From Candidatus Nitrospira kreftii (lineage in GTDB: Bacteria; Nitrospirota; Nitrospiria; Nitrospirales; Nitrospiraceae): a stretch of 64,000 nucleotides of DNA. The position numbers were made by a program, and so were the translations under genes. Positions 1 to 64,000 of the stretch are shown piece after piece (position 1 is the stretch's first letter; each line of letters starts with the position of its first letter). Below the pieces are notes generated by a model that saw nothing but the letters and a program-made list of their open reading frames with translations, was not told where the DNA came from and searched no databases. The stretch covers positions 124,001-188,000 of the forward strand of contig CP047423.1 of assembly GCA_014058405.1 (NCBI GenBank). Reading direction: 5' to 3'.

Positions 1-912
1 GGGGCTGGTATACTCGCCGGAATTTTGTGGTTAGGAAAGTCCGACTACCGAGGCTCCTATGACCGGTATGTGGCCTATATGAAGGAGTCGGTCGCAGGAT
101 TGAGCATCGATTCGACCGTCAAATATCGTGGTGTCGATGTCGGCCGAGTCAAGGACATTACCTTGAGGCCTGATAATCCGGAGGAAGTCCTCTTGACGCT
201 GGATATCGTCCGCGGAACGCCGATCAAGACGGACACCATTGCTGTGCTCGAAACCCAAGGGCTCACTGGTCTTGCGACGATCAATTTGACGGGAGGGAGC
301 CGAGAGGCTCCCTCGTTGCAAGCGCTGGAAGGACAAATCTATCCGGTCCTCAAGACCGGGCCGTCCTTGTTCTTTCGCTTGGACGAAGCCGTCTCGCGAC
401 TGCTCTCCGAAGAAGGTCTGGCCCAGCTGTTGGTCGATCTTGATTCTGCAGCCATCGGGGCGGCGAAGATTCTCGATGACGAGAATCGCACGCTGCTCAA
501 GCGAACCATCAAAGATCTCTCGGATGTTGCCCAGACCATCGCATCCCACAAAACCCAGATCGAACAAAGTTTGAACGGTGCAGCACGAAGTGCGGACAAT
601 CTTGTCAAGTTGACGGCATCGTTGAACACCGAGGTTCCGACCTTACTTGCAGGGATCAACAATAGTGTCACCGCTCTAGGCACGGCAACGAACGAACTCG
701 CTCGGACCAGCAAGATCGTTGGAACGGTCGTCAATGAAGCGAGACCGGAGCTGCAACAGTTCACGCGACGGACTCTGCCCGAAGTCGGTGTATTGGTTAC
801 AGAGCTCAGGCAGCTCACGAGTTCGTTGACTCGAGTGGCACGGGAATTGGAGCGAGAACCAAGCTCTCTGGTGTTCGGCCGAAAAACGCCATCACGTGGC
901 CCTGGGGAATAA
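1..912 (+). CDS. MlaD/MCE-family lipid transport protein (5' end outside window)
   Basis: Periplasmic, membrane-anchored MCE protein of an Mla-type ABC system that moves phospholipids between the membranes. The frame is open to base 1, and the first residues (GAGILAGILWLGK) look like the end of an N-terminal membrane anchor, so the true start lies upstream; the TTG at 25 is not a convincing start. The MCE domain follows at once (GLSIDSTVKYRGVDVGRVKDI), with the typical GLTGLATINLTGG strand. The second half is a long helical region rich in T, L, N and A, as in MlaD/PqiB-like proteins. The next gene is the usual auxiliary lipoprotein. Family is clear; the lipid carried is not. Confidence 0.88.
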   Translation, partial: GAGILAGILWLGKSDYRGSYDRYVAYMKESVAGLSIDSTVKYRGVDVGRVKDITLRPDNPEEVLLTLDIVRGTPIKTDTIAVLETQGLTGLATINLTGGSREAPSLQALEGQIYPVLKTGPSLFFRLDEAVSRLLSEEGLAQLLVDLDSAAIGAAKILDDENRTLLKRTIKDLSDVAQTIASHKTQIEQSLNGAARSADNLVKLTASLNTEVPTLLAGINNSVTALGTATNELARTSKIVGTVVNEARPELQQFTRRTLPEVGVLVTELRQLTSSLTRVARELEREPSSLVFGRKTPSRGPGE

Positions 913-919
913 GGTTCGA

Positions 920-1570
920 ATGTATCAGGATATGATGAAGTATCGGCTCATCCATGTCATGTGCGCTGTGTTGGTTGTGATGGGAAGCGGTTGCCTGTCG
1001 CTCCGAACGGATTCCCCGGAAATCCGTACCTATCACCTGAGCCTTGATGGCTCATCTCACGCCATCCTTCCTAAGCGGACAGATGGTCCGGTATTGCTTG
1101 TGAGCCCACCTCAAGCGGAGCCGGGATTTGAGACGCAGCGCATGGTGTACGTCAAGCGTCCGTACGAACTAGAATATTATTCCGTCAATCAATGGGCTGA
1201 TAGTCCGGTGCGCATGCTCACCCCGTTGATGGTCCAGGTGCTCGATCAGAGTGGGGCATGGCGGACCGTTATTCCCTTGCCGGATTCAGTCAGTGGGGAC
1301 TATCGCCTCGACACGTATGGAGTTCTCTTACAGCAAGAATTTCTCCAACAGCCCAGTCGAGTCAGAGCGACGGCCCGGTTGCAGCTTGTGGACTTGAAAG
1401 AATCAAGGATTCTCGGAGCCCGGGCGTTCGAGGCTGTGGAGAATGCTCCGAGTGAGAATGCCTATGGGGGCGTACTGGCCGCCAATCGAGCAGTCGCCGG
1501 CTTGCTCGATCAGATCGTTTTATGGCTTCGGCAATGCGTGCAGCACTCGCCGGAATGTGATCCCTCATAG
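920..1570 (+). CDS. ABC-type transport auxiliary lipoprotein (PqiC/YmbA-like)
   Basis: Outer-membrane lipoprotein partner of an MCE/Mla transporter. The N-terminus has a hydrophobic signal ending in a lipobox (VVMGSGC), and the body carries family features: a YHL start of the first strand, RMVYVKRPYELEYY, and a W-A-D-S-P-V-R-M-L stretch. ATG at 920 was chosen because it lies just after the stop of the MlaD gene (912). GTG 896 would overlap that gene and ATG 932 is the alternative. The gene ends the lipid-transport operon; a cytochrome gene follows 33 bp later. Confidence 0.82.
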   Translation: MYQDMMKYRLIHVMCAVLVVMGSGCLSLRTDSPEIRTYHLSLDGSSHAILPKRTDGPVLLVSPPQAEPGFETQRMVYVKRPYELEYYSVNQWADSPVRMLTPLMVQVLDQSGAWRTVIPLPDSVSGDYRLDTYGVLLQQEFLQQPSRVRATARLQLVDLKESRILGARAFEAVENAPSENAYGGVLAANRAVAGLLDQIVLWLRQCVQHSPECDPS

Positions 1571-1603
1571 AGGGCTTGCTGGACCTGCTGGAAAGAGAAA
1601 GCC

Positions 1604-1954
1604 GTGAAGTGCCCCAGCCTCTATGTCCTGTGCATGTTGACGACGGTGTATTGTCTCGTGATGTCATCACCCAGCCTCGCCGCGAATGAGCGAAATCTGG
1701 TGCGAGGCAAGAAGCTCTATGAGAAGTATTGCTTGGCCTGTCACGGTCCGCAAGGTCGAGGGGATGGAGCCAGGCAGTTTGACCCCCCTGTGGCGGACCT
1801 GACATCAAGTGATGTGCTTCTGAAGCCGGACTCTCGCCTCTTGAAGAGCATCCATGATGGACGACCGAATACCGCCATGGATGCCTGGAAATCAAAACTC
1901 TCAGACGAAGCCATCCGCGATGTGCTGGCCCATGTGCTGACCTTCCCGCGCTGA
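1604..1954 (+). CDS. Small monoheme c-type cytochrome
   Basis: Exported class I cytochrome c of 116 residues. A GTG start gives a signal peptide ending near SPSLAANE, then one heme motif CLACH followed by GPQGRGDG, and a C-terminal helix with the pattern RPNTAMDAW..LSDEAIRDVLAHVLTF. The methionine in NTAM is the likely sixth heme ligand. It is very similar in plan to the genes at 3976 and 32321, so these look like paralogous electron shuttles. The redox partner cannot be told from sequence. Confidence 0.85.
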   Translation: MKCPSLYVLCMLTTVYCLVMSSPSLAANERNLVRGKKLYEKYCLACHGPQGRGDGARQFDPPVADLTSSDVLLKPDSRLLKSIHDGRPNTAMDAWKSKLSDEAIRDVLAHVLTFPR

Positions 1955-1973
1955 TCAAGGCCGATGAGGCAGA

Positions 1974-2456
1974 GTGAAAACATCCTGGAAAACGGGGATC
2001 AGTTTTGGATTGACGTCGGGTGTCATTACCACCCTCGGGCTGATGGTGGGTCTGCATTCCGGAACGCATTCGCGAGCGATCGTGATCGGTGGGATTGTGA
2101 CCATTGCCATTGCCGATGCCATGTCCGATGCCCTTGGCATCCATGTGTCCGAAGAATCAAAGAACAGCGGTTCCACGAGCCACATTTGGGAGGCGACACT
2201 CGCCACATTCGCCGCGAAATTTCTGGTTTCGGCGACTTTTTTGATTCCAGTCCTCTTTAGTCCGCTTGATCAGGCGATCGTGATCAGTGTGATCTGGGGG
2301 TTGTTCTTGCTGACGGTTCTGAGTTTCTTCATCGCTCGTGCGCAGGGGATTGCTCCTTGGGGAGTGATCGGAGAACATGTGTTTATCGCCCTGTGCGTGG
2401 TGGCAATCACGCATGCAGTCGGAGATTGGGTGAAAGGTTTCGTTGACGTGAAATGA
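1974..2456 (+). CDS. VIT1/CCC1-like small membrane protein
   Basis: Integral membrane protein of 160 residues with four or five hydrophobic segments (about 10-30, 35-55, 75-97, 100-120 and 130-150). The GLTSGVITTLGLMVGL and AIADAMSDALGIHVSEES stretches recall the vacuolar iron transporter/CCC1 family, which moves Fe2+ or Mn2+ across membranes. It is shorter than usual VIT proteins and lacks a ferritin-like domain, so the substrate is inference. GTG start, 19 bp after the preceding cytochrome. Confidence 0.6.
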   Translation: MKTSWKTGISFGLTSGVITTLGLMVGLHSGTHSRAIVIGGIVTIAIADAMSDALGIHVSEESKNSGSTSHIWEATLATFAAKFLVSATFLIPVLFSPLDQAIVISVIWGLFLLTVLSFFIARAQGIAPWGVIGEHVFIALCVVAITHAVGDWVKGFVDVK

Positions 2457-2494
2457 TCGTAAGGCTTGTTGACATTCAAAGGCTGGGAGGATGA

Positions 2495-2929
2495 ATGGAA
2501 CAGAAGAGCAAAACGTATATGTATCAAACCACCGTCAAATGGACTGAGCAGCGCAAGGGTGTCATGTCGTGCGTGGGAAAGCCGGAGGTCCAGGTGGCCA
2601 CGCCTCCTGAGTTCAAGGGACACGAGGGGATCTGGTCCCCCGAAGATCTCTTCGTAGCGTCCGCGAACGTCTGCTTGATGACAACTTTTCTGGCCATGGC
2701 GGAGCGAGCTGGACTTGCCTTTTCCAGCTATGAGAGCACGGCGGAAGGTCGGCTGGAGCTGGTAGAGGGCAAATTTCAATTCACCACCATTACGATCAGG
2801 CCTTCGATCATGTTGAAGGCAGGTGGGGATGTGGTTCAGGCCAAGGAGCTGATCGAAAAGGCGGAGCGGAATTGCCTAATCTCCAATTCGATGAAAGCCA
2901 CCATAAGATTGGAGCCGGTCATCCGCTAG
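2495..2929 (+). CDS. OsmC/Ohr-family protein
   Basis: Cytosolic OsmC-fold protein of 144 residues, a thiol peroxidase type that reduces organic hydroperoxides. The two family cysteines are present in the usual context (ASANVCLMTTF and ERNCLISNS), preceded by the SPEDLFVAS motif. ATG 2495 follows a good Shine-Dalgarno (GGGAGGA). A second OsmC lies at 5649. These may matter because catalase and cytochrome c peroxidase are broken elsewhere in the window. Confidence 0.85.
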   Translation: MEQKSKTYMYQTTVKWTEQRKGVMSCVGKPEVQVATPPEFKGHEGIWSPEDLFVASANVCLMTTFLAMAERAGLAFSSYESTAEGRLELVEGKFQFTTITIRPSIMLKAGGDVVQAKELIEKAERNCLISNSMKATIRLEPVIR

Positions 2930-2948
2930 CCTTACAAAAAGGCATTCG

Positions 2949-3713
2949 CTAGTCTGTGTTTGGACCGCACTGCTTCACTCGGTCCAAGTTGTGAGCGGCC
3001 ACCGCTGCTTCCCACCCCGGCTCGCAAGAGAGAAGCCGAACTCTCAATGGATCCAGGAACCGGGAATCAACCTGTATTCGAACGTCTTTCTCAACCCCAT
3101 CCCTCCCAAGTATAATCTCGCACCCTGTCAATCCCCTGAGACCGATACCCTGCGCCTTCAGCACCGCCTCTTTCGCAACCCAGTAGCGGAAGAAGATGGC
3201 TGCGCGCTGCTCCGGAGCGGATTGCATGATCGTCGTGTATTCTGATTGGGTAAAAAAGCGCCTGGATAAATTCTCAACCGGGACATCTGAACGAACGAGT
3301 TCAAGATCGACTCCGACCTCTTGTGCGCGTGAAACTGCCACGAGCGCACGGCCATGGGCGTGAGATAAATTGAACGTGATCTCAGATCGATCGCGCAATT
3401 TCCTTGTCAACATGGGTTTGCCTGTTTCACTACCATCAAATTCTACCCATTCAGGGCTGCTACCCAGATATCGGCTAAGCACGGCTCTGAGGACTCCGTG
3501 AGCCAGCACATAGTGATTCCGGTCTCTTTCTCGAATAAAGCGAGCGGCACGTTCCCGCTCCGGGTCAGCCAACCATTCCCTACATCGCGCCAGACACTGT
3601 GGTGATCTGTCGAGCGTGATGCCCCAGAGATGAATCGATTTCGGTTCAAGCTTGGTGAGATGCTGATATTCGGTACGGATGACACGCTCAATCGAGTGGA
3701 ATGAAATCAGCAC
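2949..3713 (-). CDS. 4'-phosphopantetheinyl transferase (Sfp type)
   Basis: Transfers the phosphopantetheine arm of coenzyme A to a serine of acyl or peptidyl carrier proteins. The Sfp-type signatures are present: VGVDLELVRSDVP with the Mg-binding aspartate, and YWVAKEAVLKAQGIGL matching the W-x-x-KE-x-x-x-K motif; NLSHAHGRALVAVS is the first conserved block. GTG start at 3713; length 254 is normal. It is alone on the minus strand, convergent with the OsmC gene and divergent from the cytochrome at 3976. No polyketide or peptide synthase is seen nearby, so it may serve fatty acid synthesis. Confidence 0.88.
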   Translation of the reverse strand: MLISFHSIERVIRTEYQHLTKLEPKSIHLWGITLDRSPQCLARCREWLADPERERAARFIRERDRNHYVLAHGVLRAVLSRYLGSSPEWVEFDGSETGKPMLTRKLRDRSEITFNLSHAHGRALVAVSRAQEVGVDLELVRSDVPVENLSRRFFTQSEYTTIMQSAPEQRAAIFFRYWVAKEAVLKAQGIGLRGLTGCEIILGRDGVEKDVRIQVDSRFLDPLRVRLLSCEPGWEAAVAAHNLDRVKQCGPNTD

Positions 3714-3913
3714 AATTGCATCCTTGTCTCTGAGAGCATATGAATCGATCGAGACGCCACCATGTTAAGAATGCGGTCGAGAGGTGGAGATTGTAGCGTC
3801 CTGCGCCAGTGGGTGATAGGGTCCTGTGGCGTTTTTCACCAGTCCAAGGTCCGCTTCTCCAATCCATTTGTAAAGCTACGCCATAAGCCATTGTTCAGTA
3901 ATGGGAATAGTGC

Positions 3914-3946
3914 CGATCAGTGACAGGGGGAATGGCACACTGATCG
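3914..3946. promoter_or_regulatory. 9-bp perfect inverted repeat in the leader of a cytochrome gene
   Basis: CGATCAGTG at 3914-3922 and its exact complement CACTGATCG at 3938-3946, separated by 15 bases, 30 bases upstream of the start codon at 3976. It could be an operator or an RNA hairpin in the leader. No regulator can be assigned. Confidence 0.4.
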
Positions 3947-3975
3947 CAAGTTGGAGCTATGGAAGGGGAGAAAAT

Positions 3976-4365
3976 ATGCGTGTTGCTGGACGAAATGCGG
4001 CGTTGTGCGCGGTGTTAGCTTGTCTGTCGGGACTGGGGTTCAGCAATCTTGGCGTAAAAGAGCTGACGGGCTCAGCAAATAGTGGCGATCCTGTCAGTGG
4101 GCGTGAAATTTACGTGAATACCTGCATCCGTTGCCATGGAATCGACGGGAGGGGCGCATTCGGAGTGAAACTTGTTCCACCTCCGGCGGACCTCACTTCG
4201 CTCGCCGTTCAGAGTCGGCTCGACGGGACCTTGTTTGGACGAATTCACGGAGGAAAACCCAATACGGCGATGGGTGCCTGGAAACATGCTCTCTCCGATG
4301 AAGAAATTTGGGACGTCTTGTCCTATGTGCGCACTTTCGGGGTGGAGTCCGGTGAGCAACCATAA
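3976..4365 (+). CDS. Small monoheme c-type cytochrome
   Basis: Exported cytochrome c of 129 residues. The ATG at 3976 has a strong ribosome site (GGAAGGGGAG) and begins a signal peptide (MRVAGRNAALCAVLACLSG). One heme motif CIRCH is followed by GIDGRGAFG. The C-terminal half GGKPNTAMGAWKHALSDEE parallels the genes at 1604 and 32321. An in-frame upstream ATG at 3901 lacks a ribosome site and would bury the signal peptide. Divergent from the Sfp gene. Confidence 0.85.
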   Translation: MRVAGRNAALCAVLACLSGLGFSNLGVKELTGSANSGDPVSGREIYVNTCIRCHGIDGRGAFGVKLVPPPADLTSLAVQSRLDGTLFGRIHGGKPNTAMGAWKHALSDEEIWDVLSYVRTFGVESGEQP

Positions 4366-4452
4366 AGAATGAATCCAATAAGTCGAAGTTGTCTCATACA
4401 GGCGTATCAGGGGGAATAAATCAACTCCGTTTTTCGATGAGGAGGTAAGGCT

Positions 4453-4671
4453 ATGACGTGCAACGTTGGAGGGATTGAGAGACCTATTCGAATTGGAGCA
4501 GGGCTACTGGCGATCACGATCGGCCTCTTTGCAGGGTTTTCGACTGCAATAGCGGGTACGGCACTTGCGGTGGGTGCCATACTGCTGCTCACTGGAGCCG
4601 TGGGGTATTGTCCCCTGTTCACGTTATTCGGGATAAACACCTGCTCTCCGGCGTCAGGTATGAAGAAATGA
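4453..4671 (+). CDS. YgaP-like DUF2892 inner membrane protein
   Basis: Short membrane protein of 72 residues. It begins with the family hallmark N-V-G-G-I-E-R-P-I-R and has two hydrophobic helices joined by a glycine turn, then YCPLFTLFGINTC. DUF2892 proteins often sit beside rhodanese or sulfur-transfer genes; here a TsdA-like gene follows 10 bp later, which fits a sulfur context. Good ribosome site (GAGGAGG). Confidence 0.8.
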   Translation: MTCNVGGIERPIRIGAGLLAITIGLFAGFSTAIAGTALAVGAILLLTGAVGYCPLFTLFGINTCSPASGMKK

Positions 4672-4681
4672 GGTCAACTCT

Positions 4682-5536
4682 ATGAGCCGACCGATCATGG
4701 CAGGCCTTGTGCTGGTGAGTGCGCTGGTGGGGACAATCAGTTGTGTCCCACCTCCTCGGGTAACGGAGAGTGAGGAGGCGACTGCTCGTCGGAGCACGGG
4801 GTCGCCCGTCGATATGCTGTTTGTTCCGCCATCGCCAGAAACGATTCCGGGGGATCTGCGGGGGGAGCAGATTCGCCTGGGCTACAAGATGATTGTCGAC
4901 ACGCAGGAATATGGAAAGCGGTATGTTGGAAACGCGCTCACCTGCACCAATTGTCATTTAGATGCGGGGCTCAACCCAAATTCTGCATCCTTCGTCGGTA
5001 TCGCCACGCTCTACCCACAGTATCGTGAACGAGCCGGCCGGCAGATCACGCTGGCCGATCGAATCAACGAGTGTTTCGAACGCAGTATGAACGGCAAGGC
5101 ACTTCCACCCGACAGTGTAAAATTGACGGGCATCGTCGCCTATATTGAATGGTTGTCACAGAATATGCCGCCCGGCGTTGAGGTCCCATGGCGAGGGATC
5201 CCACGCCTCGTCTCGTCCCATCAGCCTGACCCTCTCAACGGCAAGAATGTTTTTGAGAAAAAGTGCGTCTTCTGCCACGGCTCCGATGGGCAAGGCACCA
5301 TGGCGGCACCGCCTGTGTGGGGGCCTCGTTCGTACAACATCGGTGCAGGCATGGCACGAGTGAGTGTGGCTGCCTCATTTATCAAGGCCAACATGCCGCG
5401 AGGCTGGGGCTGGACGGTGACGGACGACGAAGCCATCGATGCTGCGGCCTATATCAATACGCAGCCTCGACCAGACTTTCCCGACAAGATCCACGACTGG
5501 CCGAAGGGAGGCAAGCCGGCGGATGTACCGTACTGA
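4682..5536 (+). CDS. tsdA: TsdA-like diheme thiosulfate dehydrogenase
   Basis: Periplasmic diheme cytochrome of 284 residues, most like TsdA, which joins two thiosulfates to tetrathionate or runs the reverse reaction. Heme motifs are CTNCH (88-92) and CVFCH (195-199). The motif DRINECFERSMNG carries Cys131 in the position of the unusual cysteine axial ligand of heme 1 in characterised TsdA proteins. NIGAGMARVS supplies a likely distal Met for heme 2. The N-terminus is a signal, with Cys21 possibly lipidated. Direction of reaction is not predictable from sequence. Confidence 0.8.
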   Translation: MSRPIMAGLVLVSALVGTISCVPPPRVTESEEATARRSTGSPVDMLFVPPSPETIPGDLRGEQIRLGYKMIVDTQEYGKRYVGNALTCTNCHLDAGLNPNSASFVGIATLYPQYRERAGRQITLADRINECFERSMNGKALPPDSVKLTGIVAYIEWLSQNMPPGVEVPWRGIPRLVSSHQPDPLNGKNVFEKKCVFCHGSDGQGTMAAPPVWGPRSYNIGAGMARVSVAASFIKANMPRGWGWTVTDDEAIDAAAYINTQPRPDFPDKIHDWPKGGKPADVPY

Positions 5537-5548
5537 CAGGAAGGTGAA

Positions 5549-5598
5549 GTCTATCGGTCGACGGTTTCAAGTTTCTGCACCAACTTGAAACGGTAGAC
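5549..5598. terminator. Hairpin after the TsdA-like gene
   Basis: A 10-bp perfect stem (GTTTCAAGTT at 5564-5573 with AACTTGAAAC at 5582-5591) and flanking GTCTA/TAGAC complementarity, 12 bp after the stop of the TsdA-like gene. No T-run follows, so it may be a processing or mRNA-stability hairpin rather than an intrinsic terminator. Confidence 0.4.
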
Positions 5599-5648
5599 TT
5601 GAAACCTGAAACTCCATACGGTCGGTGTCTGATTCCGAGAGCGACACG

Positions 5649-6065
5649 ATGAAACTCACAACGACTTACCACGGCGGGACACGCTACGACATTGTGAGCG
5701 GCAAACATCGAGTGATCACCGATCAGTCGGTGGAGGATGGAGGGCAAGATGCCGGAATGGGTCCGGTCGAACTCTTTGTCGGGTCGGTCGCGAGTTGTGT
5801 CGCGTACTTCGTCGGGCAATTTTGCGGGCGGCACGGTATTTCTCGAGAGGGCTTGACGGTCGATGCGGAATGGACGATGGCCGAGGTTCCACATCGTGTC
5901 GGTCGTATCAACATCGGAATCCATCTTCACCATCGAATCAGCGCAGAGCAAAAGGAACGTCTGTTGAAGGTCGCGCATGGCTGCACCGTGCATCAATCCC
6001 TCGAGGTGCCTGCCGGCGTGGCGATCGAACTCAATCCCCATCCTCGTGCGGAGAAACCTTCGTGA
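5649..6065 (+). CDS. OsmC-family protein
   Basis: Second OsmC-fold protein, about 138 residues. Paired cysteines occur in VGSVASCVAYFVGQFC and AHGCTVHQSL. The order and spacing are closer to the YhfA/OsmC redox group than to the protein at 2495. ATG 5649 begins the conserved first strand (MKLTTTYHGG); GTG 5625 is a possible alternative without a clear ribosome site. The next gene, a tetraheme cytochrome, follows 11 bp later, so they are probably cotranscribed. Confidence 0.8.
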   Translation: MKLTTTYHGGTRYDIVSGKHRVITDQSVEDGGQDAGMGPVELFVGSVASCVAYFVGQFCGRHGISREGLTVDAEWTMAEVPHRVGRINIGIHLHHRISAEQKERLLKVAHGCTVHQSLEVPAGVAIELNPHPRAEKPS

Positions 6066-6076
6066 AAGGAGCAGTG

Positions 6077-7486
6077 ATGTTGAATGTGAGAATCCGGATG
6101 GTCATGGGAAGCGCTGCGCTCGTGTTGTTGGGAATCATGTCTTCCCCGCAGTTGTCGTTTGGGAGCGACCAGGCACGCGCGAAAGACATCATCCAGCAGA
6201 CCTGTGTGCAATGCCACCGGTTGGAAGGTCAGCCGGATTCGCGATTCAAGCTTCACGCGCCTGACTTGATGTGGGCCGGCAGCAAGTACCAACGGTCGTG
6301 GCTCATTCGTTGGTTGACAGGTCAGGAGGCTCCGCTCTATGCGAAGGGATATATGTGGGACCTGACACACGTTCCCTCGAAGCATCCGATGGTCACGGAG
6401 TCGGAAGCGAACGCACTCGCGGATTACTTTGCCGAACACAACAAGGATCCTCGAGTGGCAGTGGGTGCATTCGATCCCTCAAAAGTGACGAAGTTCGGTG
6501 TAACGTTTGGCGGGATAGCCTATAAAGCCCACGCCTGCCTTGGCTGCCACACGATCGAGGAAAACGGCAAACTCATCGGAGGCCCGCAGAGTGCCGCGTT
6601 GCAGAATGCCGGCCAGCGGTATAACGCGGACTGGCTCTTCCGATTCGGGCAGAATCCACAAGACTTCACGCCACACAGTGGCGAGTTTTTGGCCGATGCG
6701 ACGGAGCCACAACTCCGCGCGGTGATCGGGTTCCTTATGGTGCAGGGCGTGAAGGACTTCACGTATTACGAGCCCTGGACGAGCCGTGAATTTGAGATGG
6801 CCAGCGTGGATCGAGGAAAGGTGATTTATAAAGAGTATTGTTCGCAATGTCATGGCGCGACGGGTAAAGGCGACGGACCGGCAGCTTCCGGTCTTGAACC
6901 CAAACCGGCAATACATGCCAACATTCCCTTCGAGAAGCTCCCAATCGAATACCTCTACAACGTCATCAATCATGGCGGACCGGCCGTCGGCAAATCGCCG
7001 AACATGCCGTATTGGAATTTGACGATCGGTCAACAGGGGGTGGCGGACGTGATCGCCTATTTGAAGGTGACCTTCAAGGGGATCCCGGATGTTGCTGCGG
7101 CAGCAGGAGGCACCGAAGGGAGTGTCTGTGTGCAACCACGTAAGACAGCCCAGGCTCCGGCAGACCTCCTTACCAAAACGAACCCGTTTCCATCGTCTGC
7201 CGGAGCGATCAAGGCAGGAAAAGAATTGTTCCTGAAGACCGCGCAGCCTGTTGCATGTGTCATGTGTCATGGCGAACTGGGGGACGGCAAGGGGTTGATG
7301 GGTGCGGCCTTAGTGCCGCCGCCACGAAATTTTACATGTGGCGCGATGATGAAAGACTTACCCGATGGGCAATTGTTCTGGATCATCAAGAATGGTTCTC
7401 CGGGGACAGGCATGATGCCGTTTGGCACATTACCGGATGAGCAGGTCTGGCAACTCATCCACTACATCAGAAGTTTGGCAAAGTAA
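6077..7486 (+). CDS. Tetraheme c-type cytochrome
   Basis: Exported protein of 469 residues with four heme sites: CVQCH (43-47), CLGCH (154-158), CSQCH (255-259) and CVMCH (394-398). It seems to be built from four class-I-like cytochrome c domains in a row. ATG 6077 follows GAAAGGAG and opens a signal peptide that ends near LSFGSDQA. The last domain ends in GSPGTGMMPFG, with a likely Met ligand, and resembles the single-domain cytochromes at 9297 and 55582. It is likely a periplasmic electron conduit; the partner is unknown. Confidence 0.85.
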   Translation: MLNVRIRMVMGSAALVLLGIMSSPQLSFGSDQARAKDIIQQTCVQCHRLEGQPDSRFKLHAPDLMWAGSKYQRSWLIRWLTGQEAPLYAKGYMWDLTHVPSKHPMVTESEANALADYFAEHNKDPRVAVGAFDPSKVTKFGVTFGGIAYKAHACLGCHTIEENGKLIGGPQSAALQNAGQRYNADWLFRFGQNPQDFTPHSGEFLADATEPQLRAVIGFLMVQGVKDFTYYEPWTSREFEMASVDRGKVIYKEYCSQCHGATGKGDGPAASGLEPKPAIHANIPFEKLPIEYLYNVINHGGPAVGKSPNMPYWNLTIGQQGVADVIAYLKVTFKGIPDVAAAAGGTEGSVCVQPRKTAQAPADLLTKTNPFPSSAGAIKAGKELFLKTAQPVACVMCHGELGDGKGLMGAALVPPPRNFTCGAMMKDLPDGQLFWIIKNGSPGTGMMPFGTLPDEQVWQLIHYIRSLAK

Positions 7487-7532
7487 TAGTGTGAGGAGGG
7501 TGCATGTTTGCATATCAAAAAGGAGGTCGATT

Positions 7533-8027
7533 ATGAGGGTGCGTCGAGATGGAGCGGTGAAGTCAGCCGTTTGGTTTGCTGCCACTGCATGGGCGGTATT
7601 GGCCGGTGGCCATGATATCGCCTATGCGCAGGCTGCGGGGATGGGAGCGCCGCCCTCAAAGGTGGAGATCATCATCAAGGATCGCCAGCACGGCTATGAG
7701 ACCGCTGGGTTCACAATGCCGTCGCAGGAGACGATCATCGTCGTCAGAAACCAGGATTCCGTCACTCACGGGTTTGCGTCAACGTTGTTTAAAGACATTC
7801 CCGTGAAGGTGGAGGGAGGATCTGAGATACGAGCCAAGCAATTCAAGTCGTTCCACGTCGACGCGGGAAAGACAATGACGCTGCGTTTCGCGACAGCGCC
7901 TTCGAACTTCGATCCGATGACAGGTGGAGCCGAAAGTGTGCGACATGTCTTGTGGTGCGACATCCATCCTGAGGTGAAAGGGGAGTTGTTCGTGATTGAA
8001 ACTCGGGGAGATATCGGAGGCGGATGA
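7533..8027 (+). CDS. Secreted cupredoxin-like protein
   Basis: Exported protein of 164 residues with a signal peptide ending AYAQAAG and a cupredoxin-type beta fold. Candidate copper ligands are His in SVTHGFAST, then Cys and His in VLWCDIHPEVKGEL. No clear Met ligand follows, so the site may be atypical or not type 1 copper. ATG 7533 has a perfect ribosome site (AGGAGGT). The gene lies between the tetraheme cytochrome and a second cupredoxin, which suggests a periplasmic electron-transfer set. Confidence 0.72.
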   Translation: MRVRRDGAVKSAVWFAATAWAVLAGGHDIAYAQAAGMGAPPSKVEIIIKDRQHGYETAGFTMPSQETIIVVRNQDSVTHGFASTLFKDIPVKVEGGSEIRAKQFKSFHVDAGKTMTLRFATAPSNFDPMTGGAESVRHVLWCDIHPEVKGELFVIETRGDIGGG

Positions 8028-8236
8028 GTCACAGTTTGATCATGGTCTGACACGTGCTCCTACCCACGGGATAGAATCGATGAATTTTCTTTCAGAGGGC
8101 GAAGAGTGAGGATCCCAGTCCTGGCGGGCGACGCTTCACACTGGAGCTTAGCTTGGACTGGCGGTCCTGTTCCCGAGATGGATGACGTGAATGGGAGCAG
8201 TTGACTGGTGGTCTCGTGAGCCAACGGAAACACCGC

Positions 8237-8704
8237 ATGAAGAAATTTGGGAGACTCTCCCCTCGTGCCGCGAGAGTATGGCTTGGGTGTGTGATTGGTG
8301 GCGGGCTGCTGGCCGTGTCGTCTATCGCATGGGCGAAGGAAATGACCTTTATGGCACGTGATGTCGAAGATCAGCAAGCGGTGTGGCTACCCGGTGAAAT
8401 CATCATTCACCGAAGCACGGATCTGACAGAGCCGCTGATGTTTCGGTTTGAAAATCCAACTGAACGGACCCATATGTTTGAATCTCCAGGGTTATTTGAG
8501 TCTGTAGAAGAGCAAGGTGTTCAGGTCACCAGGCCGGTTCGGATCACCATTCCGCCAGAGGGGACTGAGCAGATCGTGATCGACAGGGATCGGATGGCGA
8601 GCGATGCGACCGCCGACGAGGGGGAGACGGTGACCTATCGATTCTACTGCCCCCTTCATCGGGCAGATGCAGATATGGGTGGCAGAATCGTCGTGGAAAA
8701 ATAG
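8237..8704 (+). CDS. Secreted cupredoxin-like protein
   Basis: Exported protein of 155 residues. The signal peptide ends near SSIAWAKEM. Ligand pattern His (ERTHMFES), Cys and His (YRFYCPLHRADADMGG), with Met in ADADMGG, is a plausible complete type 1 copper set. Compared with the protein at 7533, the C-terminal loop is the more classical. Its direct neighbours are another cupredoxin and a DsrE-like protein. Confidence 0.7.
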   Translation: MKKFGRLSPRAARVWLGCVIGGGLLAVSSIAWAKEMTFMARDVEDQQAVWLPGEIIIHRSTDLTEPLMFRFENPTERTHMFESPGLFESVEEQGVQVTRPVRITIPPEGTEQIVIDRDRMASDATADEGETVTYRFYCPLHRADADMGGRIVVEK

Positions 8705-8776
8705 CCAGAGCACAGCACCCTTTCGTGAAAAATGGCCTACATTGTGTAGAACCTCTAGCTATTCAAGGAGTTAATC

Positions 8777-9136
8777 ATGCCGACGTTCATTATTTCAGGT
8801 AGTCGAGGGACGGACGATCCCACGATGGCGACCTTGCCCTTTATGGCCGCCAAGACGGCCAAAGAGCAAGGACACGACGTAATTCTGTGGCTATGGAACG
8901 AAGCCGTGACGTTGGGTCGCAAGGGTGTGGCGGATCATGTGACCGGCGTAAACCTGACCCCGCTGAAAGAGCTGCTTGCTGCCGTACAAGCGGCAGGAGT
9001 GCCGATCTGGGTCTGCGGAGCTTGTGCAATCGCCAGACAAGTCGACACGGCAGATCTGGTAGCCGGCGCGTCTATTAAAGGCATGCCGGATTACATCAAG
9101 GCCGTAGCTGAACGCGATCGAAGCGTCGCATTCTGA
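8777..9136 (+). CDS. DsrE/DsrF-like protein
   Basis: Soluble 119-residue protein of the DsrE/F sulfurtransferase fold. It has the N-terminal strand PTFIISGSRG, a middle helix, and VWVCGACAIAR-like cysteines (WVCGACAIAR) in the position of the active cysteines. Such proteins relay sulfane sulfur in the cytoplasm. The TsdA-like and DUF2892 genes nearby support a sulfur link, but no dsr or sox genes are visible here. Ribosome site AAGGAG. Confidence 0.75.
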   Translation: MPTFIISGSRGTDDPTMATLPFMAAKTAKEQGHDVILWLWNEAVTLGRKGVADHVTGVNLTPLKELLAAVQAAGVPIWVCGACAIARQVDTADLVAGASIKGMPDYIKAVAERDRSVAF

Positions 9137-9296
9137 TATAAGACCGGGAGAAGGAAGTGTCGTATGGCAGCTGACGGTTCGGAGATCCAAGTTCCACGCT
9201 GACCGAGGATGCTCTCCGTATGATCGATTCGAGAAAGGCCCTCATTGAGCTGCTGGAGAACAGAAGTGTCGAAATGATTGAGGAAGGAGCGGGGCG

Positions 9297-9827
9297 ATGA
9301 AGACGAAGATGTTTCCGTTGCTGGCTATTTTGGTGTTCTTCGGGGTCTCCAACGGTGCGGCAGAACGACATATGATGCAACCGAGAGTACCAGCCGATAA
9401 GCTGGCCGAAGCCCGAGCTCTCAGGAGCCCGCTCCCCGCATCTCAAGAAATCGTAGAAAAAGGGAAGGCGCTCTACCACGGCAAGGGCACGTGCTTCACC
9501 TGTCATGGAATGGACGGGGACGGCACAGGACCTGGGGGCGCCCAACTGAATCCTTCCCCTCGGAATTTTCAACACCATGGGTTTTGGCGGCACCGCACCG
9601 AGGGAGAAATATTCTGGGTGATCAAACACGGCTCTCCCGGTACCGGTATGATCGGGTTTGGGCAGGTCCTGGAGGATCACGAAATCTGGTCCATCCTACA
9701 GTATGAGCGCACCTTCGCAGGCATGCACGGACCGGGAATGAGAGGTCATAGCGGCGGGATGGGGCCGATGAGAGGATCCGAAGGCGGGATGGGACATCGT
9801 GGACGGAAAGGCGAGATGGGTGAATAA
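9297..9827 (+). CDS. Monoheme c-type cytochrome with Met/Gly-rich tail
   Basis: Exported cytochrome of 176 residues. One heme motif CFTCH (GTCFTCHGMDGDGTGPG), then RNFQHHGFWRHRTEGE and GSPGTGMIGFG with the likely Met ligand. The last 35 residues are a low-complexity tail rich in G, M and H (MRGHSGGMGPMRGSEGGMGH), which could bind copper or other soft metals. The same tail style appears in the Spy-like protein at 29202. ATG start with GGAAGGAG. Confidence 0.82.
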   Translation: MKTKMFPLLAILVFFGVSNGAAERHMMQPRVPADKLAEARALRSPLPASQEIVEKGKALYHGKGTCFTCHGMDGDGTGPGGAQLNPSPRNFQHHGFWRHRTEGEIFWVIKHGSPGTGMIGFGQVLEDHEIWSILQYERTFAGMHGPGMRGHSGGMGPMRGSEGGMGHRGRKGEMGE

Positions 9828-10075
9828 GAGACGCCGCATGCGATCTGAATAAACTCGACGGTTCATGCGCAGCCGTCTTAGCCAGTGAAAACTTTGCAGA
9901 TTCGACCGCGAACGGATTTTCGCCACAGAAGCTCCGATGAACTTGCTGATTGCCTTCATGATGAGGAAACAACAAATTGGTCGTGTTATCCGCCTGTTCC
10001 TAAGCATCCTCGAATCTCAGCCTGGCATGCCTATGGTCCCATGGGCATGGGTGCATTCATCTCTGTGATGTCTCG

Positions 10076-11473
10076 ATGTTCAGGCCGATTCCAGAAACTA
10101 CCGTCTTCCGAAGGATTCCCTATCGGCTGATCGCATCCGTCCTTTTGATTCTGGCCCTGGTTGTCTCCGTCATTCTGCTCTTCAGTCTGGAACGCGACAA
10201 ACTTCTCCTGGAGGGTTTCAGCGAGGGCAAGAGGATTCCGACGGAACTATTTCCGGCTCTGTGGCAATCGCGAAGCGACCTAGTCGTCGTGACGCTTCTT
10301 GTATTCTTGGTGAGTGCGATCGGAATTGCGGCAGTCATCACGTTTCTGCACTACGACAGTACGCGTCGCACACTTGAGGAGGTGAAGGGATTAGCGCGCA
10401 ATATCTTGCAGAGTATCCCGACCGGCGTCTTGACTCTGAACCGATCCGGAGTGATCACCGCCGTCAATCCCATGGCAGAGGCCGTGCTGAAACGCTCAGG
10501 GACAGACCTGTTGGGTCACTCCTATGAATCGGTCTTTACGGAAGGAGATACCATCCGTGGAGCACTGGATGAAGCGCTACACACACATGAGTACTCGAAA
10601 CAGAAGGATGTACCCTACGGAACTCACGATGGGATCGTTCACAGCATCCGCATCGGTACTGCCGAATTGACTGGAGATGACGGACAACCAGCAGGCGTCA
10701 TCTTGCAAGCTCAGGATGTCACGGAATGGCTGGTGCTCGAACGGCGCGTGCTCGTTGCGGAGAAACTCGCCGCGCTGCATACCTTGTCCGCCGGCGTCGC
10801 GCATGAACTACGGAATCCGCTGAGCGCGATGGATTTGAACCTGCATCTGCTTGATGAAACATTGAAAGAAGGGGGTGGGCTGGCGCAGGACGTGGCGCAC
10901 TATCTTCAAGTCGTGAACGCCGAATGTCGACGCCTCTCCGTGATTTTGGATAACTTCATGAAGTTTGCGCGTCCCACCTCAATGGGTCTCCATGACGTGG
11001 ACTTGCGAACGGTCATCGCACACATCATGGCACTCATGCAATTCGAGGCCCAAGAGCGGAAGATCCAACTGGAGGAACGAGTTGAAGAAGCATTACCTCC
11101 AGTGTTTGGAGACGAGACACAAATCAGCCAGGTCCTGGTGAACATCATGGTCAACGCATTCCAAGCCATGCCGGACGGTGGACGGTGTTCCATCATCACG
11201 CAGGTTCAGAGGAATGCCGACGCTCGCTGGGTGGAAGTCGTGGTGTCGGATACAGGCGTTGGAATCAAGAAGGACGATCTGTCGCACCTATTCGAGCCCT
11301 TTTACACCACCAAAGCTGGCGGAACAGGCCTCGGCCTTGCTATTGCCTATCGAATCATGCAGGACCACGGCGGCGCCATTCGCGTTTCTAGCGTATTCGG
11401 CGTCGGGACCACCGTGGTCGTGCAACTCCCCGTAGGAGCCACGTCGCTTGAGAAGCTTGAGGTAGGTTCATGA
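10076..11473 (+). CDS. Sensor histidine kinase (NtrB-like, PAS domain)
   Basis: Membrane histidine kinase of 465 residues. Two transmembrane helices (about 18-37 and 69-91) enclose a very short periplasmic loop. A PAS domain spans about 105-220. HisKA carries the phospho-His in AHELRNPLS (His243). The ATPase domain shows the N box (NIMVNAFQAM), DTGVGI, and GGTGLGLAI. The stop overlaps the start of the response regulator by 4 bp (ATGA), so the two form a pair. The input signal is unknown; the small loop suggests sensing within the membrane or cytoplasm. Confidence 0.9.
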   Translation: MFRPIPETTVFRRIPYRLIASVLLILALVVSVILLFSLERDKLLLEGFSEGKRIPTELFPALWQSRSDLVVVTLLVFLVSAIGIAAVITFLHYDSTRRTLEEVKGLARNILQSIPTGVLTLNRSGVITAVNPMAEAVLKRSGTDLLGHSYESVFTEGDTIRGALDEALHTHEYSKQKDVPYGTHDGIVHSIRIGTAELTGDDGQPAGVILQAQDVTEWLVLERRVLVAEKLAALHTLSAGVAHELRNPLSAMDLNLHLLDETLKEGGGLAQDVAHYLQVVNAECRRLSVILDNFMKFARPTSMGLHDVDLRTVIAHIMALMQFEAQERKIQLEERVEEALPPVFGDETQISQVLVNIMVNAFQAMPDGGRCSIITQVQRNADARWVEVVVSDTGVGIKKDDLSHLFEPFYTTKAGGTGLGLAIAYRIMQDHGGAIRVSSVFGVGTTVVVQLPVGATSLEKLEVGS

Positions 11474-12828
11474 CCAACCCCGCGAAGATCCTCATTGTTG
11501 ACGACGAGGTGAACATTCGCAACGCGCTGGTGACCCTCCTGGAAAGGAAGGGATATCGGGCCCGAGGCGTGGCGACGGCGGAAGAAGGGTTGGATCTGCT
11601 TGAAACGACCGGGATGGATCTGGTGATTACCGACTTGCGCATGCCGGGAATCAGCGGGATGGAATTTCTGCGGAGACTGCAGACGAAATGGCCCGGCACG
11701 GAAGTGATGGTTATGACAGCCTATGGCTCCATCGAAACCGCCGTGGAGGCGATGCGTGCCGGAGCCTACGATTATCTCACCAAGCCCATCGATCGCGAGC
11801 GGTTCCCCATCATGGTGGAGAAAGCGCTCGAACGACACCGTCTCTCCATCGAAAACCAGCGGCTCCGAGATCGACTCGAAACGAGAACACGTTTCGAGCA
11901 AATGGTCGGCGAAAGCGAGGCCATGCAGCGGATCTACGGCCTTGTGGAGATGGTGGCATCCAGCGATGTGACCGTCTTGCTCACAGGCGAAAGCGGAACC
12001 GGCAAGGAACCTGTCGCCCGAGCCATACACCACAAAAGCCTGAGGGCCGATGGGCCGTTTATTACCCTGAATTGCGGGGCATTACCTGACGCGCTCTTCG
12101 AGAGCGAGTTGTTCGGCTATGAGAAAGGCGCCTTCACCGGCGCGATGACGACCAAGGCCGGACGGTTCGAGCTGGCCGACGGCGGCACGTTGTTGCTCGA
12201 TGAAGTGGGTGAACTCTCACTGAAATCTCAAGTCGATTTTTTGCGCGTGCTGGAAACCAAGGAGTTCAGGCGCCTGGGTGGAACCAAGCTGATTACGGTC
12301 GATGCCCGCATCATCGCCGCCACCAATCGCAATCTTGAGGAAGCGGTCAAACAGGGCGCGTTTCGCGAGGATCTCTTTTATCGACTCAATGTCGTCCCCA
12401 TTCAATTGCCGCCACTGCGCGAACGTGGTGATGATATTCCCCTCCTCGTTGAAACGCTCCTACCAGAATTGTGCGCGCAGCATCAACGCGCGTCAAAGGA
12501 GGTCTCACGAGAAGCTATGAGACTCTTACGGCTGTACGCCTGGCCGGGAAATATCCGACAACTCCGCAATCTCCTCGAACGACTGGTTGTGACCGTACGT
12601 GAGGGGATGATCCTGCCCCAGCATTTGCCGGAGGAGATTCAGGCCAGCCAGGAAGATGTTCGAACCATGGTCGTCACCCTCGGAAATCCTCTGGAAGACA
12701 TTGAGAAAGAAGTGATCCGACGGACGCTTGTCGAAGTCACCAACCACCGCGAGAAAGCCGCCAAGCTGCTCGGTATCAGCCTGCGGTCTCTCCAGTACAA
12801 GATCAAAGAATACGGGATCCGCGAGTAA
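11470..12828 (+). CDS. Sigma-54-dependent response regulator (NtrC family)
   Basis: Three-domain activator of 452 residues: receiver with phospho-Asp55 (VITDLRMPG), AAA+ domain with Walker [10 protein letters not shown] (173-181) and the sigma-54 contact loop GAFTGA (220-225), Walker [15 protein letters not shown], and a Fis-type helix-turn-helix at the C-terminus ([19 protein letters not shown]). The Walker A helix has Pro181 where Leu is usual in NtrC proteins. A candidate sigma-54 promoter with an upstream palindrome occurs at 32.7-32.9 kb in this window, though nothing proves that it is a target. Confidence 0.92.
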
Positions 12829-13182
12829 GGATTAAACCGCCCATCTCTTACATAACTCAACCCCCTCGTCACATCTCCTCCTTGAACTGCAATTCTTGCA
12901 TGGACGCGATCAACTACATCAAGACGTAACTGCGCGATCTGTCGGGAGACATCCGAGTGTGAGTCGGCTGGTAAAGAAGGCCTGCACGCAGATTTTGCAG
13001 ACGACCACCTTCTTTGTCCCTCAGTCATGAGCTCCGCTTCGCCATAGGTCTGCGGTTCCAGTTGTAAGCACACAATAAAGCTGCGGCTTTGTCCGCTCAC
13101 TTCTTACGGCATTCAGTATGCAAGGATTCGCTTTCAGGAAGAGGAACCAATCAGTCGGACGTAACGCAAGGCGGAACAGAAT
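12829..13182. other. Intergenic stretch with no recognised feature
   Basis: 354 bases after the response regulator. No reading frame with codon character, no tRNA fold and no clear hairpin was found on either strand. It may carry the promoter of the pseudogene that follows. Confidence 0.4.
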
Positions 13183-13506
13183 ATGATTGTTGTGTCGCCG
13201 ATCACAAGGGGTGGAGTCGTCCTCGTCCTCTTATTGATGAACGGCTGTGGGCAACCGCCCGCCCAGCAACGTGAAGCAGCTCAGAAGGCGGTCGACGATG
13301 CCAACACTGCGGAGGCGGAGACCTATGCGAAGGATGATTGAATCAAATTAGAGCAAGAGTTCACCCTGGCCAAGGATGAGTTGGCCAAGCAAGAGATGGT
13401 CTTCCCAATGTTCAGATTGTATGACGACGTGAGGGACATACTGAGCACGGTAGTCGATTGTGGGGGCACGTGGCAACCAAGGCGTCGCACAACAAAGACG
13501 TGCGCC
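13183..13506 (+). pseudogene. Broken lipoprotein gene (DUF4398-like)
   Basis: ATG 13183 starts a lipoprotein signal (GGVVLVLLLMNGCGQPP) followed by a helical region AAQKAVDDANTAEAETYAKDD. A TGA at 13339-13341 stops it where an alanine/lysine-rich coiled coil should continue. The same frame then reads KLEQEFTLAKDELAKQEM, plainly coding. A +1/-1 shift near 13460 is needed to recover GHVATKASHNKDV. The rest of the gene is absent. One nonsense codon, one frameshift and a lost 3' end make it a pseudogene. DUF4398 assignment is from general resemblance. Confidence 0.7.
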
Positions 13507-13606
13507 TGACCGGTACGCAAATTCGAGCGAGTGAACCCACTACCGACCTAGTGATCGTGAAGACGGGCAGGAGAAGGAACGGTCGGAATACGTGAGGAGG
13601 GTGGTC

Positions 13607-13903
13607 ATGAGCGTGGGATCAACAAGGGAACCCGTACTATCTCCTCAATCGCCGAAGGAGGACTGGCTTGTCCAGCTCGCTCGGCTGCAAGCACTGCTGA
13701 CAGCCTGCCCCAGTGATCTCCTTTCGCGATGCGAACTGGCCGCACTCCTTGAAACGATGGACCTGTACGAAGAGGCCTGGGTTCACTGGAAAGCGGTCAT
13801 CGATCTTGATTCGAACCATCTCAACGCACGGGAAGGGCTCGTTCGTTGTCATCAGAAGACGTGGCGTCATCGTACAACCCACACAGTGAGAAGGAGCGTA
13901 TGA
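13607..13903 (+). CDS. TPR-like small protein
   Basis: 98-residue soluble protein. The middle (LLSRCELAALLETMDLYEEAWVHWKAVIDLD) has the alternating small and aromatic residues of about two tetratricopeptide repeats. ATG 13607 has the better ribosome site (GAGGAGGG) than GTG 13592. Its stop overlaps the next start (ATGA at 13900), so the two are translationally coupled. Likely a protein-binding helper; the partner is unknown. Confidence 0.6.
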   Translation: MSVGSTREPVLSPQSPKEDWLVQLARLQALLTACPSDLLSRCELAALLETMDLYEEAWVHWKAVIDLDSNHLNAREGLVRCHQKTWRHRTTHTVRRSV

Positions 13904-14181
13904 CCACGATCTGGGGCCGCCTCGAACAGATTGCCGAGGGTCGGTGCGTTCAAGTCAGAGCGGCCATGCCGGGAAATGCGGCGATCCTCATTCGCATCAT
14001 CATCGGTAACCAGACGCGTATCGCGAGAGGAGTCGAGCAGGTGCCTCTTGCCAATCTTCGCGAAGGAGAGTTCGTGGGAGTCACCTTCCGCGCGGCATGC
14101 ACAGGTCTTGTGAACGCCGACACAATCTATGCCCAACCAGAATTCGTGATGAGTGAGGCGAAATCCCCGTCCTCAGTGTGA
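13900..14181 (+). CDS. Hypothetical small beta-rich protein
   Basis: 93 residues, not recognised. The sequence alternates hydrophobic strands (AILIRIIIGN, GEFVGVTFRAACTGLV) with charged turns, like a small OB- or SH3-type barrel. It starts on the overlapping ATGA of the TPR-like gene, with AAGGAG ahead. No membrane segment or metal motif is seen. Confidence 0.6.
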   Translation: MTTIWGRLEQIAEGRCVQVRAAMPGNAAILIRIIIGNQTRIARGVEQVPLANLREGEFVGVTFRAACTGLVNADTIYAQPEFVMSEAKSPSSV

Positions 14182-14342
14182 CCACAAACGAGCACTCAGG
14201 GGTCCATGCGATAGGCCCCTGCTGGCTCTGAGTCGGTTTGCTGCTGCTCAGCTCAACTGAGTATGAACACTGGTTCCGGCGCGCTCGACGATAGCTTTTT
14301 GACTTTAATGAGACAACCGTTCAGGCCGGAGGCAAGGGACAG

Positions 14343-14374
14343 TCTAAAGGCGAAGGCTAGGCTTCGCCTTTAGA
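14343..14374. terminator. Strong hairpin upstream of a small basic-peptide gene
   Basis: A perfect 12-bp stem (CTAAAGGCGAAG at 14344-14355, complement at 14362-14373) with a 6-base loop, extended by a T-A pair. No T-run follows on either strand. It could terminate transcription from the 13.6-14.2 kb genes or act in the leader of the peptide gene 35 bp downstream. Confidence 0.45.
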
Positions 14375-14408
14375 TCGACTCATCACCATTCATCTCAAGA
14401 GGGTACTC

Positions 14409-14504
14409 ATGGCTGCAAAACGCGAGGTATCGGTCAAGAAAGCGAAGAAACACTCAGCGATCGGAAAAAGAAAGAAGAAAATCAGACCAGAGAGAGCAGG
14501 CTGA
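14409..14504 (+). CDS. Possible 31-residue basic peptide
   Basis: A short frame beginning ATG 14409, with GAGGG ahead, encodes a peptide with 13 Lys/Arg (KKAKKHSAIGKRKKKIRPER core). It ends 2 bp before the next gene and shares its strand. The charge pattern resembles small nucleic-acid-binding or ribosome-associated peptides, but nothing more is known. It could be chance. Confidence 0.4.
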   Translation: MAAKREVSVKKAKKHSAIGKRKKKIRPERAG

Positions 14505-14506
14505 AC

Positions 14507-14785
14507 ATGTCAGGACATGCGGACATCGTCGTGGTGCAGTTGCCGAGAGGGGCCACGGCGATGGTGTGGATGGACCTAGCCACGGGCACTGTGGCGACCA
14601 GCCATGCCGGACTACAGGTGACGCTGCGGCGGGGTGTCAAAAATTGGGCCGGTCATCTTGTGCTTCCACAAGACGGATCGAACTTCCTGTCCGCCGTGTA
14701 TGACCATTTCTTTCTCAACGGGTACCCCGTCCAGTGGCTCAGGCTCTCAGGTCTGAAAAAGGTTCAACGTATCTATCGTGTCTAG
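14507..14785 (+). CDS. Hypothetical protein before the KorA-like gene
   Basis: 92 residues, not recognised. Mixed alpha/beta composition with a GYPVQWLRLSGLKK end and no export signal. Its stop overlaps the start of the next gene by 8 bp, which suggests that the two are coupled. It follows the small basic peptide by 2 bp. Function unknown. Confidence 0.6.
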   Translation: MSGHADIVVVQLPRGATAMVWMDLATGTVATSHAGLQVTLRRGVKNWAGHLVLPQDGSNFLSAVYDHFFLNGYPVQWLRLSGLKKVQRIYRV

Positions 14786-16280
14786 AACGGAACCAATCAG
14801 TATGGCACCATTGACGAGTTGGCTACCAGTGCGCTCCCATCAAGAATTCGATCTCGTCGTCAAGATTGTAGGCGCTCCCGCATCAGGGCTCGCACAAGGC
14901 TGGACCCCGATCGCCCAGGCGTTGGTCCGACAAGGGCTGTCGGTCATGAGCCAAACGGGACGGCTCAACGGAAAAGTCGGTAAATGTGTCCTCAGTATCC
15001 GTCTCGCGACCAGGCCGTTCAGTTCGATGGGCCATGGATGCGACGTCCTGGTGTACTTGGGCAAGAAGGCCTCAGAGTATGGGCGTGTCGGACTCCAGCC
15101 GGGCAGTCTCCTCCTGTGGGATCCGCCGTCCGATCAGCAATCATTTTCGGGGCTGCCCAACGGCGTGGTGGCCTATCCGGTTCCCTTTCAGGCCCTTTCG
15201 ATTCAGAGTGGGGAGAGATTCGAAGGCAAAGGGTTTGCTGCGCTGGGCGTGCTCTTCCACTTGCTCGGTGTGTCGGCGGGCACGCTGGATCAATGGACGG
15301 CGTCGGTCGCGGCGCCGCGATCATTTGCATCGGGTGTAGCGTTTGCTCGTGATGAACTCGAGAAGCACGACCCCTATGCCCTTCCGTCGATCGAACCCAA
15401 CGGCCGGAGCGGCGTGCTCCTGAGGTGCGAACACGCCATCCTCTTGGGATATGCGGTGAGTGTGTGCGAGTGCCGGACCGGATGCGAGACCGATCTCGTG
15501 ACGTCGCCGGCGCGATGGACCGCGCACCATCTGAGACTTGCCGAATCCATGGTCTCCCTCCTGAAGAGCGACGGGTATCCCGGTATGCAGATCTATCGAG
15601 GCCTGCAAGGAAAGGTCCTGACGGTGCTCCGAGGGAACGAGTCCGCGATGGCCGCGTGCCTCAAGGCTGTTACGACGCCAAGAATCTTTGTGGCAACCGA
15701 TGTTCCGGACATTATCCGTCTGGTCAAGGCAGGACACGAGCTGATTCGCAACGGATTGAGCGATGGTGTCGGAGTACTGATCGAGGAGGACCTCGCCTCC
15801 CGTCAGCACAGCATCGATACCTGGACCCTGGCTGATTGGATCAGACCCCAGCACAGTGTGGAGCCGGATCGCGATGGATGTGTTCCGTCCGAGACGCACG
15901 ATACCATGATCGAGCGGGATGAGGGAGACGCTGAGGCGGACATTGGATTCGTCGCCTGGGGAATGGCGCAGGGAGTGGTGCGAGATGCGGTGGCGCTCTG
16001 CCGAAGTTTTGGGCTCAACGTCGCGGGACTGTATCCGAGACAGATTGTGCCGTTCTGCCACGATGACCTCGAGTCCTTTGCCAGAACCGTCCGTCGGGTC
16101 GTCCTTGTCGAATCGGGCCAGACACCGAGCTCGTGGAACTGCCTACGCCCTTCATTCTCGTTCGACTACGGGACACTGACACCGCCGCAAGGTCAGCCCC
16201 TGACACCGATGGATATTTTCCTTCGCGAGGGATTGGGCGCCGTAGAAACCACAGAGACACAACCCAGAGGAAAGGAGTAA
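14778..16280 (+). CDS. Divergent 2-oxoacid:acceptor oxidoreductase alpha-like (KorA-like) protein
   Basis: 500-residue protein with the layout of a gamma-alpha fused KorA. Residues about 25-190 resemble the gamma domain (KIVGAPASGLAQGWTPIAQA). The end resembles the alpha transketolase-C region (IGFVAWGMAQGVVRDAVALC, FARTVRRVVLVESG). The middle is poorly conserved, and the usual YPITP-type alpha motif is missing. No TPP-binding beta subunit lies nearby. It may be a non-catalytic or regulatory relative, or part of an unusual complex with the CdhB-like product 5 bp downstream. GTG start; ATG 14802 is possible. Confidence 0.6.
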   Translation: MSRTEPISMAPLTSWLPVRSHQEFDLVVKIVGAPASGLAQGWTPIAQALVRQGLSVMSQTGRLNGKVGKCVLSIRLATRPFSSMGHGCDVLVYLGKKASEYGRVGLQPGSLLLWDPPSDQQSFSGLPNGVVAYPVPFQALSIQSGERFEGKGFAALGVLFHLLGVSAGTLDQWTASVAAPRSFASGVAFARDELEKHDPYALPSIEPNGRSGVLLRCEHAILLGYAVSVCECRTGCETDLVTSPARWTAHHLRLAESMVSLLKSDGYPGMQIYRGLQGKVLTVLRGNESAMAACLKAVTTPRIFVATDVPDIIRLVKAGHELIRNGLSDGVGVLIEEDLASRQHSIDTWTLADWIRPQHSVEPDRDGCVPSETHDTMIERDEGDAEADIGFVAWGMAQGVVRDAVALCRSFGLNVAGLYPRQIVPFCHDDLESFARTVRRVVLVESGQTPSSWNCLRPSFSFDYGTLTPPQGQPLTPMDIFLREGLGAVETTETQPRGKE

Positions 16281-16285
16281 TCAGA

Positions 16286-16864
16286 ATGGAACCATATGAA
16301 ATGACGGTGGGGCCTGAGGGATATCTTCCCCCCTCCGTTTCGGAACGCGGCGTGATCGGTCCCTCGAAAGGCGAGGGGCTTGTGCTGGGGAAACGGGTGC
16401 CGGAGCAGCAGGCGATTGATGAAGCAGCGCGCCGGCTCCTTCACGCGAAGAATCCGACCATATTCCCCGATCCTCTGGTGCTGTGGGCATGGAACGAACA
16501 GGCGGTTCGGGAGTCGATCGTCATCAAGGCCCTAGCGGACGCCGTTCCGGCCAAACTCATCCCCATGGCGGACTACCGTCCCAAATATCCCAAGATCGTG
16601 GCTGAAAAAGAAATCAATCCAAACCATCCGAATCTCACGATCTGGAAAAACAAGATCGATGTCTGTTTCTTCGTCGGCGTCCACTGCCATCAATCCAATA
16701 TCGCCCTCAAGATCATTCGTGGCGGTACGGATTGTTTCACGATCGCGCTCTGTACCTTCAGCGGCGACGACGAGGCGCATCTCACGATTCGTGACTTGAC
16801 CGCCGATACGATTCAGCGCATCACAGATTCGGTGTATCGTCAAAAAGGAACTCGCCCATCGTAG
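16286..16864 (+). CDS. CdhB-like (CO dehydrogenase beta/epsilon-type) protein
   Basis: 192 residues. The core (PLVLWAWNEQAVRESIVIKALADAV, KIDVCFFVGVHCHQSNIALKIIRGG) resembles the nucleotide-binding-like CdhB/ACDS epsilon family, often annotated as carbon monoxide dehydrogenase beta subunit family. No CO dehydrogenase catalytic gene is present. It may instead serve as an accessory (epsilon-type) subunit of a 2-oxoacid oxidoreductase, which fits its place right after the KorA-like gene. ATG 16286 follows AAAGGAG. Family assignment is moderate. Confidence 0.55.
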   Translation: MEPYEMTVGPEGYLPPSVSERGVIGPSKGEGLVLGKRVPEQQAIDEAARRLLHAKNPTIFPDPLVLWAWNEQAVRESIVIKALADAVPAKLIPMADYRPKYPKIVAEKEINPNHPNLTIWKNKIDVCFFVGVHCHQSNIALKIIRGGTDCFTIALCTFSGDDEAHLTIRDLTADTIQRITDSVYRQKGTRPS

Positions 16865-16906
16865 GCGAATCTATTGCCGCGTGCCTTTACCCCAAGAGGA
16901 GTTGTG

Positions 16907-17845
16907 ATGACGTGTCGTCGCTGGCTCTCTGCAACCCTGTTCACTGTTACGCTGGTAAGTACGTTGTCCGTCTGGGCCTATGAAGAAACCACAGTGTCGG
17001 ACGGTGGAGCGCTCACAGGATCGGTGAAGCTAACCGGCCTCGTGCCGAAGCCCAAAGGCTACAACCTGACCACCTTGCCGGATCCCTTCTACTGCGGACG
17101 TATTTCTGATGGACAAGGCTGGCGCATCCTGCAGCCGTTTAATGTGGGACCGGCGGGAGAGTTTCGGGAGGTTGTGGTCTATCTGGAGGGCATCGACAAG
17201 GGCAAACCCTTCGACGAAAGAGCTGTGCCGCAGATTGAAGCGAGAGACTGCCTGTTTCTGCCGTTCACGACCATTGTGCGGGACCATCAACCAGTCACGG
17301 TGGTCAACATGGATCCGGTCATGCACGACATCCAAGCCTATGAGACATCACAGTTGGGTGCGCGCGTCCTCTTCAACGTCCCGCTCCCGATGAATCCACA
17401 ACATCCGCGTAACTTTAAGGATCGCAGCGAGGCCGCGCTGTATCACAAGCACATGGCCGGGGCGCCGATGAAAGAATTGGTCACGCTCAGCAAAGACCGC
17501 CGGATCTTCGTGATGCAATGTGGTTTCCATGCGTACATGGAGAGTTGGGGTGTGTCGGTCAGGAATCCATACTTTGCCAAGACGGATGAGCGGGGGCGGT
17601 TTACAATCACCGATGTGCCCCCCGGCACCTACAAACTGGTGGTGTGGCATCCGTACATCCGCACGGTCAACGAGCACACCGTCACGATTGCGCCGAAGGG
17701 AACCACGGAGGCGATGCTCGTGGTCCCGGCTCCGACCGGGCGGCTGTATGCCAACGAGGTGTTGGAACATGACTACGTGCGGTATGGCGTGACCGAGGAG
17801 CAGAAAAAAGAGATCGAGCCGATGATCCACAAACAAGAACACTAA
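16907..17845 (+). CDS. Secreted protein with cupredoxin-like and carboxypeptidase-regulatory-like domains
   Basis: 312 residues with a signal peptide ending SVWAYEE. A first beta domain has potential metal ligands His (VMHDIQAYE), Cys and His (FVMQCGFHAYMESWG). It is followed by a short carboxypeptidase-regulatory-like repeat (TDERGRFTITDVPPGTYKLVVWH). Such proteins are common in periplasmic respiratory gene sets and may bind copper, but no function is proven. ATG 16907 is preceded by GAGGAG. It follows the CdhB-like gene. Confidence 0.7.
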   Translation: MTCRRWLSATLFTVTLVSTLSVWAYEETTVSDGGALTGSVKLTGLVPKPKGYNLTTLPDPFYCGRISDGQGWRILQPFNVGPAGEFREVVVYLEGIDKGKPFDERAVPQIEARDCLFLPFTTIVRDHQPVTVVNMDPVMHDIQAYETSQLGARVLFNVPLPMNPQHPRNFKDRSEAALYHKHMAGAPMKELVTLSKDRRIFVMQCGFHAYMESWGVSVRNPYFAKTDERGRFTITDVPPGTYKLVVWHPYIRTVNEHTVTIAPKGTTEAMLVVPAPTGRLYANEVLEHDYVRYGVTEEQKKEIEPMIHKQEH

Positions 17846-17936
17846 GGAGCGGGTCGTGCGCTGGAGGCGGAACGCTAAGCGGAGGGTCGACCGAATGACT
17901 CCTGACGTCTGGTTCAAGGTAAACAGGAGGCTGATC

Positions 17937-18044
17937 ATGAAAGACAACGAAACGCAGGCCTGGCAGGCTTGGAAAATCGCGTTCTGTGTTGTAGTGATCG
18001 TCGCACTGTTCATAACCGTCGCACATGTGGTTGTGGGGATTTGA
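17937..18044 (+). CDS. Single-span 35-residue membrane peptide
   Basis: A charged N-terminus (MKDNETQAWQAWK) leads into one hydrophobic helix (IAFCVVVIVALFITVAHVVV). The start has a good ribosome site (ACAGGAGG). Small one-helix proteins of this type are often accessory subunits of membrane complexes; the Hyf-like complex begins 190 bp downstream. The role is not known. Confidence 0.5.
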   Translation: MKDNETQAWQAWKIAFCVVVIVALFITVAHVVVGI

Positions 18045-18235
18045 GACACAGGATAGGGGGTTCGAGCGGACACCCGGTGACGAGACGCTGATGGGGGGAT
18101 TCCCACATCAAGGGCATCGGTCTGTGTCAATCAGATGGTGAACCAGCTCTGTATCACGGCAATGGTATGGCTGAACCGCATCCTTCAATCGTCCTATGGT
18201 AATGTGACGAGAGCACAAGGGTCCCAAACGATCGC

Positions 18236-20263
18236 ATGCTGAATCTGTTGTGGATTCTTCTCGGCGGGTATGTGGCCGGGATACTACTCCCGCTCTGTCT
18301 CCCCCGACAGCCCAACGCTCACATTATCACGACCACCGCCCCCGCTATCGTGGCAACCAGCGCAGGCGTCGTTCTGGGGCTTCTCGGCCTCACGTCTTTG
18401 GAACCCGTCACGGGATCGCTCGCCTCCACTATCCCTCTGCTCACCTTCGCCATTCGGATTGATCCACTGGCGGCATTCTTCGTGTTGACCATCTCCCTCG
18501 CCGGTCTCGCCGCGTCGATCTATGCCATTGGATACATGCGGCATTTTGACGGGCGCGCATCGCTCCCGATGCTCGGATCACTCTTCAATGGGTTTCTGTG
18601 TTCCATGACCTTGGTCGTGCTCGCGGACAACGGCTTCTTTTTTCTCATCGTCTGGGAACTCATGTCGTTGCTGTCCTATTTCCTCGTTGTCACGGAGCAT
18701 GAGAAAGCCGAGGTGCGGTATGCAGGTTTGTTCTACCTGATCATGACCCATGTGGGAACTGCCTTCATCCTCCTGACCTTCCTCATTTTCTTCCAAGCAG
18801 GCGGGTCGTTCGCATTCGACGCCTTCCGACAGTCGGAGCAGCCCTTGTCGGAGAGCATGAAAACGATCGCGTTTCTGCTGGCCTTGATCGGCTTCGGCAC
18901 GAAGGCCGGCATCGTGCCGCTCCATGTCTGGCTGCCCTATGCGCATCCCGCGGCGCCGTCGCATATTTCAGCCTTAATGTCCGGCGTCATGATCAAGACC
19001 GCGATCTATGCCCTGATCCGGGTGTATTTCGATTTCCTCGGCGGCCAGTTTCCCTGGTGGTGGGGCTTCGTGATCCTTGTGATCGGCGCAGTGTCTGCGT
19101 TACTCGGCGTGATGTACGCGTTGATGGAACATGATCTGAAAAGCTTACTGGCCTACCACAGTGTTGAGAACATCGGTATCATTCTGTTGGGGATCGGGGC
19201 TGGGATGATCTTTCAGACCTACGGGCTCAAGGAGTTTGCCGCGCTGGGCCTGCTGGCCGGACTCTACCATACGATCAACCACGCCATGTTCAAAGCCCTG
19301 TTGTTCCTGGGGGCCGGTTCGCTACTCTATGCCACGCACACACGCAACATGGAAGAATACGGAGGCCTCCTCCGGCGCATGCCATGGACCGGTGCCTGTT
19401 TCTTAATCGGCTCGGTGTCGATTGTCGCCCTCCCACCGACCAACGGATTTGTCAGCGAGTGGCTAGTCTTTCAAAGCCTCTTTCTCAGCTTTCACATTCC
19501 CGACACCTTCCTGAAGCTGATGCTCCCCCTTGCAGCGGCGATGCTGGCCCTGACCGGAGCGCTCGCCTTGGCCTGCTTCGCAAAAGCGTTCGGGATTTCC
19601 TTTCTTGCCCTGCCACGGAGCACGCACGCCCGACACGCGGAAGAGGTGCCGATTTCCATGCGCATCGGAATGGCCCTCTTGGCTGCGGTCTGTGTCGCTC
19701 TTGGTCTCGGACCGATGGTGGTCGTGCCGCTACTGGACCGAGTGGTCACGCCGCTCACGGGCGTGTCGATCGAAGGACAGGTGCTGGCTCTTGACGGTTG
19801 GGCACTAGCCACGGTGAACGTGGAATTTTCCAGTCTTTCGCCGCCGGTCCTTGCCCTGCTGTTGGGAGGGCTTGCCGTGCTTGGGCTCGGAATCGTGGCG
19901 GCCTTCGGCGGGCTCGCAAAGAAGCGCTATTACAAAACATGGGGCTGCGGCATCAACCTGACGCCCCGTATGGAATATACCGCGACCGGATTTGTGCAGC
20001 CGATCAAGCGAGTGTTCAGCTCGATTTACCAACCGACCGTGAAGCTCGAGACGGAATTTCTCCACGAGTCACAGTATTTCGCCAGGCGACGACGCTTTGA
20101 ATTTCACGTTGAACCGGTCTTTCAGAAATATCTGTATGATCCGGTGCTTGCGTTCGTTGCCGCCCTAGCTGGACGTCTGCGGGTCATCCAGGCGGGAAGC
20201 CTGCACCTTTATTTGACCTACATCTTTGTCACGTTGATTGCTTTGTTATTGTTTGCCGTGTAA
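18236..20263 (+). CDS. hyfB: HyfB-like proton-pumping antiporter subunit
   Basis: Membrane subunit of 675 residues with about 14-16 helices, of the NuoL/HyfB/MrpA family. Conserved ion-path features include the discontinuous-helix region with WELMSLLSYFLV (Glu), GTKAGIVPLHVWLPYAHPAAP (Lys and His), and the HSVENIGIILLGIG stretch. It starts the six-gene hyfBCEFGI cluster and ends 4 bp before hyfC. It is expected to move protons or sodium, coupled to electron transfer by the hydrophilic subunits HyfG and HyfI. Confidence 0.85.
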   Translation: MLNLLWILLGGYVAGILLPLCLPRQPNAHIITTTAPAIVATSAGVVLGLLGLTSLEPVTGSLASTIPLLTFAIRIDPLAAFFVLTISLAGLAASIYAIGYMRHFDGRASLPMLGSLFNGFLCSMTLVVLADNGFFFLIVWELMSLLSYFLVVTEHEKAEVRYAGLFYLIMTHVGTAFILLTFLIFFQAGGSFAFDAFRQSEQPLSESMKTIAFLLALIGFGTKAGIVPLHVWLPYAHPAAPSHISALMSGVMIKTAIYALIRVYFDFLGGQFPWWWGFVILVIGAVSALLGVMYALMEHDLKSLLAYHSVENIGIILLGIGAGMIFQTYGLKEFAALGLLAGLYHTINHAMFKALLFLGAGSLLYATHTRNMEEYGGLLRRMPWTGACFLIGSVSIVALPPTNGFVSEWLVFQSLFLSFHIPDTFLKLMLPLAAAMLALTGALALACFAKAFGISFLALPRSTHARHAEEVPISMRIGMALLAAVCVALGLGPMVVVPLLDRVVTPLTGVSIEGQVLALDGWALATVNVEFSSLSPPVLALLLGGLAVLGLGIVAAFGGLAKKRYYKTWGCGINLTPRMEYTATGFVQPIKRVFSSIYQPTVKLETEFLHESQYFARRRRFEFHVEPVFQKYLYDPVLAFVAALAGRLRVIQAGSLHLYLTYIFVTLIALLLFAV

Positions 20264-20267
20264 GCCG

Positions 20268-21218
20268 ATGTTGGACGCCTTTCTTCTTATCGTCATGCAG
20301 ACCGTCGTCTTACTGGCGGCTGCTCCGCTGATCGTCGGCTTGATCAGGAAAGTGAAGGCCCGTCTGCAATGCCGGCGAGGGGCCTCCGTCGTTCAACCCT
20401 ATGCGGATCTCATCAAGCTCTTCCGCAAACAGCCGGTTGTCTCATCCACCACGTCGTGGATTTTCACCGCCACCCCCTACATCCTCTTTGCCTCAACGCT
20501 GGCGGCCGGGCTGCTCGTGCCGGTGTTCATATCCCGGACCCCGTTGAGCTTCGCAGGCAACATCATCGCCCTCGTCTACCTGCTGGCCTTGGGCACATTC
20601 TTCTTGATGCTGGCGGGTCTCGATGCTGGTTCGGCCTTTGGAGGAATGGGGAGCAGCCGCGAAGCGATTGTGGCGTCGTTGACCGAACCGGCCATGATGC
20701 TGTCGATCTTTGCGATCGCACTCACGGCAGGGTCTACGAATCTGAGCACCATCGTCCACAAGACGGCGTTACTCGAAGGCATTATGACTGATCCGTCACC
20801 TCATCTCATGGCGTTCGCCGCACTGGTTATCGTGGCCATTGCCGAAACAGGGCGAGTGCCGGTGGACAACCCAGCCACCCACCTCGAACTCACGATGATC
20901 CACGAAGCGATGATCTTGGAATATTCCGGGCGATATCTCGCGTTGGTCGAATGGGCGGCGGGACTCAAGCTCTTGGTATTTCTCACCTTGATCGCCAACG
21001 TCTTCGCTCCCTGGGGGATTGCCACCAGTATGGAGCCAGCCGCTCTTGGGGTCGGCCTGGCCGCCTATCTCGTGAAGGTCTCGGGATTGGCGGTATTGAT
21101 CGGCATCCTTGAATCGATGTTTGCCAAGTTGCGGCTATTCAGAGTGACGGACTTGCTGGGAGCCGCCTTTATCCTGGCGCTGCTCGGACTCGTCTTTTTC
21201 TACGTCTTGCGAGGCTGA
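20268..21218 (+). CDS. hyfC: HyfC-like (NuoH/HycD family) membrane subunit
   Basis: 316 residues, about eight helices, related to NuoH, HycD and EchB, which form the junction between the hydrophilic and membrane arms. The family motifs RRGASVVQPYADLIKLFRK and AIAETGRVPVDNPATHLELT are intact, including the acidic HLELTMIHEAMILEYSGR loop. ATG 20268 follows hyfB by 4 bp. These loops normally form the quinone-cavity side facing HyfG and HyfI. Confidence 0.9.
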   Translation: MLDAFLLIVMQTVVLLAAAPLIVGLIRKVKARLQCRRGASVVQPYADLIKLFRKQPVVSSTTSWIFTATPYILFASTLAAGLLVPVFISRTPLSFAGNIIALVYLLALGTFFLMLAGLDAGSAFGGMGSSREAIVASLTEPAMMLSIFAIALTAGSTNLSTIVHKTALLEGIMTDPSPHLMAFAALVIVAIAETGRVPVDNPATHLELTMIHEAMILEYSGRYLALVEWAAGLKLLVFLTLIANVFAPWGIATSMEPAALGVGLAAYLVKVSGLAVLIGILESMFAKLRLFRVTDLLGAAFILALLGLVFFYVLRG

Positions 21219-21219
21219 C

Positions 21220-21888
21220 GTGCCGCTGATGATCTCACCCATCGGATCACAATTGGTGGATTTGGGGTCGGCCCTGTTGTTGCTGACCTGCTTTGCGATC
21301 GTGGCGCAGCGACGGCTGTCGGCCTGTGTCGATCTGTTTGCTCTGCAATCGGTTTTCCTGGCGCTCACCGCGACGCTCGTCGCATTCCTGACGGGGATTC
21401 ACCACATTTACATCGCCGCCGCACTGACCATCGTCATCAAGGCGATCGTCATCCCCCGGATCTTAAAGAAGGTGATCGAGCGACTCAATGTCTCGCGTGA
21501 ACTGGTGATGCATATCAATGTGCCGGCCAGCCTGCTCATCAGCGGCATGCTGGTCATGGTCGCCTTCCTAATTACGCAGCCGATCATTCCGTTTGGCCAC
21601 CTGCTGACCCGGGATTCGCTGGCCATTGCGCTGGCGATCGTGCTGATCGGGTTCTTCACGATGATCGCGCGCCAGAAGGCCGTCACGCAAATGATCGCGT
21701 TTCTGGTCATGGAAAATGGCCTCTTCTTAGGAGCCACCGCTGCGACCTATGGCATGCCGCTGATCGTGGAATTAGGCGTGTTCTTCGATGTATTGGTCGC
21801 AGCCTTGATCGCAGGCATCTACACGAATCGGCTACAAGATGCCTTTGATAGTGTGGATACCGCCCACCTCAGCGAGTTGAAGGAATGA
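21220..21888 (+). CDS. hyfE: HyfE-like membrane subunit
   Basis: 222 residues, about seven helices, similar to HyfE, a MnhC/NuoK-like subunit fused to extra helices. Features: a central VIKAIVIPRILKKVIERLN loop and MENGLFLGATAATYGMPL, where the Glu aligns with the NuoK-type ion-channel acid. GTG 21220 lies 1 bp after hyfC; ATG 21229 is an alternative. Its stop overlaps the hyfF start by 4 bp. Confidence 0.85.
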   Translation: MPLMISPIGSQLVDLGSALLLLTCFAIVAQRRLSACVDLFALQSVFLALTATLVAFLTGIHHIYIAAALTIVIKAIVIPRILKKVIERLNVSRELVMHINVPASLLISGMLVMVAFLITQPIIPFGHLLTRDSLAIALAIVLIGFFTMIARQKAVTQMIAFLVMENGLFLGATAATYGMPLIVELGVFFDVLVAALIAGIYTNRLQDAFDSVDTAHLSELKE

Positions 21889-23399
21889 GCGATTTACCCA
21901 CGACGCTTGCCGTCAGCCTACTCCTGCTCGCGCCGCTGCTAGCCGGTGGGCTCAGCCTGCTGCTGTCCAACTCGCGCTGGCTGCATGTGACGAATTTGAC
22001 CAGCATCGGAACTCTGGTTGCCGCAGAGGTCATGATCGCGCAATCTGTCTTGGGGCAAGGCTCGCTCACGGCGTTCGGTGAGATTATTTACATCGACGCC
22101 CTCTCGTCGGTCATTCTGTTCATTATCGGGACGGTCGGCCTCGCCTGTTCCCTCTATATGCGGTCGTATATGGATGAACAAGTCGCCCGCGGCGTCATCG
22201 CCCCTCAACGCCTCAATCTGTTTTTCTTTCTCTTTCACATGTTCCTGCTGACCATGGTCGTCGCGACCATCGCTAATAGCTTAGGCGTGCAATGGGTGGC
22301 GATCGAGGCCACGACGCTGACAACGACGTTTCTCATTGCGTTCTGGCAGAGGCGCGAATCGTTGGAAGCCGGCTGGAAATATCTCATCCTCTGTTCCGTC
22401 GGAATCTCTCTGGCTTTGTTTGGAGTTGTGCTGATGTATTACTCCTCCCTGCGCGTACTGGGAGATGTCAGTTCGGCCCTCAATATCACTGAACTCCAGA
22501 AGGTGGCCGATCAGCTGGACCCCCACATTCTGAAATTGGCCTTCGTGTTTCTGTTTGTCGGTTATGGCACAAAAGTCGGACTCGTACCGATGCACAGCTG
22601 GCTGCCCGATGCCTACACGGAAGCGCCGGCACCAGTCGCGGCCATGTTGGCGGGCGTGCTGGAAACCGTGGCGGTCTATGCCATTTTGAGATGCCGGAGT
22701 ATTGTCGACCACGCCGTGACTCCTGATTTTACCGGCGGTCTCTTAGCCGTGTTCGGACTCGTGTCATTCGTACTCGCGGCGTTCTTTATCCTCCTGCAAC
22801 ACAATTATAAACGCCTCTTTGCCTACTCCAGCATTGAGCATATGGGCTTGGCGATGGTTGGATTCGGGGTCGGCGGGCCGATTGGAAATTTTGGCGGCCT
22901 GTTCCACCTGGTCAATCATGCCGTGGCCAAATCGCTCGCCTTCTTTGCGGCAGGCAATATCCACCGCCGGTTCAAGACAGTCGAGATCGATGAGGTCCGC
23001 GGCCTCACGACCGTCCTGCCCTTATCCGCGCTGGCGCTGCTCATTGCTGGACTGGCGCTGGCGGCACTCCCCCCCTTTGCGCTCTTCGCAAGTGAACTGC
23101 AGATCATCACGGCGCTGGGATCGGCGGGCCTCCCAAGTGAATGGGCTCAGTCAAATACAGGATTTCCCATCGTGGTTTTCCTGTTTTGCAGTCTGGTTGC
23201 CTTCGGTGGTCTTCTCTATCGCATCACTGGCGTGGTCTGGGGCGAAGCTCCCAAAGACATCGTCCAGGGAGAGCAGTGGTCTGTGGGACATGTTCCACTC
23301 ATTCTCCTGGGAGCCGTGCTCGTGGGATTCTGCTGGGCTCTGCCGCCTCCGTTGCAGCAACTCTTTGAGGCCGCCGCAACCCTGTTGGTCAACCACTAG
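21885..23399 (+). CDS. hyfF: HyfF-like antiporter subunit
   Basis: 504 residues, about 13-14 helices, of the NuoN/NuoM/HyfF family. Conserved sites include the Glu in WVAIEATTLTTTFLI, GTKVGLVPMHSWLPDAYTEAPAP, and SSIEHMGLAMVGFG. With HyfB this gives two antiporter-like subunits; no third (HyfD) gene is present in the cluster. ATG 21885 overlaps the end of hyfE. Confidence 0.88.
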   Translation: MSDLPTTLAVSLLLLAPLLAGGLSLLLSNSRWLHVTNLTSIGTLVAAEVMIAQSVLGQGSLTAFGEIIYIDALSSVILFIIGTVGLACSLYMRSYMDEQVARGVIAPQRLNLFFFLFHMFLLTMVVATIANSLGVQWVAIEATTLTTTFLIAFWQRRESLEAGWKYLILCSVGISLALFGVVLMYYSSLRVLGDVSSALNITELQKVADQLDPHILKLAFVFLFVGYGTKVGLVPMHSWLPDAYTEAPAPVAAMLAGVLETVAVYAILRCRSIVDHAVTPDFTGGLLAVFGLVSFVLAAFFILLQHNYKRLFAYSSIEHMGLAMVGFGVGGPIGNFGGLFHLVNHAVAKSLAFFAAGNIHRRFKTVEIDEVRGLTTVLPLSALALLIAGLALAALPPFALFASELQIITALGSAGLPSEWAQSNTGFPIVVFLFCSLVAFGGLLYRITGVVWGEAPKDIVQGEQWSVGHVPLILLGAVLVGFCWALPPPLQQLFEAAATLLVNH

Positions 23400-23412
23400 T
23401 CCGGAGGGAACC

Positions 23413-25011
23413 GTGACAAACAGTCCATCGCCTGATCGATCGATTGAACAGCAGATACAGACCGTTTTCCCCAGCTTGATTCCAGATTACCCCTCACGCA
23501 CCACTCTGGTGCGGTATCGCACCGACGCACTCCAACTCCCGGGACTCGTCCGGTTGCTCCATGAGAAGCTGCAGGGCCGCCTGGCTCTGCTGTTCGCGGT
23601 GGATTGCCGACCGCTGGAGAAAAAGTACGAGTTACAGTACCTATTCGCGCTCAAGTCCCGCCAACCGTTTGTGCTCGTGACCACCGAGCTGAATGGAGAC
23701 GACCGGCTGTTCACGTCAATCACGCCGTCGATTCACGCCGCGCAATGGTATGAACGTGAGATTCGTGATCTCTTCGGCTTGATCCCACAAGGCCATCCGG
23801 ATCTCCGTCGTCTGGTCCGACACGAGCATTGGCCGAAGGGAACCCATCCGTTACAGAAGGACTTTTCGTGGAACCACGTCTTGAAACGGCAACAAGGCGA
23901 CTACCGGTTCCACCATATTGAAGGGGAAGGGGTCTTCGAAGTCCCGGTCGGCCCAATTCACGCCGGGATCATCGAGCCAGGACATTTCCGGTTTTCCGTA
24001 GCCGGTGAGCCCATCATGCAACTGGAAGTGCGCCACTTCTGGAAACACCGTGGCGTGGAAAAGCTGTTCGAGCAACTCACGCTGATCGACGCGGTGCTCC
24101 TGGCGGAACGCGTGTCCGGGGACACGACCATCGGGCACAGTCTGGCCTATTGCCAAGCGGTGGAAACGCTCCTGCATCTCAACGTTCCACGACGAGCCAG
24201 GTACCTCCGTTCGCTCTTTCTAGAACTGGAGCGACTGTATAATCACCTCGGGGATATCGGCGCGATGTGTAACGACACGGCCTATGCGCTCGCCCATGCC
24301 CATTGTGGTCGGATGAAGGAGCGGGTCATGCAACTCAATGACCGGCTGGTTGGCTCGCGCTTTCTGCGAGGCGTCATGCAGGTCGGGGGAGTCAGTTGGG
24401 ACATCGATCGCAGCCAACTCAGCAACATCGTTCAAGAGCTCAACGGCATCCAGAAGGACTTCTCCGAAGTGGGCGCCATCATCTTTGCCAATGCCTCCCT
24501 TACGGATCGGCTTGAGACCACAGGGGTTCTCACTGAAAGGATTGCTTGGGATCACGCTGTGACCGGAGTGGTCGGGCGGGCGTCGGGGATGGATCAGGAT
24601 GTCCGACGAGATCGCCCCTTCGCCGCGTATGACGAACTGCCCGTGAACGTGGCGCTGTATCGCTATGGCGACGTACGGGCGAGATTGCGCGTCCGGGGCG
24701 ATGAGATCCACGAATCCATCCGGCTCATTCGCGAGATTCAGGCGCGGATTCCGGATGGTCCGATAGCGGTTAAACCCGACCGATCGGCGTCTCCTGGAAC
24801 CTGGGCAGTCGCGGCTGTGGAAGGGTGGCGAGGCGAAATTCTCTATTTCGTATCGGCGGGAGATGATGGAATGATTCATCGTTGCAAAGTCCGCGATCCT
24901 TCATTCGTCAATTGGCCTGCTATGCAATGGGCTGTGTTAGGGAACATCATTCCTGATTTTCCACTCATCAACAAGAGTTTCAATCTGTCCTATGCGGGCA
25001 ATGACCTCTGA
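23413..25011 (+). CDS. hyfG: HyfG-like large subunit (NuoC-NuoD fusion) without Ni-Fe ligands
   Basis: 532-residue soluble subunit. The NuoC-like part spans about 1-165 (WYEREIRDLFGLIPQGHPDL), the NuoD/hydrogenase-large part about 175-532. In Ni-Fe hydrogenases the metal is held by RxCGxC and DPCxxC. Here those sites read ERVSGDTTIGH (232-241) and VRDPSFVNW (DPS at 495-497), so all four cysteines are absent. The protein therefore cannot hold a Ni-Fe center and the complex is not a hydrogenase. GTG 23413 follows GGAGGG. Confidence 0.9.
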   Translation: MTNSPSPDRSIEQQIQTVFPSLIPDYPSRTTLVRYRTDALQLPGLVRLLHEKLQGRLALLFAVDCRPLEKKYELQYLFALKSRQPFVLVTTELNGDDRLFTSITPSIHAAQWYEREIRDLFGLIPQGHPDLRRLVRHEHWPKGTHPLQKDFSWNHVLKRQQGDYRFHHIEGEGVFEVPVGPIHAGIIEPGHFRFSVAGEPIMQLEVRHFWKHRGVEKLFEQLTLIDAVLLAERVSGDTTIGHSLAYCQAVETLLHLNVPRRARYLRSLFLELERLYNHLGDIGAMCNDTAYALAHAHCGRMKERVMQLNDRLVGSRFLRGVMQVGGVSWDIDRSQLSNIVQELNGIQKDFSEVGAIIFANASLTDRLETTGVLTERIAWDHAVTGVVGRASGMDQDVRRDRPFAAYDELPVNVALYRYGDVRARLRVRGDEIHESIRLIREIQARIPDGPIAVKPDRSASPGTWAVAAVEGWRGEILYFVSAGDDGMIHRCKVRDPSFVNWPAMQWAVLGNIIPDFPLINKSFNLSYAGNDL

Positions 25012-25025
25012 GAAAGGGACGAGCC

Positions 25026-25535
25026 ATGTTTCGGATCATCAAAAAAAGCCTGAAGACGGGCGTCGTCACCGGACAATATCCAGAATCTGAAAGGCCCTCG
25101 GAACCAATCAATCCGGCTGTGACGAAAAGGGCTAAGACCTTTCGGCGCTCGCTCGCAATCCGGGAGGTCGATACCGGCTCCTGCAATGCCTGTGAGATGG
25201 AAATGAACGCGCTCCTGAATCCTGTGTACGACGCCGAGCGGTTCGGCATTCACATCGCAGCCTCGCCGCGTCACGCTGATGCCTTGGTGGTGACGGGACC
25301 GGTCACCGTTAACATGGAGCGGGCGTTGAAAGATGTGCACAAGCAAACGCCTGATCCGAAGATTGTGATTGCGCTCGGTGACTGCGCAATCAACTGTGGC
25401 ATGTTCAAAGGTAGTTATGCCGTGACAGGACCCGTGGAACGGCACATCCCTGTTGATGTCCGTATCCCCGGTTGTCCGCCACGCCCAGCGGAAATCCTCA
25501 AGGCCCTGTCTGAACTTCGCACGCGAAGGGCATGA
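25026..25535 (+). CDS. hyfI: HyfI-like small subunit (NuoB/EchC family)
   Basis: 169-residue subunit that holds the terminal iron-sulfur cluster (N2-like). All four ligand cysteines are present: C53 and C56 (TGSCNACEME), C120 (ALGDCAINCG) and C150 (RIPGCPPRPAEIL). The first 30 residues (FRIIKKSLKTGVVTGQYPE) resemble the N-terminus common to HyfH/EchF-like ferredoxin subunits, without the ferredoxin part. No separate HyfH/NuoI gene exists in the cluster. Thus the electron entry route differs from that of a full Hyf complex. Confidence 0.88.
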   Translation: MFRIIKKSLKTGVVTGQYPESERPSEPINPAVTKRAKTFRRSLAIREVDTGSCNACEMEMNALLNPVYDAERFGIHIAASPRHADALVVTGPVTVNMERALKDVHKQTPDPKIVIALGDCAINCGMFKGSYAVTGPVERHIPVDVRIPGCPPRPAEILKALSELRTRRA

Positions 25536-25867
25536 GGCGTGAAGCCAGAAGACCCCATGATGGGTCGTGGCAGCGGCATCCCTGCTCCTAGCTCAATCCC
25601 CCGATATGCGCGTCTCACGGGTGACGCTGAACAGAATTCCTCCAGTTGCAGCCTACCAAACCCTGCGGACTTTTCGACCAGTTCTCACAGCGGCTTTTGA
25701 TGCTGATTAGGGCGGCTCCGTTCCCAACAGTTTTAAGCTCAAAGCTTTGTCGGCCCGTGTGGAGCTTGAGCGAGAGGTTCTTCCCTCCCTTTCGGAGTTA
25801 ACCCATACTTCCGCCAGTAGCCATAGCCGGTTTCTGCTATCCTGCGCCGAATTGTCTCAGGCTTGAA
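25536..25867. other. Intergenic stretch with no recognised feature
   Basis: 332 bases between the Hyf-like cluster and a ZIP transporter. I see no coding frame, RNA gene or strong hairpin; only short AAGCT/AGCTT complementarity near 25735-25750. Confidence 0.4.
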
Positions 25868-26620
25868 ATGGACTCACTCTCGGTATCATACCTCACAGTG
25901 GTTTTTCTCGCCTTCTTGTCGGGAGGCACAACCCTGATCGGCGTCGCGCTCGCCATAGCCATCGGGAACAGTCCCAAGATGACGGCGGTGGGCATCGGAT
26001 TCTCAACCGGCATCATGATGCTGATTTCCCTCTGCGAACTGGTGCCGGAATCTTTGCGGATGGCAGGGCCCGCCGCGACAAGCGTCTCGGTCGGTCTGGG
26101 AGCTGTCCTGATACTCAGCCTGCATGTGGCTATTCCGCACCTTCATCTGGGTCGAGAAGGGGCGAAGCCGACCGCGGAAATGCGAGCCGCGTACCTGATT
26201 GTGTTTGGTTTGATCCTGCATGATTTCCCCGAGGGGTTTGCCATGGCCAATGCGTTCTTAGCGACACCCTCTCTCGGCATATTGGTTGCTGTGGCGATCG
26301 CGCTGCATAATATTCCCGAAGAGTTCGCGATGGCGGTCCCTGCGGTCGCCGTCAAGAACCGGGCGTTCCTGTTCAAAGCGGCAATTCTCTCGGGACTCGC
26401 AGAACCGGCCGGCGCTGTCCTCGGGTTACTCGCGGTCCATGTGAATCCCATGCTCAACCCGACATTTATGGGATTTGCAGCCGGTGCCATGGTTATGGTC
26501 TCACTGTTCGAGCTCATCCCCATGGCAAGGAAATACGGTAGACCGGGGTACTTTGCACTGGGTCTTGCCGCCAGCGGCCTTGTGTACCTAGCCTTACAGT
26601 CGTTATTTCCAGAAACATAG
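25868..26620 (+). CDS. ZIP-family metal transporter (ZupT-like)
   Basis: Inner-membrane divalent-metal importer of 250 residues with eight helices. The two metal-site helices are clear: LHDFPEGFAMANAF and LHNIPEEFAMAVP, with His, Asn/Asp and Glu ligands. A variable loop lies at about 90-110. The substrate could be Zn, Fe or Mn. A second ZIP gene (31522) in this window is broken, so this is the working copy. Confidence 0.88.
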   Translation: MDSLSVSYLTVVFLAFLSGGTTLIGVALAIAIGNSPKMTAVGIGFSTGIMMLISLCELVPESLRMAGPAATSVSVGLGAVLILSLHVAIPHLHLGREGAKPTAEMRAAYLIVFGLILHDFPEGFAMANAFLATPSLGILVAVAIALHNIPEEFAMAVPAVAVKNRAFLFKAAILSGLAEPAGAVLGLLAVHVNPMLNPTFMGFAAGAMVMVSLFELIPMARKYGRPGYFALGLAASGLVYLALQSLFPET

Positions 26621-26777
26621 AGTTGGGAGTTCAGTGGCTACTTATGTCTCTGAGATTGCGTCTGTCTCGGGATGAAGACTTCTCTGTTGGAAATGTCCCC
26701 TGAGAGGTGGTCAGAAAGGTTCTTGAATCAACTCTCAGGAACGTGACACCTTTCATAGTGGATGAGTCTGGAACTTC

Positions 26778-27356
26778 TGGACATCGCTACCCGAGGCACT
26801 TCACCGGATTACCATCGTCATGAGCGATCGCGGTATTCCCGCACCTACCGTCACATGCACGGATTTGCCAGCCACACACCTTCAGCCTTATCAATGCGAA
26901 GAACGAACGTTACTGGGTCAAATTCCACTTCAAGTCACAGCAGGGTATTCGCAACCTGAGCGATGCGGAGACCGAGGCGGCTATCGGAAAAAATCGCGAA
27001 AGCCACCAGCGCGATCTTTTTAAAAGCATCGAAAAAGGCGAGTTTCCAAAGTGGATGCTCAAAGTTCAAATCATGCCGGAAGCCGATGCTGCCAGGGTGC
27101 CCTACAACCCGTTCGATCTGACCAAGGTGTGGCTCATAAGGACTATCCGCTGATCAATGTTGGCGTGATGGAACTGAATCGCAATCCAGAGAATTTCTTC
27201 GCCGAGGTCGAGCAGTCGGCGTTCAATCCGGCGAATATAGTGCCGGGCATCGGCTTCTCCCCCGACAAGATGCTGCAGGGCCGGCTATTTGCCTATGGTG
27301 ACGCACAACGTTACAGGCTTGGGGTCAATCAACATTTTTTCCGGTGAATGCCCCAC
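26778..27356 (+). pseudogene. Catalase (KatA-type) gene remnant
   Basis: Internal part, about 190 of some 480 residues, of a monofunctional heme catalase. In successive frames it reads [48 protein letters not shown] on to [30 protein letters not shown] on to [10 protein letters not shown]; and FPVNAP. Four frame changes are needed: near 26844, near 26879 (AC duplication in ACACAC), near 27133 and near 27333. Both ends, including the N-terminal active-site His and the heme Tyr region at the C-terminus, are missing or unreadable. Non-functional. Confidence 0.9.
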
Positions 27357-27696
27357 CGATTAACCACAGTGATCTCTGGTCCCACATGTCAGTTTACGTG
27401 CAGCTCCACCCCCCATCCTTTGTCGCCTTTTGCCCCATCTGACAATATCGTCCTGGGTATCCCTGCATCACATCGGCATCACTCTCGTTGGATCTAGCCA
27501 CCTCAAGCCGTTGTTTCTCTTAGCATCCGGTGCACGTTTCCTTGCAAGATCGCAACGGCACCTGATTCGCAATGCAGTTATTCTGAGTCCAATCTGATCG
27601 GCGAGACTCCCATCCAGTGGGAGCCTCAAGCGATGGCTGTGATGAGCAACGGAGCTATTCAGAGATATCAATAACCATCAATCAGGAGGAAGTGCG
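27357..27696. other. Intergenic stretch with a short hairpin
   Basis: 340 bases between the catalase remnant and the CBS gene. A small stem CTCCCA/TGGGAG lies at 27607-27623. No coding frame stands out. The last 20 bases hold the ribosome site (AGGAGGAAG) of the CBS gene. Confidence 0.4.
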
Positions 27697-28140
27697 ATGA
27701 CGACACTTGTCAGGCCAGGAGTTCCTGTCGGAGGGTTTAAGACTGTGGGACAAATTCGCGCGACGAATCAACTTGTATTTCGTCGTGATCAGAATGCGAT
27801 GGGCATTGCCGTCGAGCTGTTGACCACCCATACGCCGGGTGCGCCGGTCGTCGACGAACGTGGTGATTTCATCGGTTTCATCAGCGAGTTCGACATCCTT
27901 CGTGCATTGGAAGCAGCAAAGGACCTCAACCGTCTGACGGCTGAAGATGTGATGGCCAAGGATCGGGTCGCGGTGACCGATGAGACGAGCATCGATGAAG
28001 CGGTGAAGCTCATGGAGGAGAAACGGCTCCTGAGCTTGCCGGTGAAGAGGAATGGGAAAGTTGCGTACTCCATCACGCGGCACGATCTCCTGCGGGCATG
28101 GATTGGTCTGGGCGTATCTATTGAAGATCAGGCTGGCTGA
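27697..28140 (+). CDS. CBS-domain-pair protein
   Basis: 147 residues consisting of two CBS motifs, which bind adenosine nucleotides and sense energy state. CBS1 spans about 25-75 (AVELLTTHTPGAPVVDERGDFIGFISEFDILRAL region) and CBS2 about 85-140 (VMAKDRVAVTDETSIDEAVKL, LLSLPVKRNGKVAYSITRHD). There is no attached catalytic domain, so it probably regulates a partner. Clear ribosome site. It stands between the catalase and peroxidase remnants. Confidence 0.85.
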   Translation: MTTLVRPGVPVGGFKTVGQIRATNQLVFRRDQNAMGIAVELLTTHTPGAPVVDERGDFIGFISEFDILRALEAAKDLNRLTAEDVMAKDRVAVTDETSIDEAVKLMEEKRLLSLPVKRNGKVAYSITRHDLLRAWIGLGVSIEDQAG

Positions 28141-28211
28141 GGACGAAGGCTCCTGGTCGTTCATGGTGACTGTTCGAAAGGTGGCCGGGAGCGCGCCTTT
28201 TGAGAAAGGTG

Positions 28212-28733
28212 ATGATTCAGAAAAACATGCCTTGCATGAACTTCACGAAAGTCGTCATGTGCGTTACCGTCTCAACAGTTGGATTGGCAAGTCTCTTGAG
28301 TCTGGCAGTGGTGGTCGAAGCGCAACATGAGCATAGGCACCCCATGATCAAAGAGGGCGATCCTATTGGAGGTCGGCAGGACGAACGCGTGGCGCTCGAT
28401 TTGAGTGAGCAGGCTTCAGTCGGTATGAAACTGACGATGCGAGAGCACTTGGAGGCGATCCGTGACATTGTTGGCGCGCTAGGACGGCAGGATTTCGAGC
28501 GGGCTGCCAAAGTCGCTCATGATGAACTCGGCTTTCACAAACATCATGAAGCGATGCAACGAGAAGCCGGCGCGACGTTTCCTCCCAAGTATCACGAGCT
28601 CGCGATGGCGCACCATCAGGCAGCAGAGGACGTGGCCAAGGTGATTCCCTCGAAGGACCTCAAGGCGATCCTTCCGCAGCTTGAGAAGACCATCGGAGCC
28701 TGTGTGTCTTGCCACCAAGCGTATAGGTTGTGA
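28212..28733 (+). CDS. Exported monoheme cytochrome (cytochrome c'-like helical protein)
   Basis: About 173 residues. A signal peptide (VTVSTVGLASLLSLAVVVEAQ) precedes a helical domain that ends in one heme motif, GACVSCHQAYRL, at the very C-terminus, as in cytochrome c' and c-556 proteins. Internal His-rich stretches (HEHRHPM, FHKHHEAM) are notable. ATG 28212 is taken; TTG 28200 is an alternative. Cytochromes c' may bind NO or transfer electrons. A decayed paralog lies at 54897. Confidence 0.72.
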   Translation: MIQKNMPCMNFTKVVMCVTVSTVGLASLLSLAVVVEAQHEHRHPMIKEGDPIGGRQDERVALDLSEQASVGMKLTMREHLEAIRDIVGALGRQDFERAAKVAHDELGFHKHHEAMQREAGATFPPKYHELAMAHHQAAEDVAKVIPSKDLKAILPQLEKTIGACVSCHQAYRL

Positions 28734-28736
28734 CGG

Positions 28737-29156
28737 TTGATCATGTTTGGCGAAATGACCAAGGCCATGATCCTCGAAGCCCCCAACGATGAATTCAAGG
28801 CGCGCTGTATTCTCTGCGACAATGCGTATCATAACCTGGGCGTCCCGCAAGTCGGGCCGATGAAAGAGGATCTGGGCCGCTTCTATGTGACTCGGCGGGA
28901 GAAAGACAAGGGTGCCTTCAAGACGCCGACGTTACGCAGCATCACGGAAACGGCGCCCTACATGCACGACGGTGTCTTCAAAACACTCGAAGAGGTCACA
29001 GACTTTCTCGATCAGGGTGGAGGGCAGAAACCGAACTTGAGCCCGATGATGAAGCCCCTTGGACTGACTCAACAAGAAAAGACCGATCTGATCGCGTTCC
29101 TCAAGGCGCTCACCGGCGAGCCGATCACGTTCAAAATGCCAAAGTTACCGAAGTAG
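28737..29156 (+). pseudogene. Cytochrome c peroxidase (CcpA/MauG family) C-terminal remnant
   Basis: The reading frame matches only the last third of a diheme cytochrome c peroxidase: FKTPTLRSITETAPYMHDG, LDQGGGQKPNLSP and LTQQEKTDLIAFLKAL are typical. The first heme domain is missing. The second heme site reads CILCDNAYHNLGV, where CxxCH followed by about six residues is expected before DNAYHNLG, so a short deletion removed the heme His. There is no signal peptide. It begins 3 bp after the preceding cytochrome stop. Confidence 0.85.
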
Positions 29157-29201
29157 CAACATGTCTTTGAGTTCTCTGGCTTCAGAATGGAGGTACAAAT
29201 C

Positions 29202-29885
29202 ATGACACAGTTGAAAGAATGGTGGATTGCTGGATTCGGGGGCGCCATGATGATTGTGGCGATAACAGCGCTACCTGTCATTGCCGACGAAGGCCATGGG
29301 AAGAAGGGGCATGGTGGCCACGATCAGGAGGAACAAGCCGACCATAGCGGACATTACCTGAAACATCTGTTGAAACATGCTCAGGAGATCGGGCTGACCC
29401 CAGAGCAGATCAGTAAACTCAAGGCCATTCAGCTGGACTTCAAACGCTCGGAAGCCCGATTAGAAGCCGACGCCAAGGTGGCAAAGTTGGAGCTGCACGC
29501 ACTGTTGGATGAGGAGCAGACTGATCTCAAAGCTATCCAGGTGAAAGTCGAGCAACTGAAAAAATCGGAAGGGGCTTGTCTGTTCGAGGCGATCAAAAGT
29601 AAGCGCACCGCCATGGCTCTATTGACTCCTGATCAACGGGAAAAAGACCGTGCCCATCGTGAAGAAATGAAGAGTAAGAACGAAGGGCAGCACGGAGGTG
29701 GAATGGGCGGAATGGGCCGTGGTGGGATGATGGGTGGTATGGGCGGAATGGGCCATGGCGGCATGGGTGGCGGAGGTGGGCATCAGTCTGGAATGGGTGG
29801 CATGGAAGGCGGTGGACAAGGAGGCCATGACGGCAGCGACCATGGAAGCGGAGGATCCAGCGGAGGCGAGAAACACCAGCACTGA
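29202..29885 (+). CDS. Spy/CpxP-like periplasmic protein with Met/Gly/His-rich tail
   Basis: 227 residues with a signal peptide (MMIVAITALPVIADEG), a His-rich start (HGKKGHGGHDQEEQADHSGH), then a Spy/CpxP-type helical core with LTPEQISKLKAIQLDFKRSE and LTPDQREKDRAHREEM, the two LTxxQ-like motifs. The last 60 residues are M, G and H repeats (GGMGRGGMMGGMGGMGHGG). It is probably a metal-binding envelope chaperone. ATG 29202 has GGAGG at a good distance; ATG 29187 is an alternative. Confidence 0.78.
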   Translation: MTQLKEWWIAGFGGAMMIVAITALPVIADEGHGKKGHGGHDQEEQADHSGHYLKHLLKHAQEIGLTPEQISKLKAIQLDFKRSEARLEADAKVAKLELHALLDEEQTDLKAIQVKVEQLKKSEGACLFEAIKSKRTAMALLTPDQREKDRAHREEMKSKNEGQHGGGMGGMGRGGMMGGMGGMGHGGMGGGGGHQSGMGGMEGGGQGGHDGSDHGSGGSSGGEKHQH

Positions 29886-29938
29886 GCAACCCGTCCTGAG
29901 GGTATTGAGGAGGTATCACGATGTTATGAAGTCGTGAG

Positions 29939-30174
29939 ATGCAGGTGAGCGTGATGGTGTGTGTCGCCCTACTCATGTCTTCGCCTGGTTAGGAGCCCGA
30001 CGATTCAGCCGAACGTGTAAAGGCCGCATCTGTTGGGACAATGGAATTCTTGAAGGAACTGAGCGAAGCCATGACCAAAGGTGATCCGACATGAGCCATC
30101 AAAAGTCTGCACTGGCTGTCTCGGGGCATGCCTGGCATGTGACCCGCGTGGGGATGCGGTGTCGGCCTAGACAA
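29939..30174 (+). pseudogene. Broken secreted-protein gene (DUF3365/Tll0287-like)
   Basis: ATG 29939 opens a signal peptide (MQVSVMVCVALLMSSPG), then TAG at 29990-29992 and, in the same frame, ERVKAASVGTMEFLKELSEA followed by MTKGDPT, a TGA and AIK. After a frame change, HVTRVGMRCRP is readable. The order signal peptide, two helices, then AIK-like block fits DUF3365 heme-sensor-like domains, but this is by eye. Two nonsense codons and at least one frameshift make it inactive. Confidence 0.55.
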
Positions 30175-30238
30175 GGATGACGTTTTCGGGTTTGGGCATC
30201 CCGTTGATCGCTGATCGAGACAAGGAATAGCCTGTCCT

Positions 30239-30517
30239 AAGCGGGTTGCACTGTAGTCGCTTTTGATCAACCTCTTTCTGCTCGGTCTGAATCTTGCCAT
30301 GGCTGCCTATTCGGGTAGCCTTGTATTGATGGCCGAGGAGGCACACAATCTTGCGGACTTGGCTGCCTCGGGTGCCGTCTGGTTCGGCCTAACCCTCTCG
30401 CAGCGAAAGTCCCCAGCCTTCCCGTATGGTCTGAATAAAATCGAAAATGTCGCGGCAATCATCGTGGAGCTGTTCCTTTTTCTCACCGTCTATGAGATTG
30501 CGAAGGGGGATACATAA
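30239..30517 (+). pseudogene. Cation diffusion facilitator N-terminal fragment
   Basis: The frame from 30239 reads KRVAL, a TAG stop at 30254-30256, then SLLINLFLLGLNLAMAAYSG and MAEEAHNLADLAASGAVWFG, the first helices and HxxxD metal site of a CDF (ZitB/CzcD-type) exporter. The frame ends after about 84 more residues (VYEIAKGDT), whereas a full CDF has about 300. The rest of the gene is replaced by the CysQ-like gene. So it is truncated at the 3' side and has an internal stop. Confidence 0.82.
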
Positions 30518-30518
30518 C

Positions 30519-31352
30519 ATGAGCGTGTCGTCAGAGTTTACTCGGGAGAGCGAAGTCGCCGCGCATCTTGCCAGGCAGGCGGGAGACGTGATTATGCGGA
30601 TCTATGCCACGGATTTTTCCGTGGGCTACAAGGCGAAGAACGATCCGGTCACGGAAGCGGATCAATTGGCGAGTCGCGTGATCGTCGAGGGGTTGCAACA
30701 CGAGTTTCCGGATGACATGGTGGTTTCCGAAGAAGAGCCGATCCCTGCCATGTCCTCGGCTCCTGATCGCGTTTGGTATGTGGATCCACTCGACGGCACT
30801 CACGAGTTCATCAAGAGGAATGGGGAGTTTGCCGTGATGATCGGGCTCGCCATCGACGGCCGGCCCAGAGTGGGGGTGGTGTTCCGGCCGGTAACCGCCG
30901 AGCTATTTTTGGGTATTGTGGGAGGCGGTGCTTGGTTGGAAACGAAGGAGGCAAAGAGGCCCTTACGGGTCTCCAGTGAAACCGATCCTTCCCGATTGCG
31001 ACTGGTGGCCTCATGCTCTCATCGTGATCATCGAGTGGATGAGGTGCGTCGGCGTCTCGGGATCAGCGAAGAATCCAGGATTGGAAGCGTCGGCATCAAA
31101 GTTGGTTTGCTCGTCGCTCGGCAGGCAGATATATACTTGGAACCGTCCAGCATGACGAAGACGTGGGACTCCTGTGCGCCCGAGGCGATCCTCCATGCCG
31201 GGGGTGGGCGGATGACCGACCTGGAAGGGGCACCGCTGCGATACGTACCAAGCGAGGTGCGGAACTGGAAGGGAATAGTGGCCACCAATGGAGTCTGTCA
31301 TGATCGGGTCGTTTCGGAAATTGCGTACGTTGTTCGAGAGCGTTCGCAATAG
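30519..31352 (+). CDS. CysQ/inositol-monophosphatase-family phosphatase
   Basis: 277-residue soluble Li-sensitive phosphatase family protein, probably removing phosphate from 3'-phosphoadenosine 5'-phosphate or related substrates. Metal motifs are intact: NDPVTEADQLAS, VSEEEP, YVDPLDGTHEF and KTWDSCAPEAIL. ATG 30519 begins 1 bp after the stop of the CDF fragment, using its GAAGGGGG as a ribosome site. Because sulfur genes are frequent here, a CysQ role is likely, though inositol phosphatase activity cannot be excluded. Confidence 0.85.
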   Translation: MSVSSEFTRESEVAAHLARQAGDVIMRIYATDFSVGYKAKNDPVTEADQLASRVIVEGLQHEFPDDMVVSEEEPIPAMSSAPDRVWYVDPLDGTHEFIKRNGEFAVMIGLAIDGRPRVGVVFRPVTAELFLGIVGGGAWLETKEAKRPLRVSSETDPSRLRLVASCSHRDHRVDEVRRRLGISEESRIGSVGIKVGLLVARQADIYLEPSSMTKTWDSCAPEAILHAGGGRMTDLEGAPLRYVPSEVRNWKGIVATNGVCHDRVVSEIAYVVRERSQ

Positions 31353-31521
31353 AGTGGCCGTGTCTCTGTTCGATCTCTAGAAGGAAACTGGACTGATTTG
31401 TGAACGGAATGTTCAGCTTGCGGATGCTTCGGACCTCTAGCGATTTCGCGGTGGACCTGTGGGGGGCTTTTCGCGTGATCCGGTCGAGCTTAAGGTACAA
31501 CGCCGGGTGTTGCGCAGAGTT

Positions 31522-32273
31522 ATGGTTTTAACCTGGATACTCGGATTTGCTCTGCTCGGCAGTGTCGGGGGCCATCGCGGCTGCGGCGACATTCCTGTTG
31601 TTTCCGAAGGCCACACGAGAGCGCGCTGTTCCCATTCCTGATCAGTTATGCCACCGGTACGTTGCTGGGGGCCGCGCTGCTGGGCTTGTTACCGCAGGCT
31701 GTCGAGCAAGGCGGCCGGCTCGAGAGCCTCGCGTCAGTGCTGGTGGGACTGATTGCGTTCTTCGTTCTGGAGCGACTCTTGATCTGGCGGCATTGCCACC
31801 ATGCGGGCGGTTGTGAAGTACATGGGACTGTAGGGCAATTGATCCTGGTCGGGGATGCGCTCCACAATTTTGTCGATGGGATCGTGATCTCGGCGGCGTT
31901 TCTTTCCTCGATCCCGCTCGGCATTGCGACTGGGATTGCGGTGATCGCGCATGAACTGCCTCAGGAAGTGGGGGATTTCGCGGTCCTGCTCGACAATGGA
32001 TTTTCCCGAAGGCGCGCGCTGAAATGGAATCTGATCTCGGGCAGCGCCACGATTCCCGGCGCTCTACTCGGGTATCTTGCGCTCGAAGAGTCGAGCAGGC
32101 TGATGGGGCCGATTCTAGCGCTGTCTGCGGCCAGTTTTCTGTATATTGGCTTGGCCGATCTGATCCCGGGGCTCCATCGACGGATCGGTTCCGAAGCCGG
32201 TATCGCGCAATTTGTGCTTCTGTTAGCCGGCGTGGGAACCATCGTGGTTCTCAATTTGCACCACGGAGGGTAA
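31522..32273 (+). pseudogene. ZIP-family transporter gene with two frameshifts
   Basis: ATG 31522 starts VLTWILGFALLGSVG; a +1 shift at a G5 run (near 31568) leads to AIAAAATFLLFPKATRERAV; a second shift near 31635 leads to FLISYATGTLLGAALLGLL. From there one long frame runs to 32273 and carries both ZIP metal helices (DALHNFVDGI and AHELPQEVGDF). Either the gene has decayed or two indels are sequencing errors; the first is in a homopolymer. An N-terminally short product from about 31662 is conceivable but would lose two helices. Confidence 0.7.
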
Positions 32274-32320
32274 GGGCGTATCAAGACCACTGGGTGTTAG
32301 CCTGTAAGGAGGGGGGATTC

Positions 32321-32686
32321 ATGAGAAGAAATATGTGGGGCATTCTGTGTTTGCTGACGGTCGGGCTGTGCGGCTCACTAGTGGCGGCGGAGCCCCAGCA
32401 GGGAACTCCCAAGAAAGGTGAGGCGATATATGTGCAACACTGTGCCGGATGCCATGGAACCTCGGGTGATGGTCTGGGTCCTGATATCAAGGAGTTGATC
32501 GTTCCTCCCGCAAATTTTCGGGCGCCTAAATATCGTACCAAGACCGATATGGATCTGTATCTTGGGATCAAACAGGGAGTCCTCTTTAGCCCGATGCACG
32601 GATGGGCTGATCGGTTATCAGATCAAGAGATCCGTGATGTACTGAACTATATTCGAAGCCTGGCTCCTTTCAATCCCCTCGGCTAG
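32321..32686 (+). CDS. Small monoheme c-type cytochrome
   Basis: 121 residues. Signal peptide ending LVAAEPQQ, one heme motif CAGCH (followed by GTSGDGLGPD), and the C-terminal helix RLSDQEIRDVLNYIRSL. The likely Met ligand is in FSPMHGWADR. ATG 32321 has a very strong ribosome site (AAGGAGGGGGG). Same plan as the genes at 1604 and 3976. Stands alone between the broken ZIP gene and a sigma-54-type regulatory region. Confidence 0.85.
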   Translation: MRRNMWGILCLLTVGLCGSLVAAEPQQGTPKKGEAIYVQHCAGCHGTSGDGLGPDIKELIVPPANFRAPKYRTKTDMDLYLGIKQGVLFSPMHGWADRLSDQEIRDVLNYIRSLAPFNPLG

Positions 32687-32711
32687 TTCCCCTTCCAGTG
32701 GTCCATGGGCG

Positions 32712-32730
32712 CTGTCGCATTCTGCGACAG
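32712..32730. promoter_or_regulatory. Perfect palindrome, candidate enhancer-binding site
   Basis: CTGTCGCA-TTC-TGCGACAG, an exact 8-bp inverted repeat with a 3-base loop. It lies about 115 bp upstream of the candidate sigma-54 promoter at 32843, the usual place for a bound NtrC-family activator. It could also be a terminator stem for the cytochrome that ends at 32686, but no T-run follows. Confidence 0.5.
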
Positions 32731-32842
32731 GGGTATTTCGTGGTGAGACCTAGAACGCCACAGAGCGCGAGGTCTCACATTCGACTCGATCAGTAAAGTC
32801 TCCCCAGATCACGACAATCCGTGACTGACTCTTGAACTTCTC

Positions 32843-32857
32843 TGGCACGGACTTGGC
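32843..32857 (+). promoter_or_regulatory. Candidate sigma-54 promoter
   Basis: TGGCACGGACTTGGC has the invariant GG and GC separated by exactly 10 bases and one mismatch to TGGCACG-N4-TTGC. It lies about 40 bp upstream of the YtxH gene start (32899). The NtrC-family regulator at 11470 shows that sigma-54 control exists in this genome. Confidence 0.5.
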
Positions 32858-32898
32858 TTTTCAGAGGAATGAACTGTCCAAAGAATGGAGGATTAGTA

Positions 32899-33210
32899 AT
32901 GGCAATCCAGGACGCTAGGTGTTCACCAGAAACCGTTCTCCTTGCATTTCTCGGAGGCGCCATCGGAGGCATGATTGCCGGTGTCCTTCTTGCTCCGAAG
33001 TCGGGGGAAGAAACGCGCCGTGAATTAAAGGGCCATGCTCGAAGGACGGAAGAAGAGATCATCGAATCAGCCAAGGAGGCGCGCGCCGCTCTAGATGAGG
33101 TCATTGAGCGTGGCAAGCATTTCGTGGCGGAGACACGCGCGGATGTTGAAGCTACGGTCACGGCAGGGAAAGAAGCCATGAAAGAGAAGATGGATCAATG
33201 CTGTCGCTGA
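32899..33210 (+). CDS. YtxH-domain protein
   Basis: 103 residues: one N-terminal hydrophobic segment (AFLGGAIGGMIAGVLLAPKSG), the YtxH/gas-vesicle-like motif, followed by a long charged amphipathic helix with many E, A, K and R. Such proteins are stress-linked and membrane-tethered. ATG 32899 has GGAGG. The gene follows a candidate sigma-54 promoter and precedes a DksA-like gene by 28 bp. Confidence 0.78.
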   Translation: MAIQDARCSPETVLLAFLGGAIGGMIAGVLLAPKSGEETRRELKGHARRTEEEIIESAKEARAALDEVIERGKHFVAETRADVEATVTAGKEAMKEKMDQCCR

Positions 33211-33238
33211 CGCGACCATCGTGAGGAGGGGTAGAGCA

Positions 33239-33595
33239 ATGCTACAAGTCGACAATATTCGGAAGAAGCTGATCACCCAACGGCGTGAGTTGTTTCGGGA
33301 AGTGGCCAAGACGGAAGAAGATCTGCGCTGGCTCCACAGCGATATCGAAAGCGAAGTGGAGGAGCGGGGTCAGGAGGAGACTATGGTTCGGCTGCTCGAT
33401 TGTCTGGATGGGCGAGCGAAGGCCGAGATCGAGGCGATCGATCGGGCGCTCTTCAAGCTGGGGTCAGAACAGTACGGTCGATGTGAGCGATGTGGAAAGG
33501 CCATCCCTCAGTCCCGGCTAGAGGCGGTCCCCGCGGCCGCCATGTGTATGGCTTGCGAACAGCAGGAGGAGACCCAGGCGGCGCTGAGGAAATGA
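33239..33595 (+). CDS. DksA/TraR-type zinc-finger protein
   Basis: 118 residues: coiled-coil N-terminal half (REVAKTEEDLRWLHSDIESE) and a C4 zinc finger CERCGKAIP...CMACE. DksA-like proteins bind RNA polymerase through its secondary channel. The acidic tip residues differ from E. coli DksA, so the effect is uncertain. ATG 33239 after GAGGAGGGG. The next gene, an oxidoreductase subunit, starts 3 bp after its stop, so it heads or joins that operon. Confidence 0.82.
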   Translation: MLQVDNIRKKLITQRRELFREVAKTEEDLRWLHSDIESEVEERGQEETMVRLLDCLDGRAKAEIEAIDRALFKLGSEQYGRCERCGKAIPQSRLEAVPAAAMCMACEQQEETQAALRK

Positions 33596-33598
33596 CTG

Positions 33599-34516
33599 AT
33601 GCGATCCGTCCGTTTTCATGGTCGAGGGGGCCAGGGTGCTAAGACTGCGAGCCGCATTCTGGGTACCGCTGCATTCCTCGAAGGATGTGTGGCGCAGGAC
33701 TCGCCGATATATGGAGCCGAACGGCGTGGTGCCCCGGTGTCGGCATTTACGCGCATTGCGAAGGACCCGATCCGTGAGCGGGGGATCATCACCCGTCCCG
33801 ATCTTGTAGTCGTAGCCGACGTGACGCTCATCGGCGATCCAGCCGCGCGGGTGCTCGACGGGATCGATGAACGGACGGCAGTGTTTGTCAACTCACCCTT
33901 ATCCGCCGAGCAAATCCGTGCCGAGACTTCCCTCCCTGGTCGCTTGACCATATTGGACCTCACTGAGATTGCGCTTCAGCGGTTTGGTAAACGGGAAGCA
34001 ATCAGTTCATTGCTCGGCGCTGTCGCGGGACGACTTGTGGGGCTCCATCAGGAGTCGATCCGTAAAGCCATTGCAGAAGAGTTGGCTGATCTCGGTCTTT
34101 CGCCTTCGGTCATTGAGCGCAATCAAACGGTCGCGGTCCAATCTTATGAAGCAGTTCAGCCCGTCGTGATCGAAACAGGTGTGCCGCAGCCGATCGTCCC
34201 GGTACAGCTCCAAGCGCCGATGTATGAATCACCGACCAGAGGAACTGCCAGGATCAGCGCCGCCGCAAATTCGATTCTGCGTGAAACCGGAGGCTGGCGA
34301 ACATTCCGGCCGGTGCTGGTTCCCGACAAGTGTAATGGATGTTGGCTCTGCTTTACCTCTTGTCCCGATGGAGTGATATCGATGACGAAGGAAGATCGGC
34401 CCGTGATCGATTACGACCATTGCAAAGGTTGTCAAATCTGCGTCCATGAGTGTCCAACGGAGGCGCTTGTGGCCGAGCGGGAGCAGGGAGGACCGGTGGC
34501 ATGGAAGGCGAGATGA
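33599..34516 (+). CDS. 2-oxoacid:ferredoxin oxidoreductase gamma-delta fusion
   Basis: 305 residues. The gamma domain (about 1-185) begins with RFHGRGGQGAKTASRILG, the CoA/TPP-side motif, and contains QDSPIYGAERRGAPVSAF. The C-terminal delta part holds two [4Fe-4S] motifs, CNGCWLCFTSCP (from 245) and CKGCQICVHECP (from 275). It forms the enzyme with the alpha and beta genes just downstream: 2-oxoacid + CoA + oxidised ferredoxin to acyl-CoA, CO2 and reduced ferredoxin. The substrate (pyruvate or another 2-oxoacid) is not certain. Confidence 0.9.
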   Translation: MRSVRFHGRGGQGAKTASRILGTAAFLEGCVAQDSPIYGAERRGAPVSAFTRIAKDPIRERGIITRPDLVVVADVTLIGDPAARVLDGIDERTAVFVNSPLSAEQIRAETSLPGRLTILDLTEIALQRFGKREAISSLLGAVAGRLVGLHQESIRKAIAEELADLGLSPSVIERNQTVAVQSYEAVQPVVIETGVPQPIVPVQLQAPMYESPTRGTARISAAANSILRETGGWRTFRPVLVPDKCNGCWLCFTSCPDGVISMTKEDRPVIDYDHCKGCQICVHECPTEALVAEREQGGPVAWKAR

Positions 34517-35730
34517 TGACAGGAAATCTAGCGGCCGCCTGGGGCGCGCGTCTGGCCGATGTCGATTATGTCCCGGCCTTTCCCATCACCCCGCAAACGG
34601 AAATCGTGGAAGCGTTGGCCAAGTGGTGTGAGAGCGGCACGATGGCCGCGCGATTTGTCACCCTGGATTCCGAGCATTCCATGATGACGGCGGCCGGAGC
34701 CGCCGCAGCTACGGGAGCTCGGGTCTTCACCGCGACATCGAGTCAGGGATTGCTCTATGCTCTCGAAGTGCTCTATTCCGTCTCCGGCTGGCGCACACCG
34801 CTTGTGCTGGTCAATGTGTCGCGGGCGCTGGCTGCGCCGATCACACTGGAACCTGATCACAATGATGTGCTGGCCGCGCGCGATTCGGGATTTCTCCAAA
34901 TCCACGCAGAGACCTGTCAGGAAGTGCTGGACTCGATCCTCATGGCCTATCGCATTGCGGAGGATGAGCGGGTGATGTTGCCGGTCATCGTCAATCTGGA
35001 CGGTTTCTATCTTTCATTCACCCGCGAGCCGGTCATCCTGCCGGACCCAGGGCAGATCAAGCGGTTTCTGCCACCATTTCGACCGGCTCATCTGGGGTTC
35101 AGAGCTTCGGCGCCGCATGCGCTCGGCGTGGCGGTCCTCGGCGGGACGCCCTACTCATACTTCCGGTACCAAATGCATCTGGCTGCCATGAACGCGTTGG
35201 ACGTGCATCGGGAAGCGGCCGCGGCATTCGAGCAGTTGTTCGGACGGCGGTACGATGTGGTCGAGGGCTATCGGCTTGACGATGCGGAAGATGTGCTCGT
35301 CATGACCAACGCCTTTGCGAGCAAAGGCAAGGTCGCAGTCGATGTGGCCAGGGCAGATGGCAAGCGAGTGGGACTGTTGCGGCTCCGCATGATCCGTCCC
35401 TGGCCGGCGGACACCATCCGTCAGGCGTTGCAGGGCCGCCGGGCCGTGGCAGTATTGGATCAGAATCTGTCTCCAGGCCAGGGTGGGATTCTCTTTCAGG
35501 AGATTGCGGCTTGTCTCTATCACGACCCGCTGCGACCACGGGCACTCTGTTCTTTCATCGGCGGCCTGGGCGGAAAGAATATTTCTGAGGGGGAGTTTCG
35601 CGCCATCTTCGAGCAGACGGCAGAAGCGGGAGTCCGTGGCACAGGGATCGGCCCAGTCCTGCTGTACACAGAAGCCGAGCATCGGGAGATGGTGCAGTTG
35701 CAGGTTTTAGCAGGAGAACCTGGGTCGTGA
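34501..35730 (+). CDS. 2-oxoacid:ferredoxin oxidoreductase alpha subunit
   Basis: 409-residue alpha subunit. It has the canonical YVPAFPITPQTEIVEAL motif, the EHSMMTAAGAAAATGARVFTATSSQGL block, and a C-terminal domain for CoA/TPP contact (GKVAVDVARADGKRVGLLRLRMIRPWP). ATG 34501 or 34513 (ATGA overlap with the gamma-delta stop) are equally plausible starts. It pairs with the TPP-binding beta subunit at 35785. The layout is that of the VOR/POR class. Confidence 0.9.
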   Translation: MEGEMMTGNLAAAWGARLADVDYVPAFPITPQTEIVEALAKWCESGTMAARFVTLDSEHSMMTAAGAAAATGARVFTATSSQGLLYALEVLYSVSGWRTPLVLVNVSRALAAPITLEPDHNDVLAARDSGFLQIHAETCQEVLDSILMAYRIAEDERVMLPVIVNLDGFYLSFTREPVILPDPGQIKRFLPPFRPAHLGFRASAPHALGVAVLGGTPYSYFRYQMHLAAMNALDVHREAAAAFEQLFGRRYDVVEGYRLDDAEDVLVMTNAFASKGKVAVDVARADGKRVGLLRLRMIRPWPADTIRQALQGRRAVAVLDQNLSPGQGGILFQEIAACLYHDPLRPRALCSFIGGLGGKNISEGEFRAIFEQTAEAGVRGTGIGPVLLYTEAEHREMVQLQVLAGEPGS

Positions 35731-35784
35731 AACATCGTTCGTATCTCCTCGCTCGTTTTCGGTCTTGCGAGATACGCTTCATGA

Positions 35785-36726
35785 ATGACGATAGCCATGT
35801 GGCAACGAGAGACATTCAAAAAGATCAAACAAGTTCCCCGTGAAGAGCATGTGCTGCCGGGAACGACGCTCTGCGCCGGCTGCGGCGGGCTGGAGGCCCT
35901 GCGGCTGGCTGCGAAGGTGCTGGGCGACGATGTCGTGTACGTGAATGCCGCCGGGTGCTTTACGATGCTGGCTGCCTATCCCTTCACACCGTTCAAGGGC
36001 TCCTGGCTGTATACGACAATGGGGTCGGCGCCGGCCGGCGCGCAGGGCGTGCGCGACGCCTTGGACGTCATGATCGACAAAGGGCGACTGCCGAAGAGCG
36101 AGAATGTGAAAGTGGTGGTCCTGGGCGGCGACGGCTCCACCTACGACATGGCGCTTTCCTCGACCTCCGGGGCCATCACCAGGAAACTCGACTTCTACTA
36201 TTTTTGTTACGACAACGAAGCCTACGGAAATACCGGGATGCAGCTTTCGCCCTCCACGCCGTACGGCGCGCGGACGGCCACGTCGCCTTGCAGCCTGCAG
36301 CATCCAGCCGGCACGATCCAGGAGAAGAAGGATATTTTTGAGATCTGGCGGGCGCACAAACCGCCCTACATCGCGACGGTCGCGCCGAGGTATCCCTTGG
36401 ATCTGGAAGAAAAGTTCGCGCGCGCGGCCAAGTTTACCGGGCCGAAGCTCTTCCTTGCCTTGTCCGCCTGTCCGACCGGTTGGTTGTACGATCCAGGAGA
36501 AACTCCGGAAGTCGCTAAGTTGGCGGTCGAGACGGGGCTCTGGCCATTGAAAGAAGCGATCAACGGAGCAGTCAGCCACACCTATATTCCCAAGCGCAGG
36601 CCGGTGGAAGACTATCTTAAGTTGCAGGGCCGGTTCCAGCATCTATTCGAACCGACGAGACAAGACGAAGCCATTCGACACATTCAGGAACAGGTCGATA
36701 CATATTGGAAACGAGTCAGCGGATAA
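35785..36726 (+). CDS. 2-oxoacid:ferredoxin oxidoreductase beta subunit
   Basis: 313-residue TPP-binding subunit. LCAGCGGLEALRLAAKVLG carries cluster cysteines; the TPP/Mg motif is GDGSTYDMALSS with DNEAYGNTGMQLS. Another cysteine is in SPCSLQHPAG. ATG 35785; ATG 35797 is possible. Product forms the catalytic core with the alpha gene. The sequence TPYGARTATSP follows the N-T-G motif as in pyruvate synthases, so pyruvate is favoured, but substrate is inference. Confidence 0.9.
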   Translation: MTIAMWQRETFKKIKQVPREEHVLPGTTLCAGCGGLEALRLAAKVLGDDVVYVNAAGCFTMLAAYPFTPFKGSWLYTTMGSAPAGAQGVRDALDVMIDKGRLPKSENVKVVVLGGDGSTYDMALSSTSGAITRKLDFYYFCYDNEAYGNTGMQLSPSTPYGARTATSPCSLQHPAGTIQEKKDIFEIWRAHKPPYIATVAPRYPLDLEEKFARAAKFTGPKLFLALSACPTGWLYDPGETPEVAKLAVETGLWPLKEAINGAVSHTYIPKRRPVEDYLKLQGRFQHLFEPTRQDEAIRHIQEQVDTYWKRVSG

Positions 36727-36752
36727 CATTCTCAGCTGTAAGGAGGTGATCT

Positions 36753-37145
36753 ATGGAAATCAAGGTGTTGCTCTGTAACTGCAAAGGGCTCTGTGATTCA
36801 TTCAAAGACTCCGACATGAATAAGCTGCCCTTCGAGGTCGAATCAGACTTGGACGTCAAGTACACGGTTCTCAGCCCGCAGTTGTGCGGCCAGGGGGGAA
36901 ACGCCATTTTGGAAGAGGCGATGAAGGCGGCCAAGCCGGATAGCTACCTGCTCGTCGGAGCCTGTGCTCCGAAGGCTCAGGAGAAGCTTTTCAAGAAACT
37001 CATTCGTGCGACCGGCTTCAATGAGAAGCATTTCATTCCCGTCGATATCCGGGGCACCGACAACGCGGGAATTCTGGATCGTCTGCGCGGATCTGTGGAA
37101 GGGGTTCTCAAGCAGGCGGAAGCCGAGCCGAGCCCTGCGACATAA
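36753..37145 (+). CDS. HdrA N-terminal-domain-like cysteine protein
   Basis: 130 residues. It resembles the N-terminal domain of heterodisulfide reductase HdrA: CNCKGLCDSF (C8, C10, C14), LCGQGGNAILEEAMKAAKPD (C45), YLLVGACAPKAQEKLFKKL (C71) and PVDIRG. In HdrA this part binds an iron-sulfur cluster near the FAD. No FAD domain is attached, so it may carry a cluster or sulfur for the oxidoreductase upstream or the SufC/SufB pair downstream. Ribosome site AAGGAGG. Confidence 0.68.
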   Translation: MEIKVLLCNCKGLCDSFKDSDMNKLPFEVESDLDVKYTVLSPQLCGQGGNAILEEAMKAAKPDSYLLVGACAPKAQEKLFKKLIRATGFNEKHFIPVDIRGTDNAGILDRLRGSVEGVLKQAEAEPSPAT

Positions 37146-37178
37146 CGAAAGCGATCTGTAGGGCACGTCGAGAACACG

Positions 37179-37937
37179 ATGAGTACGAGCGACATTCTCC
37201 AGCTTGATGAGGTGAGTATCGAGGTCGGCGGACGACCGATCCTCCACGATGTCAGCTTGCGGATCAGACCGGGCGAGACGCATGTGCTTTTCGGTCCGAA
37301 CGGATCAGGCAAATCCTCGTTGCTGATGGCCATCATGGGGCTGAGTCGGTACCGCGTCACCAAGGGCCGGATCTTGTTTCAGGGCCAGGACATCACCCAC
37401 CTTCCTGTTGATGAGCGTGCGCGCCTGGGGATCGGCCTCATGCAGCAGCGTCCGCCGAGTGTGCGCGGCATTCCGTTGGGACAACTCGCCGAAGTCTCAG
37501 CACAGGGGAGGGACGGCACACGAGTGGCGGAATTGGCCGACCAGCTTGGGTGCTCTAGTTTGCTCGCACGGGATGTGAATGTGGGGTTTTCAGGCGGCGA
37601 AATCAAGAAAGCCGAATTGCTGCAGCTCATGGCTCAGCAGCCGGCCTTAGCATTGGTCGATGAACCGGACGCCGGTGTTGATCTGGACAGTATTGCGGTG
37701 GTGGGTCAAGCGCTCGCCTGCCTGGTGAAGGAACCGAGTGGAGAAGCCGTGGCGCCCGCGGCGCTCATCATTACGCACACCGGCCACATACTGAATTATC
37801 TGCGATCAGACGTGGGGCATGTGCTCTACGGGGGGACGCTGGTCGGCGAAGGGGACGGGCTTCAGTTGCTGGAAGAAATCCGCAAACATGGGTACGGCAA
37901 ATGTCCGATCTGTCGCTCGCACATCCCAGTCCAATAG
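37179..37937 (+). CDS. SufC-type ATPase, archaeal-style (SmsC-like)
   Basis: 252-residue ABC ATPase that powers iron-sulfur cluster assembly with a SufB-type scaffold. Walker A GPNGSGKS (39-46), Q loop LMQQRP, signature FSGGEIKKAELLQL (137-150), Walker B ALVDEPDAGVDLDS. VDEPDAGVDL and the THTGHILNYL switch region match archaeal SufC more than the bacterial form. It ends in a CPIC pair (C242, C245). The downstream gene overlaps by 37 bp, so both are tightly coupled. Confidence 0.85.
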   Translation: MSTSDILQLDEVSIEVGGRPILHDVSLRIRPGETHVLFGPNGSGKSSLLMAIMGLSRYRVTKGRILFQGQDITHLPVDERARLGIGLMQQRPPSVRGIPLGQLAEVSAQGRDGTRVAELADQLGCSSLLARDVNVGFSGGEIKKAELLQLMAQQPALALVDEPDAGVDLDSIAVVGQALACLVKEPSGEAVAPAALIITHTGHILNYLRSDVGHVLYGGTLVGEGDGLQLLEEIRKHGYGKCPICRSHIPVQ

Positions 37938-39178
37938 CTGCCAGGGAGGAATCGCTCCGGGCTCGCGCGATCCAGGCCCAAACGCGACCAGCACTCTACG
38001 GCCCCGATCTGGATCTGACGACGTTCAGTCATCCGGCCGAGCAGCAACGCCAACGAGTCAAGGCTCTGCGGTCGCTGGAGCAGCAGATGCGAGAGGCCGC
38101 ATTGCTGGCGGGCATCGACAGCGAGGAGACCGGCAGGGCAGCATCGTATTTTCAAGTCGACTACTCCGCAATCTACGAGCGCATTCAGCGTCGCTATGAG
38201 GGCCAGCTTGAGCTCATGACCATGGCCGAGGCGCTCAAATCCTACGACTGGTTGCGGGACTATTGGTGGCAGGCGGTCGAGGTCGATCAGGACAAGTACA
38301 CGGCGGCGGTGGAACTGGCTCAAACGGGCGGCTTCTTCTTGCGGGTCTTCGCGGGCCAGCGCGTCACAGAACCAATCCAGGCCTGTTTGCTCGTACAGGA
38401 AAACAATATCAGTCAGAACGTCCACAATGTGATCCTGATCGAAGAGGGCGCAGACGCCCAGCTGATTACGGGCTGTACCCTCCATCCACGCGTTGAAACG
38501 GGGCTCCACATCGGTGTGACCGAAGTCTTTCTCAAAAAGAACGCGACACTTTCCGACACGATGATCCATAACTGGGCGGAAGGGTTTCACGTCCGACCAC
38601 GGACCGGCGTCATCGTGGAGGAGGGCGCGACGTTCGTCAGCAACTACATTCTGCTCCGTCCTGTACGCTCAGTGCAGGCCTATCCCCGCGTGTTTCTTCG
38701 TGGGGCCGATGCCAGGGCCCAGTTCAACAGCATCATGGTGGGACTCAAAGAGTCGCTCATTGATATGGGGTCTTATGTGGAATTGACCGGTCGAGGGACC
38801 CGAGCCGATGCGATCTCGCGAGCCGTCGCGAGAGACCGCTCCACGATGTATCTACGCGGTGAGCTCGTTGGACAACACAACGAGAGTCGAGGGCATCTCG
38901 ATTGCCGAGGCATGTTGCTGTCGGAAGCGGCCAAGATCCACGCCATTCCCGAATTGCTGGTTGACTCAGCGCCACGTAGTCAGTTGTCGCATGAAGCCGC
39001 CGTCGGACCAATTGCTGAAGAAGCGGTGGAATATCTCATGACGCGAGGACTCTCGCGCGATGTTGCGATTTCGACCCTGGTCCGCGGCTTTATGCAGATC
39101 GATCTGCCGGGCCTTCCGGAGATCCTGACCAAACACATTCAGCGTGTGCTCGCGGCGACGACTGATCACTCTTTATGA
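37901..39178 (+). CDS. SufB/SufD-family scaffold, archaeal-style (SmsB-like)
   Basis: 425-residue beta-helix scaffold. The second half has the core signature: HLDCRGMLLSEAAKIHAIPEL (Cys and Glu/His region), SQLSHEAAVGPIAEEAVEYL, and SRDVAISTLVRGF. Only one SufB/D gene is present, as in minimal SufBC (SMS) systems of archaea and some anaerobes, and no SufS or SufE follows. ATG 37901 overlaps the end of sufC. It probably assembles clusters for the neighbouring ferredoxin-linked oxidoreductases; that link is inference. Confidence 0.82.
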   Translation: MSDLSLAHPSPIAAREESLRARAIQAQTRPALYGPDLDLTTFSHPAEQQRQRVKALRSLEQQMREAALLAGIDSEETGRAASYFQVDYSAIYERIQRRYEGQLELMTMAEALKSYDWLRDYWWQAVEVDQDKYTAAVELAQTGGFFLRVFAGQRVTEPIQACLLVQENNISQNVHNVILIEEGADAQLITGCTLHPRVETGLHIGVTEVFLKKNATLSDTMIHNWAEGFHVRPRTGVIVEEGATFVSNYILLRPVRSVQAYPRVFLRGADARAQFNSIMVGLKESLIDMGSYVELTGRGTRADAISRAVARDRSTMYLRGELVGQHNESRGHLDCRGMLLSEAAKIHAIPELLVDSAPRSQLSHEAAVGPIAEEAVEYLMTRGLSRDVAISTLVRGFMQIDLPGLPEILTKHIQRVLAATTDHSL

Positions 39179-39197
39179 ATTAGAGTTGAGCATTGAG

Positions 39198-39461
39198 ATG
39201 ATCACGATGGAAGCGGTTCTTGACGCGCTGCGAACTGTGCAGGAACCGGAATTGGGAGATGATCTGGTCAGTCTCGACATGATTCGGGACGTTCAGATCG
39301 ACGAGGGCAATGTCCGGTTCACCTTGGTCCTCACCACTGCGTTCTGTCCACTGAGTATGGAGATTCAGGAACGATGTGAGGAGGCGGTTCGGCGAGTGCC
39401 AGGGGTGCAACACGTGACAATCACCGTGAGTGACAGTGAAACGATGGATGGGGCTTTGTAA
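39198..39461 (+). CDS. DUF59/MIP18-family iron-sulfur assembly protein
   Basis: 87 residues. Hallmarks: LRTVQEPELGDDLVSLDMI and LTTAFCPLSMEI with the conserved cysteine, then PGVQHVTITV. Members (SufT, PaaD, the MIP18 domain) help mature iron-sulfur proteins. It is 20 bp after the SufB-like gene, so it likely belongs to the same cluster-assembly set. ATG 39198. Confidence 0.85.
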   Translation: MITMEAVLDALRTVQEPELGDDLVSLDMIRDVQIDEGNVRFTLVLTTAFCPLSMEIQERCEEAVRRVPGVQHVTITVSDSETMDGAL

Positions 39462-39583
39462 CGGGGAATATATACCTGGCCCGTCGAGATTTGGCGGCCG
39501 TGCAGTGTGTGATTAGTGAGGCGAGTCAATGGCAGTCGCGTCGTCCCACGTTTCCGATAGAACAACAAGGGAAGGAACACACA

Positions 39584-39853
39584 ATGAGTGATTTGAGCCC
39601 ACGCGAAAGAGAACTGGTAGCAATCGGTGCCGCCATTGGAAGCAACTGCGTCCCTTGTGTCGAATACCACATCCCTATCGCGCGAAAGACCGGCTTGACG
39701 GACGCACAGATTGGAGAGGCGATCGAACTGGCGAACAAAGTGAAGCAGGTCCCTGCGAGCAATGTGTATGAAACGGCCAAACAGTTAGTGTCCGTGGGCT
39801 CTCAACCGGACAAGGGTGGTTCCTGTTGCGGCGCATCCGAACCACACGCGTAA
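39584..39853 (+). CDS. Carboxymuconolactone-decarboxylase/AhpD-family protein
   Basis: 89 residues of an AhpD-like helical fold. The redox motif CVPCVEYH (CxxC with His) is intact, in NCVPCVEYHIPIARKTGLTDAQIGEA. A Cys pair near the end (GSCCGASEP) is unusual and could bind a metal. The C-X-X-C type reduces peroxides through a peroxiredoxin partner or acts as thiol oxidoreductase. ATG 39584 has GGAAGGA. Confidence 0.8.
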   Translation: MSDLSPRERELVAIGAAIGSNCVPCVEYHIPIARKTGLTDAQIGEAIELANKVKQVPASNVYETAKQLVSVGSQPDKGGSCCGASEPHA

Positions 39854-39917
39854 GACCGCACCAAGTGTTGGTCAGCATTAAGAAGGGGTCATCGACCCAC
39901 TGCTTGCGAAGAGAATA

Positions 39918-39986
39918 TTCTTGCGCGCACACCTGCCGAAGTCCGAGAAGGCGAAGCCGAAGGCCATTGAGGTGAAGGTCGCATAA
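39918..39986 (+). pseudogene. Possible small heat shock protein C-terminal remnant
   Basis: The frame ending TAA 39984-39986 reads LPKSEKAKPKAIEVKVA, the usual end of an Hsp20/IbpA protein. Upstream, the alpha-crystallin core cannot be found. The match is short, so this is tentative. Confidence 0.4.
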
Positions 39987-40043
39987 CCGGTCCGATGAGC
40001 GGCAGGGGTGCAGGACAGGGGATTGCTCACATTCTGGAATAGT

Positions 40044-40238
40044 ATGCCGATGATCGACCCGGTTGTGCACCTCATGGGATACTTGCTCCCGCGGATCGAG
40101 GTGTTTTCACTGGTGGTGGTCGGTCTGGTGCTGGTGGCTGGTCTCGTGGCCATCGCCTTGGCGCTGGCGGAGGAGCGACGGAAGGCCAAACGCGAGGCTC
40201 AGGACAAGCGACCACCCAGCTGCAAAACCCGATGGTAA
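40044..40238 (+). CDS. Possible single-helix membrane protein
   Basis: 64 residues starting ATG 40044: one strong hydrophobic helix (FSLVVVGLVLVAGLVAIALALA) and a positively charged tail (EERRKAKREAQDKR). There is no convincing ribosome site and it lies in a decayed stretch, so it could be a fragment. Not recognised. Confidence 0.35.
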   Translation: MPMIDPVVHLMGYLLPRIEVFSLVVVGLVLVAGLVAIALALAEERRKAKREAQDKRPPSCKTRW

Positions 40239-40585
40239 TCTGAGCACGACGGTGTCGGCGCATCACGATTCCTTTCCGTCGTGTCGGACTCATAGAGGGC
40301 AAGAGGCGAATCCGGTCGGGCGGCGTGTCACGGGGGCTGGTGGCGGAGAAGGCATATGAAATGCGAGGGTGCGGGCGGCAATACCATCGGAATCATGAGG
40401 GAGGAGGGTGGGTTGGCCGCGCTGCCGACGCAGTCGCAGGTCGGCTTGCATGATTGAGCGAGTCATGCGGCCTCTATCCGGATCTGCCCGATCGGCCCGA
40501 CAGGGGTGAGGCGGAGGCGCTCCTCAGATGTGCGGCAAATCTCGATGCAGCCTGAGTCACTGATCTGAACCGGGAGGCCCTCACC

Positions 40586-40870
40586 ATGGAGAAGGTCCTA
40601 TCCATTGCGCTCTTGAAGATCATCGAGGCGTCGAGCACGGTCATTCTTGGACTCATTCTGCAACAGGCGCTGCTGCTAGGTTTTCTGGGGTACGGCATCG
40701 CGTATCTGGTGGGGCAATGATTATTCCCGTTGTTCCCGAGACGCGTGGTGCTGACGGAAGGCGATCTCCTTCAGCTGGCGCTGGTGGTGGCCGTCATTTC
40801 TGCCGCCTCGAGTGCGCTGGGGATCTGGAAGGCGATGCGGATCTCGCCGAATGAGGTGCTGGCGTCGTGA
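40586..40870 (+). pseudogene. ABC transporter permease (FtsX/DevC-type) C-terminal remnant
   Basis: The frame reads EKVLSIALLKIIEASSTVIL and QQALLLGFLGYGIAYLVGQ, then TGA at 40718-40720, then LFPLFPRRVVLTEGDLLQL and GIWKAMRISPNEVLAS before TGA 40868. The second part is the standard end of FtsX-like MacB/DevC permeases (KAxRxxPxEVL). The N-terminal two-thirds are missing. The in-frame TGA shows decay. No ATPase or membrane-fusion partner survives nearby. Confidence 0.72.
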
Positions 40871-40926
40871 CGGGTTCAGCCATGCAAGACCGGAACGTCA
40901 TTGAGACACGCGACTGACGAAGCGAT

Positions 40927-41157
40927 ATGGCAGCGGCCCACATGGGCACGGTGTACCAGGCGATTGCGGAGAACGAACTGGATCTCCGGTCGCGGGATGC
41001 CTATGTCGCGGGACCGGCGAAGACCGTGGCGGCTGTCGTCGAGGCCCTGCTGAAGAAAGGAGTGTCCTCCGAGCACATCCTGTCGACTCTTATGGGGTGT
41101 GAGCAAAAGAAGAGGGGAGGGGGAGATAAATATCTGCCCCTTCATACTTCGTTATGA
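40927..41157 (+). pseudogene. FAD/NAD(P)H reductase C-terminal remnant
   Basis: Reads TVYQAIAENELDLRSRDAYV and AGPAKTVAAVVEALLKKGVS, the end of a ferredoxin-NADP-reductase-like NAD-binding domain (DAYVAGP..M/TV). The FAD part is not found upstream. The tail after HILSTLMG is novel (EQKKRGGGDKY), as expected of decay. It ends 24 bp before nifJ. Confidence 0.5.
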
Positions 41158-41181
41158 TCTAAAAAGTGAGGACTCCTTGCG

Positions 41182-44775
<3,594 letters not shown>

Positions 44776-44777
44776 GT

Positions 44778-45791
44778 ATGGACCTGTCCACGACGTATCT
44801 TGGCTTGTCGCTGCCGCACCCGCTCATGCCCGGCGCATCGCCCCTGGTCGATGACCTGGACATGGTGAAACGTTTGGAGGACGCCGGTGCGGCGGCGATC
44901 GTCATGCACTCGCTCTTTGAAGAACAGATCACCGGGGAGCGCGCGCAGACGCTCCGTCACATCGAAGCGCATACCGACTCCTTCGCGGAAGCGCCCTCGT
45001 ACTTTCCTTGTTGCGATGAACTCTCAGTCGGTCCGGAACCCTATTTGGAGCAGATCAGGCGGATCAAAGCCGCCGTCCGTGTGCCGGTTATCGGCTCCTT
45101 GAACGGCACGACGGCAACCGGCTGGCTGGACTATGCGCGCATGATTCAGCAGGCGGGCGGAGATGCGCTCGAACTCAACGTCTACGTCGTCGCCACCAAC
45201 CCGCAGGAAGACGGGCAGGCCGTTGAGCAACAGGTCTTGGACATCTTGCGCAAGGTCAAGCCTTCCGTCACGATTCCGGTCGCCGTCAAGCTCTCCCCCT
45301 TTTTTGGCTCCTTCGCCCACTTCGCGTCGCAGCTCGATGGCCTGGGCGCAGACGGACTCGTGCTCTTCAATCGCTTCTATCAGCCCGATATCGACGTGGA
45401 GACGTTGGAGGTGATGCCCCGGTTGCAACTTTCCGATTCGTCCGAACTCTTGCTCCGACTGCGTTGGCTCGCCGTGCTCTCCGGACACGTTCGTGCCTCG
45501 CTGGCAGTCACTGGCGGTGTCCACACCGCCGTGGATGCCGTCAAATCCGTCATGGCCGGAGCCCATGCAGTGCAGCTAGTGTCAGCGCTGCTTCAGCACG
45601 GACCGGAGCGTCTCCAAACGATTCGAGAGGAGATGGTCAGATGGATGGAAGAGCACGAGTATCACTCGCTGCGCCAGATGCAGGGCAGCATGAATCTTAT
45701 GCGATGCCCCGATCCGCAAGCCTTTGAACGAGCCAACTACCTGCGGGTGTTGCACAGCTGGCGCAGTACGAGCGAGCGGTCACGGAGCTAG
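44778..45791 (+). CDS. Dihydroorotate-dehydrogenase-like flavoprotein
   Basis: 337 residues, a TIM-barrel FMN protein of the DHODH-like family. Barrel motifs: SLPHPLMPGASPLV, ALELNVYVVATNPQ, PVAVKLSPFF and LAVTGGVHTAVDAVKSVMAGA. It lies 2 bp after nifJ and shares a stop/start region with the next gene, so it forms an operon. Members of this subgroup next to nifJ are of unknown role and are not the pyrimidine-pathway enzyme with certainty, since the catalytic cysteine/serine context is not standard. Confidence 0.8.
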   Translation: MDLSTTYLGLSLPHPLMPGASPLVDDLDMVKRLEDAGAAAIVMHSLFEEQITGERAQTLRHIEAHTDSFAEAPSYFPCCDELSVGPEPYLEQIRRIKAAVRVPVIGSLNGTTATGWLDYARMIQQAGGDALELNVYVVATNPQEDGQAVEQQVLDILRKVKPSVTIPVAVKLSPFFGSFAHFASQLDGLGADGLVLFNRFYQPDIDVETLEVMPRLQLSDSSELLLRLRWLAVLSGHVRASLAVTGGVHTAVDAVKSVMAGAHAVQLVSALLQHGPERLQTIREEMVRWMEEHEYHSLRQMQGSMNLMRCPDPQAFERANYLRVLHSWRSTSERSRS

Positions 45792-45808
45792 TGCTGAACG
45801 AGGAAAGA

Positions 45809-47479
45809 ATGAGTAACAAACGAGTCATCATCGTCGGTGGAGTCGCAGGTGGGGCCAGCGCGGCAGCAAGAGCGCGGCGGTTATGCGAGGACTGCGACAT
45901 CATCATATTCGAGCGTGGTCCGCATGTGTCGTTTGCCAACTGCGGGCTGCCCTATTTTGTCGGTGGTGAAATCGCCGAGCAAGATAGCCTTCTGGTGCAG
46001 ACGCCGGACAGCCTCAAGGCGCGCTTCAATCTGGACGTGCGTATCAAGACCGAGGTCATTCGTATCGACCGCGAAGTCCGGCACATTTGGGTGCGGGAGG
46101 TGGAAACCGGTCGCGAATACGAAGAAGCCTACGACGCGCTGATCCTTTCCATGGGCGCCTCGCCGTGGAAACCACCCCTTCCTGGAATCGAGCGTCCGCA
46201 CCACTTCGTGGTGCGAGACATCCCTGACGTGGAACACATCATGGCGTGGTCGAAAGACTGCCAGCGCTGCCGCGCCGTCGTGGTGGGAGGCGGTTACATC
46301 GGACTCGAAATGGCCGAACAGTTGCGGCACCGCGGGTTCAATGTGACGGTGGTGGAAGCGCTGCCCCAGGTCATGACACCTCTCGACCCGGAGATGGCTG
46401 CCTGGCTGCATATGGAATTGCGCGCCAATGGGGTCGCGCTGCATGTGAACGATCCGGTGATATCGTTCGAGCCGCCTTCAGAGCAGGAGCCAGCCCGCGC
46501 ATCCATCGTGGTGCTCAAGAGCGGGCGTCGGTTGCCGGCCGACTCAGTCGTGCTTGGCATGGGCGTCAAACCCGAAGTGGGACTGGCAAAGGATGCCGGT
46601 TTGGAGATCGGCGGGTTGGGCGGCATCCGGGTCAATGAACACCTCCAGACCAGCGACCCCCACATCTGGGCCGTGGGCGATGCCATTGAGGTGCGTGACG
46701 GCGTCACGGGTGAATGGGCATTGATTCCGCTGGCCGGTCCGGCAAATCGTCAGGGTCGCATTGCCGCCGACAATATCCTCGGCCGCACCACCCGATACGA
46801 ACATACCTTGGGCACGGCCATTCTACGGTTGTTCACTCTCACCGTCGCGTGCGCCGGTGCCAATGAGAACGGTCTTCGTCGCGCCGCTATCGCGTTCCAG
46901 GCGGTTCATCTTCACCCCGGGTCTCATGCGGGTTATTACCCCGGCGCCGAACCCATCGCGATGAAAATTCTGTTCGCGTCCGACACAGGCAGACTGCTCG
47001 GCGCGCAAGCCATCGGCCATGAAGGCGTGGACAAACGCATTGACGTGCTGGCCACCGCCCTCAAGGCCGGGATGACCGTTCACGACCTGGCTGAACTGGA
47101 ACTGGCTTACGCGCCGCCATACGGATCGGCGAAAGACCCCGTCAACCTGGCCGGCATGGCCGCGCAGAACGTGCTCGTGGGCGATGTGGCGCTCGCGCAA
47201 TGGAACGACATCGCTTCGCTCGATCCCGGCACCACGTTGTTGCTGGATGTGCGCCGCCTCGACGAACGGGTGCAAGGATTCATTCCCGGGTCGGTCCATA
47301 TTCCACTGGATGACTTGCGCCGGCGTTTGAGTGAGCTACCGCGCGACCGCGAACTTATCACCTATTGCCACAGCGGCCAGCGCTCCTACATCGCAGCGCG
47401 CATTCTGAGCCACCACGGCTTTCGCGTGCGCAATCTGACGGGATCGTATCGCACATGGCGAGCCACCCAATGCCAATGA
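45809..47479 (+). CDS. CoA-disulfide-reductase/rhodanese fusion protein
   Basis: 556-residue flavoprotein of the CoADR-Rhd type. FAD motif VIIVGGVAGGASAAARARRL, single active cysteine in SFANCGLPYFVGG, NAD motif AVVVGGGYIGLEMAEQL, second FAD site IWAVGDAIEV. The C-terminal rhodanese domain has the active loop YCHSGQRS. Such fusions reduce CoA persulfides or polysulfide. Together with NifJ and TsdA it supports CoA/sulfur redox traffic. ATG 45809 is preceded by GAGGAAAG. Confidence 0.9.
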   Translation: MSNKRVIIVGGVAGGASAAARARRLCEDCDIIIFERGPHVSFANCGLPYFVGGEIAEQDSLLVQTPDSLKARFNLDVRIKTEVIRIDREVRHIWVREVETGREYEEAYDALILSMGASPWKPPLPGIERPHHFVVRDIPDVEHIMAWSKDCQRCRAVVVGGGYIGLEMAEQLRHRGFNVTVVEALPQVMTPLDPEMAAWLHMELRANGVALHVNDPVISFEPPSEQEPARASIVVLKSGRRLPADSVVLGMGVKPEVGLAKDAGLEIGGLGGIRVNEHLQTSDPHIWAVGDAIEVRDGVTGEWALIPLAGPANRQGRIAADNILGRTTRYEHTLGTAILRLFTLTVACAGANENGLRRAAIAFQAVHLHPGSHAGYYPGAEPIAMKILFASDTGRLLGAQAIGHEGVDKRIDVLATALKAGMTVHDLAELELAYAPPYGSAKDPVNLAGMAAQNVLVGDVALAQWNDIASLDPGTTLLLDVRRLDERVQGFIPGSVHIPLDDLRRRLSELPRDRELITYCHSGQRSYIAARILSHHGFRVRNLTGSYRTWRATQCQ

Positions 47480-47526
47480 AGTGACAAGGGACCATTCTTC
47501 TGAATCAATCGAACTGACGGACATTA

Positions 47527-48459
47527 ATGGAATACAAGGACTACTATAAGATTCTCGGTGCCGAGCGGACCGCCACGGCCGATGAAATCAAGAAAGCCTA
47601 CCGTAAACTGGCGCGCACATATCATCCGGACGTCAGTAAACAGGCGAATGCAGAGGCGCGCTTTAAGGAAATCGGCGAAGCCTACGAAGTGCTCCAGGAC
47701 ACAGAGAAACGCGCCGCCTATGACCAACTCGGCAATCGCTGGCAGGCGGGACAGGAGTTCACACCTCCGCCCGACTGGGGTGCTGGGTTCGAGTTCACCC
47801 AGGGCAGGGCTTCCACGACAGAAGCAGCCGACTTCAGCGACTTTTTTTCCAGCCTCTTCGGCAATTTTTCACGACAAGCCACGGCGGGGCGGTTCCGCGG
47901 AGAGGATCATCATGCGAAGATCGTCATCCCGCTCGAAGACGCCTTTCAGGGGGCGACCCGCACCATTACACTACGCGCCCCGGAACTGGATGCGCAGGGC
48001 CGCGTGGTGCTGCGCGAACACACGCTCAACGTGCGGATTCCCAAAGGCATTCGCGACGGCCAGCTGATCCGTCTGGCCGGCCAGGGCGCGCCGGGAGCGG
48101 GTGGAGCGCCCGGAGGTGATCTGTATCTGGAAGTTCATTTCGACCCCCATGCGTTGTACCGTGTGGAGGGTCATGATCTTTCGTTGACCCTGCCGCTTGC
48201 TCCGTGGGAGGCGGCGCTTGGCGAGACGGTCAAAGCGCCGACGCCGACCGGCGTGGTCGAGGTCAAAATTCCGGCAGGCTCGCAGAGCGGGCGGAAGCTT
48301 CGGCTCAAGGGCCGTGGAATTCCCGGCGAGCCGTCGGGCGATCTCTATCTCGTCCTGGACGTGGTCGTGCCCGCGGCGGACACAGAGCGAGCGCAGCAGC
48401 TCTATAGGACAATGGCACAGGAACTGACGTTCAACCCCCGACGGGCTCTCGGCGTATGA
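47527..48459 (+). CDS. cbpA: Curved-DNA-binding-type DnaJ chaperone CbpA
   Basis: 310 residues: J domain (1-70) with YKDYYKILG start and the HPD signature in RTYHPDVSK, a G/F-type linker (PPDWGAGFEF), then two C-terminal beta domains (KIVIPLEDAFQGATRTITL; LRLKGRGIPGEP). No zinc-finger, as in CbpA. It stimulates DnaK and binds DNA. The downstream gene encodes its modulator CbpM, 12 bp apart. ATG 47527. Confidence 0.92.
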   Translation: MEYKDYYKILGAERTATADEIKKAYRKLARTYHPDVSKQANAEARFKEIGEAYEVLQDTEKRAAYDQLGNRWQAGQEFTPPPDWGAGFEFTQGRASTTEAADFSDFFSSLFGNFSRQATAGRFRGEDHHAKIVIPLEDAFQGATRTITLRAPELDAQGRVVLREHTLNVRIPKGIRDGQLIRLAGQGAPGAGGAPGGDLYLEVHFDPHALYRVEGHDLSLTLPLAPWEAALGETVKAPTPTGVVEVKIPAGSQSGRKLRLKGRGIPGEPSGDLYLVLDVVVPAADTERAQQLYRTMAQELTFNPRRALGV

Positions 48460-48471
48460 GGAGGTCCGCTC

Positions 48472-48789
48472 ATGGAGCATGAGATTCTGACAGGGAACAT
48501 CATCGGCAATGAGTGCGTGCTGACGGCCGAGGAGTTGGCGAGAGCCTGCTGCGCCGAGGTGTCATGGATTGCCGAATTAATCGACATGGGCATACTGGCG
48601 CAACAGGGGGAGGACCAATCGGGCTGGCGATTCTGCGCAGCGGACCTCACCTCTGCTCGCCGGGCGGCACGACTGCAACGGGCGTTTGAGGCGAACACGG
48701 AAGCGGTGGCGGTCATGCTTGATCTGATGACCGAGATCAAGCGGCTGCGCGATCGTCTGAAGCGGATGGGGCTGGATCCAGATGAGTGA
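48472..48789 (+). CDS. cbpM: CbpA modulator CbpM (MerR-like)
   Basis: 105-residue helical protein with a MerR-like helix-turn-helix (LTAEELARACCAEVSWIAEL) and a long C-terminal helix (ANTEAVAVMLDLMTEIKRLRDR). CbpM binds the J domain of CbpA and blocks DnaK stimulation. ATG 48472 with GAGGAGG. Its stop overlaps the trx start by 8 bp, so cbpA, cbpM and trx form one operon. Confidence 0.88.
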   Translation: MEHEILTGNIIGNECVLTAEELARACCAEVSWIAELIDMGILAQQGEDQSGWRFCAADLTSARRAARLQRAFEANTEAVAVMLDLMTEIKRLRDRLKRMGLDPDE

Positions 48790-49216
48790 GCTGGTACACA
48801 TCGTCTGTCCCCATTGCCGGAGCGTCAATCGCGTGCCCGGAACCCGTCTGAACGAAGGTCCCAAGTGCGGCCAGTGCCATGCGCCGCTGTTCACCGGACA
48901 TTCGACCGCACTGACTGTGGTAGATTTCGACGTGCACGCCGTCCGAAACGATATCCCGTTGGTCGTGGATTTCTGGGCGCCCTGGTGCGGTCCCTGCCGG
49001 ATGATGGCACCCGCCTTTGAGCAGGCGGCGAAGGCGTTGGAGCCGTTAGCACGCCTGAGCAAGGTGAATACCGAGGACGAGCCAACGCTGGCATCCCGGT
49101 TTGGGATTACCAGCATTCCGACCGTGATCATCTTTCGCAATGGGCGTGAGGTGGCGCGGCAGCCGGGGGCTCTGGGTCTGCAAGACATCGTGCGATGGGT
49201 CCGCAGCTGTCTCTGA
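48782..49216 (+). CDS. trxC: Thioredoxin 2 (TrxC)
   Basis: 144 residues: N-terminal zinc ribbon (C9, C12, C29, C32 in CPHC and CGQC) followed by a thioredoxin fold with WAPWCGPCRMMAP (C69, C72). This is the oxidative-stress TrxC/Trx2 type, with the thioredoxin cis-Pro loop ITSIPTVIIF. Function: general protein disulfide reduction. Third gene of the cbpA operon. Confidence 0.92.
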   Translation: MSELVHIVCPHCRSVNRVPGTRLNEGPKCGQCHAPLFTGHSTALTVVDFDVHAVRNDIPLVVDFWAPWCGPCRMMAPAFEQAAKALEPLARLSKVNTEDEPTLASRFGITSIPTVIIFRNGREVARQPGALGLQDIVRWVRSCL

Positions 49217-49344
49217 TACGGTCTGTCTTTTCAGTGTGCTCAGTTGTGCAGGATGTATTGCTGGACACATCATCCAGAAAGAACTCCTGAATGAGACTTA
49301 TGCCACCGTTATTGGAATCCAATTGATGGTGCGGCTTTTGAATA

Positions 49345-50190
49345 ATGCCCCCCGATTACTTCAAGCCCGATGCCTGCGACACGACGCGGATCGGCATATC
49401 TTTGAAACAACCTGATTCTCATGGTGCTCCGTCTCTCATGAACCTCGCAGCTCTACGACAGTATACCCACCTGGTCGAACGGGTCCGTTTGGCTGTGAGT
49501 ATGGATCGCGAGGCGAGGTTGGGTCTTCATGAGATCACAGCAGCAGGCAAGATCTATGAGTTCATGCAAGTCGTCCTGGGAAGCGGTGCGCCGCGGCGGG
49601 TGTTGCTGTCCGCCGGCATTCATGGCGATGAGCTTGCCGGAGTGGAAGCCCTGTGCGAATGGCTGGAGTCTCACGCCTATATGAAGTTTCTTTATCGGTG
49701 GGATATCACGATGCTTCCCTGCCTCAACCCCTGGGGCTATGAACATGGAACACGTGAAAACGGTGACGGGCGTGATCTGAACCGGGAGTTCAACTCATCG
49801 CGCCCGCCGCAAGAGGTTCTGTTCGTTCAGTCGGTGCTGCAACAACGGTTCGATCTGAGCCTGGAGCTCCACGGAGACGAGGATAGCGCTGGCTATTATC
49901 TGTATGAGACGGTCCAGCCTGGGGCGGATATCGGACATCGTGTGCTCGAACAGATTCGCACGGTTATGCCCGTGAATCTTGATACGACGATTGACGCGAA
50001 GTCAGCCGATGGCGGAGTCATCGCGAGGCCTCTCGAACCTGGGACTCACAGCTGGTGGCCCATGGCGCGGTACGGATTCGCTCAAGGAATCCCCTGTTCC
50101 CTGACTCTTGAGGCAGGCCAGTCGCCGCTACAGAGACAGGTTCAGGCACATCTCCAGGCGATCGAGGCGGCATTGGGTCTCTGTTCCTAG
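49345..50190 (+). CDS. Succinylglutamate-desuccinylase/M14-like zinc carboxypeptidase
   Basis: About 281 residues (250 if ATG 49438 is the start; neither has a clear ribosome site). The M14-like zinc site is HGDE (ligands His and Glu in LSAGIHGDELAG) with His in SLELHGDEDSAG; the substrate Arg motif GRDLNREFN is present and Glu in LTLEAG is a catalytic candidate. Related proteins remove acyl groups from amino acids or trim peptides. It is convergent with the DksA-like gene. Confidence 0.8.
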   Translation: MPPDYFKPDACDTTRIGISLKQPDSHGAPSLMNLAALRQYTHLVERVRLAVSMDREARLGLHEITAAGKIYEFMQVVLGSGAPRRVLLSAGIHGDELAGVEALCEWLESHAYMKFLYRWDITMLPCLNPWGYEHGTRENGDGRDLNREFNSSRPPQEVLFVQSVLQQRFDLSLELHGDEDSAGYYLYETVQPGADIGHRVLEQIRTVMPVNLDTTIDAKSADGGVIARPLEPGTHSWWPMARYGFAQGIPCSLTLEAGQSPLQRQVQAHLQAIEAALGLCS

Positions 50191-50220
50191 TGGGATTCCA
50201 GCCAACACGATCCCTACCCA

Positions 50221-50565
50221 TTACGAACCCTCAACGCAATCGCGGCATCGCGTGATCGTGGGGTCCGCGCTCAGGCGGCGAAGGCCGATCTCCATTCCGC
50301 ACAGAAAGCACAGGCCAAACCGGCCTGATTCGATGCGGCGCAAGGCTCCCTCAATTTTGACCAGGAGTTGCTGGCGCCGGCGCGCGGCCTCTTGGGACAT
50401 CTGCTGAAGCTGCATCGCGTCTACCCGCGAGACCCGGCCGACGCTGGTTTGATCGAGCATCACCGGCTTGAGATCCTGGGCCGCAGACTCGCTGATGGCG
50501 CGGATCTCGTCCTGCATCGCGGTCAGCCTCTCGCGGAATTGCTCAAGCTCTTCTCTATCCATCAT
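50221..50565 (-). CDS. DksA/TraR-type zinc-finger protein
   Basis: 114 residues: coiled coil (about 1-60), QLQQMSQEAARRRQQLL, then a C4 zinc finger CFLCGMEI...CRDCVEGS. The tip region lacks the usual DxxDxA of DksA. Related protein at 33239. Divergent from arsR with a 110-bp promoter region between. ATG start at 50565. Confidence 0.85.
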   Translation of the reverse strand: MMDREELEQFRERLTAMQDEIRAISESAAQDLKPVMLDQTSVGRVSRVDAMQLQQMSQEAARRRQQLLVKIEGALRRIESGRFGLCFLCGMEIGLRRLSADPTITRCRDCVEGS

Positions 50566-50641
50566 CCTGCCTCTATCTTATCTGGTCCTCAAGAAGATCC
50601 CAACCATCTTTGCTGTCGCAGGTTCATGGCGCTCGGCGCTC

Positions 50642-50669
50642 TTGACTTATCAAGAAATATTGTTATGAT
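50642..50669 (+). promoter_or_regulatory. arsR promoter with internal ArsR-type operator
   Basis: TTGACT (50642-50647) and TATGAT (50664-50669) form a sigma-70-type promoter with a 16-base spacer. Inside lies ATCAA-N6-TTGTT (50649-50664), one mismatch from the ATCAA-N6-TTGAT site described for ArsR repressors. Binding there would block RNA polymerase. It is 7 bp before the arsR start. Confidence 0.6.
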
Positions 50670-50676
50670 ATGAAGC

Positions 50677-50997
50677 ATGACGACCATCACGAAGCGACGA
50701 GAAAAAGCTGTGAGCCTCTTCCACGCACTATCAGACTCCACGCGGTTAGAAATCATGGAGCGTCTGAAAGAGGGTGAGCAATGTGTGTGCGACCTCACCG
50801 ACGTGATGAAGACGGCTCAGTCGCGGTTGTCCTTTCATTTGAAAGTGCTCAAAGACGCGGGGCTGATTACGGATCGTCCCGAGGGGCGGTGGATCTATTA
50901 TTCTATCGATCAAGAAACCCTGGATGAATTAGAGGCGGTTGTCGAGTCGTTACGAGGCTCACGCCCACGAGTCGGCACCTCATCCCGGTGTTTGTAA
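50677..50997 (+). CDS. arsR: Arsenic-responsive repressor ArsR
   Basis: 106-residue winged-helix repressor of the ArsR/SmtB family. HALSDSTRLEIMERLKEGEQ precedes the arsenite-binding motif CVCDL (C36, C38), and MKTAQSRLSFHLKVLKDAGL is the recognition helix region. It represses its own promoter and, likely, the acr3 operon, whose upstream region has a perfect operator. Arsenite release de-represses. ATG 50677. Confidence 0.92.
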   Translation: MTTITKRREKAVSLFHALSDSTRLEIMERLKEGEQCVCDLTDVMKTAQSRLSFHLKVLKDAGLITDRPEGRWIYYSIDQETLDELEAVVESLRGSRPRVGTSSRCL

Positions 50998-51014
50998 TTT
51001 TTTTAGCGCTAAGC

Positions 51015-51032
51015 AATCAACTTTTGTTGATT
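51015..51032. promoter_or_regulatory. Perfect ArsR-type operator upstream of acr3
   Basis: AATCAACTTTTGTTGATT is a perfect 18-base palindrome containing ATCAA-CTTTTG-TTGAT, the described ArsR box. It lies 20 bp after the end of arsR and about 45 bp before acr3, so the efflux operon seems to have its own controlled promoter. A T-run just upstream (50995-51004) is also present. Confidence 0.65.
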
Positions 51033-51078
51033 AGTAGGGGGGATACTCAATGAGAGATCGGTCAGGGGAGGTCATGTG

Positions 51079-52176
51079 ATGGATATTGCCATACATCCTG
51101 AGCTATGTGCGGAGCCGAGTGAAAAACGGCTCAACGTCTTCGAACGCTTCCTCACCGTCTGGGTGGGACTCTGTATGGTGGCGGGAATTCTGTTGGGGCA
51201 GTGGGCGCCGGAGACCATGCAGGTGCTCAGAAGCCTCGAACTTGGGGAAAAGAGTCACGTCAATGTCCCGATCGCAATTTTGATCTGGCTGATGATCATC
51301 CCGATGATGATGAAGGTCGATTTTGCGGCGGTGCGCGATGTGGGGAAGCGACCACGAGGCTTGCTGGTGACGTTGTTCGTCAACTGGGTCGTGAAGCCTT
51401 TTTCCATGGCCTTCTTGGCCTGGCTCTTTTTCCGGTATGTGTTCTCGGCCTGGATCGCCCCAGGAGATGCGGATCAATACATTGCCGGGGCGATTATCCT
51501 GGCCGCGGCACCCTGTACTGCGATGGTGTTCGTCTGGAGTTATCTCACGAATGGCGATCCGGCCTATACCCTGGTGCAGGTATCCGTGAACGATCTCATC
51601 ATGCTGGTCCTCTTTGCTCCGCTGGTAGGGTTTCTCGTCAGCGGCGCGTCATCCTTGAGCGTTCCGTTCGAAGTCTTGCTGTACTCGGTGATGGCCTTCA
51701 TTGTGATTCCCTTGAGTCTTGGGGTCCTGCTTCGGCGCTGGTTCATTCGCCGACACGGCAAGACGTGGTTTGAGCAGAGTTTGCTCCCGCGATTTGCGCC
51801 CGTCACCATCGTGGCGCTCCTTGCCACGCTCGTGCTGATCTTTGCCTTTCAGGCCGAGAATATTCTGGGGAAGACGTTTCATGTGTTCTTGATCGCCATC
51901 CCGATCCTTGTTCAGGTCTATTTCAATTCCTCGCTGACGTATGGACTGATGAAATGGCTGAACGTGCCCTACTCAGTGGCTGCACCAGGGGCGCTCATTG
52001 GGGCGAGCAACTTCTTTGAGCTCGCAGTGGCCACGGCCATCGCGTTGTTCGGACCCGAATCAGGAGCGGCGCTGGTCACGGTGGTGGGAGTGTTGGTGGA
52101 AGTCCCGGTCATGCTTTCCGTCTGCGCCGTTTGCAATCGAACCCGTGACTGGTTTCCAGCGGAGGCTTCCGCATGA
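51079..52176 (+). CDS. acr3: Arsenite efflux permease ACR3
   Basis: About 365 residues, ten helices, of the ACR3 (bile acid:Na symporter superfamily) arsenite exporters. Marks: ILLGQWAPETMQ, AIILAAAPCTAMVFVWSYLT with the essential Cys, and GASNFFELAVATAIALFG near the end. ATG 51079 is chosen; GTG 51076 overlaps it. With ArsA in the operon, an ATP-driven pump is possible, although ACR3 works alone. Its stop overlaps arsC by 4 bp (ATGA). Confidence 0.92.
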   Translation: MDIAIHPELCAEPSEKRLNVFERFLTVWVGLCMVAGILLGQWAPETMQVLRSLELGEKSHVNVPIAILIWLMIIPMMMKVDFAAVRDVGKRPRGLLVTLFVNWVVKPFSMAFLAWLFFRYVFSAWIAPGDADQYIAGAIILAAAPCTAMVFVWSYLTNGDPAYTLVQVSVNDLIMLVLFAPLVGFLVSGASSLSVPFEVLLYSVMAFIVIPLSLGVLLRRWFIRRHGKTWFEQSLLPRFAPVTIVALLATLVLIFAFQAENILGKTFHVFLIAIPILVQVYFNSSLTYGLMKWLNVPYSVAAPGALIGASNFFELAVATAIALFGPESGAALVTVVGVLVEVPVMLSVCAVCNRTRDWFPAEASA

Positions 52177-52655
52177 AGCGCTCCATCTTGTTCCTTTGTA
52201 CCGGCAACTCCTGCCGCTCCGTTTTAGCGGAGGCCACGTTCAACGCCCTGGCAGGGCCTGAGTGGCGTGCCATGAGTGCGGGGAGCCATCCGACCGGCAC
52301 GGTCCATCCCCGATCCCTGGCCTTACTACAGCGAGAAGGGATTTCGACCGAGGGTTTGCATAGTAAATCGTGGACCGACCTTCCGGCCATTCCGGATCTC
52401 GTGATCACGGTGTGTGGCAATGCAGCCGGGGAAACCTGTCCGGCCTACCTTGGTCCGGTGTTGCGTGCCCATTGGGGTGTAGAGGATCCGGCCAAGGCAA
52501 CTGGAACGGAGGCGGAAATCAACGCCAAGTTCGACCAGGCCTACCGCACGTTACGAGCCCGCATCGAAGCGTTCCTGAAATTGCCGCTCGACCGCCTCGG
52601 AAAGGATCACGAGCAGTTGAAGGTGGAGCTCGACCGCATTGGGAAACTGTCGTAG
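52173..52655 (+). CDS. arsC: Arsenate reductase ArsC (thioredoxin-dependent)
   Basis: 160 residues, of the low-molecular-weight tyrosine-phosphatase fold. Active loop LFLCTGNSCRS (C9 with Arg15), and the two resolving cysteines C81 and C89 in VITVCGNAAGETCP. This is the thioredoxin-linked type that reduces arsenate to arsenite. Starts in the ATGA overlap with acr3. Trx2 at 48782 could be the electron donor. Confidence 0.92.
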   Translation: MKRSILFLCTGNSCRSVLAEATFNALAGPEWRAMSAGSHPTGTVHPRSLALLQREGISTEGLHSKSWTDLPAIPDLVITVCGNAAGETCPAYLGPVLRAHWGVEDPAKATGTEAEINAKFDQAYRTLRARIEAFLKLPLDRLGKDHEQLKVELDRIGKLS

Positions 52656-52702
52656 CAGACAAGAGGGTCCATGTATCTTTCCGCTTTCATGGGAGGTTTC
52701 AG

Positions 52703-53065
52703 ATGACAAAGATTGAGGTGTACGACGGGGCCATGTGTTGCAGCACGGGCGTCTGCGGAGTGGATGTGGATCAGCGATTGGTGAATTTTGCCGCCGATGT
52801 TGAGTGGGCGAAGCAGCAAGGCGTCACAATCGAGCGCTTTAACCTGGGGCAACAACCGTTGCAGTTCGCGAACAATCCCAGGGTCAAAGGCTTTTTAGAG
52901 CGCTCGGGGGAGGGGTCGCTCCCGCTGATTCTCGTGGACGGCGAAGTGGGTCTGGCCGGGCGGTATCCCAGCCGGGCTGAGTTGACCCGGTGGGCCGGTT
53001 TAGTCGCTGTCACATCGGTAAGTCAGGCAGAAGGTAGCTGCTGCAGTGGCGACTCCTCCTGCTGA
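52703..53065 (+). CDS. arsD: Arsenical metallochaperone ArsD
   Basis: 120 residues. The essential arsenite-binding cysteines C12, C13 and C18 are in AMCCSTGVCGVDVD. The tail has extra cysteine pairs (GSCCSGDSSC). ArsD carries As(III) to ArsA. ATG 52703 follows GGGAGG. 47 bp after arsC and 25 bp before arsA. Confidence 0.92.
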   Translation: MTKIEVYDGAMCCSTGVCGVDVDQRLVNFAADVEWAKQQGVTIERFNLGQQPLQFANNPRVKGFLERSGEGSLPLILVDGEVGLAGRYPSRAELTRWAGLVAVTSVSQAEGSCCSGDSSC

Positions 53066-53090
53066 GTTCATCCTGGCAAAGGAGTACATC

Positions 53091-54890
53091 ATGCGGTTTC
53101 TAGACCACCCACCACCATTCCTGTTTTTTACCGGTAAGGGTGGCGTTGGAAAAACGTCACTGTCCTGCGCCACCGCGATTCGTCTGGCTCGACAGGGCAA
53201 GAAGGTCCTCCTGGTCAGTACCGATCCGGCGTCCAACGTGGGCCAGGTATTCAGTCAGACCATCGGGAACACCATTACTGTCATTGCGACCGTCCCAGGT
53301 CTGTCGGCTCTGGAAATCGACCCGCAGTTAGCGGCACAGCAGTATCGGGAGCGCATCGTCGGTCCAGTGCGCGGCGTGTTGCCGGACTCCGCGGTCAAGA
53401 GCATTGAAGAGCAGCTTTCCGGAGCCTGCACGACGGAGATTGCCGCTTTCGACGAATTTACTGCCCTGCTGACCGATACGGCCCTGATTGCCGCCTACGA
53501 CCACATCATCTTCGACACGGCACCAACCGGCCATACCATCCGCCTGTTACAACTCCCTGGCGCATGGAGCAGCTTTATTGAAGCAAACCCGGGGGGCGCG
53601 TCATGTCTCGGCCCGCTGTCGGGGCTGGACAAGCAACGCCGACAGTACGCGGACGCGGTCAAGGCGCTGTGCGATCCGAACCGGACCCGTTTGATCCTGG
53701 TGTCCCGTGCACAGAAAACCACGCTGGACGAGGTCGCGCGCACGCACCAGGAACTCGCCGCCATCGGCCTGGCCAGGCAGTATCTCGCCATCAATGGGGT
53801 CCTGCCGGAACGCGAAGCGCGGCATGATGCACTAGCCGCCGCTATCTATCAGCATGAGCAAAGGGCGATCGCCGCGATGCCTTCGGTGCTGCGAGATCTA
53901 CCCATCGATTATCTGCGGCTCAAGGCCGCCAACCTCGTTGGGGTTGAGGCGCTGAGCAGTCTTTTCTCTGATGGAGACGAAGCCGCGCCTCTACCAGTTG
54001 GGGTGATCGCCGACTCGGTCGATCTTCCACGATTGTCGGGGCTGGTTGACGAGATCGCCAAGAGCGGCCACGGCCTCGTCATGATGATGGGCAAGGGCGG
54101 TGTCGGCAAAACCACGCTTGCCGCTGCGCTCGCGGTGGCATTGGCCAAGCGCGGGCTTCCTGTCCATTTGACCACATCGGACCCGGCCGCCCACCTGACT
54201 GACACGCTGTCCGGACCCTTGGATAATCTGGACGTCAGCCGAATCGACCCGCAGGCCGAGATCGCGCGGTACCGGCAACATGTGCTCGATACCAAGGGCA
54301 AGGACCTCGATGCTCAAGGCCGTGCCATGCTGGAAGAGGATTTGCGATCGCCCTGCACGGAAGAAATCGCGGTGTTCCAGGCGTTCTCCCACATCATTCG
54401 CGAGGCCGGGAAGAAATTCGTGGTGATGGATACGGCGCCGACCGGGCACACCTTGTTATTGCTCGATGCCACTGGGGCCTTTCACCGCGAAGCGAGCCGC
54501 CACATTGATCCACTCCTGCACCACACGACCCCGATGATGCGGCTACAGGACCCTGAACGGACGAAGGTACTGATTGTGACCTTGGCGGAAACGACGCCGG
54601 TGCTGGAAGCGGCCCAATTGCAGGACGAGCTGCGCCGCGCCGGCATCGAGCCCTGGGCTTGGCTCATCAACAACAGCCTGTTTGCAACGGCCACGTCGTC
54701 ACCTTTATTGAAGCAGAGGGCGGCGTTTGAGCTGGCCCAGATTGAGGCGGTCCGCAACCGCCATGCTAAACGTGTCGCGCTTGTGCCGATGCAGGCCGAG
54801 GAGCCTGTGGGCATCGATCGGTTGCTCAAACTTGTCGAACCGCAGAGCGTCTTGGACTTCGCCGGCGCGACTAGGCCTTCTCTGACGTGA
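53091..54890 (+). CDS. arsA: Arsenite-activated ATPase ArsA
   Basis: 599-residue two-domain ATPase. A P-loop in each half: TGKGGVGKTSLS (14-25) and MMGKGGVGKTTLAAA (about 333-347). The DTAPTGHTIRLLQLP and DTAPTGHTLLLLD motifs are the signal-transduction parts typical of ArsA. It energises arsenite export together with the permease and is loaded by ArsD. ATG 53091 with AAAGGAG; an upstream ATG region at 53046 is not supported. Final gene of the operon. Confidence 0.92.
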   Translation: MRFLDHPPPFLFFTGKGGVGKTSLSCATAIRLARQGKKVLLVSTDPASNVGQVFSQTIGNTITVIATVPGLSALEIDPQLAAQQYRERIVGPVRGVLPDSAVKSIEEQLSGACTTEIAAFDEFTALLTDTALIAAYDHIIFDTAPTGHTIRLLQLPGAWSSFIEANPGGASCLGPLSGLDKQRRQYADAVKALCDPNRTRLILVSRAQKTTLDEVARTHQELAAIGLARQYLAINGVLPEREARHDALAAAIYQHEQRAIAAMPSVLRDLPIDYLRLKAANLVGVEALSSLFSDGDEAAPLPVGVIADSVDLPRLSGLVDEIAKSGHGLVMMMGKGGVGKTTLAAALAVALAKRGLPVHLTTSDPAAHLTDTLSGPLDNLDVSRIDPQAEIARYRQHVLDTKGKDLDAQGRAMLEEDLRSPCTEEIAVFQAFSHIIREAGKKFVVMDTAPTGHTLLLLDATGAFHREASRHIDPLLHHTTPMMRLQDPERTKVLIVTLAETTPVLEAAQLQDELRRAGIEPWAWLINNSLFATATSSPLLKQRAAFELAQIEAVRNRHAKRVALVPMQAEEPVGIDRLLKLVEPQSVLDFAGATRPSLT

Positions 54891-54896
54891 TAATGT

Positions 54897-55057
54897 CCGG
54901 CCTACCATGACCTGGCCATAGCCCATCATGAGGCGGCGGAGGAGTTGGCGCGAATTATTCCTACCAAGGACTTGAAGCAGATCCTGCCGCCGTTGAATAA
55001 TGTTTAAAGGACTGTGTGGCCTGTCATCTGGAGTACAAGGTCAAGGACAATGGATAA
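54897..55057 (+). pseudogene. Cytochrome c'-like gene remnant, paralog of the gene at 28212
   Basis: Reads YHDLAIAHHEAAEELARII then PTKDLKQILPPLNNV; a one-base deletion in GTTTAA (expected GTTTTAAAG) puts a TAA at 55007-ish. Restored, it reads LKDCVACHLEYKVKDNG and stops at 55055. The gene at 28212 has the parallel YHELAMAHHQAAEDVAKVI ... CVSCHQAYRL end. The 5' two-thirds are missing. Clearly a decayed copy; it sits between arsA and the hemerythrin gene. Confidence 0.8.
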
Positions 55058-55074
55058 GTCATGGGAGGATCCAA

Positions 55075-55554
55075 TTGAGTGAGCAAAAGACGATCACCGC
55101 CTATTATGAACAGGATCACGACCGTCTGGATGAGTTGTTCAAGACCTTTCACACGATAAAACGTTCGGACTTTGCCAAGGCCAAGGAAGCATTCAAGGAG
55201 TTTAAGATTGGCCTCCAGCGGCATATTGTGTGGGAAGAGGAGTTGCTCTTTCCAATCTGGGAAGAGAAAACCGGCATGGTCGAGGACGGGCCGACGCCCA
55301 TGATGCGACACGAGCATAGCCAGATCAAGCAGTTGCTCGACGCGATTCATCAAAAGGTGGAGGGACAGAATCTCGAGACCGACCAGGACGAGCAGGCGCT
55401 GTTACAGTTACTGAGCTCTCATAATCGGAAGGAAGAGCGAGCGCTCTATCCCGCAATTGATAACGTCATCAGCGCGGACGAGCGCGTAAAAGTTTTCAGC
55501 GACATGAATAGTATTCCAGAAGACCGGTACAATGCCTGTTGCAGTGACCACTGA
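55075..55554 (+). CDS. Hemerythrin HHE-domain protein
   Basis: 159 residues in the helical HHE fold. Iron-ligand candidates: QDHDRLDE, HIVWEEELLF, RHEHSQIK, and HNRKEERALYP. This matches the H-HxxxE-H-HxxxE pattern of diiron hemerythrin-like proteins that bind oxygen or NO. The TTG start at 55075 has the ideal ribosome site (GGGAGGA). Ends with a CC pair. It lies after the arsenic operon and before a cytochrome. Confidence 0.85.
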   Translation: MSEQKTITAYYEQDHDRLDELFKTFHTIKRSDFAKAKEAFKEFKIGLQRHIVWEEELLFPIWEEKTGMVEDGPTPMMRHEHSQIKQLLDAIHQKVEGQNLETDQDEQALLQLLSSHNRKEERALYPAIDNVISADERVKVFSDMNSIPEDRYNACCSDH

Positions 55555-55581
55555 CGGAAATCAAAGAATGGACGACAAAGC

Positions 55582-56061
55582 ATGAGACATCTGTTCAGTT
55601 ACCGTGGCCTCAATTTGCTGGTCAAACTGACAGCCTCGTTCAGCATGCTTATCATGGTCTGGCTGGGAGTCGAGCCGATGTCTGTTGCTGATCGCACCTG
55701 GGCGGAGTCTCCTCCAGCGCAACCGAGCGGCAAGTTAAAGGGCAATATCCTGCAAGGCCGGGAGATTTTTAACGGCAAAGGTGTGTGCTATTACTGTCAT
55801 GGGATCGATGGGTACTTGTCTAAGACACCACGACTGGAAGCGGACACAGCCAAGCTCATCACAAAACTGAATCCTCCCCCCACCGATTTACGGAATCCGG
55901 ATGTCCTGCACCTGAAAAACAACAAGGAACGGGCTCGCGCTATTCGAGAAGGCCATCCTGGCACCGGAATGTTTCCTGACACCACCATGACCGATCAAGA
56001 CCTCGCCGACCTCTTGCTCTACCTCGCGCTCATCAGAAAAGATCCCCACCCGGAGCAGTAG
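55582..56061 (+). CDS. Monoheme c-type cytochrome
   Basis: 159 residues with a signal peptide (SMLIMVWLGVEPM). Heme motif CYYCH in KGVCYYCHGIDGYLSKTP. The likely Met ligand is in HPGTGMFPDT. The last helix is DQDLADLLLYLALIRK. Similar in plan to the cytochrome at 9297. 27 bp after the hemerythrin stop, so probably cotranscribed. Confidence 0.85.
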   Translation: MRHLFSYRGLNLLVKLTASFSMLIMVWLGVEPMSVADRTWAESPPAQPSGKLKGNILQGREIFNGKGVCYYCHGIDGYLSKTPRLEADTAKLITKLNPPPTDLRNPDVLHLKNNKERARAIREGHPGTGMFPDTTMTDQDLADLLLYLALIRKDPHPEQ

Positions 56062-56293
56062 AGTAGCCTCTGAACGTTCGAGGCGATTCCCGAGAAGCTC
56101 TTTCTCAAAGCTGCGTTGATCGCATCCTCTCAGCTGTTGGACTCCACAACAGAAGTATCGCTGCTGCGAGACTCAATCATAAGATCGGAAAGAGTGGGAA
56201 TAGGGGCCTTACCGATTCAGAACATTCCAAGATGCGCCACCATATTGCCGTATGGCCAAATATATTGCCCTGTGTTAGTCTTTGTTCAGGCCG

Positions 56294-56584
56294 ATGGCTG
56301 AAACACGTTTCGAGTGGGATTCAGACAAAGACTCAGTAAATCGGAAAAAACATGGGGTGCCGTTCTATCGTGCCCAATATGCTTTTGCCGACCCTCGACG
56401 CGTCATTGCGAAGGACCTCTCGCATAGTCAGTCAGAAGACCGCTTCTACTGTTTTGGCGAAGTCGATGGCGGTATCTTGACGGTGCGATTCACATATCGG
56501 GCTTCAGTCATTCGAATCATCGGCGCCGGCTATTGGCGTAAAGGAAAGGCGATTTATGAGCACAAAAATAAAATACACCGATGA
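56294..56584 (+). CDS. brnT: BrnT-family ribonuclease toxin
   Basis: 96 residues. Starts with FEWDSDKDSVNRKKHGVPF, the first BrnT motif (E-W-D..K...N..KHG), followed by RVIAKDLSHSQSEDRFYCFG and RASVIRIIGAGYWRKGKAIYE with conserved Arg/Tyr. BrnT cleaves RNA. ATG 56294. It overlaps the antitoxin gene by 29 bp. Confidence 0.85.
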   Translation: MAETRFEWDSDKDSVNRKKHGVPFYRAQYAFADPRRVIAKDLSHSQSEDRFYCFGEVDGGILTVRFTYRASVIRIIGAGYWRKGKAIYEHKNKIHR

Positions 56585-56837
56585 ACCGCTTGGCGAGATT
56601 CGCGTGGTCCAAGATTTTCTTCCTTCTCCATCCGAATTGGCTTTTCGCGAAGAAGGCGTGAAGGTCACGTTGGCGTTGAGCAAGAAGAGCGTCGAATTCT
56701 TCAAAGCTGAGGCATCTCGGCACCATACGCAGTATCAGCGCATGATTCGTCGGCTTCTCGATGCGTACGTCGATACGCAATCTCACTCGCTAACTCGACG
56801 AGCAGCCCAGACTACTCGTAAACGGGCAGTCGGTTAG
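56556..56837 (+). CDS. brnA: BrnA-family antitoxin
   Basis: 93 residues with a C-terminal ribbon-helix-helix (KVTLALSKKSVEFFKAEASR, YQRMIRRLLDAYV), the DNA-binding and dimer unit of CopG-like BrnA. It neutralises BrnT and represses the pair. Overlap with the toxin gene implies translational coupling. ATG 56556. Confidence 0.82.
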   Translation: MSTKIKYTDEPLGEIRVVQDFLPSPSELAFREEGVKVTLALSKKSVEFFKAEASRHHTQYQRMIRRLLDAYVDTQSHSLTRRAAQTTRKRAVG

Positions 56838-56868
56838 CGTCGGATGGAACGAGCGAAGGAGATCGGCC

Positions 56869-57174
56869 ATGCGTAAGAAACTATTGCCGCCTATCCATCC
56901 TGGAGAAATCTTGAGGGAAGAGTTCATGAAACCGCTAGAGCTCTATGCCAATGCGCTCGCGCGACGCCTTGGTATGACGACCGCGCGTGTCAACAAGATT
57001 GCCAACAAACGGCGTGGCATTACGGCAGACACCGCCCTGCGATTGGTACGCTGCTTTTCCACGACACCAGAATTCTGGATGAATCTTCAGCAGCGATATG
57101 AGTTAGAAGCTGCACGTCGGGCAGTCGGCTCAGCGGTGGAACGTAAGGTGGTGGCACTCGACTTGGCGGGATAG
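56869..57174 (+). CDS. higA: HigA-family antitoxin without adjacent toxin
   Basis: 101 residues, XRE helix-turn-helix. Marks: PPIHPGEILREEFMKPL, NALARRLGMTTARVNKIANKR, and FWMNLQQRYELEAARR. HigA is normally preceded by higB; here the upstream gene is brnA, and no HigB frame is found. It may be an orphan regulator. Its 3' side is 29 bp from the IS630 element. Confidence 0.85.
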   Translation: MRKKLLPPIHPGEILREEFMKPLELYANALARRLGMTTARVNKIANKRRGITADTALRLVRCFSTTPEFWMNLQQRYELEAARRAVGSAVERKVVALDLAG

Positions 57175-57203
57175 AACATCGTTCCTGCCGTGCGCGGCAA
57201 CTA

Positions 57204-58372
57204 GTGTAGTGGGTCATAAGTAGCTTGACTTATTGTCTCGCGTGAGTATCCTCTGTTCCCCAAGGAGGATCGGCCCATGCGCATCGCCCCCGCCGTTCAT
57301 CTGAGTGACCCTGAACGCCAGCAACTCGAGCAGTGGGCGCATGGGCGACGAACGCCTGCGCGACTGGTGCTCCGCGCCAAGATTCTGTTGTTGGCGGCCG
57401 CGGGCCACGACAATCACCAGATTGCCGCTGCCGTAGCCACAAGCCGGCAAACCGTGGGGCTCTGGCGGCAGCGCTTCGTGACCCAGCGCGTGCTCGGTCT
57501 TGCCCAGGATGCCCCTCGCGGAGGGCGGCCCCCCAAGGCACGCCGGACTCTGACCGCGCGCATCCTGAAGACGACGACGCACACGAAACCACCCGCCGCT
57601 ACCCACTGGTCCACCCGCACCTTGGCGCGACACCTGCGGACGAATCCCACGTTCGTGCAACGGGTCTGGACTGCGCATGGGCTGCACCCCCATCGAGTCC
57701 GCGCCTTCAAGCTCAGTCAGGATCCGCACTTCCAGGAGAAATTGGAGGATGTGGTGGGGCTCTATCTCCATCCGCCCGCGCATGCGGTGGTTCTGGCTGT
57801 CGATGAGAAAAGCCAAATCCAAGCGCTCGATCGCACACAGCCTGGCCTCCCGCTGAAGAAAGGCCGGTGCGGGACGATGACCCATGACTACAAGCGCCAC
57901 GGCACGACCACGCTCTTTGCCGCCCTCAACGTCGCGGAGGGCTCCTTGATCTCCACCTGCTTGCCCCGCCATCGGCACCAGGAATGGCTGCGGTTCCTAC
58001 GGCTGATTGATCGGCAGATTCCTCAGGACAAGGCCCTGCATCTGATCGCCGACAACTATGCCACTCACAAACACCCCACGGTCCAACGGTGGTTGACACG
58101 GCACCCCCGCATCCACATGCACTTCACCCCGACGAGTAGCTCGTGGCTCAATCTCGTGGAGCGTGTCTTTGGCGACCTGACGGCCAAACAGCTGCGGCGC
58201 GGTGTGTTCCGGAGCGTCCCCGAGCTGATTGCGGCCATTGACGCGTACATGACCCAGCGCAATGCCCAGCCTAAACCGTTTGTGTGGACCAAATCCGCCC
58301 AGGAGATCCTGACAAAAGTGAATCGAGCCAAGATCGCCCTGGATAAGACAAGAACAGCATGAATCACTACAC
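57204..58372. mobile_element. IS630-family insertion sequence with TA target duplication
   Basis: Element of 1169 bp. Ends: GTGTAGTGGGTCAT at the left (57204-57217) and its near complement ATGAATCACTACAC at the right (58359-58372), with two mismatches. A TA lies at each side (57202-57203 and 58373-58374), the expected duplicated target for IS630/Tc1 elements. It carries one full transposase gene, so it looks intact and possibly recent. Inserted downstream of higA. Confidence 0.88.
57277..58362 (+). CDS. IS630-family transposase
   Basis: 361 residues. N-terminal helix-turn-helix pair (about 20-110) with GHDNHQIAAAVATSRQTVGL; the DDE catalytic triad is in AVDEKSQIQALD (Asp), HLIADNYATHKHP (Asp) and SSWLNLVERVFGDL (Glu). 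Length is as expected for IS630. ATG 57277 has AAGGAGG. It fills almost the whole insertion sequence. Confidence 0.93.
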   Translation: MRIAPAVHLSDPERQQLEQWAHGRRTPARLVLRAKILLLAAAGHDNHQIAAAVATSRQTVGLWRQRFVTQRVLGLAQDAPRGGRPPKARRTLTARILKTTTHTKPPAATHWSTRTLARHLRTNPTFVQRVWTAHGLHPHRVRAFKLSQDPHFQEKLEDVVGLYLHPPAHAVVLAVDEKSQIQALDRTQPGLPLKKGRCGTMTHDYKRHGTTTLFAALNVAEGSLISTCLPRHRHQEWLRFLRLIDRQIPQDKALHLIADNYATHKHPTVQRWLTRHPRIHMHFTPTSSSWLNLVERVFGDLTAKQLRRGVFRSVPELIAAIDAYMTQRNAQPKPFVWTKSAQEILTKVNRAKIALDKTRTA

Positions 58373-58468
58373 TAGGATAAGTTCAGTTTGGAGATGCTCA
58401 TCACGCTCGAGGCGAGAATTGGGCGGAAAGTGAGTGTCGAATTTGCAGCGTGATGGCTGTAGTACAAG

Positions 58469-58927
58469 ATGGCTCTAGAGCAGACTAAAAGCAATCGAGA
58501 AATTGAGGCTTTTCGCCGGTTCATCAGTGCGTCGAGGATACGGATCGACCCCGCGACGATTGAAAAGCGTGAGCCGCCAGAACCTGATATCTTATGCACA
58601 CATCTTGAAGAAGGTCCCCTAGCATTCGAACTTGTCGAAATATGCGATTCAAACCTCGCAGAGTTCATGGCTACTGTGATCGAAGGTGGAGCGTATTACA
58701 TGCGAACTACCGATCCCTCAGCGAAAATAATTCGAAAGAAACTACGGCGGAGGTATAAAACTGACTACCTCGTAGAACTGCTGTGCTATACCGATGGCCG
58801 AGTAATCACTCCCGCCAATGTGATCCTTCCAACCATCCGACCGTATCTAGCGTCATGGAAAAGTATATTTCGCCGTGCGTGGCTATTGAACCGCGGGGAA
58901 GTTTATCAGGTATGGTCCGCTGACTAA
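58469..58927 (+). CDS. Hypothetical protein next to IS630
   Basis: 152 residues, not recognised. REPPEPDILC...GPLAFELVEICD recalls the P-D...E-x-x layout of nuclease-like folds, but the third catalytic residue is not a clear ExK, so no call is made. Soluble, basic in the middle (RKKLRRRYK). Lower GC and different codon choice than the neighbours suggest transfer. Confidence 0.5.
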   Translation: MALEQTKSNREIEAFRRFISASRIRIDPATIEKREPPEPDILCTHLEEGPLAFELVEICDSNLAEFMATVIEGGAYYMRTTDPSAKIIRKKLRRRYKTDYLVELLCYTDGRVITPANVILPTIRPYLASWKSIFRRAWLLNRGEVYQVWSAD

Positions 58928-58989
58928 CAATGGGTTTCAGCCAGTGTAACAAGACCACACGACATAGGTCGAGCGAACGGGTGTTAACA

Positions 58990-59382
58990 ATGGTCAGAAA
59001 CGTTGCTTTGTTTCTGTCAATTATTTCAGGTACGGCACTGGCTGCGGATTCAAATGGAAACTACATGGTTGGTGGCGGATCTGGCTCCGTCTTGTGTGGT
59101 GAATTTGTTAAAACTCTAGAACAGGCAAGAGCCAAAGGCGAAGGAACGATCGGATACATAAGCATCATGCAAGGTTTCACTATGTATCTACTTGGATTTC
59201 AAACTGGCTACAACAAAGCAGCCTCAGAGACCTATGACATCTTTTCTGGGATTGAAGAAAAAGAGCTCATGAGCCAATTATCCATTTACTGCAAAGATAA
59301 TCCCAAAACACGGTTTGGGGTAGCTGTATCAGTACTTGCCGAAGGAAATTACTCAACCAGAATTAGGAAATATAGCCCATAA
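58990..59382 (+). CDS. Exported hypothetical protein
   Basis: 130 residues with a signal peptide ending SGTALAADSNG, and two cysteines (VLCGEF and IYCKDNP) that could form a disulfide. The later C-terminal YCKDNPKTRFGVAVSVL stretch resembles small periplasmic immunity-like proteins, such as Rap1a/Tai, but only weakly. AT-rich compared with the rest. No related toxin is next to it. Confidence 0.5.
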   Translation: MVRNVALFLSIISGTALAADSNGNYMVGGGSGSVLCGEFVKTLEQARAKGEGTIGYISIMQGFTMYLLGFQTGYNKAASETYDIFSGIEEKELMSQLSIYCKDNPKTRFGVAVSVLAEGNYSTRIRKYSP

Positions 59383-59471
59383 CAACTCACCGGAGTTCGA
59401 ACTCTTGATCAGGGTAGTATAAGCTAGCTGATGCGATCGGGATGCGTTGGTTTACATATTGAGGTTCCACT

Positions 59472-59825
59472 GTGAAGGGTGACGCGGGTTATGCACTTCA
59501 GAAGCTGGAGTTAGCCATTCTCTTGCTCGCAACTGGGCAAGGTGACGTTAGATCACGACTAAACACCGCCTATATTGCGGAACTTCACATCCTTCGAGAG
59601 GAAGATTTCCCAGAACCTCTTCGTCTCCAGTGGATTTGGATAAAGCGAAAGCTGACATCGGCACCGCCCCTAAGAGATGAAAATGGGAGTGTAACGGTTG
59701 GATCCCTGCATAGAACGCTGAAAAAAATGCGCAATTCAACAGGGTCCGAGATTGCCAGGCGAATAATAGTTCTTCGGGATACACTTGGGGGATACTTCAG
59801 TGATCTGGCGCGGAGCTGTAATTGA
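59472..59825 (+). CDS. Hypothetical helical protein
   Basis: 117 residues, GTG start, all-helical in feel with LQKLELAILLLATGQGDVRS at the N-terminus. No signal peptide or metal motif. Not recognised. It stands in the same low-GC accessory stretch as the genes at 58469 and 58990. Confidence 0.5.
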   Translation: MKGDAGYALQKLELAILLLATGQGDVRSRLNTAYIAELHILREEDFPEPLRLQWIWIKRKLTSAPPLRDENGSVTVGSLHRTLKKMRNSTGSEIARRIIVLRDTLGGYFSDLARSCN

Positions 59826-59909
59826 GCAGAGCAAGGATAGCAAAGATCAGGTCTCTCGCTGATGTCAGCCACTGCACCACTAGCCCGACTATCTACGGCC
59901 AAACGTCAC

Positions 59910-60111
59910 TAGCAGTCTGCTGAAAAACTCGGTTTATGCATAAAACAATGTGATGTCTTCCTTGCGGCGCCGCGGTCAAAATAGTCGCAGAATGCTCAAA
60001 AGGGCCGTCCAGCAAGGCGCAGCGAGTGAAGAGGCGAGACGTACGCTTCAGTACGTTGAACCTCTGAATGATGTGAGAACACCGCTGACGGACTTTTTCA
60101 GCAGACTGCTA
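59910..60111. repeat. MITE-like element, 202 bp including flanking TA
   Basis: Perfect 17-bp terminal inverted repeats AGCAGTCTGCTGAAAAA (59911-59927) and its complement (60094-60110), with T at 59910 and A at 60111 giving TA-type ends. Inside is a small hairpin ACGTAC-GCTTCA-GTACGT near 60030. There is no reading frame. Structure fits a non-autonomous transposable repeat, probably moved by an IS630/Tc1-type transposase. It ends 9 bp from the 3' end of the acyl-CoA synthetase gene. Confidence 0.8.
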
Positions 60112-60119
60112 GGCTTTCT

Positions 60120-62879
60120 CTAACTCTTTTCAACCCGTATCCTCGCATCCACGATTCGGCAGCCCTGGCCTGGCGGTAAGGCGAAGATCGGATTCAAGTC
60201 GAGTTCGCTGATCTCCGGAATTTCTTCGATAAGGCGAGACAGCCGCAGCAACGTGTCTTCCAAAGCCTCAAGATCGGCCGGTGGGTGTCCGCGATAGCCG
60301 GTGAGCAAACGGTAGCCTTTGATTCCCCGAATCATTTCTGCTGCGTCACGGTCAGTGAGCGGCGTGATGCGGAACTGCACATCGCCAAGGATCTCGACGT
60401 GAATTCCGCCAAGGCCAAAAGCCATCAGAGGGCCGAAGAGGGGATCATCCGTGATTCCGATCATGACCTCCACGCCGCCGATGAGCATCGGCTGCACGAG
60501 CACGCCTTCCATGGCGTCGAGCTGATTGGTCTCGGCGAGTCGCGTTCTCATTGAGTGAAATGCTTCGCGAACCGCGTCGTCGTTCGTGAGATTCAGCTGC
60601 ACGCCGCCAATCTCGGTTTTGTGCACAATCTGATGTGAGGCCAGTTTGACGGCGACCGGATAGCCCACTTGCCTTGCCAAGGCCGCTGCTTCGTCAGCTG
60701 TTTTAGCCACTCCTCCTGGCTGAACAGGGAGTCGGCTCGCACTCAGGACATCTCGTGTCTCTTCCACCGATAACCAGCCTGCTCCGCGACGCGAAAGAGC
60801 GTCGGCACAGATTTTCCGAACGGCTGAAAGATTCAGATCATCGAAGTCGGGAACCATGCCAACCGGCTGTTGCCGCCACTCCGCGTAAGTCGCCGCTTTG
60901 CCGAGCACGAGTGCGGGAGTTTCCGGCAAATGGTAGGCAGGAATGGTTTCTGTTTGGGAACTAAACGTACGGTCCATGTCACCCTCCGCCATCCAGCCAA
61001 TGAGGACGGGCTTAGCCTTCGCCCCAGTCTTTCGCCCATTCTCAATTCCTGCCATGATGCCATGGGCGATCTCTGCCGTATCTGTCACGGTCACAGCCAT
61101 ATAGAGGATGATCAGCGCATCGATCTCATCAGCCAAGAGGAGCGTTTCAATCCCCTTGGCGTACTGAGCCGGTGTGGCAGAAGCAATCAAGTCGACGGGG
61201 TTACTCAGCGCGGCGGCCAACGGGAGAAAGGATGAGAGAGTTGCCCTGGTCTGGGCGGACAATTCCGGAACTACCAACTCGCTTTGCTCGCAGGCGTCCG
61301 TACAGAGAACGGCAGGCCCTCCCGCGTTCGTGATGATACCTACTCGCCGACTCAGTGGGAGGGGTTGATTCGATAGCCCAGACGCCACAGCCAATAGGTC
61401 CTCGAGCGATTCTGCGCGAATGACGCCGGCCTGATGAAATAAGGCATCGACGGCCACATCGCTGGCTGCAAGCGCCGCTGTGTGAGAACTTGCCGCGCGC
61501 CGCCCTGATTGTGATCGTCCGGCTTTGACCGCGATGATCGGTTTGCGACGGCTCACCCGCCGCGCGATGCGGGCGAATTTTCGAGGATTGCCGAAGGACT
61601 CCACGTAAAGGAGAATGACATTTGTGGAAGGGTCTTCTTCCCAATATTGCAATAGATCGTTGGCGGACACATCGGCCTTGTTTCCCACACTCACAAAGGA
61701 AGAGATGCCCAAGTGAAATCGCCGTGCGCCGGCAAGGGTCGCAATCCCGATGGCGCCGCTTTGCGACGACATGGCAGCTCGGCCCTGAGGGGGAAACAGC
61801 GTGGTGAAGGTGGCATTCAATTGTACGTCGCGGTCCGTGTTCAAGATTCCGAAGCAATTGGGCCCGATCATGCGCATGCCATATTGCCGGATCTTTTCGG
61901 CCAGCTGGCTCTGGAGCTCCGCTCCTTCCGCTCCCACTTCCGCAAAGCCCGCCGTAATGACGACCAAGACCCGGACGCCTTTGTCCGCGCAATCATCGAC
62001 GACGGATAACACGTGCTGCCGGGGCACAGCGATGATGGCGAGATCCACTGATTCGGGAATCGTGTGTACTGAGGAATGGACAGGAACTCCGGCGATCTCT
62101 GACCCATGTGGGTTGACCGGATAAATGGCACCTCGAAACTGATTGGTTCGGAGTGCATCGAGGAGTCGATAGCCGATGCTCTTTGGATCGCGCGATGCGC
62201 CGACCACGGCTACGGATCGGGGGTGAAAAAACGGGCGGAGTGAAGCGGTGGTGGCAAGCCGTTCACGGACCTCGGCACGAGTGACGGTCGTTTCCGTGGG
62301 GATCAGTGACAACTCCACTTCCATGGCCTCGCCTTCGTAGGCTTCATGGGTGGTAAACCCCGATTCTCGGAACACCTCGCGCATGGCCAGGTTATCGGCA
62401 TGAGTGACAGCCCAAAGGTGAGTAAAGCTGTGTCGGATGGCGACTAAGGCCAGTCGTTCCAGCAGCAGCGTCCCTAGGCCTTTCCCATGAAACCCATCGT
62501 CCACGGCCATGGCCACTTCCGCCGTCCGCCCGTTCCTCGCCCAGTAAGACCCAGCGGCGATAATACGCGGCATGCTTTCCGATACTCGCGTCACGATCAG
62601 CGTGAACTGTGAACGTGGGTTAGCAGAACTACACAAGGCGGCGACACTGTCAGAAGACGGTGAGCTTTCCGAGAAAAATCGGTGGCGTCTCGATTCAAGG
62701 GATAGCCGATCGACGAACTGTTGCATCATCGGTGCATCCGACGGTTCAGCCGGTCGGATTGCGGCGGTCGATCCATCACGCATGATGAGCGAGCCGGACT
62801 CACTGTGATCGCTCTCCAGCGGCGGAATGTAGAGGGGGCGAACGGATCGCATCGTACGTGTATCTAAAGCGCCAGCCAT
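60120..62879 (-). CDS. GNAT acetyltransferase-acyl-CoA synthetase (NDP-forming) fusion
   Basis: 919 residues. N-terminal GNAT domain (about 35-190) with VDDGFHGKGLGTLLLERLAL. Then the ADP-forming acetyl-CoA-synthetase parts: CoA-binding domain (RSVAVVGASRDPKSIGYRLL), Succ-CoA-ligase-like domains with the active His in SSHTAALA, and an ATP-grasp domain (GYPVAVKLASHQIVHKTEIGG). Domain order GNAT-first is opposite to the E. coli PatZ/YfiQ layout. It may acylate proteins or make acyl-CoA. Ends 9 bp from the MITE. Confidence 0.9.
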   Translation of the reverse strand: MAGALDTRTMRSVRPLYIPPLESDHSESGSLIMRDGSTAAIRPAEPSDAPMMQQFVDRLSLESRRHRFFSESSPSSDSVAALCSSANPRSQFTLIVTRVSESMPRIIAAGSYWARNGRTAEVAMAVDDGFHGKGLGTLLLERLALVAIRHSFTHLWAVTHADNLAMREVFRESGFTTHEAYEGEAMEVELSLIPTETTVTRAEVRERLATTASLRPFFHPRSVAVVGASRDPKSIGYRLLDALRTNQFRGAIYPVNPHGSEIAGVPVHSSVHTIPESVDLAIIAVPRQHVLSVVDDCADKGVRVLVVITAGFAEVGAEGAELQSQLAEKIRQYGMRMIGPNCFGILNTDRDVQLNATFTTLFPPQGRAAMSSQSGAIGIATLAGARRFHLGISSFVSVGNKADVSANDLLQYWEEDPSTNVILLYVESFGNPRKFARIARRVSRRKPIIAVKAGRSQSGRRAASSHTAALAASDVAVDALFHQAGVIRAESLEDLLAVASGLSNQPLPLSRRVGIITNAGGPAVLCTDACEQSELVVPELSAQTRATLSSFLPLAAALSNPVDLIASATPAQYAKGIETLLLADEIDALIILYMAVTVTDTAEIAHGIMAGIENGRKTGAKAKPVLIGWMAEGDMDRTFSSQTETIPAYHLPETPALVLGKAATYAEWRQQPVGMVPDFDDLNLSAVRKICADALSRRGAGWLSVEETRDVLSASRLPVQPGGVAKTADEAAALARQVGYPVAVKLASHQIVHKTEIGGVQLNLTNDDAVREAFHSMRTRLAETNQLDAMEGVLVQPMLIGGVEVMIGITDDPLFGPLMAFGLGGIHVEILGDVQFRITPLTDRDAAEMIRGIKGYRLLTGYRGHPPADLEALEDTLLRLSRLIEEIPEISELDLNPIFALPPGQGCRIVDARIRVEKS

Positions 62880-63990
62880 TCGGGTTTCACTATGAACACC
62901 AGACCCAAGCCGAACATCACCGCTCCACTGGTCAGTTTCAACCAGCGCCCGGCACGTTCCTGCAACTTTCTACGACTCAATGTGACCACGGCAATTGACA
63001 CCATGACACTATCATCAAGAATGTAGGCCAGGTTATACAACCCTAGATAACCATAGTATTTCCACGTCGGCAACTGCTGCATCGCGAGAATCTGTGTGTA
63101 AAGTGCCGGGAATCCGGCAGTACAGAGCAGTTCGATCATGTTGACGAGGCAGGCGAGTACGACAATTCCCACCATGGCTCCGGTGAGGTTCTCAGCTTGG
63201 AGTATCCCTCTCACCCTGGCGTAGAATCCGGGCTTGGCTGATTCAGGAATGCTCAATGAGATCCCGCGGTGAAGAGCAAAGAACTCTTTGACATTGACCG
63301 CCCCCACGAACAGGGCCAGGCCGCCATGAACGCAAAATAGATCAATCCGCTGAAGAGGACGAATGTTCCGGCGATGAAGGCCATCTTTCGCCGATCTTGA
63401 AGATTGACAAGCAACGACATCAGAAACAGCAATACCCACATCGCGCAGGGATTGAATCCGTCCAACAATCCGATGGTGACGGTGAACAGTGGAAGGCCGA
63501 GATCCCTCACTCGAAGCTCACCGAACCACGCGGTCTTGATGCGTTCCGCGGCGAGCGGCGCTTCTCCGGCTTGTGTGCGCTGGTCGAGCCTGGCGCGAAT
63601 CTCAGCTCCGGTTGTGTCGGAGGAGAGGAATCCCACGATTAGTTCTGTGCCTATGAGGAAGGTGGGAACGCCAATGCTGGTCATACCTCGGTCGGAAAAG
63701 AGAGCCGCGAGTCGCTGCCGCGCGGCTGAGTGATCCGCGATGTCGTAGACGAAGATCTGAAGCCCCGGTCGCTCACGCCGCAATTCGTCGAGAAAGACTT
63801 TCGCGGCTTCGCAGTGAGGGCAGCCTGCGTGCACGAAGACTTCGAGATCTGGGAACGGTTCGTCGGCTGCGGTTGGCGCCCCGCTCCCTAGTATGAGGGT
63901 GAGGAGGACAAGGCCGGTGCCGATTGCCCGGACGAACTCCCATCTGCTCTGACGATGTGGACGGAACACTACGTCTCGTTTTCTTACCAC
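62864..63990 (-). pseudogene. Frameshifted thioredoxin-fold membrane protein gene
   Basis: The 5' part (63990 to about 63310) codes for a signal, a thioredoxin/glutaredoxin-like domain with CPHC (HAGCPHCEAAKVF) and then helices with NPCAMWVLLFLMSLLV. It goes off frame at FMAAW. The other frame, from about 63325 to 62864, continues ALFVGAVNVKEFFALHRG and several more helices. The shift can be explained by loss of four bases from a CTGG repeat. Together they would make a DsbD/CcdA-like electron-transfer protein of about 375 residues. It overlaps the acyl-CoA synthetase start by 16 bp. Confidence 0.7.
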
Positions 63991-64000
63991 ATCAAACCCT

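Follow-up and report, generated by a model that had tools for sequence, protein, structure and literature searches.

The genes at positions 14507–16864 of the window, that is, of the whole 64-kb stretch analysed here (C1:124001-188000 of a 4.13-Mb single-contig genome), constitute, as judged from sequence, a degenerate, non-catalytic part of a 2-oxoacid:ferredoxin oxidoreductase (OFOR) operon whose complete form, in other families of the class, also encodes the membrane-bound energy-converting hydrogenase-related complex (Ehr). We put at roughly 0.5 the probability that these remains of an Ehr-encoded OFOR now act as a non-catalytic adaptor that links Ehr with the POR and OGOR of the cell. A sequence-only reading had singled out three adjacent genes, encoding a KorA-like protein, a small protein and a CdhB-like protein. 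All three are present, in an order that recurs among orthologues of eight genera, but the unit is larger than three genes: an upstream two-component system, the downstream Ehr complex and, in most relatives, a further delta gene also belong to it. The features concerned are as follows.

10076..11473, + strand: sensor histidine kinase (HK), first gene of the block, present upstream in all relatives with contigs extending to this point
11470..12828, + strand: NtrC-like response regulator (RR) with an AAA+ domain, at the same conserved position
13494..13532, + strand: probable delta1 remnant, KDVRLTGTQIRAS (syntenic tblastn match of E 0.002-0.003, weak by itself)
13592..13903, + strand: 'x', a small TPR-like protein, in conserved order; its counterpart in the L160 OFOR–Ehr operon is a TPR protein
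13846..14181, + strand: 'y', a small protein conserved in part of the relatives, with no Pfam match
14507..14785, + strand: small alpha/beta protein of 92 aa, 5′ of gamma-alpha in all relatives read
14778..16280, + strand: predicted non-catalytic gamma-alpha (KorA-type) OFOR subunit of 500 aa (Pfam, PDB profile search, AF2 model with fold search, motif alignment)
16286..16864, + strand: delta2 ('CdhB-like'), 192 aa, third paralogue of the five-subunit POR/OGOR delta (PF02552, paralogues in two OFOR operons, tree)
16907..17845, + strand: CpD, secreted protein with a carboxypeptidase-regulatory-like domain (Pfam), at a conserved place between delta2 and HyfB
18236..20263, + strand: HyfB, antiporter-like subunit of Ehr/Hyf (NCBIfam NF005086, 6e-227)
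20268..21218, + strand: HyfC, NuoH-like subunit of Ehr/Hyf (NCBIfam)
21220..21888, + strand: HyfE, Ehr/Hyf subunit, named by analogy (position and conservation)
21885..23399, + strand: HyfF, antiporter-like subunit of Ehr/Hyf (NCBIfam)
23413..25011, + strand, start approximate: HyfG/NuoCD-like large subunit of Ehr without [NiFe] ligands (NCBIfam, sequence)
25026..25535, + strand: HyfI (NuoB-like) small subunit of Ehr, with cluster cysteines 53, 56, 120 and 150 (sequence)
33599..36726, + strand: separate, apparently complete POR outside the module, comprising a gamma subunit fused to a 2[4Fe-4S] ferredoxin, an alpha subunit and a TPP beta subunit (Pfam)

The start codon of gamma-alpha is GTG, and a conserved ATG lies at 14802. 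The likely start of delta2 is the ATG at 16286, 5 bp past the gamma-alpha stop and preceded by a Shine-Dalgarno-like GAAAGGAG. The gene for delta1, the second member of the CO_dh family, is intact upstream of x in most relatives; longer delta1 remnants are seen in the sister genome (L038), and the 13-residue match in the window is probably also what is left of this gene. The small protein is present in 42 of the 175 family genomes, with homologues next to Ehr (L164) and next to delta2 (L166); its model has no convincing PDB match (best Z 4.3), which by itself does not establish a new fold. Promoter searches gave no sigma-70-like site, and no sigma-54-type site was seen near the module. Elsewhere in the window, an IS630-like transposase occupies 57277-58362, with a HigA-like small DNA-binding protein and a partner ORF, recognized by eye, just before it (56556-57174), and the minus strand at 60120-62879 encodes a 919-aa protein of the ADP-forming acyl-CoA ligase type fused to a GNAT acetyltransferase domain.

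By its sequence and predicted structure, gamma-alpha is a non-catalytic OFOR subunit of the KorA type that has kept its fold. Pfam assigned PFOR_II to residues 387-448 (4.4e-6) and, weakly, POR (0.0089); the TPP domain, POR_N, had no match. Profile and fold searches both returned PDB entry 6n2n, KorA of the M. marinus OGOR, and the AF2 model (mean pLDDT 74.5) aligns with 6n2n_A at a VIA-align Z of 23.5 (411 aligned, rmsd 3.7), with the gamma-I-II fold kept. Domain order and fold are thus common to gamma-alpha and to KorA of the two-subunit OFORs (M. marinus OGOR, 6N2N; S. tokodaii OFOR, 5B46), whereas the window protein has a shortened domain I and lacks YPITP, the TPP Glu, the substrate Arg and an accompanying KorB gene. 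YPITP is missing from all 21 aligned orthologues; comparison with seven KorA sequences places at its position a stretch that includes the invariant cysteines C230 and C236. The stretches holding the TPP Glu and substrate Arg, matched to StOFOR E294 and R344 by motif and not by direct alignment, are deleted in the window protein and in seven orthologues aligned with KorA. In the S. tokodaii enzyme, this Glu binds the pyrimidine N1′ and this Arg the carboxylate, and changes in YPITP or of the Arg leave the enzyme inactive or much less active (PMC5020499). With these motifs, about 43 residues of domain I are gone, which bears out the earlier description of an 'eroded middle' and of something other than a normal oxidoreductase operon: gamma-alpha would be unable to serve as a working alpha subunit.

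The CdhB-like gene, delta2, is not a CO-dehydrogenase piece. On the evidence of family membership and phylogeny, it is paralogous to the delta subunit of five-subunit POR/OGOR, as the third such copy in the genome, and aligns clearly with it: CO_dh (PF02552) matches along its length at 1.2e-36. The genome has three strong PF02552 matches, of which two lie inside complete five-subunit OFOR operons (L025, beta-gamma-epsilon-delta-alpha; L026, delta-alpha-beta-gamma-epsilon), whereas delta2 stands apart from any alpha, beta, gamma, epsilon set. The delta subunits of Aquifex POR and OGOR belong to the same family (PMC10052474), and those of Leptospirillum carry PF02552 (PMC2607301). The five-subunit enzymes of Aquificaceae and Nitrospira thus have a delta that is a clear paralogue of delta2; unlike theirs, the window gene is accompanied by a dead gamma-alpha and has no beta, separate gamma, alpha or epsilon. 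Leptospirillum ferriphilum likewise has two non-identical deltas, forD1 and forD2, off the OFOR operon, an arrangement called puzzling (PMC2607301). A tree of 42 deltas, which included no CODH epsilon sequence and should be read with some caution because of its long branches, joins delta1 to the operon A delta (100/100) and sets delta2 on the operon B side; row G037_d2 of this tree is a mis-read fragment and is to be ignored. A phmmer search with delta2 found no related PDB chain.

Downstream of CpD, the window shares with Nitrospirales Ehr, a group 4-like hydrogenase-related complex, the order HyfBCEFGI and the lack of [NiFe] ligands. HyfG contains no CxxC; RVSGDTTIG and RDPSFVNW stand where the CxxC motifs would be. 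Because the large subunit lacks these ligands and the small subunit retains its cluster cysteines, electron transfer without hydrogen chemistry is plausible. No ferredoxin subunit is visible in the window Ehr. HyfF is single here and duplicated in the Ehr clusters of L068, L071, L073, L082 and L160, reminiscent of 2M complex I. About half of Nitrospirales genomes encode Ehr (PMC12342949), to which no function has been assigned (PMC12342949, PMC10284858). In contrast to the Ehr of the literature, which has no confirmed partner, the complex described here is preceded by an OFOR-derived module and, in other families, by a whole OFOR. In formate hydrogenlyase and the proposed FDH–Ehr (PMC6349859), too, a soluble catalytic module is encoded together with a membrane module resembling complex I; here the soluble module is an OFOR and not a formate dehydrogenase, and in the window it would be non-catalytic.

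The origin of the module is indicated by complete operons in two other families of the class, in which KorA with YPITP, KorB with the TPP-binding GDG motif and two deltas are followed by Ehr. In L160 the order is delta1-x-KorA-KorB-delta2-HyfB-C-E-F-F′-G-I, with HK/RR divergent; L162/L163 match this order up to the contig end, and L164 reads x-KorA-KorB-delta1-delta2-small-HyfBCEFGI. A third family (L165, L166) holds HK, RR, delta1, a 145-160-aa protein consisting of KorA domain II only, and delta2 together. In a tree, gamma-alpha lies towards the Ehr-linked KorA sequences, with moderate support (86/86). Given this synteny and the tree, gamma-alpha corresponds to KorA in both position and sequence, and KorB has been lost. 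A beta gene therefore accompanies the pair in these other families, whereas none stands beside gamma-alpha in any family relative read. No report of OFOR–Ehr operons was found in the open-access literature.

Within the family (Nitrospira or Nitrospiraceae in GTDB records), gamma-alpha is matched in 25 of 175 genomes, 19 of 114 good genomes and 8 of 22 genera, two or three of the matches being remnants. A search of genome contigs with the single protein yielded no relatives, and one with the alignment yielded 19 loci; no relative was found on plasmids, and only ordinary KorA, with 23-41% identity over parts, was found beyond the family. Frameshifts were considered as the source of in-match stops in gamma-alpha and rejected at most loci, the stops being natural frame ends. 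The gene order is fixed among the relatives, with the small protein 5′ and delta2 3′ of gamma-alpha wherever readable: HK-RR-(delta1)-x-y-small-gammaalpha-delta2-CpD, followed in most by HyfB-C-E-F(-F′)-G-I. The Ehr large subunit occurs in 88 of the 175 family genomes, and Ehr is present in 15 of the 19 good genomes with gamma-alpha versus 48 of the 95 without it (Fisher p 0.025, kinship ignored). A link between gamma-alpha and Ehr drawn from this co-occurrence alone was judged too weak.

The accessory role that the sequence-only reading had suggested is the best interpretation of the module, and we propose the following form for it. Ancestrally, an OFOR would have been encoded with the membrane-bound Ehr. 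In Nitrospiraceae, KorB would have been lost, and KorA would survive beside the deltas as a shell without its residues for cofactor and substrate. Shell and deltas may now form a non-catalytic adaptor beside Ehr that docks the five-subunit POR and OGOR, enzymes with delta subunits similar to those of the module. Electrons driven by the proton-motive force would pass from the quinol pool to POR/OGOR for the reductive TCA cycle, or in the reverse direction. The adaptor reading draws on parts that are identified, catalytic residues that are lost, synteny with a complete operon and selection on the protein. The complete operons of L160, L162/L163 and L164 also have the same neighbours (HK/RR, x and small), and the domain-II-only proteins between two deltas in L165 and L166 have the character of intermediates. 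Also in its favour are the gene order conserved over eight genera, the higher frequency of Ehr among genomes with gamma-alpha (kinship ignored), the affinity of the two deltas to different five-subunit operons and an Ehr without [NiFe] ligands. Against it, no ferredoxin subunit can be seen in Ehr, most neighbours evolve more slowly than gamma-alpha, whose faster change resembles relaxed constraint, and delta1 is lost in the window and in the sister genome, whose delta2 also carries an in-frame stop. Moreover, Ehr often occurs without the module, and deletions restricted to gamma-alpha and delta2 are also common; Ehr therefore does not need the module.

Conversely, two genomes (G134 and G151, at 98-100% completeness) retain gamma-alpha and the two deltas and have no Ehr, which tells against an adaptor and is best fitted, among the rival explanations, by an OFOR modulator under a two-component system. 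A decoy gamma-alpha and extra deltas would then bind soluble POR/OGOR and alter their assembly, stability or activity, adjacency to Ehr being a matter of inheritance. HK/RR is always adjacent to the module, delta1 and delta2 resemble the deltas of two different OFORs, and the invariant C230 and C236 at the former YPITP place could be a redox switch. However, no decoy function is known for delta, and HK/RR also persists beside Ehr at loci without the module, which ties it to Ehr no less than to the module; overall, we regard such a modulator as unlikely, if worth keeping in view. At one locus (L066:3298-4600), a deletion scar joins a CpD fragment to a HyfI fragment; Ehr has been removed, and gamma-alpha and both deltas remain.

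Another rival explanation is a dying relic without function, being lost everywhere and surviving here by chance. Most family genomes lack the module, the window delta1 is reduced to a remnant, and deletions and stop codons form a series: the sister genome (L038) has an in-frame TAG in delta2, L044 a deletion that fuses gamma-alpha 1-50 to delta2 173-227, and L045 and L119 an eroded module. Further loci have lost the module, with small, CpD and Ehr remaining in L108 and L111 and only HK-RR-x-Ehr in L113 and L114. The rate of evolution of gamma-alpha can be read in the same way: between the window and the sister genome, dN/dS is 0.35 for gamma-alpha and 0.39 for x, compared with 0.09-0.16 for HyfB, HyfG, HK, RR, CpD and small. 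However, dN/dS of gamma-alpha lies at 0.27-0.40 in every one of the eight pairs tested, which indicates that the protein is selected, yet more loosely than most neighbours. In addition, 58 columns are invariant over the 21 orthologues, at identities to the window protein down to 37%, and frames and order are intact across eight genera. These observations make a functionless relic improbable.

It is very improbable that gamma-alpha belongs to a working OFOR that borrows its beta subunit in trans from another OFOR. The claim that a TPP beta subunit is lacking holds for the local cluster; it fails for the window, in which such sequences lie at 35785-36726, in the separate POR, and at 41182-44775, in a NifJ-type PFOR, and for the genome, whose two five-subunit operons hold beta. 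Several beta subunits are thus available, including that of an extra alpha-beta pair (L158). Yet the loss of YPITP in 21 of 21 orthologues, and of the TPP Glu, the substrate Arg and some 43 domain I residues in those aligned with KorA, speaks against catalysis, given the effect of point changes in YPITP or the Arg noted above. A search of TPP-domain matches (PF02775), part of which were read, gave three candidates for an orphan KorB, namely the duplicated L158 pair, a pair resembling decarboxylases (L021) and a gene like that of pyruvate dehydrogenase E1 (L176); all were rejected, none being KorB-like. The L158 pair (L158:5683-8027, minus strand; G000:C1 about 1023.7-1026.0 kb) is an orphan and a hybrid, with an alpha 86% like operon B, a beta 91% like operon A and no adjoining gamma, delta or epsilon seen. 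The separate POR is followed by a 130-aa ORF without a Pfam match (36753-37145), and the NifJ-type single-chain PFOR (1197 aa) by a dihydroorotate-dehydrogenase-like gene (44778-45791).

A piece of CO dehydrogenase/acetyl-CoA synthase, suggested by the Pfam name of PF02552 and by a 'CODH' reported as a neighbour of hyf in Ca. N. nitrosa (PMC5596200), is hardly credible, as PF02552 is a standard five-subunit OFOR delta (PMC10052474, PMC2607301), both other copies in the genome lie inside OFOR operons and PF02552 is present in each of the 114 good family genomes, usually in two copies. With the CdhB-like gene in the OFOR delta family, a CO dehydrogenase is not to be expected, and no CdhA/CooS or ACS partner was found among the annotated ORFs of the 64-kb window; the comammox 'CODH' is itself probably a delta gene of this kind.

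Returning to the adaptor reading, its wider form holds that the Nitrospiria Ehr supplies the membrane half for an energy-converting 2-oxoacid oxidoreductase, which would run reductive carboxylation on quinol and the proton-motive force or work in reverse, with the Nitrospiraceae OFOR as a dead adaptor whose two deltas load soluble POR and OGOR onto Ehr; we offer this only tentatively. The decay series from whole OFOR to dead gamma-alpha, to domain II only and to nothing provides testable intermediates, and the complete OFOR–Ehr operons of sister families would give Ehr a concrete redox partner. As the source of low-potential electrons for the reductive TCA cycle of nitrite oxidisers, 2M complex I has been proposed to act as the ferredoxin reducer (PMC6606698). 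If the wider form is true, the coupling of Ehr to POR and OGOR would be a direct path for low-potential electrons into nitrifier CO2 fixation.
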